33,050 nt of DNA, from IMG/VR virus record IMGVR_UViG_3300043420_000949, positions 1 to 33,050 of that record. One strand, written 5' to 3'. A program made the position numbers and the translations under genes. This document shows positions 1 to 33,050 of this stretch, piece by piece. The notes beneath the pieces are model-generated. The model saw nothing but the letters and a program-made list of their open reading frames with translations. It ran no database searches and was not told where the DNA came from. This DNA is from a virus. The number at the start of each line of letters is the position of its first letter. Position 1 is the stretch's first letter.

Positions 1-2
1 AC

Positions 3-95
3 CCACCCGGCAAGAACACCCGTGAATATTGTAACAAGATCGTAACAACGTTCACAAACCACCCGACACCTGGCTCCCGCCACCCGACCACCCGG
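3..95. repeat. Iterated CCACCCGR motif
   Basis: The 8-bp motif CCACCCGR occurs at 3-10, 59-66, 80-87 and 88-95, the last two directly abutting. Between the first two copies lies a direct repeat GTAACAA at 31-37 and 42-48. No open reading frame is convincing here. The arrangement could be protein-binding iterons or simply low-complexity G+C-rich DNA at the window edge. Confidence 0.35.
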
Positions 96-120
96 CTTCG
101 GTGTCCGATTTGGGAGGTTT

Positions 121-146
121 GGGGAGGAGGCGCTACCCTCCTCCCC
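121..146 (-). terminator. Hairpin after the G+C-rich HNH operon
   Basis: A perfect 10-bp stem (121-130 pairs with 137-146) with a 6-nt loop lies seven bases beyond the stop codon of the minus-strand HNH gene. Its position suits an intrinsic terminator, but no T-run follows on either strand, so it may act with Rho or simply protect the mRNA end. Confidence 0.5.
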
Positions 147-152
147 TTACCA

Positions 153-566
153 CTAGGCGCGGCTGGCCCAGCGCCACTCCTCGCACCATAGCGACCAGGC
201 GTACTGTCCTGGCATCGGGCGCGGCGTGATGCGCTCGGGCCAAGTCTTACCCGCGTGACAGTTGGCGCACCGTACTTCGCACTTCGCCCACTCCGCGATG
301 ATCGTGCGGAGCGCGTAGCGGGTAGTCCCGTCGCCCGACGCCTTCACCATGTCGGCGGGATGTACCGCGCGTCCCGTACTGGTGCGGTACTTCGTCGCGG
401 GGTCGATGTGATCGAACGCGAGCGCTGCGACAGGCTCCCGCGTACCACAGTCGGCGCAGCCTGAAGCGTGCCGTACCTGCTCGGACAAGGCGAGCGCGTA
501 AGCGGCGGGGACGCGCTTCCCCAAGGCGTCGCCAAGCGACGCGGCAAGTGCAGTCAGGTCGATCAT
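153..566 (-). CDS. HNH endonuclease-like protein (G+C-rich copy)
   Basis: This 137-residue protein has the layout of small phage HNH nucleases: a CxxC knuckle (C37, C40), a central FDH (51-53) that would supply the catalytic His, and a C-terminal KCEVRCANCH block (95-104) with C96, C100, C103 and H104 for zinc and metal binding. Such proteins are free-standing homing or packaging-associated nicking enzymes; which applies here is not visible. The start is supported by GGAGGG (574-579) seven bases upstream. It follows a 42-residue ORF with a three-base gap, so the two are probably one operon. Its base composition is far more G+C-rich than the rest of the window. A homologue with the same Cys/His spacing lies at 2389-2727. 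Family assignment is from motifs only. Confidence 0.8.
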   Translation of the reverse strand: MIDLTALAASLGDALGKRVPAAYALALSEQVRHASGCADCGTREPVAALAFDHIDPATKYRTSTGRAVHPADMVKASGDGTTRYALRTIIAEWAKCEVRCANCHAGKTWPERITPRPMPGQYAWSLWCEEWRWASRA

Positions 567-569
567 TCG

Positions 570-698
570 TCAGCCCTCCGTGATCGTGTAGCGGTGAACA
601 GGGGTCGCGTGCAGGGCGCGGTGCGTGTCCCGCGTAACGATGCACGCCTGACGCGAGCCGCGTGCGAGCACGGCTCCGTCGAGGGTGAGTGTGAACAT
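570..698 (-). CDS. Small hypothetical protein upstream of HNH gene
   Basis: A 42-residue ORF starting MFTLTLDGAVLARG. It is not recognised. The start at 698 is chosen because a purine-rich SD (AGGAAGG) lies just upstream on the minus strand, whereas the longer reading frame running back to 857 would cross the repeat-rich promoter-like region. The predicted product is short, rich in Arg, Thr and His, with no membrane segment. It ends three bases before the HNH start codon, which implies co-translation. The codons are G+C-rich, like the HNH gene. It could be a small accessory or regulatory protein, or an unrecognised fragment. Confidence 0.5.
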   Translation of the reverse strand: MFTLTLDGAVLARGSRQACIVTRDTHRALHATPVHRYTITEG

Positions 699-716
699 CG
701 GACTTCCTTCCTGTCG

Positions 717-733
717 GCCCCGCGTGTCGGGGC
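717..733 (-). other. Leader hairpin upstream of the small gene
   Basis: GCCCCG (717-722) pairs with CGGGGC (728-733) around a 5-nt loop. On the minus strand it would fold just upstream of the SD of the 42-residue ORF, where it could stabilise the mRNA or modulate initiation. The role is inference. Confidence 0.35.
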
Positions 734-750
734 GTAGCCCTAACGCTACT

Positions 751-787
751 CCCGTACGGGGCCGTATCGGGCCGTATCGGGCCGTAT
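751..787 (-). repeat. 10-bp tandem repeat, possible operator
   Basis: GCCGTATCGG occurs at 761-770 and 771-780, and a third, truncated copy (GCCGTAT) follows at 781-787. The palindrome CCCGTACGGG (751-760) immediately precedes them. A 10-bp period puts the copies on the same helix face. They lie upstream of the minus-strand operon, where an operator or activator site would be expected. A further inverted repeat, GTTAC-6 nt-GTAAC, is at 798-813. Confidence 0.4.
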
Positions 788-931
788 GGCGCGTTCCGTT
801 ACCTAACCGTAACATTCGTGTGCCCACTATGTCCGTATTTGTCCGTTTCGTAAGCATACACCGTACACATCTACAAAATATTAAACTTTTGTCAAATCCA
901 AAAATACAAAATTTTTAAACTTTTGCCAGGG

Positions 932-937
932 TACAAT
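932..937 (+). promoter_or_regulatory. -10 element for the Cys-rich protein gene
   Basis: TACAAT ends six bases before the ATG at 944 and no SD is present, so transcription would start at or next to the start codon (leaderless mRNA). The extended TGn is not present here. Confidence 0.5.
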
Positions 938-943
938 ATATGC

Positions 944-1135
944 ATGAGACCTGTCAAGCCATGGGATTTATTAAATAAAGACAATTGGACAATAGAAGAG
1001 GTAAGAAATAAAAGACTAGAAATTTGCGGGGAATGTGAAAACTACAATTCTATTGGACAATGCAAGTTATGTCATTGTTTTATGAGTGCTAAAACATGGC
1101 TAGAAAATGCCTATTGTCCAATTCGCAGATGGTAA
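944..1135 (+). CDS. Small Cys-rich (zinc knuckle-like) protein
   Basis: The product is 63 residues. From I26 on it has a CxxC pair, a second CxxCxC pair (KLCHCFM), then CPIRRW at the C-terminus. This matches the general pattern of a short Cys-rich family common in aquatic phages (C..C, C..C.CFM, K, then CP..W), which is thought to bind zinc; its function is not known to me. I chose the ATG at 944 over an upstream TTG (923) because TACAAT ends six bases before it. The stop codon TAA forms the first half of the next gene's -10 box. Confidence 0.7.
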   Translation: MRPVKPWDLLNKDNWTIEEVRNKRLEICGECENYNSIGQCKLCHCFMSAKTWLENAYCPIRRW

Positions 1136-1138
1136 AAT
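1130..1138 (+). promoter_or_regulatory. Extended -10 (TGGTAAAAT) overlapping a stop codon
   Basis: TGGTAAAAT ends six bases before the ATG at 1145. The TGG and TAA are also the last Trp codon and stop of the preceding gene, so promoter and gene end share bases. There is no SD, giving a leaderless arrangement. Confidence 0.55.
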
Positions 1139-1144
1139 ATACAT

Positions 1145-1426
1145 ATGGCAGGACAAAAGCCTTCATGGAAGTTACGCAGACGAGCAGTATTTGGCTCATT
1201 GCTTTTTGCAGGGGCAATCATAGTATATGTGCTTGCTCGTTGGGATGATACTTCTTTGGCACAAACAGCAGTATTAGGGGCTTTTGGTCTTATTGGTGCT
1301 ATTGTTGCTTCATATATTGGTGGTGCTGTATATGAAGACACAAGGCTAAAAAATTTGGGGGAACAACAAATTCCTCCAACACAAGTTTCTGAATCAACAG
1401 ATACAGAATATATAGGAATGGAGTAA
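1145..1426 (+). CDS. Two-helix membrane protein, possible holin
   Basis: A 93-residue protein: a basic N-terminus (KPSWKLRRRA), a hydrophobic helix at about 14-30, a second at about 40-62 (rich in Gly/Ala), and a polar acidic tail. Two membrane segments with a basic start resemble the small membrane proteins that sit next to holins in actinophage lysis cassettes. It precedes the r1t-like holin by two bases after its stop, so the two are probably co-expressed. It may be a second holin or an antiholin. No enzyme motif is visible. Confidence 0.65.
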   Translation: MAGQKPSWKLRRRAVFGSLLFAGAIIVYVLARWDDTSLAQTAVLGAFGLIGAIVASYIGGAVYEDTRLKNLGEQQIPPTQVSESTDTEYIGME

Positions 1427-1428
1427 AC

Positions 1429-1647
1429 ATGTTTACAATTCACTTTTGGAAGCAGGCAACCGAAAGATCACTCAAGACATTTGCACAATTTATCATCGTT
1501 CTCGGTGGTGCAGGCGCACTCAATGTCTTTGAAGTAGACTGGACACAAACACTAGGACTTGCTCTTGGTGGCGCACTTCTTTCATACGCAACAAGCATTG
1601 TTAGTGCAGGCGTAAAGAAGGAAGATAGTCCAAGTCTTGTAGAATGA
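1429..1647 (+). CDS. r1t-like phage holin
   Basis: A 72-residue protein with the pattern of the r1t-type holin family common in actinophages: an amphipathic start containing W7K and KTFAQF, a first membrane helix at about 17-34, the turn EVDWTQTLGLALGG, a second helix at about 41-60, and a conserved-looking SPSLVE tail. Holins oligomerise in the inner membrane and time lysis by releasing or activating the endolysin. GGAG five bases before the ATG supports the start, two bases after the preceding stop. No endolysin gene is visible in the window, so it should lie to the left or far to the right. Confidence 0.85.
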   Translation: MFTIHFWKQATERSLKTFAQFIIVLGGAGALNVFEVDWTQTLGLALGGALLSYATSIVSAGVKKEDSPSLVE

Positions 1648-1656
1648 TGTTATAAT
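1648..1656 (+). promoter_or_regulatory. Extended -10 (TGTTATAAT)
   Basis: TGTTATAAT begins one base after the TGA stop of the holin gene. It would give a roughly 30-nt leader before the ATG at 1693, containing an SD (AGGAGA, 1673-1678). Confidence 0.5.
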
Positions 1657-1679
1657 TAAATAACAATTCTATAGGAGAT

Positions 1680-1685
1680 ATGTAA
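1680..1685 (+). other. Start-stop element ATGTAA in the leader
   Basis: An SD (AGGAGA) is followed at once by ATG TAA, a start codon directly followed by a stop. The real ATG is eight bases further on (1693), an unusually long 14 nt from the SD. A ribosome may initiate at the minimal ORF and then reinitiate, lowering expression of the membrane protein. This is inferred from spacing only. Confidence 0.3.
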
Positions 1686-1692
1686 CAAAAAA

Positions 1693-2139
1693 ATGAACAA
1701 GGTCTTGGGCTTCTTCCAATCTAGAAAGGTTTGGATGAGGCCCTTTGACTTTTATACAGCACTTTTGCTTTTTGTTGCAGGATTTTATAGTATTATCAAT
1801 GACACATGGCCTGAAAGCGTAGGAAATGACGTTACTGAAGCATTTATTGTTATCGTTTCTTTATATCTGATGACTGCGGCGGCAGTCATAATGGCTTCTC
1901 TATTATGCAAAAGAGCATCCAAACCAGTATTCTCTCTGATGGGTGAACTCTATGGTTGGATGTTTGTTGCAGCAGCCTCATTAGCCACAAGCCTTATGTA
2001 TATAGGATCAGCAATATCACATACTCCTGATTCTTGGTGGCTTTGGGGAATTCTTCTTACTGTATGGGTGGGTATGACAATAGCAAGTTCAATACGATCT
2101 TTTGACCTATTTCTTGTTTATAGGAGTTTGAAACCATAA
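1693..2139 (+). CDS. Polytopic membrane protein
   Basis: A 148-residue protein with about four predicted membrane segments (roughly 21-37, 48-69, 84-107 and 113-133) separated by short polar loops. No family motif is recognised. Its place between a holin and a one-helix coiled-coil protein, and the shared stop/start (TAATG) with the latter, suggest a lysis-related or membrane-remodelling role, but that is inference. The start is the only in-frame ATG after a TAG at 1672; its SD is distant, with an ATGTAA in between. Confidence 0.7.
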   Translation: MNKVLGFFQSRKVWMRPFDFYTALLLFVAGFYSIINDTWPESVGNDVTEAFIVIVSLYLMTAAAVIMASLLCKRASKPVFSLMGELYGWMFVAAASLATSLMYIGSAISHTPDSWWLWGILLTVWVGMTIASSIRSFDLFLVYRSLKP

Positions 2140-2453
2140 TGGACCCAGCAATATTAGTCGCTATCATAGGTGTGCTTGCCGCCCCATTTGCCGCGCTCAT
2201 AACGTGGATGCTTAATAGAAAGAAGCACATTGCTGACATTTACACGGCTTTGAGCGAGTCTTCACAAACCGCCGTCGAAACTATGCAACTTACTATGAAT
2301 GAGTTGCGTACAGAGTTAGAAGAGGCTCGTAGAAAGATTGACGACCTTATTGCTGAGAATGAATTATTGCGTCACGACCTACACGAACTCAAGAAGCAGA
2401 ATCAGGATCTAATGGCTGAGATTCGCGGTCTACGCGCTTCCTACGAGAAGTAA
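2139..2453 (+). CDS. Membrane-anchored coiled-coil protein
   Basis: A 104-residue protein: one N-terminal membrane helix (about 4-24, ending WMLNRKK) followed by an almost continuous charged heptad region (about 45-100) predicted to be coiled coil. The topology (anchor plus long helical domain) is seen in phage spanin-like and lysis-accessory proteins, but also in many unrelated phage membrane proteins. Its ATG overlaps the preceding stop (TAATG). Its last 65 bases overlap, in antisense, the 3' end of the minus-strand HNH gene. Confidence 0.75.
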   Translation: MDPAILVAIIGVLAAPFAALITWMLNRKKHIADIYTALSESSQTAVETMQLTMNELRTELEEARRKIDDLIAENELLRHDLHELKKQNQDLMAEIRGLRASYEK

Positions 2454-2727
2454 TAACAGCGTGACAATTGCTGCAGCGAACCTCGCATTTACGAATCTCT
2501 TTTAATATAGTAGACCATGCATAGTCGCTGCGAATGAGATTGGAAACACTTGCTTTCTTATTATCCTCAATGTGATCAAACTGTAGCGCAACTGCGTGTT
2601 CATCATATCCGCAATCCACGCATCCATGCGCTAATTTGATCAAGCCTGCAAGACGCCATTTGGCTCCTCTTTTTCGCGCTCGCGGCGAAGGGAAAGCGTT
2701 AATGTGCCTATTAGATTCTAAACTCAT
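2389..2727 (-). CDS. HNH endonuclease-like protein (second copy)
   Basis: A 112-residue protein with the same arrangement as the 153-566 gene: CVDC knuckle (36-39), QFDH (49-52) as the likely catalytic His region, and KCEVRCSNCH (80-89). Its start codon lies inside the end of thyX (17-bp overlap), so it is translationally coupled behind it. Its 3' end overlaps the convergent coiled-coil gene by 65 bp. Local G+C is higher than its neighbours (35 of 60 in line 2641-2700), which suggests separate ancestry. Enzymes of this kind are often homing nucleases that insert beside essential nucleotide-metabolism genes, which fits the thyX neighbour. Confidence 0.8.
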   Translation of the reverse strand: MSLESNRHINAFPSPRARKRGAKWRLAGLIKLAHGCVDCGYDEHAVALQFDHIEDNKKASVSNLIRSDYAWSTILKEIRKCEVRCSNCHAVITSRRKRVDRESQPLDPDSAS

Positions 2728-3403
2728 TCCATGCCTTAGCGGTTATTGGGAAGTTTTGCTTAACTTCACTATTTATTGCCTCTGCGTATTGGCGTATTTC
2801 ATATTGCGCGTGCAGATCTATTCTCAGCGAGAGGAAGTGCAGCAAAGCGTTCAAACTTGCCGTCCAGCGCCAGCGCACATACATGGCATAGGCGGGTAGC
2901 AGCAATCGTGCCTGTTCTGGTGCGACTCCATCGTTAAGTGCATCTAGATAAAGATTGTGGCCCTCTACAATCTGCTTTCTCAACTTCTGGGTATACTTTG
3001 CTCCAATAGACGCATCTAGGGCTTCTCCGCTGCCCTGCTTGCGATTCTCAGGTACTGAGCGCCATTCATTGGGATTGGGCAAATAGAATTGCTCATTCTC
3101 TGTAACATAGCGGCGTGAGGATTCATTCCATCCAAGTTGATCGTCTAGCATTGTGGAGGCGACATTATGCTTATACCATTGCCTAGCAACCATGAGCGGG
3201 GCATAGATTTCAAAAGTCATAGCGCAATGACGTAGGCAGGAATCATGCTTGTGTTTAACCAAGAAAGAAATTAGGGAAAGATCTCTGTCTTCTAAATCTG
3301 TTACTTCTTTATCAAAAGAAACTCTTGCAGCATTAACAACATCAATATCAGAACCAAGAACGGAAACGGTTCTAACATAACCATGATCAAGAACGGGAAT
3401 CAC
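2711..3403 (-). CDS. thyX: Flavin-dependent thymidylate synthase ThyX
   Basis: ThyX makes dTMP from dUMP using methylenetetrahydrofolate, FAD and NADPH, independently of ThyA. The 230-residue product has the family core: RHCAMTFEIYAPLMVARQW (about 58-76), then GWNESSRRYV (about 91-100), and a C-terminal region with WRWTASLNALLHFLSLR. The usual RHR of the RHRxxSxNxxSxR signature reads KHN (about 78-80) and is followed by a longer segment before NESSRRY. I recall similar variants in aquatic phages, so it is probably functional. The start is taken as GTG at 3403 (AAAGG six bases upstream); the longer frame back to 3523 runs across the promoter and lacks ThyX similarity. It is co-transcribed with the HNH gene. 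Confidence 0.88.
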   Translation of the reverse strand: MIPVLDHGYVRTVSVLGSDIDVVNAARVSFDKEVTDLEDRDLSLISFLVKHKHDSCLRHCAMTFEIYAPLMVARQWYKHNVASTMLDDQLGWNESSRRYVTENEQFYLPNPNEWRSVPENRKQGSGEALDASIGAKYTQKLRKQIVEGHNLYLDALNDGVAPEQARLLLPAYAMYVRWRWTASLNALLHFLSLRIDLHAQYEIRQYAEAINSEVKQNFPITAKAWNEFRI

Positions 3404-3421
3404 AAAAAGCCTTTCATCTCT

Positions 3422-3436
3422 AGACCCTGCGGGTCT
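3422..3436 (-). other. Leader hairpin of the thyX operon
   Basis: AGACCC (3422-3427) pairs perfectly with GGGTCT (3431-3436) across a 3-nt loop, inside the 5' leader about 10 bases upstream of the thyX SD. It may affect mRNA stability or translation. No known riboswitch fold is recognised. Confidence 0.35.
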
Positions 3437-3494
3437 CAGTACCAGGAAGAGGAAAGAACATTCTTCTCTTCTTTCTTTCTTCTTATAGAAGAAA

Positions 3495-3523
3495 ATTGTA
3501 ATGACGTTTATGACACTTGTCAA
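3495..3523 (-). promoter_or_regulatory. Sigma-70-type promoter of thyX-HNH
   Basis: On the minus strand TTGACA (3523-3518) and TACAAT (3500-3495) are separated by exactly 17 bp. This is a near-consensus housekeeping promoter and would give a leader of about 85 nt. Unlike most plus-strand promoters here it has a perfect -35 box, suggesting early expression by host polymerase. Confidence 0.7.
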
Positions 3524-3558
3524 GAAAAGCAGATAACATTCGTGTAACTATGTAAACC

Positions 3559-3567
3559 TGATATAAT
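3559..3567 (+). promoter_or_regulatory. Extended -10 (TGATATAAT) of tail region
   Basis: TGATATAAT sits 31 bases before the ATG at 3599, with GAGGAG (3584-3589) as SD in the leader. No good -35 box is present. It is divergent from the thyX promoter about 40 bp away. Confidence 0.55.
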
Positions 3568-3598
3568 TAAATTAATATAGCATGAGGAGTTTTTGTGG

Positions 3599-3943
3599 AT
3601 GTTACCAGGCAAGTATAACATGATATGTCCTCAAGGGGCAACGTTTTCAAAGCAACTTACTTATGCTATTGATGGTGATCCTGTAGATCTAACTACTTAT
3701 GCTGCTCGTATGCAAGTTCGTGAAAAGCACACAAGCAAAAATGCAATATTAAGCATTACTACTGAAAATGGTGGGATTACGTTAGGCGATTCTGCTGGAA
3801 CTATTGATCTTTATATTGCTGATGAAAATACTGCCGCTATACCTCCCAAAAACTATGTTTATGATTTAGAACTTGTTTCTAGTGGAGAGGTTTATAGGCT
3901 TCTTGAAGGAAAATTTATTGTTACTCCAGAGGTGACTAGATAA
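3599..3943 (+). CDS. Phage tail/baseplate accessory protein (first copy)
   Basis: A 114-residue all-beta protein beginning MLPGKYNMICPQGATFSK, with a middle segment on allowed residues (DLTTYAARMQVREKH) and a closing LLEGKFIVTPEVTR. The pattern (polymer-like ligand, QGATF, YAARMQVR, GTI, LEG.F.V.PEVTR) is familiar from small tail-associated proteins found just before collagen-like fibre proteins in many phages. I chose the ATG at 3599, nine bases after GAGGAG, over a TTG at 3593. It partners the next gene. An equivalent pair occurs at 18181-19124. The exact virion position is not known. Confidence 0.7.
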   Translation: MLPGKYNMICPQGATFSKQLTYAIDGDPVDLTTYAARMQVREKHTSKNAILSITTENGGITLGDSAGTIDLYIADENTAAIPPKNYVYDLELVSSGEVYRLLEGKFIVTPEVTR

Positions 3944-4369
3944 TTGGCAGAGGTTACTGTAACGATAGCGGATTGTAATGTAGAAATTTGCATCGGAGAA
4001 TCTGGTCCACAAGGACCGCGTGGGTCACAACTTTTGTCGGGGAATACAGATCCCTCGGCAAGCATTGGCCTAATTGGAGACCAGTATATAAATACTAGTA
4101 CTGGGTATCTTTTTGGTCCAAAAACTGCTAGTGGTTGGGGAGTAGGAGTCCCGTTAGGCAATAACGATCCAGATGATCTGGGTCAAGTCTATACGCAAAC
4201 TTCTCCTTCCACAGTATGGAACATAGTTCACACCTTGTCCTTTGTTCCAAACATTATTATTGTCGATTCCGAAAAGAATGTTGTAGAAGGCGATTATGAA
4301 TATGTAAGTGATAATGAAATTACTGCAACATTTAATACTGCAATTTCGGGAAAGGCATACTTATCTTAG
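3944..4369 (+). CDS. Collagen-like short tail fibre protein (first copy)
   Basis: A 141-residue protein with a short collagen-like run (IGESGPQGPRG, residues 17-27), then a segment typical of fibre proteins (IGDQYINTSTGYLFGPKT, about 45-62). The second half (from about 80) resembles a small beta domain ending in NTAISGKAYLS, often found at the tips of tail fibres. Only a TTG is available as a start (no internal Met). GAGGTG lies nine bases upstream and the codon directly follows the preceding stop. It probably trimerises through the Gly-X-Y stretch. It is paralogous in layout to 18537-19124. Confidence 0.7.
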   Translation: MAEVTVTIADCNVEICIGESGPQGPRGSQLLSGNTDPSASIGLIGDQYINTSTGYLFGPKTASGWGVGVPLGNNDPDDLGQVYTQTSPSTVWNIVHTLSFVPNIIIVDSEKNVVEGDYEYVSDNEITATFNTAISGKAYLS

Positions 4370-4386
4370 AAAGGAGATGAGTTTAT

Positions 4387-5751
4387 ATGGCTAAAAGATT
4401 TCTTACCCACATTGATTTAGCGGGTAATCAAATCCTTAATGCTGCCTTCGAAAAACTCGCTGCAGATCCAACTACTGGCAATTTTGAGGGCCGCGTTTAT
4501 TACAACACAGCATCAGACGAACTTAGATTCTATGATGGCACTACATGGCAGGTTGTCGGAGACAAGATTGCTATTCAGGGAACTGAAAATGAGGTAACAG
4601 TATCATTTGCTGCTGAGACCAATACATATACAATCAGTCTTCCAGAAACCATTGCCGCTTCCATTACTGGAAATGCTGCAACAGCAACTAAGTTGGCTAC
4701 AGCCCGTGACATTGCGCTATCTGGCGACGTTACTGGTACTGCATCATTCGATGGTTCTGCCAATATCAGCATTTCAACAACAATTGCTGCTAATAGCGTT
4801 GCTCTAGGTACAGATACTACTGGGGATTATGTTGAAAGCATTTCTGCAGGAACTGGTGTAACTGTAACTGGAGGAACTGGTGAAGGATCTACTCCATCAG
4901 TTGCTATCGGTCAGGACGTTGCAACAACTGCAAGCCCAACATTTGCTGGGGTAGCAGGAGGCAATGTTCAGGTAGGAATTACTGGCGACAATGAGATTGA
5001 TACTGATGAAGGCAATCTAACCATTGATTCAGCAGGCGGAACGGTAACAGTTGATGACAATCTGATTGTTTCTGGAGACCTTACAGTTCAAGGAACTACT
5101 ACTACAGTAAGCACAGAAACTCTTCTTGTTGCAGACAATATTGTTACCCTAAACTCTAATGTAACAGGCTCTCCAACAGAAAACGCTGGCATTGAAGTTG
5201 AGCGCGGTACTGATCCAAACGTTGTACTTCGCTGGAATGAAACAGATGATACATGGGAAGCCACAAGAGATGGTTCAACATACCATGCACTTCTTCTTGA
5301 CGGCGATCCAATTACCGTTAATGAAATTACTGGATTCCAGGAAGATGTTGAAGATATTGTCGGTGGAATGGTTTCAGGAAGCAATTCTCTTTCTGTCACC
5401 TACACAGACAATGGCGCAGCAGCAGGAACCCTTGCTCTTGACACCACACTTGCTACAACAAGTTACTTGTCAAAGACTAGCGGCCTTGCTGTAGACATTG
5501 CAACCTTAGAAACAAAACTTGTAACAGATTCTTTCACCAAGAAGGCTACTGCAAATGTAGGAAATGGAACAAACACTTCATTTGCTGTATCACACAATCT
5601 TGGCACAAGAGATGTTCAGGTTCAGATATATGACAATGCCACATATGACACCGTTGAGTGTGACGTAGTGAGAACAGATGCAAATACTGTAACTGTTTCC
5701 TTTACTGTTGCCCCCACCAATGATGCATACCGCGTAGTTGTAATTGGATAA
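4387..5751 (+). CDS. Tail fibre protein with T4-like repeats
   Basis: A 454-residue fibre. The N-terminus (KRFLTHIDLAGNQILNAA...YYNTASDELRFYDGTTW) is a widespread phage fibre attachment module. The middle contains the Ser/Thr/Gly-rich shaft and the block DLTVQGTTTTVSTETLL...ADNIVTLNSNVTG (about 233-265) familiar from T4-like and cyanophage fibres. The C-terminal 75 residues (GNGTNTSFAVSHNLGTRDVQV ... APTNDAYRVVVIG) form a common small beta-sandwich tip domain. AAAGGAG upstream supports the start. A strong hairpin follows the gene. The 5816 gene shares its first residues (KRFL). Confidence 0.88.
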   Translation: MAKRFLTHIDLAGNQILNAAFEKLAADPTTGNFEGRVYYNTASDELRFYDGTTWQVVGDKIAIQGTENEVTVSFAAETNTYTISLPETIAASITGNAATATKLATARDIALSGDVTGTASFDGSANISISTTIAANSVALGTDTTGDYVESISAGTGVTVTGGTGEGSTPSVAIGQDVATTASPTFAGVAGGNVQVGITGDNEIDTDEGNLTIDSAGGTVTVDDNLIVSGDLTVQGTTTTVSTETLLVADNIVTLNSNVTGSPTENAGIEVERGTDPNVVLRWNETDDTWEATRDGSTYHALLLDGDPITVNEITGFQEDVEDIVGGMVSGSNSLSVTYTDNGAAAGTLALDTTLATTSYLSKTSGLAVDIATLETKLVTDSFTKKATANVGNGTNTSFAVSHNLGTRDVQVQIYDNATYDTVECDVVRTDANTVTVSFTVAPTNDAYRVVVIG

Positions 5752-5761
5752 TTTTGAGAGG

Positions 5762-5789
5762 GAGGGGGTAGAAAATAAACTACCCCCTC
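5762..5789 (+). terminator. Intrinsic-terminator-like hairpin
   Basis: GAGGGGGTAG (5762-5771) pairs with CTACCCCCTC (5780-5789) around an 8-nt A+T loop, directly after the fibre stop codon. The following bases are not a clear T-run. The core GGGGGTAG/CTACCCCC is reused in the hairpin after the RNR gene (22938-22964). Confidence 0.65.
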
Positions 5790-5803
5790 TCAATCAAAGA
5801 AGG

Positions 5804-5809
5804 TAGAAT
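5804..5809 (+). promoter_or_regulatory. -10-like TAGAAT, leaderless spacing
   Basis: TAGAAT ends six bases before the ATG at 5816, right after the hairpin. It is the same spacing as at 944, 1145, 18181 and 22983, though the hexamer is weaker and lacks TGn. Confidence 0.4.
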
Positions 5810-5815
5810 AGGTAT

Positions 5816-6709
5816 ATGACAAAAAGATTTCTAGTCCCTATTAGCACAGATCATATTGATCTTGATCTTAACAATGTCTTCCCCAATGCGGCGGGAAGAA
5901 TTAGATGGGATTCAGAAGAAGGAACTGTCGATCTTGGAATGAACAACAACGTTGTTCAGTCTGTTGGCATGGAGTTTTTCATGCCCCCCACAAAGAATAA
6001 TTCGGGTGTAGATATTCCAGCAGGGTCTTTTGTTATGGCAACGGGGGCACAAGGAGATAGAATAACTATCGCTAAGGCGGTATCTAACTCTACAGTAGAT
6101 GCAGAATATATGATCGGTATCGCTGCCCACACTATATTGGACGGCTCAGAATCTGGACTAATCACTACTCACGGAACAGTAAAAGATATCAATACAAGTC
6201 TATGGGAAATTGGAGATATTCTCTATCCCAATCCAGCAGTTCCTGGCGGGTTAACAAAAGTAGAACCATCTGCACCAAACATTAGACTTCCTATTGCTAT
6301 TGTTTTAAGAAAACATGAAAATACTGGTCGTATTTATGTGAGAATGGATGTCTCTCATAAATTATCGGAAACATTAGATGTAGATATATCTTCTCCTCAA
6401 AATAATGACGTTCTTTCTTACAATTCTACTTCTGGAATGTGGCAAAATACTCAGCCACCATCAATAGTTCCATCTGGCACAGACTACCCCTTAACAAATT
6501 TAACAAATGGGGAACTTTTTTATAATACGTCAAACGGAAGAACTGGAATATATTTCTCTAATATTTGGAAAGAATTTGCCTATGTTGGTGACTCTGCCTC
6601 TATAGACAATGGAAACTCTTTTACTCAGAATTTTGAAAATACTTTGGATGGAGGTAACTCATCGACAACAATATTCGTCGGAAGTTATGATGGAGGAGTT
6701 GGATTATAA
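5816..6709 (+). CDS. Tail fibre protein
   Basis: A 297-residue fibre protein. The N-terminal MTKRFLVPISTDHIDLDLN module resembles the start of the preceding fibre; next is a conserved block (GRIRWDSEEGTVDLGM ... VGMEFFMPPTKNNSG, about 27-65) and a beta-rich segment on properties such as AGSFVMATGAQGDRITIAKA. The later part has GELFYNTSNGRTGIYFSNIWKEF, a typical fibre shaft-to-tip element, and the C-terminus ends VGSYDGGVGL. The role is probably in side-fibre assembly or receptor contact. It appears to start a new transcription unit, with a -10-like box six bases before ATG and a hairpin upstream. Confidence 0.75.
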   Translation: MTKRFLVPISTDHIDLDLNNVFPNAAGRIRWDSEEGTVDLGMNNNVVQSVGMEFFMPPTKNNSGVDIPAGSFVMATGAQGDRITIAKAVSNSTVDAEYMIGIAAHTILDGSESGLITTHGTVKDINTSLWEIGDILYPNPAVPGGLTKVEPSAPNIRLPIAIVLRKHENTGRIYVRMDVSHKLSETLDVDISSPQNNDVLSYNSTSGMWQNTQPPSIVPSGTDYPLTNLTNGELFYNTSNGRTGIYFSNIWKEFAYVGDSASIDNGNSFTQNFENTLDGGNSSTTIFVGSYDGGVGL

Positions 6710-6716
6710 CATTTAA

Positions 6717-6725
6717 TGTTATAAT
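6717..6725 (+). promoter_or_regulatory. Extended -10 (TGTTATAAT)
   Basis: TGTTATAAT lies 17 bases before the ATG at 6742. Transcription would start about at the SD GAGGA (6731-6735), giving a very short leader. Confidence 0.5.
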
Positions 6726-6741
6726 TTGATGAGGAATTAAA

Positions 6742-7410
6742 ATGGCGACACTTATACAGGTTAGAAGAGATACGCAGGCTAATTGGACGGCTAACAACCC
6801 CATCCTTGCCGCTGGCGAAATTGCTTTTTCTACAGATCAATATAGAATTAAAATTGGTGATGGAACGTCAAACTGGTCAACACTTGACTACATGACAGCA
6901 ACTGCTACAGAAATTACAAACCAAATTAATGCTGCCATTTCTGGACTTATTGATTCTGCACCAGAAACACTTAACACTCTTAATGAAATTGCGGCGGCAA
7001 TCAATGATGACGCAAACTTCTTTAATACTGTTGCCACCATAAATTCTCCATCATTTACTGGCTCCATCACCTTAGACTCCAAAGTTAATCTAGATACATC
7101 TACAACATTGATTTCTGCAAATACCGCCACTACAATAAATGCATTGGCTGCTTCATCATATAGAAGCGCAGAATATCTTATCCAGGTTAGTCAAGGAGCA
7201 AAGCAAACTCTTTCCAAAGTAATTATGCTTCATGATGGAACTACCGCTAATATTGCTGAGTATGGTGTTATTGAATTGGGCTCACCAAGAATTCCTTTAA
7301 CCATCTCTGCAACCCTCTCAGGAGGAAATGTTTTACTTCAGGCAACAATCACGGACGCTGAAACCACAAGTGCTTCAGTAGAAGTAATTAGAACAGCAAT
7401 CGTGGTATAA
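6742..7410 (+). CDS. Tail fibre with Mtd-like N-terminal domain
   Basis: A 222-residue protein. Residues 1-50 (LIQVRRDTQANWTANNPILAAGEIAF...IKIGDGTSNW) match the N-terminal trimerisation domain of phage major tropism determinants and many fibres. Residues about 55-120 include the NTLNEIAAAINDDANFFNT motif. The C-terminal about 90 residues (SSYRSAEYLIQVSQG ... HDGTTANIAEYG ... VEVIRTAIVV) are a discrete tip domain also present at the end of the 20076 gene. No reverse transcriptase or template repeat for a diversity-generating retroelement was seen nearby. Its stop codon is embedded in the next promoter. Confidence 0.85.
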   Translation: MATLIQVRRDTQANWTANNPILAAGEIAFSTDQYRIKIGDGTSNWSTLDYMTATATEITNQINAAISGLIDSAPETLNTLNEIAAAINDDANFFNTVATINSPSFTGSITLDSKVNLDTSTTLISANTATTINALAASSYRSAEYLIQVSQGAKQTLSKVIMLHDGTTANIAEYGVIELGSPRIPLTISATLSGGNVLLQATITDAETTSASVEVIRTAIVV

Positions 7411-7411
7411 T
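7403..7411 (+). promoter_or_regulatory. Extended -10 (TGGTATAAT) overlapping a stop codon
   Basis: TGGTATAAT contains the TAA stop (7408-7410) of the preceding fibre gene. It serves the gene starting at 7447, whose SD is AAGGGG (7429-7434). Confidence 0.55.
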
Positions 7412-7446
7412 AAAAATAAATAAATAAAAAGGGGATAGTGAACCTT

Positions 7447-7743
7447 ATGGCAGACAAGAACTTCAAAGTAAAGAATGGCATAGAAGTTGGTGACAGAGAT
7501 ATTGTCACACCAGATGGTGTCATTACCCTTCCAACAGGAACTCACGAACTTGCTCCTACCGATTCCCCCGTTTTTACGGGTACAGTCGATGTAACAGGAG
7601 CCACATTTGATGGACTTGACGCTTTACCAGATCAGGCAGGAAATGCGGGGGAATATCTAACAACAGATGGAACTACTGCCTCCTGGGTGCCTCTCAATGT
7701 AGAGCCCGTAATTCACCCCATGTTCATTATAGGAGGAGTATAA
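7447..7743 (+). CDS. Short tail fibre/linker protein
   Basis: A 98-residue protein with the fibre start signature MADKNFKVKNGIEVGD, followed by SPVFTGTVDVTG (about 37-48) and ALPDQAGNAGEYLTTDGTTASWVPL (about 58-82), an element that in longer fibres sits just before the receptor-binding tip. Here the protein ends soon afterward, so the tip is supplied by, or was replaced by, the downstream propeller genes. The ATG at 7447 is preferred over an in-frame GTG at 7438, which lies too close to the SD. The next gene begins two bases after its stop with its own strong AGGAGG. Confidence 0.75.
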   Translation: MADKNFKVKNGIEVGDRDIVTPDGVITLPTGTHELAPTDSPVFTGTVDVTGATFDGLDALPDQAGNAGEYLTTDGTTASWVPLNVEPVIHPMFIIGGV

Positions 7744-7744
7744 A

Positions 7745-8989
7745 ATGGCAGAATCATATAAGAGATTAGGCACTATTAATGCTATTGATGATAGGGAAAA
7801 ACTTTTTTATATCGCTCCTGCTGACACACAAACTTTAATTTCTAATATTACTGTGACTAATCTATCATCACAAGACACTACAATTGATATCAATGTATAT
7901 GAAAGTGGAATTACGCAGCAAAGCGACTTAAATGATGCTTTTACTTCTCAATTTATTGTTGGAGGAAGAAACTCGGCGCAGGGATATTCAACAGATGGAA
8001 TAAATTGGGTCAACATAACATTGCCAATTAATGATTCATATGGGCACTGGCAATTCGATTTTGGAAATGGCAAGATTTTAGGAATTCTTGACTCAAATGA
8101 TTATCCAGTTATTGCCACAAGTGTAGACGCACTTGCATGGACTACTTCAACATTGTCATACTACCCTACAGGTGTCGCTTTTGGAAATGGAAAATTTGTT
8201 ATTCTTGCTGGCCAATACTCCCTTGTTTCTACTGACGCTGTTTCCTGGACAACAGGAACGCTTAATTATGGCTATGAGAATCTTTCATTCGTTAATGGTT
8301 TTTTTGCCGCAACCTCCTTTTGGGGAGCAACCCCTGGGGTGGTATTTTCTACAAATGGTACTACATGGACCCCAACAACATTGCCCTTTAATAATATGAT
8401 TTCAGAGGTTGCTTATGGAAATGGCGTATATGTTGCAGTAAGAGGATATAGAACATCTACTACTACAGACATAGCCGCATATTCTACTGATTTGATAACA
8501 TGGACTTCAACTACATTGTCAGCAATTCAGGGGTGGATGGGTGTTGCATATGGCAATGGAAAGTTTGTCGCTGTTGCTTACGGAAACCCTTCAAGTAACC
8601 AAACTAATCAAATTTCTATATCAACAGACGCAATAACATGGACGGCTGCAACAATATCTTCAGTCTCTCGCTGGCTGGATATAACCAATGATGGTGAAAA
8701 ATTTGTTGCTGTTGCTAGTGGTACAACAGCATCGTACTCTACCGATGGAATAACCTGGACATCAACATCTGTTCAGGGGAACAGCGAAAGAACCATTGCA
8801 TCTGAAAGATCATTGAAAAAATTTAATTCTGATGCTTCAAAAAGACTTTATAATGATTTAAAAATTCAAGCAAACGATACAAAAGTTCTTGAACCAGGAA
8901 TTGCCTTAGAATCAGGATCTTCAATAGTCATAAAAAATAATTCAGGTGGCAATTTAATATTTTCCGCCTTCGGAGTTGAACTATCATGA
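7745..8989 (+). CDS. Seven-bladed propeller tail protein A
   Basis: A 414-residue protein. Residues 1-55 (YKRLGTINAIDDREKLFYIAP...ITVTNLSSQ) and the last about 60 (NDLKIQANDTKVLEPGIALES ... IFSAFGVELS) together resemble the two halves of a single widespread phage beta-sandwich domain. Between them are seven degenerate Asp-box repeats (STDGINW, SVDALAW, STDAVSW, STNGTTW, STDLITW, STDAITW, STDGITW), each in a unit of about 40 residues with a YGNGKFVAVA-like strand. Seven units suggest a closed beta-propeller inserted in a loop. Likely role: tail-tip receptor or glycan binding. AGGAGG eight bases upstream fixes the start. It overlaps the next gene by four bases (ATGA). The fold is inferred from repeats. 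Confidence 0.82.
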   Translation: MAESYKRLGTINAIDDREKLFYIAPADTQTLISNITVTNLSSQDTTIDINVYESGITQQSDLNDAFTSQFIVGGRNSAQGYSTDGINWVNITLPINDSYGHWQFDFGNGKILGILDSNDYPVIATSVDALAWTTSTLSYYPTGVAFGNGKFVILAGQYSLVSTDAVSWTTGTLNYGYENLSFVNGFFAATSFWGATPGVVFSTNGTTWTPTTLPFNNMISEVAYGNGVYVAVRGYRTSTTTDIAAYSTDLITWTSTTLSAIQGWMGVAYGNGKFVAVAYGNPSSNQTNQISISTDAITWTAATISSVSRWLDITNDGEKFVAVASGTTASYSTDGITWTSTSVQGNSERTIASERSLKKFNSDASKRLYNDLKIQANDTKVLEPGIALESGSSIVIKNNSGGNLIFSAFGVELS

Positions 8990-11166
8990 CAGATTATAAA
9001 ATATTAGGACAGAGTGCCCCATCCAATCTTATATTTGAAGATGTTTATTCTACTCCGACTAATAAAACAGCACTAATTAGAGCAATAAACGTAATAAACA
9101 ATTCATCAAATTCATCAGACAAAATTAATATTGGGACAAAGGAAAATACTGGAGTACAACAGAGAGAACTTTTTATTAGACGCGGCCTTAATGGAATTGA
9201 CACTCAAATAAGCAAAGATGGAATAATTTGGGAGACAAAACTTAAATTCATTAATGGACAAACTGGATTTTTTACTTCTTATGCAGGCAATTTTGGACAA
9301 GATGTTTTGTTGAATAATTTTTCTTATATTGCAAAGAGTCAAGACCTTATTAATTGGACAGGTTGTACTATACCATTTTTCCTTTCAATCGGCGGAGTCG
9401 GCGCAATTGTTGCTTCTTCAGAAAGAGTGGTTGTTTCGGGTAATTATGGAGCCTATGCAACATCAACAGATTTAATAACTTGGGAGTCTAGTAGCGAAAA
9501 GATTGGATTTTTAGCACAAGGTGGAAGCAGTATTTTATACAATGATGGAAAGTTTGTCTCAGTTGGAGGTTCTGGTCCTATAGCATCTACCTCTACAGAC
9601 GGTATAACTTGGACCTTCTATACCGTAGGATCATTGTCATATCGTGATTATAGTAGAGGATCAGCCATTTATGGAGGAGGCACTTTGCTTTTAGTGCCAG
9701 GATATACAGCAGATGTAATTTCTTCTACAGATGCCATTACATGGACGATAAGTTCGACATTGGTTACTAATAGTAAACGATATGCATCTGCTGCACATGG
9801 AAATGGCATATTCCTTGTTGGATATGAAAATTCTTCTACTCAAGCGTCCACTTCTACAGATGGCATAACTTGGACGGTAAATTCTTCATTTTATAATTAT
9901 TACAGTAGTCTTTTTGGAGGTGTAAGTGGAATTAAATCAATTTCTTTTGGATCTGGTAAATTTGTTGTAATTCCTGACACCTATGGCGCCACTATATTTC
10001 CTTATTCTACAGATGCAATAACATGGAATCATTCAACATTGCCAGCATCTACTAATTGGATAAAAATTATTAGTGATGGTACTAATTTTTTTGCTCTTGC
10101 ACAGGATGGTTCTGGTGCCTACTCCACAGACGGAATAACTTGGACGGCACGATCTTTTCCAGAGGCATTTGCCTCCTCAACTCTGTCTTATAGCCGTATT
10201 AACTATGTAAATAACAAATATATAGTTACTGGATATTTTGGTAGTTATATCCCAAAGGCATATACAAGCACAGATGCAATAACTTGGACAGAAAATACAG
10301 CAAAATTTTTCTCTACCCATCCTACTGCATCCATTGCTTATGATGGTGTTTCGCAATTCATGGCCCTTGGAAACGGTTCAAATCTTCCATTCCGTTCCAC
10401 AGATTTGATTTCGTTTGATGGTCCATATGTAACTCCTAGAATGGGAAACAACACTACTACTTCCATACTTGAATACGGAAATGGGCTATTCGTCGCTTTA
10501 GATAGAGATACATACAATTTTGCCTATTCAACTGATGGAGTACTATGGACTGCTAGTACATTACCAGCAGCCCCTGTTGGTGATTTTTATGCTGGAAAAG
10601 TTATTTATAAAAACTCTAAGTTTGTTGCTATTGGAACTTCACAATTTTCATATATATCAACAGACGGTATTACTTGGTCACCTAACACCATGTCTTCTGT
10701 ATCAGTAACTTGGAGAGATATTGCCTATGGCAATAATGCCTTTATTTGTACAAAAGCAACACAGGACGGAGTATATTCAACAGACGGCATTACCTGGACT
10801 CCTATGACGTTCCCAACTGGAAATTGGTATGATGTAGCATATGGGGACAACAGGTTTATTGCTGTTGGATTGCCTGTAGGAGGGATCACCAGTAATGCTC
10901 AAGGAATTTCAGCATATTCAACTGATGGAATTACTTGGACTCTTAACGAGATTATAGACACTCATTATCGCGGCGAGATAAAGAATATTCAGGCATCTTA
11001 TACAAACATGGTTACCCAAAATGATTTATTTTTTGCTAATTATGAAATTTTACCAAATGAAACGGTAACAATTAAGGGTGGACACATAGTAGAAGAGGGA
11101 CACGATCTTGTCTTTATGTCAAAAAATGGCACAACTACATTCCACGCTTTCGGAGGAGAAATTTAA
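8986..11166 (+). CDS. Double-propeller tail protein B (14 repeats)
   Basis: A 726-residue protein with the same ends as its neighbour: an N-terminal half-domain (MTDYKILGQSAPSNLIFEDVY ... INVINNSS) and C-terminal half-domain (YEILPNETVTIKGGHIVEEG ... FHAFGGEI). Between them I count 14 Asp-box-like motifs (SKDGIIW, SQDLINW, STDLITW, STDGITW and so on, with STDLISF as the tenth), exactly twice seven. This predicts two seven-bladed propellers in tandem inserted into the sandwich domain. It is translationally coupled on both sides (ATGA before, TAATG after). Early repeats are the most diverged and late ones the most regular. Probable adhesin; sialidase activity is not supported because catalytic residues cannot be assigned. 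Confidence 0.82.
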   Translation: MTDYKILGQSAPSNLIFEDVYSTPTNKTALIRAINVINNSSNSSDKINIGTKENTGVQQRELFIRRGLNGIDTQISKDGIIWETKLKFINGQTGFFTSYAGNFGQDVLLNNFSYIAKSQDLINWTGCTIPFFLSIGGVGAIVASSERVVVSGNYGAYATSTDLITWESSSEKIGFLAQGGSSILYNDGKFVSVGGSGPIASTSTDGITWTFYTVGSLSYRDYSRGSAIYGGGTLLLVPGYTADVISSTDAITWTISSTLVTNSKRYASAAHGNGIFLVGYENSSTQASTSTDGITWTVNSSFYNYYSSLFGGVSGIKSISFGSGKFVVIPDTYGATIFPYSTDAITWNHSTLPASTNWIKIISDGTNFFALAQDGSGAYSTDGITWTARSFPEAFASSTLSYSRINYVNNKYIVTGYFGSYIPKAYTSTDAITWTENTAKFFSTHPTASIAYDGVSQFMALGNGSNLPFRSTDLISFDGPYVTPRMGNNTTTSILEYGNGLFVALDRDTYNFAYSTDGVLWTASTLPAAPVGDFYAGKVIYKNSKFVAIGTSQFSYISTDGITWSPNTMSSVSVTWRDIAYGNNAFICTKATQDGVYSTDGITWTPMTFPTGNWYDVAYGDNRFIAVGLPVGGITSNAQGISAYSTDGITWTLNEIIDTHYRGEIKNIQASYTNMVTQNDLFFANYEILPNETVTIKGGHIVEEGHDLVFMSKNGTTTFHAFGGEI

Positions 11167-12308
11167 TGGGCATTGAAAGAACATCAAAAACTGTTTTTGA
11201 CAATTTAACTGTTTCAAATGATATAAATGTTTCGGGTGACTTAGATGTTTCAGGAAATTTGGATGTTTCTGGAGATATCTCAGAATTGTCAGATTTATTA
11301 GGGAAAAGAATTGTTTTTACGACAAGCAATCAAATACTTTATTCTACAAATGGCCGTACTTGGAATCAAAATTCAATGTCATCCTCCTCTCTCCCAGATT
11401 CAGCCGCATTTGGAAATGGATTGTTTGTTGCTGTAAGGAATTACAATAATTCTGTTAGCATCTCCACAAATGGAATCACATGGACTTTGGGAACATTGCC
11501 TATATCTAGAACAAACGATGGAGGCATAACTTTTGGTAAAAATATCTTTGTTGTTACATCGGGAGAGCAAGACGTATCCTACTCCACAGATGGAATAACG
11601 TGGTCTTCCTCATCACTACCATCCACGGTGTTCGGTGGCAGGGTTGCTTATGGGAACGATGTTTTTGTTGCTATGTCATCACGCAACTATGCTGAAATGT
11701 CATACTCCACAGATGCAATAACCTGGACTGTTTCATCAACCATATCAGGTAGAAAATGGATTCCAGCGTATGGAAATGGATCATTTGTTGCGGTAGCCCC
11801 GAACTATAATCTATCCGCTATTTCTGCAAATGGAATAAATTGGTCTACTGGAACTATGCCTTCCGCAAATTGGAAAGATATTGAATACGGTAATGATAGA
11901 TTTGTTGCAATAGCATATAATTCAGATCAATCAGCCATATCTCAAGATGGCTTTGTTTGGACAGCGACCACATTACCCTCAGGCGCCTACCGCTGGCATA
12001 GTTTAAACTATGGAAATAATACATTTTATGCTATAGGTGCAATAATAAACACAAAAAATGTTCTCATTGCTTCTTCTACAGATGGCATCGCTTGGACGGC
12101 CACAACAGTATCAACAAGTATGACTAATGGTGCATGGCGTCTATCTGTTTATGGAGAAATAGTAAGTGAAAATCAATATCCAATAGCAGAACAGATCAAA
12201 GATTTACAATTAGAATTAAGGTCAACATCAACAAAAACAATTATAACGTCCCAACTAGCCCCCGCTGGAGGTAATGACGGAGACATTTGGCTACAATATT
12301 TTCTATAA
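11166..12308 (+). CDS. Propeller tail fibre C with VSG-repeat stalk
   Basis: A 380-residue protein. The N-terminus (about 14-42) is a run of six-residue repeats (VSNDIN, VSGDLD, VSGNLD, VSGDIS) of the type that forms beta-helical fibre stalks. It is followed by seven Asp-box-like motifs (STNGRTW, STNGITW, STDGITW, STDAITW, SANGINW, SQDGFVW, STDGIAW). The C-terminus (QLAPAGGNDGDIWLQYFL) is a common fibre ending. So the architecture is stalk, one seven-bladed propeller, then a short end piece. The start overlaps the preceding stop and is preceded by GGAGGAG. The different scaffold around an equivalent propeller, compared with genes A and B, shows the propeller behaves as a movable module. Confidence 0.82.
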   Translation: MGIERTSKTVFDNLTVSNDINVSGDLDVSGNLDVSGDISELSDLLGKRIVFTTSNQILYSTNGRTWNQNSMSSSSLPDSAAFGNGLFVAVRNYNNSVSISTNGITWTLGTLPISRTNDGGITFGKNIFVVTSGEQDVSYSTDGITWSSSSLPSTVFGGRVAYGNDVFVAMSSRNYAEMSYSTDAITWTVSSTISGRKWIPAYGNGSFVAVAPNYNLSAISANGINWSTGTMPSANWKDIEYGNDRFVAIAYNSDQSAISQDGFVWTATTLPSGAYRWHSLNYGNNTFYAIGAIINTKNVLIASSTDGIAWTATTVSTSMTNGAWRLSVYGEIVSENQYPIAEQIKDLQLELRSTSTKTIITSQLAPAGGNDGDIWLQYFL

Positions 12309-12317
12309 GGATATATT

Positions 12318-13307
12318 ATGACTGCATATGCAAAAGTTGGCGGAACATGGCAAGAACTTAACCCTACTAATGTAAAAATAGGATCTACTTGGTATCCCGT
12401 TGATAAGGGTTATGTCAAAGTGGGTGGAGCGTGGCAAGAATTTTATTCTGCAGTTTTCGTTCCTGAAATGTTTGCTACTGTGCAAGTGCCAGGTCCCTAT
12501 CCAAATACATCTTCACTCGCTGCTACCTCTAGTAATGGAGTAAGGTGGACTGCTAGAACACTTCCAATAAACCAAAGTTGGAGTTCTGTCTCTAATGCCA
12601 ACAATATCCTTTTTGCTTTGCCATATTCATCAACTACTGGGGCCCTCTCTACAGATGGCGTAACTTGGACCGCCATTCAGTTGCCAGCCTCAGGTAGTAT
12701 TTGGTATTCAGTAGTTTACGGTAATAATCTTTTTGTTATTGTAGGAAATAACTTTGGATTAGGGTATTCTACAAATGGAGTAACCTGGACTAACAGAACA
12801 ATGCCAACTTCTGGTGGATGGAGGGACGTTGCCTATGGGAATAATGTTTTTGTTGCTGTTAGACAAACTAGTTCTGTAGTAGCAATTTCTACTAATGGTA
12901 CAACCTGGACGCTTAGTAGTACAATGCCATCTAGCAGCGGTTGGAATTCCATCGACTATGGCAATGGCACATTTATTGTTACATCAAGATATAGCAATTT
13001 TGTCGCTGCGTCTACTAATGGCACAACATGGACGCTTAGAACTTTGCCAATAAATATGGATTGGCAGTCAATTGCTTATGGAAGTGGTAGATTTGTTGCT
13101 GTAGGAATTAATTCCTATGGAGCAACTACCTCTACTGACGGAATAACCTGGACGGCTGTAACATTGCCTAAAAGAATGTCTCAGAGGGTATCTCATAACA
13201 ACGGGGTATTTGTTGTTACGGGATCAGGTACTTCCACCGCTATCTATTCTACTGATGCTGCAACTTGGACCATTAGATCATTGCCAGCATATGGCAATTG
13301 GTTGTAA
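12318..13307 (+). CDS. Propeller tail protein D with KVGGTW repeats
   Basis: A 329-residue protein. Residues 1-43 hold three copies of a short repeat (AKVGGTWQEL, VKIGSTWYPV, VKVGGAWQEF), a known phage virion element. The rest has seven Asp-box-like motifs (SSNGVRW, STDGVTW, STNGVTW, STNGTTW twice, STDGITW, STDAATW), consistent with one seven-bladed propeller ending at the C-terminus (SLPAYGNWL). AAGGA precedes the ATG, which lies nine bases after the previous stop. The propeller units have the consensus W..V.YGNN.FVAV then STNG.TWT.RT.P. Predicted receptor-binding protein; the target is unknown. Confidence 0.82.
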   Translation: MTAYAKVGGTWQELNPTNVKIGSTWYPVDKGYVKVGGAWQEFYSAVFVPEMFATVQVPGPYPNTSSLAATSSNGVRWTARTLPINQSWSSVSNANNILFALPYSSTTGALSTDGVTWTAIQLPASGSIWYSVVYGNNLFVIVGNNFGLGYSTNGVTWTNRTMPTSGGWRDVAYGNNVFVAVRQTSSVVAISTNGTTWTLSSTMPSSSGWNSIDYGNGTFIVTSRYSNFVAASTNGTTWTLRTLPINMDWQSIAYGSGRFVAVGINSYGATTSTDGITWTAVTLPKRMSQRVSHNNGVFVVTGSGTSTAIYSTDAATWTIRSLPAYGNWL

Positions 13308-13333
13308 TATTTTTTTAAATATTGGAAATGCTG

Positions 13334-13339
13334 TATAAT
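13334..13339 (+). promoter_or_regulatory. -10 element TATAAT
   Basis: TATAAT, preceded by CTG so the TG is one base out of register, lies 30 bases upstream of the small ORF at 13370, which has its own SD (TTGGAG, 13359-13364). Confidence 0.5.
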
Positions 13340-13369
13340 TGACAAATAAAAATAATGGTTGGAGAATGA

Positions 13370-13465
13370 ATGCAGCATTATAAATTCGCACCCTATTCTA
13401 TAGCAGCGACAACATTTATCCAACGCGAAAAAATGACTAGAAACATACCAGGAGTATTGAGATAA
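13370..13465 (+). CDS. Small 31-residue ORF before propeller gene E
   Basis: The ORF begins MQHYKFAPYSIAATTF and ends NIPGVLR. Its stop overlaps the start of the next gene (TAATG), and TTGGAG five bases upstream gives it an SD. It fills an otherwise empty 160-bp gap. Its leader and first four codons (MQHY) closely match those of the glycosyltransferase at 14408 (ATGCAGCATTA in both, with TTGGA upstream). It may be a real leader peptide that couples translation to gene E, or a remnant left when a gene like the 14408 one was duplicated and cut down. No function is recognised. Confidence 0.45.
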   Translation: MQHYKFAPYSIAATTFIQREKMTRNIPGVLR

Positions 13466-14376
13466 TGAGCCTGTGGCTGGGTATATTAGGTGGGCAACAA
13501 CAACTTGACTTTACTCCCGTTTTTTTTGCAGTAGCAAACTCCTCTGACACATCCGCAGTCTCCTCAGATGGCATTACATGGGTTGTTGGTACAATGCCAT
13601 TACCAGGAACACCTTGGGCTTGGACTGGTTTCGCTTATGGTAACGGTACATTTGTTGCTGTGGCTTATGCTAACGCAGCCTATGCAGGATCTTCAGCAGA
13701 CTGTTTAAATTGGACTGGCAGAACAATGCCATCAAATGAAACTTGGTTTTCCGTAGCCTATGGCAATGGTACATTTGTTGCTATAGCAACCAAACGTGCC
13801 GCCGCTGCCACTTCCACAGACGGCATAACATGGACTGCTAGAACGATGCCATCAGTTCAGAATTGGAGACCTTTAACCTATGGCAATGGTACATTTGTTG
13901 CTATAGCATACCAGACCGCCGCCGCTGCCACTTCCACAGACGGCATAACATGGACTGCTAGAACGATGTCATCAAGTCGATGGTGGACCTCTGTCATCTA
14001 TGCCAGCGGCAAGTTTGTTGCTGTATCCGTTGGCGCAGGAGCCGCAACTTCAACAGACGGTATTACATGGACTGATAGAGCAATGTCAGTAAGCATAACC
14101 TACCGAGGACTCGCCCACGGTAACGGAACGTTTGTTGCTGTTGGAACATCATATAACTGTGCCACTTCAACAGACGGCATTACCTGGATTACTAGAACTA
14201 TGCCATCATTTGAGCATTGGGAATCTATTGCATATGGAAATGGCATATTTGTTGCTTCAGTCGGCACCCCTGGAGGCAGCAACGCCGCTGCCACTTCCAC
14301 AGACGGCATAACATGGACTGCTAGAACGATGCCACTAAGTAGACAATGGAAGTCCATGCTCTCAATTAATCAATAA
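13465..14376 (+). CDS. Propeller tail protein E with recent DNA repeats
   Basis: A 303-residue protein that is almost entirely propeller: a short hydrophobic start (MSLWLGILGGQQQLDFTPVFF) and seven units whose motifs read SSDGITW, SSADCLNW, then STDGITW five times. Each unit is about 40 residues with YGNGTFVAVA and RTMPS. At DNA level repeats are nearly identical: 13754-13873 and 13874-13993 agree at 99 of 120 positions, and a 52-nt run at 13800-13851 recurs exactly at 14283-14334. This points to recent unit duplication or gene conversion. The start overlaps the stop of the 31-residue ORF. Likely role: variable receptor-binding tip. Confidence 0.82.
   Translation: MSLWLGILGGQQQLDFTPVFFAVANSSDTSAVSSDGITWVVGTMPLPGTPWAWTGFAYGNGTFVAVAYANAAYAGSSADCLNWTGRTMPSNETWFSVAYGNGTFVAIATKRAAAATSTDGITWTARTMPSVQNWRPLTYGNGTFVAIAYQTAAAATSTDGITWTARTMSSSRWWTSVIYASGKFVAVSVGAGAATSTDGITWTDRAMSVSITYRGLAHGNGTFVAVGTSYNCATSTDGITWITRTMPSFEHWESIAYGNGIFVASVGTPGGSNAAATSTDGITWTARTMPLSRQWKSMLSINQ
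13754..13993 (+). repeat. 120-bp tandem repeat pair inside propeller gene E
   Basis: Two adjacent 120-bp units (13754-13873 and 13874-13993) match at 99 of 120 positions by hand count, including exact runs of 51 nt (13798-13848 with 13918-13968) and 32 nt (13757-13788 with 13877-13908). A related copy is at 14283-14334. Each unit encodes one 40-residue blade. Confidence 0.85.
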
Positions 14377-14385
14377 TGATACAAT
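14377..14385 (+). promoter_or_regulatory. Extended -10 (TGATACAAT)
   Basis: TGATACAAT starts immediately after the stop of propeller gene E and lies 22 bases before the ATG at 14408. It would drive the carbohydrate cassette. Confidence 0.5.
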
Positions 14386-14407
14386 ATTTTCAACGATTGG
14401 ATAGTTA

Positions 14408-15067
14408 ATGCAGCATTACGACATTCTCATAGCAACACCTGGCGCTATGATGGAAGCACAATATGTAAAAAGTTTAGTAAATACCCTCGCAGAATGTGAT
14501 AAAAGAGGGCTAACTTATAAGTTTCTTAATGCCTATGGGTCACTTGTTCATCATGCCCGTGAATTAACGTGTAGCGGTGGCGAGGGAATGGAATTGAATC
14601 CAGACCATAAGGGTCCAATGGGAGATAGAGTAACCTATAACAAGATCTTTTGGATAGATTCAGATATTTCGTGGGAACCCTGGCAATTTTTCAAGATCTA
14701 TGATTCAGATTATGATGTATGTACAGGAGCATATTTGCTGGCAGATGGAATTACCACATCTGTCCATGCCTGGGGTAAAATTGGAGGAATTCCAAAGCAT
14801 GAAATCATGCAAATGACCGAACCCTTAAAGGTACAAAGTATTGGTTTTGGTTTTGTAGCCATGAAGTCTGGCGTGTTTGAAAGACTAGAAAGGCCATGGT
14901 TTAAGCATTATTTGCAGGCGGTACAAAGAAGCGACGGCACAACAATAGAAGATTCACTAGGAGAAGATATCTCCTGGTGTATCAATGCTTATAAGGCGGG
15001 AATAGATATTATGTTTGATCCTTCCGTTTTAGTAAAGCACATGAAGAAAATACCAATTTCATGGTAA
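14408..15067 (+). CDS. GT-A-fold glycosyltransferase-like protein
   Basis: A 219-residue protein with features of a nucleotide-sugar-dependent GT-A transferase: a DILIATPG start strand, a DxD motif in FWIDSDISW (D84, D86) for the metal-nucleotide, a VCTGAYLL strand (104-111), GEDISWC (185-191) as the likely catalytic-base region, and LVKHMK (208-213) with a late His typical of metal binding. It is about the size of the catalytic domain alone. It heads the carbohydrate cassette and ends in the promoter of the next gene (stop shared with TGGTAAAAT). The substrate cannot be read from sequence. Targets may be virion proteins or host glycans. Confidence 0.72.
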   Translation: MQHYDILIATPGAMMEAQYVKSLVNTLAECDKRGLTYKFLNAYGSLVHHARELTCSGGEGMELNPDHKGPMGDRVTYNKIFWIDSDISWEPWQFFKIYDSDYDVCTGAYLLADGITTSVHAWGKIGGIPKHEIMQMTEPLKVQSIGFGFVAMKSGVFERLERPWFKHYLQAVQRSDGTTIEDSLGEDISWCINAYKAGIDIMFDPSVLVKHMKKIPISW

Positions 15068-15070
15068 AAT
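15062..15070 (+). promoter_or_regulatory. Extended -10 (TGGTAAAAT) overlapping a stop codon
   Basis: TGGTAAAAT again contains the last Trp codon and TAA stop of the upstream gene, as at 1130-1138. The leader carries GGAGGTG (15081-15087), seven bases before ATG 15095. Confidence 0.55.
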
Positions 15071-15094
15071 ATACATTGATGGAGGTGAAAAAAT

Positions 15095-15412
15095 ATGGCA
15101 AATAGATATGAAATTGAAGAGGGTACACACGCCATTCGTGTATATTATGATGGCGCTGATGTTCCAGGTCTTTATCAACCACATTGGCCCAACGGTATGC
15201 CATGGGCTAGCGCAGAAGAAGCAGAAGAATGGGCACAACTATTCATTGCATCTATTGAAGATGAGGCTGCTCCTTACGCCCCAGGTGGTCCAGGGGAGCC
15301 AGGAACTCCAAAGCCAACTCCAGAAGAGATTGCAGCAATGCAGGCTGAAATGGAGGCTAGAGAGGCTGAAATGGAAGCACTCCGCAATGCTGAACTTCCA
15401 CCAGCAGAATAG
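15095..15412 (+). CDS. Small acidic protein, possible tail accessory
   Basis: A 105-residue protein. The N-terminal half (RYEIEEGTHAIRVYYDGADVPGLYQPHWPNG...PWASAEEAEEWAQLF) looks like a small globular domain. A Pro/Gly linker (about 62-76) follows, then a Glu/Met-rich helix (about 78-102) likely to be coiled coil. I recall similar short proteins beside fibre genes of aquatic phages, without a known function. It has one of the best SDs in the window, its own promoter, and a terminator-like hairpin after it, so it is probably expressed well as a single-gene unit. Confidence 0.65.
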   Translation: MANRYEIEEGTHAIRVYYDGADVPGLYQPHWPNGMPWASAEEAEEWAQLFIASIEDEAAPYAPGGPGEPGTPKPTPEEIAAMQAEMEAREAEMEALRNAELPPAE

Positions 15413-15431
15413 TTTTATATAAAATCATATT

Positions 15432-15456
15432 GGCTAGGGCTTGATTTGTCCTAGCC
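15432..15456 (+). terminator. Intrinsic terminator
   Basis: GGCTAGG (15432-15438) pairs with CCTAGCC (15450-15456) around an 11-nt loop, followed by TTTAT. It lies 20 bases after the stop of the small acidic protein gene. Confidence 0.7.
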
Positions 15457-15460
15457 TTTA

Positions 15461-15469
15461 TGATATTAT
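15461..15469 (+). promoter_or_regulatory. Extended -10 (TGATATTAT)
   Basis: TGATATTAT directly follows the terminator and would start the sulfotransferase-glycosyltransferase-epimerase transcript. Confidence 0.45.
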
Positions 15470-15492
15470 TGAGCAGAATAGATGGGAAATCA

Positions 15493-16305
15493 ATGGATAA
15501 AAAGTTCTTTTTCATGGCTGGTCTGCCGCGCTCAGGTAGCACCATGCTATCTTCAATATTGAATCAAAATCCAAATGTTTATGTGTCTCCACAATCAGTA
15601 TTACCAAATACTTTGGGGGCGATGTATAATCAATATCAGAGCAAGGAGAATAAAGATTCTGACCAATGGGATAGTATTTATCGTGTAATTGATACTGTTA
15701 TTCCAACATTTTATGGTGGGCATAAAGAAAAATATATCATTGATAAGAACTTTTCTTGGCTAGATCCGCACCCATATGTTATTCTTGAGCATCATCTCAA
15801 GAATCCTATTCGTGTCATTTGTCCCGTTCGAAACATCTTAGACATTCTTGCATCATGGAACAGGCTTTGTGAAAATGATCCTAAAAATTCATATGATCCA
15901 GAGATAAACAAGGTAGATAGAACAAAGAGGCCGATGGCAGATAAAAGAGCAGATTACTTCATGACTATGGGCGGGGATGAAAATGGAATTCGCAATAGCA
16001 TAGAAGGAATAAAAAGAATTCTTTATCCAGAATTTAAAGACAAGATCATGCTCGTTGATTATGATGAACTAACAACCAATACAGAAGAAACTGTAAAAAT
16101 GGTGTATGATTTTCTTGAGATCCCACACTTTGAGGCAGATCTAAATAATCTTTCTACTCCACACATCTACACAGATCATTGGGGAGTAAAGGGGCATCAT
16201 AGAGTAAAGAAAACAGTTGAAAGAGAGAATTATATCCTAGAAGATATTTTTTCTCCATCTATCATCAAGAAATATTCAGGACTAGAATTTTGGAAGGAAA
16301 TCTAA
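15493..16305 (+). CDS. Sulfotransferase family protein
   Basis: Transfers sulfate from PAPS to an acceptor such as a sugar or Tyr. The 270-residue product has the 5'-phosphosulfate loop GLPRSGST (10-17), and the 3'-phosphate site ICPVRNILDILASW with R113 and S121 eight apart, as in known members. The remaining helical body includes DYDEL near 185. I start it at ATG 15493 because the upstream ATG (15460) overlaps the terminator-promoter region and adds no family sequence. It is coupled to the next gene by TAATG. Sulfotransferases are rare in phage genomes. Here it probably works with the adjacent GT and epimerase to make or modify a sulfated sugar. Confidence 0.82.
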   Translation: MDKKFFFMAGLPRSGSTMLSSILNQNPNVYVSPQSVLPNTLGAMYNQYQSKENKDSDQWDSIYRVIDTVIPTFYGGHKEKYIIDKNFSWLDPHPYVILEHHLKNPIRVICPVRNILDILASWNRLCENDPKNSYDPEINKVDRTKRPMADKRADYFMTMGGDENGIRNSIEGIKRILYPEFKDKIMLVDYDELTTNTEETVKMVYDFLEIPHFEADLNNLSTPHIYTDHWGVKGHHRVKKTVERENYILEDIFSPSIIKKYSGLEFWKEI

Positions 16306-17243
16306 TGGAAAACGTATTCCCCTGGGATAACAATAATTTAGGCGGTACAGAAGTAGCAATAAAATGGTTTCATAAAAACGTATTACCAGAAATAAAAAAT
16401 ATTAGAGATTATCGATGTGTTTCTGTTCCAGGTGCCCCACAGCCATTAGAAGAACTGTTCGACGGGCAGAGAAATATTATTTGGCTACACCTTACTCCAG
16501 ATCAGGTAGACGATAACGGCATGAATGTCCTAAAAAGACAGGATTTCCTTGATACGGTAGATCACTTTATAGTGCTGTCAAACTTCCATAAGAAGCAGAC
16601 AGCCATACAATTAGGCATTAACCCAGATATGATTCACGTTGTTGAATATCCTCTTTACGGTGCTGAGTTTAATAAGTCTAAGTTTGATAATGTTGATAAG
16701 GTGAAGATTATTCATGCTTCTCAAGCCGTCCGTGGTCTTGAGGTTCTTTTGCAGGCAACTATGCAAATAGACGACGATTTTGAACTAGATATCTATAACG
16801 ATTTCTACCCTGAACAATATGACAATCCAGCACTAGATGAATTGTTGAAGGATGAAAGAATTACATTCTATGGAAAAACTCCTAGAAATACATTGATGAA
16901 GAAGTTTGCTGATTCTCATATTCATGCATATCCCTCAATTTTTGAAGAAACAAGTTGTCTTGTTCAGGCAGAAGCACTAGCATCTGGCAATCTATGCGTA
17001 TATAGCAATGTTGGAGTATTGCCAGAAACATCGCGGGGACATGGAATGATGGTTGACTTTACCTCTAAGAGATCAATGGAAGAACTTGTATCTGAATATG
17101 CAGATGCTCTAAGAGAGGCCATTTCATTGGTAAAGAATGGCGAATTTGATCCATCAGAGCAAATAGAAGACATTTTAGAATATCGAAATCCTGAAAGAAT
17201 CGTTCAGCAATGGCTAGAGTTTGATAAAAGCCTAGGAGAGTAA
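16305..17243 (+). CDS. GT4-type glycosyltransferase
   Basis: A 312-residue GT-B protein. The N-terminal half has GGTEVAIKWFHK (13-24) and a Rossmann-like core. The C-terminal half carries VKIIHASQAVRGLEVLLQA (133-151), HAYPSIFEETSCLVQAEALASG (207-228) with the GT4 E-x7-E motif (E215, E223), and VYSNVGVLPETS. Such enzymes are retaining transferases using nucleotide sugars. The product is shorter than typical full-length GT4 enzymes because the N-domain is compact. Start and stop overlap both neighbours (TAATG at each side), giving a tight three-gene operon. The acceptor is unknown. Confidence 0.82.
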   Translation: MENVFPWDNNNLGGTEVAIKWFHKNVLPEIKNIRDYRCVSVPGAPQPLEELFDGQRNIIWLHLTPDQVDDNGMNVLKRQDFLDTVDHFIVLSNFHKKQTAIQLGINPDMIHVVEYPLYGAEFNKSKFDNVDKVKIIHASQAVRGLEVLLQATMQIDDDFELDIYNDFYPEQYDNPALDELLKDERITFYGKTPRNTLMKKFADSHIHAYPSIFEETSCLVQAEALASGNLCVYSNVGVLPETSRGHGMMVDFTSKRSMEELVSEYADALREAISLVKNGEFDPSEQIEDILEYRNPERIVQQWLEFDKSLGE

Positions 17244-18148
17244 TGAAGTCTCTCGTTACTGGTGGTGCTGGATTCATTGGATCTCATTTAGTAGATAGAC
17301 TTATCAATATTGGTCACGAAGTTGTTGTTATTGATAATGAATCTGCTGAATCAAATTCTATGTTCTATTGGAATGATAATGCCAAAAACTATAAATTAGA
17401 TGTATGTGATTATGAAAATACAAAAGATTTATACGCTGGCGTAGACTATGTTTTTCATTTGGCAGCAGAAGCAAGGATTCAGCCATCCATCGGAAACCCT
17501 CTTCCAACAGTAAATTCCAATTTTATTGGAACTACGTCTGTTCTAGAAGCCGCGAAAAATGCTGGGGTAAAAAGAGTAATTTATTCCTCAACATCCTCAT
17601 CATATGGAAGAAATTCAGTTCCTAACCATGAAGATCAGCAAAATGATTGTCTGACTCCATATTCTGTATCAAAAGTAGCGGGGGAAGATATGTGTAAAGT
17701 CTATTACAAATTATATGGACTAGAAACTATATCCCTAAGATATTTTAATGTATATGGAGAAAGACAGCCCATAAAAGGAGAATATGCTCCAGTTATAGGA
17801 CTATTTCATAGGCAATTAAGTAATGGGCATCCAATGACAGTTGTTGGAGATGGAACACAGCGCAGAGATTTTACTCATGTAGATGATGCTGTCGATGCAA
17901 ACATTTTGGCGGCAACTAAGGATATAGATAGCAAACACTTTGGTACTATTTTTAATATTGGTAGAGGAAAGAATTATTCTATCAATGAAATAGTGGAACT
18001 CTTTGGCGGAGAATCAATAAATATACCAGCAAGACCAGGAGAATCAAAAGAAATATTAGCATCTAACCTAAAGGCCAGGGCCGTTCTTGGGTGGGAACCA
18101 AAAGTTCACCTTAAAGACTATATACAGTCATTAAGAAATAATCAATAA
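17243..18148 (+). CDS. Extended-SDR NAD-dependent sugar epimerase/dehydratase
   Basis: A 301-residue protein with the NAD-binding TGGAGFIGS (GxxGxxG, G7/G10/G13), a D31 at the end of strand 2 favouring NAD, SSTSSSYG (115-122), and the catalytic Y140-x3-K144 (YSVSK). RYFNVYGERQ and GDGTQRRDFTHVDDAVDA are typical of UDP-hexose 4-epimerases and relatives such as WbpP. The closest activity (UDP-Glc/Gal, UDP-GlcNAc/GalNAc epimerase or a dehydratase) cannot be fixed without alignment. It would supply the sugar donor for the adjacent transferases. Full length, no disruption; coupled to the GT4 gene by TAATG. Confidence 0.88.
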   Translation: MKSLVTGGAGFIGSHLVDRLINIGHEVVVIDNESAESNSMFYWNDNAKNYKLDVCDYENTKDLYAGVDYVFHLAAEARIQPSIGNPLPTVNSNFIGTTSVLEAAKNAGVKRVIYSSTSSSYGRNSVPNHEDQQNDCLTPYSVSKVAGEDMCKVYYKLYGLETISLRYFNVYGERQPIKGEYAPVIGLFHRQLSNGHPMTVVGDGTQRRDFTHVDDAVDANILAATKDIDSKHFGTIFNIGRGKNYSINEIVELFGGESINIPARPGESKEILASNLKARAVLGWEPKVHLKDYIQSLRNNQ

Positions 18149-18165
18149 TGAGCAAAATCTAGTGA

Positions 18166-18174
18166 TGATATAAT
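18166..18174 (+). promoter_or_regulatory. Extended -10 (TGATATAAT), leaderless
   Basis: TGATATAAT ends exactly six bases before the ATG at 18181, and no SD is present. Confidence 0.6.
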
Positions 18175-18180
18175 ATTAAT

Positions 18181-18537
18181 ATGGCTTTTCCCGCTAACTA
18201 TACAATTAATTACTATCAGGGCGACACATTTCAATTCGTTATTCGTCCAAAATCCTCTGCTGGAGATGTTTTTCCAGTAACTGCTGAAGAGTACAATGCA
18301 TATTTTAGAATTGATATAGAAAGAGGAAGAGAAGACGGCAGCGGCATTAATGCCCAGACCTCTATTGGGGACAACTCTATTACATGCACAATAACCCCAA
18401 CTGTAGGAAACCTACTTTCTCCAGCCAACACATACTTTTATGATGTATCAATAGAAAGCAAGGTAGATAGTTCAATTGTCTATACACTATTGACGGGGAC
18501 TATTTCAATCACAGCGGATATAGCAGCAGGAGCATAA
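18181..18537 (+). CDS. Phage tail/baseplate accessory protein (second copy)
   Basis: A 118-residue beta-rich protein (NYTINYYQGDTFQFVIRPKSS ... YNAYFRIDIERG ... YFYDVSIES ... LLTGTISITADIA). Its layout parallels the 3599 gene: a YxxxxxQGxTF start, a middle AYFRI/ARMQV strand, and a closing LL.G.i.V/I strand. Sequence identity is low by eye, so the relation is old. It is followed directly (TAATG) by a collagen-like partner, just as 3599 is followed by 3944. It is probably a tail-tip or baseplate component that works with the partner. Leaderless promoter. Confidence 0.65.
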   Translation: MAFPANYTINYYQGDTFQFVIRPKSSAGDVFPVTAEEYNAYFRIDIERGREDGSGINAQTSIGDNSITCTITPTVGNLLSPANTYFYDVSIESKVDSSIVYTLLTGTISITADIAAGA

Positions 18538-19124
18538 TGACTGTTTTTGATGTAATTGTAAATACTGATGATATTGTTGTTCTTGGGCCACCAGAAAATA
18601 TAGATCTTGCTATATCGGTTGGTGAAAAAGGGGACAGAGGAGCAACATTTTTCACGGGTCTAGGAAATCCAAATATCGTTCAAATTTCTGAAAGTGTATT
18701 CGGAGAAAACTCTAGTCCAATTGCAGGAGATATTTATATCAATGCTGCAGTAGGACCAGAATACGGATGGATTTATATTTATAATCCAAAAGTTTTCGGT
18801 AGCCAATGGGATCAAATTCTCAAGTTGTCTCCATCTATTTTTGCTAAAAATGCTCAGATGACTTTTAGCGGCGGGGAGGCAACAATATCAATTCCACTAT
18901 CACAGATACTTCCTTCTGACATTGTGCAAGCAAATCCAGATAACTATGTTGTCACCATGTCTGCCATATCTACTAACCCACAATCACTATCTATTAAAAG
19001 TAAAACAATTACATCAGGAAACCTTAATATTGTCTTATATTGTCTTGAGTACAATATTTCATCAGAGTCCTGGCAATTATTAAATAATGTGCTAGAAGTT
19101 TCATTTAACATTGTAGTGATATAA
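18537..19124 (+). CDS. Collagen-like tail protein (second copy)
   Basis: A 195-residue protein. It begins FDVIVNTDDIVVLGPPENIDLAISVGEKGDRG with a short collagen-like run (G29EKG32DRG35), then a fibre-type segment (AGDIYINAAVGPEYGWIYIYNPK, about 60-82). The C-terminal about 85 residues form a Ser/Thr-rich beta domain (NAQMTFSGGEATISIPLSQIL...). The first 90 residues parallel the 3944 protein, but the C-terminal domain is different, suggesting an exchanged tip. The stop TAA is embedded in the following TATAAT. Confidence 0.68.
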   Translation: MTVFDVIVNTDDIVVLGPPENIDLAISVGEKGDRGATFFTGLGNPNIVQISESVFGENSSPIAGDIYINAAVGPEYGWIYIYNPKVFGSQWDQILKLSPSIFAKNAQMTFSGGEATISIPLSQILPSDIVQANPDNYVVTMSAISTNPQSLSIKSKTITSGNLNIVLYCLEYNISSESWQLLNNVLEVSFNIVVI

Positions 19125-19125
19125 T
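19117..19125 (+). promoter_or_regulatory. Extended -10 (TGATATAAT) overlapping a stop codon
   Basis: TGATATAAT includes the TAA stop (19122-19124) of the upstream gene and lies 17 bases before the ATG at 19143. No SD is visible in the short leader. Confidence 0.5.
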
Positions 19126-19142
19126 TTTTTTAGTGATTTAAT

Positions 19143-20027
19143 ATGTCAAAGTCAATCGGTCAGTCCTATACAAGTTTAGTCCCTTCTTTTTCAGATGATG
19201 CTTCTATTGAAGAAGCGTTTAGCATGTATCACTATGGAATAGAAAATTGGCAACCAGGACAGCAAATTTCTCAAAATAGCATAGAAGGAGCATTTGTTTC
19301 AGTTAATCAAAGGGTGGACAATGTTGAATCTCAAATCCAAACCATTTCTGGAAATTTCGTTCTGACTATATCTCCGACAGCCTCTCCAAATACTATTACT
19401 CCGCAATCAGCGTCTACCACCCCTCTAACAATTAAAGGTGTGGCATCGCAGACTGCAAATTTACAAGAATGGAAAAATTCATCAAATTCAAATGTTCTAG
19501 TTGTTTCTCCATCTGGCAGCGTTGCCTCATCAGGATATTTATCCGTTGGCTCTTCTGTTCTGCCATCAACAACAGCCATGTCTGTTGTACTTGCTAATTC
19601 TTCACACAAAGGAATAGTAGTTAGATCGGCTTCATCTCAAACTGGTAACCTTCAGGAATGGCAAAATAGTTCTGGAAATGCAGTTTCATATATAGATAAC
19701 AATGGTGTTCTTATAACCACAACATCAAATTTATCAAAATCTTCATCATTTACTCTTGCACTCACAGATGCTGGAAAATTGATAATAATGAATTCATCAT
19801 CCACACAAACAATAACCATCCCATTAAACTCTTCTGTCAATTTTTTAATTGGAACAAAAATAGATTTTGTTCAATATGGATTAGGAGAAATAGTATTTTC
19901 TCCTACATCTGGAGTAATATTAAGTTCTAGTAGCAATAAGAGAAAAATTAACGTAAGATATTCGGCAGCCTCACTTGTCAAAATTGGAACAGATGAATGG
20001 ATTCTTGTCGGCGCTCTATCATTATAA
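19143..20027 (+). CDS. Trimeric tail fibre protein with QTxNLQEW repeats
   Basis: A 294-residue fibre. After an N-terminal helical part (about 1-68), two repeats of a trimerising fibre element occur: VASQTANLQEWKNSSNSNVL (about 100-119) and ASSQTGNLQEWQNSSGNAVS (about 165-184). The C-terminal about 95 residues (SFTLALTDAGKLIIMNSSSTQTITIP...EWILVGALSL) are a beta-tip domain found at the end of many phage fibres. The promoter precedes the gene with a short leader. Function: receptor-contacting or structural fibre. Confidence 0.82.
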   Translation: MSKSIGQSYTSLVPSFSDDASIEEAFSMYHYGIENWQPGQQISQNSIEGAFVSVNQRVDNVESQIQTISGNFVLTISPTASPNTITPQSASTTPLTIKGVASQTANLQEWKNSSNSNVLVVSPSGSVASSGYLSVGSSVLPSTTAMSVVLANSSHKGIVVRSASSQTGNLQEWQNSSGNAVSYIDNNGVLITTTSNLSKSSSFTLALTDAGKLIIMNSSSTQTITIPLNSSVNFLIGTKIDFVQYGLGEIVFSPTSGVILSSSSNKRKINVRYSAASLVKIGTDEWILVGALSL

Positions 20028-20059
20028 ATCATAAAACTGTTCATTATAGATTATCAAGA

Positions 20060-20068
20060 TGGTATAAT
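20060..20068 (+). promoter_or_regulatory. Extended -10 (TGGTATAAT), leaderless
   Basis: TGGTATAAT ends seven bases before the ATG at 20076, with no SD between. Confidence 0.6.
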
Positions 20069-20075
20069 TTAAAAT

Positions 20076-20897
20076 ATGGCGTCTGGATCAACGACTAATT
20101 ATGATTTGCCATATCCAGTCCCCTCTGACCCAGTAAATTTCACAGAGGACATGGAGGCTCTTGCCGTTGCCATAGAAGCAACTCTTCCAGGATTTGTGGC
20201 CCAGTCGCAATTATCAGATCATTTGTTAGATACCACAAATGTCCACGGAATTTCCAATACCTCTAATTTAGTTTATACAAATGCAACATCATTAATAAAT
20301 GCATCTGGCAACCCTGTAAGTGTTACACAGAATCAGGTTACAAATTTAATATCGGACCTAGCATTAAAAGCCCCCATTTCTTCTCCACAGTTTACTGGAA
20401 TTCCTCAAGCACCAACAGCACTATCTGGAACAAATACTGATCAGATTGCAACAACTCAGTTTGTTCAAACAGCCGTTACTGGAACAGGTCAGGTTCCATC
20501 AGTTTCTGGGCAAGCAGGAAAGTATTTATATACCGATGGAACAAATGCATTCTGGCAAGAATACCAAGATACTCAGTTGCCATCGGTTATTGTTTCTACA
20601 AATACTGTAGAAATACTAGATTCTTTCGACGGTAATGCTTATAGGAGTGCTGAATATTTAATTCAGGCAGATCAAGCAAATACATCAAAAAAGACTTTGT
20701 TAAAAATGTTGATTATACATGACGATTCTCAGGTATATCAAACTACTTATGGAATTATAGAGGTGGGCTCTACAAGAATTCCAATGGAAGTTTTTGCTAC
20801 TATAAACAACTTTGTAGTGGATCTAAAAGTTGAAATACAAGACGCAGATACCGATAATGTTCAACTTGAAATTGTAAGAACATTAGTAACAGTATAA
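20076..20897 (+). CDS. Tail fibre protein sharing tip with 6742 gene
   Basis: A 273-residue protein beginning SGSTTNYDLPYPVPSDPVNFTEDMEALA, a widespread fibre N-terminal module. It continues with SSPQFTGIPQAPTAL...TDQIATTQFVQ (about 105-130, a classic phage fibre repeat), SVSGQAGKYLYTDGTNAFWQ, then a C-terminal tip (YRSAEYLIQADQ ... HDDSQVYQTTYGIIEVG ... EIVRTLVTV) homologous to the tip of the 6742 gene. Two fibres with different shafts share one tip type, evidence for domain exchange. It appears to be read from a leaderless promoter. The next gene (RNR) has its own promoter 12 bases later. Confidence 0.83.
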   Translation: MASGSTTNYDLPYPVPSDPVNFTEDMEALAVAIEATLPGFVAQSQLSDHLLDTTNVHGISNTSNLVYTNATSLINASGNPVSVTQNQVTNLISDLALKAPISSPQFTGIPQAPTALSGTNTDQIATTQFVQTAVTGTGQVPSVSGQAGKYLYTDGTNAFWQEYQDTQLPSVIVSTNTVEILDSFDGNAYRSAEYLIQADQANTSKKTLLKMLIIHDDSQVYQTTYGIIEVGSTRIPMEVFATINNFVVDLKVEIQDADTDNVQLEIVRTLVTV

Positions 20898-20909
20898 AAT
20901 CATCTAGCA

Positions 20910-20938
20910 TTGACCAATGTAAAAAAAATTGGTATACT
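20910..20938 (+). promoter_or_regulatory. Promoter of nrdJ (TTGACC-17-TATACT)
   Basis: TTGACC (20910-20915) and TATACT (20933-20938) are 17 bp apart, with TGG before the -10. It is the only plus-strand promoter here for which I see a good -35 box. This suggests host-polymerase early transcription, like thyX. Confidence 0.65.
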
Positions 20939-20976
20939 GATGACTTATTATTAAAATCAAAAGGGACGGTGTTGTT

Positions 20977-22923
20977 ATGTCATTCATTGACGAAAATGGA
21001 TCAATTTCAGATCCATACAGAAATTTTATTCATGTTTCAAGATACTCAAGATGGCTTGAGGATAAAGGTAGAAGGGAGACATGGGTAGAAACTGTAGATC
21101 GTTATATGGATTTCATGAAGTCACATTTGATTAATAATTTCAATTACCCAGAAAATGATATTAAGTTTGCACAGGTGAGGGATGCAATTCTTAATCATCG
21201 CGTTATGCCATCTATGCGTGCTCTGATGACCGCAGGACCCGCATTGGAAAGGGACCACATCGCAGCCTACAACTGCTCTTTTATCGCGGTAGACAGCCTG
21301 AGAGCCTTCGATGAGGCCATGTATGTGTTAATGAATGGCACAGGTGTTGGATTCAGCGTAGAGCAGAAATATGTTGCACAACTTCCAGTAATTGCTGATG
21401 AATTTTACCCAACTGACACAACGATTGTTGTTGCTGACTCCAAACTTGGCTGGGCAAAAGCATATAAGGAACTAATTGGTCTTTTGGTTACTGGGCAAAT
21501 TCCACAATGGGATATGACTCAGGTTCGTCCAGCAGGAGCCAGACTTAAGACATTTGGTGGTCGTGCATCAGGACCAGAGCCATTAAACGATCTTTTTGTT
21601 TTTACAGTTGAACAATTTAGAAATGCAGCAGGCCGCAGATTAAAGCCAGTAGAAGCACACGATCTTATGTGTAAGATTGGCGAGGTAGTTGTTGTTGGTG
21701 GTGTTCGTCGTTCTGCTCTCATCTCACTATCTAATCTTGATGACTTTGAAATGGCTAAGGCTAAGTCTGGTCAATGGTGGGAACAAGAGCCACAAAGAGC
21801 ATTGGCAAATAACTCTGCAGTTTACAACATGAAACCAAATACTGCTCAGTTCTTGCGTGAATGGCGCAATCTCTATGAATCAAAGTCTGGCGAGCGTGGT
21901 ATCTATAATATGGATTCTGTTCGCAAGCATATTGATAAATTTGATCGTCGTGATTCAAGCAAGGTTATGGGAACAAATCCATGTGGAGAAATTCTTCTTC
22001 GTCCCAATCAATTCTGTAATCTTACTGAGGTTGTTATTGACGAGGCAGACACAAAGGAAACTCTTGCAGAAAAGATTCGCATTGCATCTATTCTTGGAAC
22101 ATGGCAATCAACATTAAGCAATTTCAAGTATATTCGTAAGTCATGGAAAGATAATACAGAAGAAGAAAGACTTCTTGGCGTATCGCTTACTGGTATTTTT
22201 GGCAATAAATTGACGGGTAAGATTCATAAGGATCTTGCTCCAATGCTAAACGAACTAAGAGATCACGCTGTATCAGTTAATAAGGAAGAAGCAGATGTAT
22301 TAGGAATTGAGCATTCTGCTGCTGTTACCACGGTAAAACCTTCAGGAACTGTTTCTCAATTGACGGGTGTTTCATCTGGCATCCACCCCTGGTATTCTGA
22401 ATATTACATCCGTTCCGTTCGCGCTGACAACAAAGATCCTTTGACACAATTCCTTAAGGATTTTGGTGTTCCAAATGAACCAGACGTTATGAAGCCAGAG
22501 GCAACTACTGTTTTCTATTTCCCCATCAAGGCTCCTAAGGGCGCGGTAGTCACAAAGGATCTAACTGCTATTGAACACCTTGAGGTCTGGAAGGTATACC
22601 GTGAAAATTGGACAGAGCATAATCCATCAGTAACAGTAAACATTCATGAAGATGAATGGTTAGATGTTGGTGCATGGGTATATAACAACTTTGATTCAAT
22701 TGGTGGAGTTTCATTCCTTCCCGCCTCAGAGCATTCATATAAGCAGGCTCCATATCAGGAAATAGGCAAGGAAGAATACGAGCAAATGGTGGCAAAGATG
22801 CCATCCCGTATTCCATGGGAATCGTTGCCACTCTATGAACTAGAAGACACCACTACTGGCTCACAGGATCTCGCTTGTGTCGCTGGAGCATGTGAAGTAG
22901 TAGATCTTGTTCAAACTGCATAG
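20977..22923 (+). CDS. nrdJ: Class II (B12-dependent) ribonucleotide reductase
   Basis: Reduces ribonucleotides to deoxyribonucleotides using adenosylcobalamin. The 648-residue protein matches the monomeric class II type (Lactobacillus RTPR-like): active-site C100 in YNCSFIAVD, NPCGE (334-338) with radical C336 and E338, C347 in the second active-site position, and a C-terminal redox pair C634/C639 (CVAGACE). Other blocks: GTGVGFSVEQ, VGGVRRSALISLS, VKPSGTVSQLTGVSSGIHPWYSEYYIRSVR. It is somewhat shorter than RTPR (about 740) and no intein is visible. AAGGGACGG precedes the ATG. The gene sits between tail genes with its own promoter and hairpin, like a self-contained cassette. It complements ThyX in dNTP supply and implies B12 availability in the host. 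Confidence 0.93.
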   Translation: MSFIDENGSISDPYRNFIHVSRYSRWLEDKGRRETWVETVDRYMDFMKSHLINNFNYPENDIKFAQVRDAILNHRVMPSMRALMTAGPALERDHIAAYNCSFIAVDSLRAFDEAMYVLMNGTGVGFSVEQKYVAQLPVIADEFYPTDTTIVVADSKLGWAKAYKELIGLLVTGQIPQWDMTQVRPAGARLKTFGGRASGPEPLNDLFVFTVEQFRNAAGRRLKPVEAHDLMCKIGEVVVVGGVRRSALISLSNLDDFEMAKAKSGQWWEQEPQRALANNSAVYNMKPNTAQFLREWRNLYESKSGERGIYNMDSVRKHIDKFDRRDSSKVMGTNPCGEILLRPNQFCNLTEVVIDEADTKETLAEKIRIASILGTWQSTLSNFKYIRKSWKDNTEEERLLGVSLTGIFGNKLTGKIHKDLAPMLNELRDHAVSVNKEEADVLGIEHSAAVTTVKPSGTVSQLTGVSSGIHPWYSEYYIRSVRADNKDPLTQFLKDFGVPNEPDVMKPEATTVFYFPIKAPKGAVVTKDLTAIEHLEVWKVYRENWTEHNPSVTVNIHEDEWLDVGAWVYNNFDSIGGVSFLPASEHSYKQAPYQEIGKEEYEQMVAKMPSRIPWESLPLYELEDTTTGSQDLACVAGACEVVDLVQTA

Positions 22924-22937
22924 GTCGGAGGGCTTGG

Positions 22938-22964
22938 CGGGGGTAGTGTATGAGGCTACCCCCG
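22938..22964 (+). terminator. Hairpin after nrdJ
   Basis: CGGGGGTAG (22938-22946) pairs with CTACCCCCG (22956-22964), a 9-bp stem with a 9-nt loop, 15 bases after the stop. It shares its stem core with the hairpin at 5762-5789. The tail TCTTGCT is only moderately T-rich. Confidence 0.68.
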
Positions 22965-22967
22965 TCT

Positions 22968-22976
22968 TGCTATAAT
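22968..22976 (+). promoter_or_regulatory. Extended -10 (TGCTATAAT), leaderless
   Basis: TGCTATAAT ends six bases before the ATG at 22983, directly downstream of the nrdJ hairpin, without an SD. Confidence 0.6.
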
Positions 22977-22982
22977 TAACAT

Positions 22983-25900
22983 ATGTCTGTTTCTTCTAAC
23001 CAATACGCTACAAAAATATTTTCTGAGCACCCAATAGCATGTTGGCCCCTAGACGATGATGTTTCTTTTCTATCTATAATTTCAGAAGAAGAAAGAGATA
23101 TATCAAATCAAACTTATTGGACTAGGCAAGATTGTTCTGTATCCACAACAACGAGTCCACCAAAATTATCTCCATTTGCATCACCTGATTATTATGTAAT
23201 AACTGGTGATATATTACAAATAACTCAAAACAACAGCATGTTTTCTGTTGAACTAGATGATGGCATATCTTCTTCTGCTTTTTCAGACAGACTTTCTAAT
23301 TTTTCCATTAATCTTTTCTCATACATACAATCTCCATATATTACTTATGCACAGGTGGGCTTTAAATATTGGGATGACTTATCAAGCCAATTCATAGAAA
23401 GTTATCAAAATTTTTCATTAGTTGAAAACGCCTGGAATAGAATAGACGCATCACTTAATTATCCAGAAACAACTAATCCAATTGATATATTCATCAGATT
23501 CTTTGCAGATCCAGGCGGGGTAGCGGGAGATTATGATGTAATTGTCAATGGTCTATCTGTTGGTCAATCATCAAGAAAAACTTCTTCAATAAGTTTAGGT
23601 TCCTTTTCTCAACAACTTCCACCATCAACAGAACTGCAAGGTGTTGAGGGAATACCAGCAAGTCAGTATGGGGTCCTTGAAGAATATGCATATTATATCG
23701 TTGAGGACAACTTTCTTTTGGCAAAAAATATTGGAGTTCCAATGGTTTTTGGATCGGACAATTCTACGAAAATATTAAACTCTGAAAATGGAAAGCCATC
23801 CATAGTCATACCTGGCAAAAAAAGTTTTACTGACTACAATACAAAATCATCAAAAACTATAGAATTTTGGATGAGAATAAAGCCCAACAACAAAACTCCT
23901 CTAAGGATATTTGGACCGCTTGGCTCAGATTATGGCCTATATGTTTCTGAGGGTTTTATAACAATGAGGATGGGAAGCAAGGTGTCTGGATATAGTGTTG
24001 GTTCATGGTATAGACCAATGCTTATGCATTTCGTCATTGCACAAGAATCAAGTTACTTGCTGGTAAATGGTGAAAAGGTAATAGAAATAGAAACACAGGG
24101 CGAAGAATTAGAAAAAATAGAAAATGATTGGATGGGATTTTTTAGTGCCCCATCAGTAGATTTATTTGAAGTAGACTGTGTTTCCATTTTCCCCTATGAG
24201 GTTCCAATTAATGTTGCCAAAAGAAGATTTGTGTGGGGGCAGGCAACATCTCCTCAGAATATTATTGATGGTGCTACAGATGAGTCTCCAGTCGCAATAG
24301 ATGTTTCTTCATCAATTCCTTCCGCAAATATTATCTATCCAGATAAAGAAAGATGGAATGCTGCATATTATGACAATTTGATTTGTAGCGACAGATCCTT
24401 GTCTGTTCCAGAATATTCTTTGCCAAATATATTTTTAAGTTCTAGAAATGAAAATCTTTGGCTCAATGCAAATAAAAAAGTAAATGAAATAGAAAGTCTA
24501 GAGCAAAAAACATTCTTTACATTTAGGCCAGGTGTTAGTGAAGATGGCCTTGAGTGGGAATTTGATAATCAAGAGTGGAATGAAAAGTCTTATCTAGAAT
24601 TTGACTCTTTAAACTTTATAACCAACAAGGTTTCTTGTATTTATGGAGTTTTTAAGACCGCTGCAGATATTCCCGAATCAAGACCGCTAATACATATCTA
24701 CAATAATTTATTAAGAAAAAGATTTGAAATAAATATAGAAGGCAGCGAACTCAAATATATTTATGATGGTAACGAATTATTTTCTGAAACCATTAATCAG
24801 AGCAACTACATAATTGCTGGAATAAATATTGAGAAAGTCATACAATCCTTTGGATTAACAATGGCATCGTTTTTCAATTCTTTTGACAATATCTCTCTTT
24901 ATGTCGGCGGGGCACCAGATCTAGATGACCAAACATACGGAACCTTTGAGGGCAAAATATTTAGGCTGTCTATATCAAATTCTTTCAATTCAAATGATAT
25001 TTTGCAATATTTTAATGTACAAGGATTCTCTTTACAAACAGCAAATGATCTTTTGGACTACTATGCTACATATTCATTATTGCCATATGAGGAATATGGG
25101 ACATTCTTCTTAGACGTATCCGTGTCTGCTTATTGGGAAGAATACTATCCACTACAATTCTTCTCTAAGTATGTGACCAATAGGGATGAAACCCTGTCAT
25201 ATGGCTTTGACTTTTTACAATTCAATATAGATTATCCATCAGTCACAGATAAGTATATTTCTAACCAGGACCTTGGAGAATGGGAAAACTACCTAGACTT
25301 TGATATTGAATATAGTTATCCAACATCATTCTCATACGATCTGCTGGACGACATTTATGACAACTATCAAGACATTGAAGATAGAAAATCAGACACCCTA
25401 GTTATAGATCCAGCAAACTCTTCAATAAATATGTTTGCAACATTTCAGTTATTGGCAGAGGGGTGTAATGAGCCACTAAAAAACTTTCCCAATACCAAAA
25501 AGATATATGGTCAATATATTGTAGATGCAACTAAAGAAGAAAGTTCTGCAGATCCATATAAAGCATATAAAACAAAGTTTGAGATAACAGACAATGTAAT
25601 AATATATCCTCCAAACAGAATATCTTTTGAGAATGTTGCAATTGTTTTGCATTTTATCGTAAAGCATGATAAGGCTATAACCAATAAACTTAGTATTACG
25701 AAAATGTCTCTATTTTCTCGCAGCCTTGATTTTGTTGAACCAAATAAAGTTCCAACAGTTTTTGACAAAAACATTTATCCAGCAACTAAAAGCGGTATAT
25801 ATTTGAGATATAAAGAGAAAAATCCATATTCTTTGTCAAAAGAATACTATAAATATTTATACTTAACAGAAAATGGCGGAATAGAGGTCTTAAATAAAAG

Positions 25901-26618
25901 TTCAGAAATTAAGGAATATATTACTATAGTTCCAATTAATGAAAATAAAAAGAGCGACTTTTCTGTCTCTGCAATACAATTTTTTGTGAAAAAGTCTAGC
26001 GTGCCAGACTCCCTTTCTGAAATATTTTTAGAAATAGATTCAAATAATAAAAAATTAAAGTTTATTGTAAGCACGAACAATGATGGAGAATCTATAATTT
26101 CCTGTGTTGACAAATTAAATAATTTGCCGTATAGAGATGTTTCATATTACCAGAATGCCATACAGGTTTCAAATATAGTTTTAGATAACCAAGAATGGAA
26201 TCTAGTGTCTATATTTTTTGACACAACATTAGATTTCTCTGGATATACGGGATCATTAAGTCTGTTTTCTGGTGCTAGATTTGACAATATATCTTTTTAT
26301 TCTCCAAGACAACTTGCCTCATTTTTCCAAAATGTTGTGCGCCCCTGGTCAAAGGTATATGAGGATGATGAGGAAAACATCCTTGATTGGCAATATTGGT
26401 ATAACGATGGAACAAATGAAAGAATTTGGCAACAGGTATATGTTTATAATGAAAGAAAGCAATACTTTCTTAGTCCAAAGGAAATTGCTCAAAAATACTT
26501 TGGTACAAATAAAAGTATCGTAGACGATAATTCTGGTATCAGAATCAATAACTCATCTGAAGCATTCGGCGTTTATATTGACAGATCATGGTCATCCTTT
26601 TCCATAAAACCAGTATAA
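22983..26618 (+). CDS. Giant tail protein with LamG-like domain
   Basis: The largest gene, 1,211 residues. The N-terminus (YATKIFSEHPIACWPLDDDVSF) is a signature start of phage minor tail proteins with concanavalin/LamG folds. Around 295-385, FTDYNTKSSKTIEFWMRIKPNN ... GLYVSEGFITMRMG ... WYRPMLMHFVIAQESSYLLVNGEKV fits a LamG jelly roll. Similar jelly-roll-like stretches recur near 560-670 (CIYGVFKTAADI...) and 985-1090 (SAIQFFVKKSSVPDSLSEIFLEIDSNN). The rest is rich in Tyr, Ser and Asp. Probable baseplate or tail-tip glycan-binding protein. It appears leaderless and is strongly A+T-rich. Function is inferred from fold motifs only. Confidence 0.78.
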   Translation: MSVSSNQYATKIFSEHPIACWPLDDDVSFLSIISEEERDISNQTYWTRQDCSVSTTTSPPKLSPFASPDYYVITGDILQITQNNSMFSVELDDGISSSAFSDRLSNFSINLFSYIQSPYITYAQVGFKYWDDLSSQFIESYQNFSLVENAWNRIDASLNYPETTNPIDIFIRFFADPGGVAGDYDVIVNGLSVGQSSRKTSSISLGSFSQQLPPSTELQGVEGIPASQYGVLEEYAYYIVEDNFLLAKNIGVPMVFGSDNSTKILNSENGKPSIVIPGKKSFTDYNTKSSKTIEFWMRIKPNNKTPLRIFGPLGSDYGLYVSEGFITMRMGSKVSGYSVGSWYRPMLMHFVIAQESSYLLVNGEKVIEIETQGEELEKIENDWMGFFSAPSVDLFEVDCVSIFPYEVPINVAKRRFVWGQATSPQNIIDGATDESPVAIDVSSSIPSANIIYPDKERWNAAYYDNLICSDRSLSVPEYSLPNIFLSSRNENLWLNANKKVNEIESLEQKTFFTFRPGVSEDGLEWEFDNQEWNEKSYLEFDSLNFITNKVSCIYGVFKTAADIPESRPLIHIYNNLLRKRFEINIEGSELKYIYDGNELFSETINQSNYIIAGINIEKVIQSFGLTMASFFNSFDNISLYVGGAPDLDDQTYGTFEGKIFRLSISNSFNSNDILQYFNVQGFSLQTANDLLDYYATYSLLPYEEYGTFFLDVSVSAYWEEYYPLQFFSKYVTNRDETLSYGFDFLQFNIDYPSVTDKYISNQDLGEWENYLDFDIEYSYPTSFSYDLLDDIYDNYQDIEDRKSDTLVIDPANSSINMFATFQLLAEGCNEPLKNFPNTKKIYGQYIVDATKEESSADPYKAYKTKFEITDNVIIYPPNRISFENVAIVLHFIVKHDKAITNKLSITKMSLFSRSLDFVEPNKVPTVFDKNIYPATKSGIYLRYKEKNPYSLSKEYYKYLYLTENGGIEVLNKSSEIKEYITIVPINENKKSDFSVSAIQFFVKKSSVPDSLSEIFLEIDSNNKKLKFIVSTNNDGESIISCVDKLNNLPYRDVSYYQNAIQVSNIVLDNQEWNLVSIFFDTTLDFSGYTGSLSLFSGARFDNISFYSPRQLASFFQNVVRPWSKVYEDDEENILDWQYWYNDGTNERIWQQVYVYNERKQYFLSPKEIAQKYFGTNKSIVDDNSGIRINNSSEAFGVYIDRSWSSFSIKPV

Positions 26619-26620
26619 TC

Positions 26621-26629
26621 TGGTACAAT
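26621..26629 (+). promoter_or_regulatory. Extended -10 (TGGTACAAT), leaderless
   Basis: TGGTACAAT ends seven bases before ATG 26637. A second TATAAT, overlapping the stop of the giant tail gene, lies 10 bp upstream (26614-26619). Confidence 0.55.
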
Positions 26630-26636
26630 TGTGGTT

Positions 26637-27029
26637 ATGAGTAACACTAGAAAAGCAAAAATTGGCACAACAAAGATCACGCAAATTGATAAGGGTACGG
26701 GCCAGCGAGCCATGTTTGGCTATGAGTGGGGACTATATTTTTGGAGATTGCCCGATGGACACCTTTTTAAAGATGATGAGGGTAGGATGCTTAACATCCC
26801 ATCAGTAAAAGGAGACCTTGGTCAAATGGCAAAATTGCGTCAAGCAGCAGCGCATTATGGTCAGCCAGACGGCGAGCCATGGTTCTATGCTGGTGTAAAT
26901 CGTGCAACAGATGAAGAGTATGCAGAACAACTTGATAGACTTAATGAAGGGCTGCTTCCAACAATGAACGATCTAGGTGCTGTACAGGCTGCCAAGAAGA
27001 CCGCTGAACTCTATGGAGATGCTGAGTAA
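26637..27029 (+). CDS. Conserved hypothetical protein before portal
   Basis: A 130-residue soluble protein (QIDKGTGQRAMFGYEWGLYFWRLPDGHLFKDDEG, then AKLRQAAAHYGQPDGEPWFYAG and a helical acidic end). I do not recognise an enzyme. Similar small proteins precede portal genes in aquatic phages as far as I recall. The start is taken as ATG 26637, seven bases after a TACAAT box, rather than GTG 26631. Its stop overlaps the portal start (TAATG), so it is coupled to portal synthesis. It might be a packaging or portal accessory factor. The terminase genes, usually next to the portal, are not visible in this window. Confidence 0.65.
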   Translation: MSNTRKAKIGTTKITQIDKGTGQRAMFGYEWGLYFWRLPDGHLFKDDEGRMLNIPSVKGDLGQMAKLRQAAAHYGQPDGEPWFYAGVNRATDEEYAEQLDRLNEGLLPTMNDLGAVQAAKKTAELYGDAE

Positions 27030-28660
27030 TGAGTGAACTTTTTATTGATGCAAAAATGGCAGAACAAATAATTCAGAATGAATTTGCTAGTTCTGATCCA
27101 TTTTCAAAATCATGGTCAGAACTTTCCTCTTTAAATGGATTGAATAAAAACTTTAAGAGAAGAGTTTCAAGAACTGAAAAAGCAAATTCAACAATTACCA
27201 ATATCCCAAGATCTTCAAGTGGTGCAATTGATCCAAGATATCTAAGTGAATCAAAGGCCGTCAATCAGGGACAATCTAAAGAGGCTTCATCAAAACAGAT
27301 CAATCCTGGTCAGGTATATAGAAATGGATATGGAATATTTGACCTGATTACGCCTCCATATAATCTTTATGAACTTTCTGCATATTACGATACATCATTT
27401 GCAAATCATGCAGCAGTAGACACAAAAGTTGCCAATAGCGTTGGTCTAGGATATGAACTTCAAATGACTCCAGCAACAATGATGAAACTAGAAGCAATGG
27501 AAAACGAGTCTGCAAAGAATAAGGCCAGAAGGCGCATTGAGCAAATGAAAATGCAAATGGCGGATTGGCTAGAAAGTTTAAACGATGACGATAGCCTAAC
27601 AAAAACCTTAGAAAAGGTTGTTACAGATATGCAGGCAACAGGAAATGGATACATTGAAGTTGGAAGAACTGTAACTGGTGAAATTGGTTATGTGGGTCAT
27701 ATTCCAGCAACAACCATGAGAGTAAGAAGAATCCGCGATGGATATATTCAGATCATTGCTGGAACAATTGTTTATTTTAGAAACTTTGGTGCGACAAATT
27801 CAAATCCTGTAACAGACGATCCAAGACCAAATGAGATTATCCACCTAAAGGAATATTCACCCCTCAACACATTCTATGGAATCCCAGACATTATTTCTGC
27901 CATGACTTCTTTGCAGGGCGATCAAATGGCAGCCAGATATAACCTTGATTATTTTGAAAATAAGGCTGTTCCAAGATACGTTATTACTGTTAAAGGTGCG
28001 AAACTTTCTCCAGAAGCAGAAGACAAACTTTTTAGATTTTTCCAGACAAGCCTAAAGGGGCAAAGTCACAGAACTCTATACATACCCCTTCCTGGAGATA
28101 GCGAAGGAAATAAAATTGAGTTTGAAATGCACCCAGTAGAGAATAGTGTTCAGGAGGCTTCATTCGATAAGTATCGTCAGCGTAATAGAGATGATATTCT
28201 TATGGCACATCAGGTTCCTTTGTCTAAACTCGGTGGAGTGGATGGATCTTCTATGTCTGCAGCCATGAGTCAGGATAGAACATTTAGAGATCAGGTAGCA
28301 AAGCCATTGCAGGAATATGTAGAAAAGGCAATTAATAAAATAGTTAAAGAAAAGACTGACGTTCTTGTTCTTAAATTCAATCAGGCTAGCCTAACTGACG
28401 AAGTTGCCCAATCTCAGATTTACGAACGATATGCAAAGATTAAGGCCATGATGCCAAATGAAATTCGTGAGCAAATTGGTTTGCCACAAATGGATGGCGG
28501 AGACACCCCACTTGAACTTACTGCTAGACAGGCAACAGATGCGAGAGCAAATGTTCGCGGAACAAGAGCAAGGGATACTGAAAGATCCAATAATCAATCA
28601 GATGGCCCAGGAGCAATAACGGGAAGAAATCCCAAGGGCGAAGGTCCAAAAACTTCATAA
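27029..28660 (+). CDS. Phage portal protein (PBSX/HK97-like family)
   Basis: The portal is a dodecameric ring at one capsid vertex through which DNA is packaged and ejected. The 543-residue product has the familiar series: YNLYELSAYYDTSFANHAAVDTKV (about 110-133), KTLEKVVTDMQATGNGYIEVGR (about 191-212), EIIHLKEYSPLNTFYGIPDIISAM (about 270-293), NLDYFENKAVPRYVITVKG, and LSKLGGVDGSSMSAAMSQDRTFRDQVAKPLQEYVE. The C-terminus (NVRGTRARDTERSNNQS...) is polar and disordered. Length fits the family. It is followed after about 50 bp by the protease gene, standard head-module order. Confidence 0.9.
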   Translation: MSELFIDAKMAEQIIQNEFASSDPFSKSWSELSSLNGLNKNFKRRVSRTEKANSTITNIPRSSSGAIDPRYLSESKAVNQGQSKEASSKQINPGQVYRNGYGIFDLITPPYNLYELSAYYDTSFANHAAVDTKVANSVGLGYELQMTPATMMKLEAMENESAKNKARRRIEQMKMQMADWLESLNDDDSLTKTLEKVVTDMQATGNGYIEVGRTVTGEIGYVGHIPATTMRVRRIRDGYIQIIAGTIVYFRNFGATNSNPVTDDPRPNEIIHLKEYSPLNTFYGIPDIISAMTSLQGDQMAARYNLDYFENKAVPRYVITVKGAKLSPEAEDKLFRFFQTSLKGQSHRTLYIPLPGDSEGNKIEFEMHPVENSVQEASFDKYRQRNRDDILMAHQVPLSKLGGVDGSSMSAAMSQDRTFRDQVAKPLQEYVEKAINKIVKEKTDVLVLKFNQASLTDEVAQSQIYERYAKIKAMMPNEIREQIGLPQMDGGDTPLELTARQATDARANVRGTRARDTERSNNQSDGPGAITGRNPKGEGPKTS

Positions 28661-28693
28661 TATCACAATATAAAAAATATATAACAAATGGTG

Positions 28694-28699
28694 TATAAT
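28694..28699 (+). promoter_or_regulatory. -10 element TATAAT for protease gene
   Basis: TATAAT ends 10 bases before the ATG at 28710, preceded by GTG and with no SD. Near-leaderless. Confidence 0.5.
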
Positions 28700-28709
28700 T
28701 GTAAGTGAT

Positions 28710-30266
28710 ATGGAACTAAATAAATCGCATTGGTCTACAAAAGATCAAAGAATCAATCTTTCCATGCCTATCAGCAAGGTAGATAAAGAGCGCAGAATCG
28801 TTTCTGGCTTTGCCACCTTGGATAATTTAGATCGTCAGGGCGACGTAGTTCCAGCAGAAGCAAGCAAAAAGGCTTTCGAAAGATTTCGTGGAAATGTCCG
28901 TGAAATGCATCAGCCTATTGCCGTTGGCAAGATAGTGTCCTTCAAGGAGGACAAATATTTTGATCCAGAAGACAAGAAGTTCTATAATGGCATTTATGTT
29001 TCTGCATATGTAAGCAAGGGAGCACAAGACACCTGGGAAAAAGTTCTTGATGGCACTCTTACAGGTTTCTCTATCGGTGGGGAAATTAATGATGCAGACG
29101 ATGTTTATGACGACGATATGAATAAGTCCTATCGTGTAATTAAGGATTATGATCTAAGCGAATTGTCTCTTGTTGACAATCCTGCTAATCAATTTGCCAA
29201 TGTGATTTCTATTGAAAAGGCCGCAGATGGAAACCACCTTCATGGATATCTTTCAAAGGCCACCATTGAGAATGTTTTTTGGTGTAAGGGTGACGACGTT
29301 ATTACAATGTCATTTAATGCAAATATTGCCTGCCCACAATGCGACAAGGCTATGGCAAACATTGGTTTTGTGGAAACAAATGATGGAGACAAAGCATCTG
29401 TAGTTAAGTCAATCATTTCTAAGGTAAAGAAATCAGAGATTCAAAAGGGAATCGAAGATGGCTCATTCGTAAAATTTGACGGTAATTATGGAAAAGTAGA
29501 TCAAATTATTTTGCACGGTGGAGCCAGACTTTCTTCTGAAGAAGTTGCTGTATTGGCAAAAGCAGATGATCCAGTTGTAATCATCAAAGTTTACTCAGAA
29601 AATAACGGTACAATAGTTCCTACAAACCGTCGCGTTATTAAAAATATTTCTTCATTAGAAAAGGTTAATGCGATAAGTAAATCAGAGGTAAAGGAGGTTA
29701 GCAAGATGGACTCAGACATTGTTGTAGTAGAAGAAATCGAAAAGAGCGCAGATTTTGAGGGCGCTGGCAGCGAAGATCAAATTAATCCAGAACCCACCGC
29801 ACTTCCCGTCGTAGAAGAAACTGTCAAAGCCGAACATGCAAATGGCGGCGGAATGATGGAAGAAGATGATGATGAAGATGAGGAAGAGGAAACGGTAGAG
29901 GCTGCCAAAGCAGAACAGCCAGAAGAAACTAAGGCAGAAGAGCCAGAAGTTGAAAAGGCTGAAGATTCAGAAACAGTTAAGATGATTAGCGAAATTAGCG
30001 AATCTCTCTCATCTGCGCTATCCACTCTTGCTGAAACAGTAAAGGCCCTTGATGCCAAGATTGAAGGCATTAACAAGTCCGTTGCTGGGGTAGCAAGCAA
30101 GGTGGAAGAAGTAGAAGAAAAGTTTGGAAAGCGCGTTGATGCTGTGGAAAAGGACACCGCTTTCCGTAAGTCTGCTGATCTTGGCGAGATCTTGCAGGAA
30201 GAACCAGTAATTGTGGAGAAATCCACATGGGGCGGTCGTTTCCTCACAAATGCCGACCTATTTTGA
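28710..30266 (+). CDS. Prohead protease fused to scaffold
   Basis: A 518-residue protein. Residues 10-170 are a U35/S78-type prohead protease: INLSMPISKVDKERRIVSGFATL, catalytic His in REMHQPIAVG (H67), nucleophile Ser in TLTGFSIGGE (S121), then DLSELSLVDNPAN. A middle region holds WCKGDDV and ACPQCDK (C192, C208, C211), possibly zinc-binding. From about 333 on the protein is acidic (a run of Asp/Glu near 385-400) then coiled coil (about 430-490), as expected for scaffold. It cleaves scaffold and capsid N-termini during maturation. An internal SD and in-frame ATG at 29706 may give a separate scaffold protein. Confidence 0.88.
   Translation: MELNKSHWSTKDQRINLSMPISKVDKERRIVSGFATLDNLDRQGDVVPAEASKKAFERFRGNVREMHQPIAVGKIVSFKEDKYFDPEDKKFYNGIYVSAYVSKGAQDTWEKVLDGTLTGFSIGGEINDADDVYDDDMNKSYRVIKDYDLSELSLVDNPANQFANVISIEKAADGNHLHGYLSKATIENVFWCKGDDVITMSFNANIACPQCDKAMANIGFVETNDGDKASVVKSIISKVKKSEIQKGIEDGSFVKFDGNYGKVDQIILHGGARLSSEEVAVLAKADDPVVIIKVYSENNGTIVPTNRRVIKNISSLEKVNAISKSEVKEVSKMDSDIVVVEEIEKSADFEGAGSEDQINPEPTALPVVEETVKAEHANGGGMMEEDDDEDEEEETVEAAKAEQPEETKAEEPEVEKAEDSETVKMISEISESLSSALSTLAETVKALDAKIEGINKSVAGVASKVEEVEEKFGKRVDAVEKDTAFRKSADLGEILQEEPVIVEKSTWGGRFLTNADLF
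29706..30266 (+). CDS. Probable internal-start scaffold protein
   Basis: Inside the protease gene, in the same frame, AAGGAGG (29691-29697) is followed after 8 nt by ATG (codon 333). Initiation here would give a 186-residue scaffold: MDSDIVVVEEIEKSAD, a Glu/Asp-rich stretch, a coiled coil (ISESLSSALSTLAETVKALD ... VASKVEEVEEKFGKRVDAVE), and a C-terminus TWGGRFLTNADLF likely to bind the capsid protein. This is the same logic as lambda C/Nu3, where protease-scaffold and free scaffold share a C-terminus. The SD is one of the strongest in the window, but no expression data exist. Confidence 0.55.
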   Translation: MDSDIVVVEEIEKSADFEGAGSEDQINPEPTALPVVEETVKAEHANGGGMMEEDDDEDEEEETVEAAKAEQPEETKAEEPEVEKAEDSETVKMISEISESLSSALSTLAETVKALDAKIEGINKSVAGVASKVEEVEEKFGKRVDAVEKDTAFRKSADLGEILQEEPVIVEKSTWGGRFLTNADLF

Positions 30267-30300
30267 TAAAAAGTAAAGAATACAGGAGGTGAAAGTCAAA

Positions 30301-31428
30301 ATGGCAGAAGAAATTGTAAAGAACCAGCCAAGCGAAAGCGGTGAATATGGTCACCCAAATGATGGCCTATTCCAGGGTCAGGGTGCCGTTGCCGCAGGCG
30401 GCATTGGTGGTGTTACTGATCCCGCTTCTGGAGTAGTTGGAAATATTCCAAACGCAGAATATGGATCAACAGCAGGACCAAACGCCGTCAACCCATCTGG
30501 TGTTCCTGGCGGTATCCTTAATCCTGAGCAGGCTCGTCGTTTCATCGACTATGTTTGGGATGCTACTGTTCTCGCTCAAGACGGTCGTAAAGTTACGATG
30601 CGTGCAAACACGATGGAACTTGAAAAGGTCAATGTCGGAGAGCGTGTTATTCGCGCTGCTTCACAGGCCCTTGGCGAGTACACCAACGCTGGAGCAACCT
30701 TCACAAAGGTAGAACTTACCACAAAGAAGATTCGTCTTGACTGGGAAGTTGCTACAGAAGCACTTGAAGATAACATCGAAGGTGCAGCCCTTGAGGATCA
30801 TCTAGTTCGCTTGATGACCAACGCTTTTGGTAATGATCTTGAAGATCTTGCCATTAATGGCAACGGAGGTGTAGATCCATTCCTCGGAATCATGGACGGT
30901 TTCGTCAATCAGGTAACAACTGGTGGCGATGCTCACGAAGCAGTCGTTGATATTTCTAACGGATGGACTCCACAGGTCATGCAGGAGATCGTTTACGCTC
31001 TCCCACGCAAGTACCGCGCCATTAAGAGCGGCCTTAAGTTCTATGCAGGCACCGATGTTTTCGCAAGCATCGTTGAGAAGAATGGCACACTTGCTGACGC
31101 AATCGCAGAAGCAGTTGCCCCATCACTCAGAGGCACCGATCAGTACACCAATGCTTACCTTGGTGGCGCTGGACAGACCTTTGGTGGTGCTCGTACCACG
31201 CGAGTTCTTGGCATCGACGTTCAGGAAGTGCCTTACTACCCAGCAGATTATGTGGATCTTACTTTCCCACAGAATCGCGTTTGGGGCTTCCAGCGTGACA
31301 TTACAGTCAACCGCGAATACAAGCCTAAGAAGGACACCATTGAGTACACAATCTTTGTACGCTTTGGTATCACTTGGGAAGAACTTGACGCAGTTGCATA
31401 CGCTGACAACAACCCATTCACTTCATGA
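30301..31428 (+). CDS. Major capsid protein, HK97 fold
   Basis: The 375-residue protein forms the icosahedral shell. After a Gly/Pro-rich N-terminal arm of about 70 residues (probably partly removed by the protease), it shows typical HK97-type features: GGILNPEQARRFIDYVWDATVLAQDGRKVTM (about 70-100), LEKVNVGERVIRAASQALGEYTNAGATFTKVEL, LDWEVATEALEDNIEG, and a C-terminal P-domain strand (VNREYKPKKDTIEYTIFVRFGITWEEL). AGGAGGTG upstream supports ATG 30301 rather than the upstream GTG at 30289. Codons are more G+C-rich and regular than in neighbours, as expected for a highly expressed gene. A terminator-like hairpin follows. Confidence 0.93.
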   Translation: MAEEIVKNQPSESGEYGHPNDGLFQGQGAVAAGGIGGVTDPASGVVGNIPNAEYGSTAGPNAVNPSGVPGGILNPEQARRFIDYVWDATVLAQDGRKVTMRANTMELEKVNVGERVIRAASQALGEYTNAGATFTKVELTTKKIRLDWEVATEALEDNIEGAALEDHLVRLMTNAFGNDLEDLAINGNGGVDPFLGIMDGFVNQVTTGGDAHEAVVDISNGWTPQVMQEIVYALPRKYRAIKSGLKFYAGTDVFASIVEKNGTLADAIAEAVAPSLRGTDQYTNAYLGGAGQTFGGARTTRVLGIDVQEVPYYPADYVDLTFPQNRVWGFQRDITVNREYKPKKDTIEYTIFVRFGITWEELDAVAYADNNPFTS

Positions 31429-31448
31429 TAATTTGAATGTGATGCCTT

Positions 31449-31474
31449 GGGAGGGAGCCTAAAAACTCCCTCCC
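31449..31474 (+). terminator. Intrinsic terminator after major capsid gene
   Basis: GGGAGGGAG (31449-31457) pairs with CTCCCTCCC (31466-31474), an 8-nt A-rich loop between, followed by TTT. It ends the capsid transcript before the next promoter 13 bp later. Confidence 0.75.
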
Positions 31475-31486
31475 TTTGGCATATTC

Positions 31487-31495
31487 TGATATAAT
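31487..31495 (+). promoter_or_regulatory. Extended -10 (TGATATAAT)
   Basis: TGATATAAT just after the capsid terminator; the leader to ATG 31520 contains AGGAAAGG as SD. Confidence 0.55.
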
Positions 31496-31519
31496 TGCAT
31501 TAACAGGAAAGGTATATTT

Positions 31520-31978
31520 ATGTCTGAAATAACAAAAGAAGAGCCAAAGAAGCCTAGAAAGCCAAGGGCTACAACAAAGGCTGCTGAAGAGACTAAGGTG
31601 ATCAAGGAAGTTAGCGTAACTTCACAACAGTCTACTGTTATTAATGAAGATGGTCAAAAGGTAATTGCTGGTTCTAATAAGCAGCCAAGCAGAAATCCAG
31701 TATCCAATCTTTCTGCAAAAGAAGATAGCGGTGCAATTGGATCTAAGGCTGCAGACAATGCATTGAGAACAGCAGCCAAGAATCAGGAGAAGAAGCCAGA
31801 AGAAAAGAAGGACGAAAAGGTCGCTCTTTGGTCTAACAAGAATGTTAGATGGACTGGTACTGGAACTCTTGTTAAGGGCTACAATATTGTATCCAAGGAG
31901 GCTGCCGAAAAGTGGCTAAAGAGAGAGGGTATTCGCAAGGCTACCCCTGAAGAAGTTGCCACATACTACGGCAAGTAA
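31520..31978 (+). CDS. Lys-rich head protein with C-terminal domain
   Basis: A 152-residue protein. The first about 100 residues are Lys/Glu/Pro-rich and probably disordered (EEPKKPRKPRATTKAAEE). The last about 50 (VALWSNKNVRWTGTGTLVKGYNIVSKEAAEKWLKREGIRKATPEEVATYYGK) form a compact domain I recognise from proteins encoded between capsid and connector genes in many phages, where it may bind capsid or DNA ends. Exact role unknown. It has its own promoter and SD. The next gene starts three bases after the stop, so the two are coupled. Confidence 0.72.
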   Translation: MSEITKEEPKKPRKPRATTKAAEETKVIKEVSVTSQQSTVINEDGQKVIAGSNKQPSRNPVSNLSAKEDSGAIGSKAADNALRTAAKNQEKKPEEKKDEKVALWSNKNVRWTGTGTLVKGYNIVSKEAAEKWLKREGIRKATPEEVATYYGK

Positions 31979-31981
31979 TAA

Positions 31982-32968
31982 ATGGAAATAACTAGAGAGC
32001 AGCCATTTCCGCTTACTTTTACACAAGAAGGCTTTGATGCAAGCAGCAATTATGCTGTTACCATAATGGACGATCACTCTAATGATCTTTCAGAAATTCC
32101 AGTAACTAGCGATTCTAGTGGAGCAATCTCTACCCCTCTTCCATCATATTATTCAAGATATGATGATGAATATCGTGTAGAAATATATGAGTCTTTGGGC
32201 ACCAATGAAGATGGTTCATCAATATTGGGAGATCTAGTATTTGTTGATACCCTTAGCATTTCCCGCCCATACTTTGATGTTACAACTCTTTCAGATGATG
32301 AAGATGAAATTGAAGAACTCAGACAATATGAATCAATTGCAAAATCTATCATAGACTCAATTACTGGCGGATTTCAATATAAGCGAGAAATGGTTGAAAC
32401 TGTAGGCTTGGGAAATGATTATCTTGCATTGCCATATAGACTAAACAAAATAGTCAAGGTAGTTGAAAACAATATAACTGTATTTAATTCTGAAGATGAA
32501 GAATTTACCAATCTTAAGGATTATTACATCACCCCAGATCACGGCGCTATTAGCATTCCTATGCCCTACATTCCTGGAGGATATAACAGACTTCAATCAA
32601 AGCCAGTAACTCCACAGATGCCTGCATCAGATTCATTTACTCTTTACAATACAAATGATTCTCCAAACATTATTCAAAATCTTGCAGGCTCACCATTTTT
32701 TCCATCTGGCTGGGATTACACGATAACAGCAGAAATTGGATGGCCCGTTATTCCAAATGACATTAAGTATTGCACAAGACTATTGATTAATGATCTAAAG
32801 TGCAACAACCTTCCATACATAAACGCCTACATTTCTGAATACAAGAGTGACCAGTTCTCATTGAAGATTGAAAAAGAAGCATTCATAAGAGATATGACTG
32901 GAAACAGAATTGTTGACAGAATTTTGTCTGCATATGTGAGGCCAATTTATCATATCGGAGTGCTGTAA
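31982..32968 (+). CDS. Head-tail connector protein
   Basis: A 328-residue protein. Residues about 1-95 are a beta-rich domain (ITREQPFPLTFTQEGFDASSNYAVTIMD). From about 110 it has the typical connector (gp6-like) start: LRQYESIAKSIIDSITGGFQYKREMVETVGLGNDYLALPYRLNKIVKV, and a C-terminal helical part (YCTRLLINDLKCNNLPYINAYISEYKSDQFSLKIEKEAF). It should bind the portal ring and close the capsid exit. The extra N-terminal domain is unusual relative to the short connectors of lambda-like phages. The stop overlaps the following start (TAATG). Confidence 0.8.
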   Translation: MEITREQPFPLTFTQEGFDASSNYAVTIMDDHSNDLSEIPVTSDSSGAISTPLPSYYSRYDDEYRVEIYESLGTNEDGSSILGDLVFVDTLSISRPYFDVTTLSDDEDEIEELRQYESIAKSIIDSITGGFQYKREMVETVGLGNDYLALPYRLNKIVKVVENNITVFNSEDEEFTNLKDYYITPDHGAISIPMPYIPGGYNRLQSKPVTPQMPASDSFTLYNTNDSPNIIQNLAGSPFFPSGWDYTITAEIGWPVIPNDIKYCTRLLINDLKCNNLPYINAYISEYKSDQFSLKIEKEAFIRDMTGNRIVDRILSAYVRPIYHIGVL

Positions 32969-33050
32969 TGGGAATTTTTGACACTACCTGCACAGATATA
33001 TTTTTCCCTATGAAGTGCGATATTTACTATGCAACTGAAGATCAAGATAA
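32968..33050 (+). CDS. Start of next head-tail gene (partial)
   Basis: An ORF beginning MGIFDTTCTDIFFPMKCDIY runs off the right end of the window. It is coupled to the connector (TAATG). By position it should be a neck or head-completion protein, but too little is present to name it. Confidence 0.6.
   Translation, partial: MGIFDTTCTDIFFPMKCDIYYATEDQD

Follow-up and report, generated by a model that had tools for sequence, protein, structure and literature searches.

Predicted seven-bladed s-Asp-box propellers on a row of conserved anchor genes in an uncultured Stanwilliamsviridae-like phage

Five adjacent genes with regular repeats of a short Asp-box motif lie in a 33,050-nt stretch of viral DNA (IMG/VR record IMGVR_UViG_3300043420_000949, positions 1 to 33,050), referred to here as the window. 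The window (GC content, 39.6%) matches Streptomyces phage BoomerJR (Stanwilliamsviridae) in the portal (47%), ribonucleotide reductase (RNR; 63%), protease, major capsid protein, and ThyX, and the order RNR, portal, protease, capsid is common to both. The host is likely an aquatic actinobacterium.

The upstream boundary of the array is a virion gene of the tail fiber type with an Mtd_N domain (positions 6742 to 7410, plus strand; PF18454, E = 2.3e-17, and tail PHROGs); farther upstream, a gene at 4387 to 5751 matches head-decoration and virion-structural PHROGs. Downstream, the variable array ends at a conserved phrog_1574 neighbor (glycosyltransferase-like by PHROG match; 14408 to 15067, plus strand), followed by a conserved 105-amino-acid (aa) gene (15095 to 15412, plus strand) without a family match, whose homologues directly adjoin propeller genes in at least seven contigs (L012, L023, L025, L031, L036, L066, and L069). 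A terminator-like hairpin (15432 to 15456, plus strand; 9 pairs, 6 of them G-C, short T tract), identified by pattern match only, is a candidate end of the transcription unit. A run of sugar-related genes at 15460 to 18148 (phrog_27463 with a weak NoeE sulfotransferase match, glycosyltransferase phrog_2170, and nucleotide-sugar epimerase phrog_540) adjoins the Ser/Thr-rich propellers, and virion glycosylation is possible. An open frame of 1,211 aa at 22983 to 26618 has homologues in two related contigs, L020 (29%) and L096 (33%), and no PHROG or NCBIfam match. Other receptor-binding genes may lie in the part of the phage genome outside the 33-kb window.

All five genes are on the plus strand. 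Gene A (7745 to 8989) encodes a small beta-rich anchor (aa 1 to 55 and about 360 to 414) into which a seven-repeat s-Asp-box propeller is inserted (aa about 68 to 345). Its stop overlaps the start of gene B (ATGA; 8986 to 11166), in which an anchor of its own type (aa 1 to 55 and about 665 to 726) is likewise split, here by 14 repeats (13 strict boxes and one with W to F). The stop of B overlaps by one base the start of gene C (11166 to 12308), which has an MGIERT N terminus, a seven-repeat propeller (7 boxes), and the C terminus GGNDGDIWLQYFL. Gene D (12318 to 13307) begins with a "KVGG-W" anchor (phrog_25859-like, E = 6.7e-7), followed by a seven-repeat propeller (7 boxes) with a short last strand. 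Gene E (13465 to 14376) is almost only a seven-bladed propeller (aa about 18 to 300), as seen in an AlphaFold model and by Foldseek. In the 157-bp spacer ahead of E (13308 to 13464), a short open frame starts MQHY, like the downstream phrog_1574 gene, and 12 of its bases are identical to 14407 to 14418; this frame is perhaps a scar from the gain of E.

The five reading frames are intact and lie exactly where the original prediction had placed them. The counts of 7, 14, 7, 7, and 7 given there hold as repeat units, whereas literal matches to S-x-[DN]-[GAL]-x-x-W number 7, 13, 7, 7, and 6; one box of B (STDLISF, aa 471, W to F) and one of E (SADCLNW, aa 77, G to C) each miss the literal pattern by a single substitution but stand in register, and therefore the units come to seven or, in B, 14. 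Boxes are spaced by 36 to 51 aa, mostly 39 to 45. The observed counts are far above chance, since shuffled proteins (2,000 shuffles each) had 0.04 to 0.06 matches on average and 2 at most, and six-frame translation of the remaining window outside A to E gave a single match; the repeats are real. DNA identity among blades averages 0.59 to 0.62 both within and between genes, which argues against recent amplification of blades inside the window; only E (0.70) looks somewhat homogenized.

The motif had been taken for an Asp-box variant one residue shorter than the consensus, and it is indeed short, but not new: it is the s-Asp-box, S/T-X-D/N-X-X-X-W/F/Y, named by Quistgaard and Thirup in 2009, situated in the loop that connects strands 3 and 4, and described in five-bladed GH32/GH43 proteins, usually in one or two blades (PMC2716378). 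As of 2009, no n-bladed structure with n boxes was known, and seven-bladed and uninterrupted tandem seven-bladed forms (GH74) were (PMC2716378). Genes A to E repeat this same motif, with the box in the predicted strand 3-4 loop; unlike in GH32/GH43, all seven blades of the window propellers carry it and the ring would be closed by a C-terminal strand 1. No GH32/GH43 profile match was found in the window proteins.

Structure was predicted with AlphaFold and compared by fold search. The model of E (24 aligned sequences) has a pLDDT of 92.3 and a pTM of 0.89, and its strand list, from which (not from coordinates) the blades were assigned, resolves into seven blades of four strands each. In the closing blade, the first strand is C-terminal (aa 295 to 300) and the other three are N-terminal (20 to 24, 29 to 33, and 39 to 43). 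The boxes of the E model sit between the predicted C and D strands, and the motif is accordingly placed in the strand 3-4 turn, by the model in E and presumptively by homology in A to D. By E value, the best Foldseek matches of E in the PDB are six-bladed kelch proteins (TM about 0.6). Among the PDB matches listed, the best seven-bladed one is streptogramin lyase 2qc5 (TM 0.72, 2.7 Å), and Ycf48 of the Asp-box group (2xbg, 5ojr) is also among the fold matches. In the BFVD, the best match is A0A6J5SXG5, a DUF6242 protein of an uncultured phage (TM 0.80, 39% identity). Searched at the sequence level with phmmer, the PDB yielded no convincing relative of solved structure. The original prediction of closed seven-bladed propellers is borne out directly for E, and the fold and blade number of E and of the family are strongly supported; the same ring is suggested for A, C, and D by their homology and by their equal numbers of units. 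The model of B (16-row alignment; pLDDT 62, pTM 0.45) is too poor to use, probably owing to poor alignment of its 14 repeats. Two propellers in tandem are plausible for B, given the 14 repeats, the single-propeller orthologues described below, and the GH74 precedent of uninterrupted tandem propellers. In A, C, D, and E, seven boxes in seven blades, with predicted closure by a C-terminal strand, would constitute an alternative to classical closure.

A scan of uncultured viral contigs gave at least 599 pattern matches, with at least 381 confirmed, and 80 loci were kept. Blades were counted as boxes plus flanking A-B hairpins in non-redundant complete clusters from the relatives and the window. 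Among the matches listed, seven blades were found in 88 of 143 such clusters, 14 in one, and 21 in two; 8, 10 to 13, and 15 to 20 were found in none, and 1 to 6 or 9 in the other 52. We read most of these 52 as probable splits at missed degenerate boxes; such a box made the counter divide B itself into 9 and 4. Across the distant viruses among these matches, the seven-blade rule holds. The commonest form among the matches listed (67 clusters) has six boxes with hairpins on both flanks, which is the classical closure; another 16 clusters, among them window genes A, C, D, and E, show seven boxes and lack a flanking hairpin. Six-bladed propellers were considered for relatives with six boxes (61 complete open reading frames) and rejected, because seven A-B hairpins are present and the missing box falls at the closure.

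Arrays of propellers recur in these contigs. Four adjacent propeller genes are found in L018 and in L021, and contigs L037 and L046 share an identical sequence (2 to 12124) with a 4,040-aa open frame in which 48 boxes make up eight seven-blade clusters. Six propellers side by side had been called unusual in a phage tail region; this agrees with the few matches among cultured phages, but the repeat is present in hundreds of uncultured viral contigs, and three or more propellers occur in 15 of 73 loci among the matches listed, so such arrays are not unique. Matching named phages are Synechococcus phages B23, S-CBWM1, S-CAM9, and S-8S55, Limnohabitans phage DC31, Stenotrophomonas phages CM1 and RAS14, Xanthomonas phage XacN1, and the metagenome-assembled DSL-LC01. 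A search of viral contigs for close relatives of B found none. Similar repeats are common in bacterial genomes, and the fold alone therefore does not imply host binding.

What the original prediction missed is that propellers are gained and lost on conserved anchor genes between close relatives. An uninterrupted homologue of the anchor of A and B is phiPsal1_021 (111 aa) of Pontimonas phage phiPsal1, annotated "putative virion structural protein" and located in a tail module near tape measure and tail fiber genes. In contig L020, whose phrog_1574 neighbor is 91% identical to that of the window, gene A (9474 to 9827; 117 aa) is propeller-free, with an anchor 58 to 60% identical to that of window A, and gene C (11014 to 11148) is a propeller-free 44-aa open frame that keeps the MGIERT start and the GGNNGDIWLTY end of window C. 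Genes B and D (11158 to 12141) of L020 hold one propeller each (7 boxes). Contig L180 and its near-copies L184, L185, and L179, whose phrog_1574 copy is 92% identical to that of L020, have one propeller each in A, B, and C and are without D and E; E is absent from L020 as well. Orthologues of B with 7 repeats were found in L020, L013, L036, L096, and L180. One locus accordingly carries six propellers in the window, two in L020, and three in L180.

DNA alignment of the window with L020 gave blocks of 74 to 79% identity at the anchors and downstream, broken at the propellers. Recent loss is the simpler reading for L020 A, since L180 A, with an anchor 78 to 84% identical to that of L020 A, does carry a propeller. 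Between L180 B and L020 B, the anchors are 78 to 87% identical and the propellers 51%; the propeller of E is nearest to that of L020 B (61% identity) and shares no more than 41% with any of its own paralogues. In a tree, the anchors separate cleanly into A and B clades (94/96); most of the propeller tree is unresolved, its labels grouping by phage, so the case for swapping between positions rests on the pairwise identities. Propeller-free anchor orthologues and variable copy number are observed directly, and propellers as cassettes on a conserved anchor chassis are new here. With two or three rings in the same genes of close relatives, the rings look like exchangeable host-recognition modules, and we infer recombination as the mechanism of exchange.

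Most variable positions fall in the loop segments D-A and B-C, which in a standard up-down blade are on the face opposite the boxes. In close pairs, pN/pS was 0.43 in these loops versus 0.12 to 0.20 in the box, A-B turn, and B and C strands. Such a pattern is consistent with a binding face that varies on a conserved scaffold and is not proof of positive selection; pooled loop pN/pS is below 1, which gives no overall sign of such selection. In one pair of near-identical phages (L093, 8001 to 9176; L094, 6189 to 7364), 14 nonsynonymous and 2 synonymous changes fall in the propeller of gene B, versus 0 and 5, respectively, in its anchor (Fisher P = 0.001, for a single pair picked post hoc). One changed tract in this pair resembles another blade (STTLPV), a hint of conversion between blades. 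No RVT_1 (reverse transcriptase) match was found in six records, all possibly fragments.

Several known systems resemble the array in part. DUF6242 (PF19755) shares the seven-blade fold and matches 11 of 24 family members. Comparison of the propeller parts with Pfam and PHROGs gave weak or subthreshold matches, mainly to DUF6242 (9.8 to 20.1 bits in B, D, and E, under the gathering threshold of 29 bits; no match in A and C); unlike A0A6J5SXG5, the window has different anchors and an array of five genes. Ycf48 is similar in being an Asp-box-group propeller but is a photosystem II assembly factor with about 16% identity, and no sign of that function was found in the window. A homologous propeller gene in Actinomycetia phage DSL-LC01 (L089, 8479 to 9351) is annotated as a photosystem II assembly factor, likely through fold resemblance only. 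Propellers serve as (putative) receptor-binding heads on the virions of phi11, PRD1 (P2), and PhiKZ (gp131C), the last of which is seven-bladed like those of the window (PMC4901313). The heads of phi11 and PRD1 differ in being five-bladed, and all three differ in having a single propeller per chain and no known cassette gain and loss on an anchor row.

The best explanation, which we consider probable as a whole, is that A to E encode virion adhesins with seven-bladed s-Asp-box heads that are exchangeable between related phages; exchangeable adhesins are a likely function. The five products of this uncultured, Stanwilliamsviridae-like phage would be part of the virion, probably in association with the tail, each bearing a seven-bladed propeller as recognition head, with probably two on B. 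A first strand from the C terminus would pair with strands 2, 3, and 4 from the N terminus, and through this closure all seven blades would keep their box. One face would be the scaffold, formed by conserved boxes in the C-D turn and NG turns in A-B, and the other would present the variable D-A and B-C loops for binding to ligands on the host surface, of which glycans are the most likely. The heads would be modular, being gained, lost, doubled, or swapped on the conserved anchor row between related phages, and such exchange would tune or widen host recognition. A role in host binding is probable, and a multivalent adhesin, as originally proposed, is a reasonable reading.

A place on the tail is suggested by the Mtd_N domain and tail fiber PHROGs nearby and by the homology of the A/B anchor to phiPsal1_021. 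Instead of forming the receptor-binding device of the tail, the same proteins might be head-decorating or fiber adhesins for glycans or particles in the environment, similar in concept to Ig-like decorations of capsids: the gene at 4387 to 5751 also matches head-decoration and virion-structural PHROGs, and "virion structural" anchors leave their location putative. We regard this as unlikely, as the nearest PHROG and Pfam matches beside A are of the tail fiber type and Mtd_N, and the phiPsal1 anchor gene comes after the tape measure and tail fiber genes.

Less likely still is that the genes encode carbohydrate-active enzymes (depolymerases or glycosidases) of the Asp-box superfamily. Most of the Asp-box propellers known so far are glycoside hydrolases (GH33, GH58, and GH74; PMC2716378), but no glycoside hydrolase catalytic profile in Pfam or NCBIfam matched the window proteins, and the blades are near-equivalent, with no unique insertion visible as a catalytic-site carrier. 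Neutral repeat expansion, in which propellers amplify easily and drift into an array without a selected multivalent function, appears equally improbable: all lineages continuously give rise to new propellers by amplification of single blades (PMC9218822) and copy number differs between the relatives, yet five intact frames hold exactly 7 or 14 units, seven blades are kept across distant viruses among the matches listed, and the box, A-B turn, and B and C strands are under constraint.

Phages usually vary recognition by fiber-tip swaps or by hypermutation with diversity-generating retroelements (DGR). Going beyond the adhesin reading, we tentatively propose that a clade of aquatic actinobacteriophages carries a fixed anchor row (A, B, C, and D) as sockets for highly variable seven-bladed s-Asp-box propellers, free of retroelements. 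Recombination at the conserved DNA of the anchors and at conserved blades would insert, remove, double, or exchange these propellers, so that each phage would bear two to six heads. Propeller recognition domains were already known in phages; the full-box closure and the plug-in pattern are new. Seven of seven boxes with closure by a C-terminal strand 1 is an arrangement absent from the 2009 survey of the fold (PMC2716378). Whole propeller domains come and go within conserved small virion proteins, including clean propeller-free orthologues, and the array makes testable both how new receptor-binding heads evolve and whether several different heads per virion widen host range.
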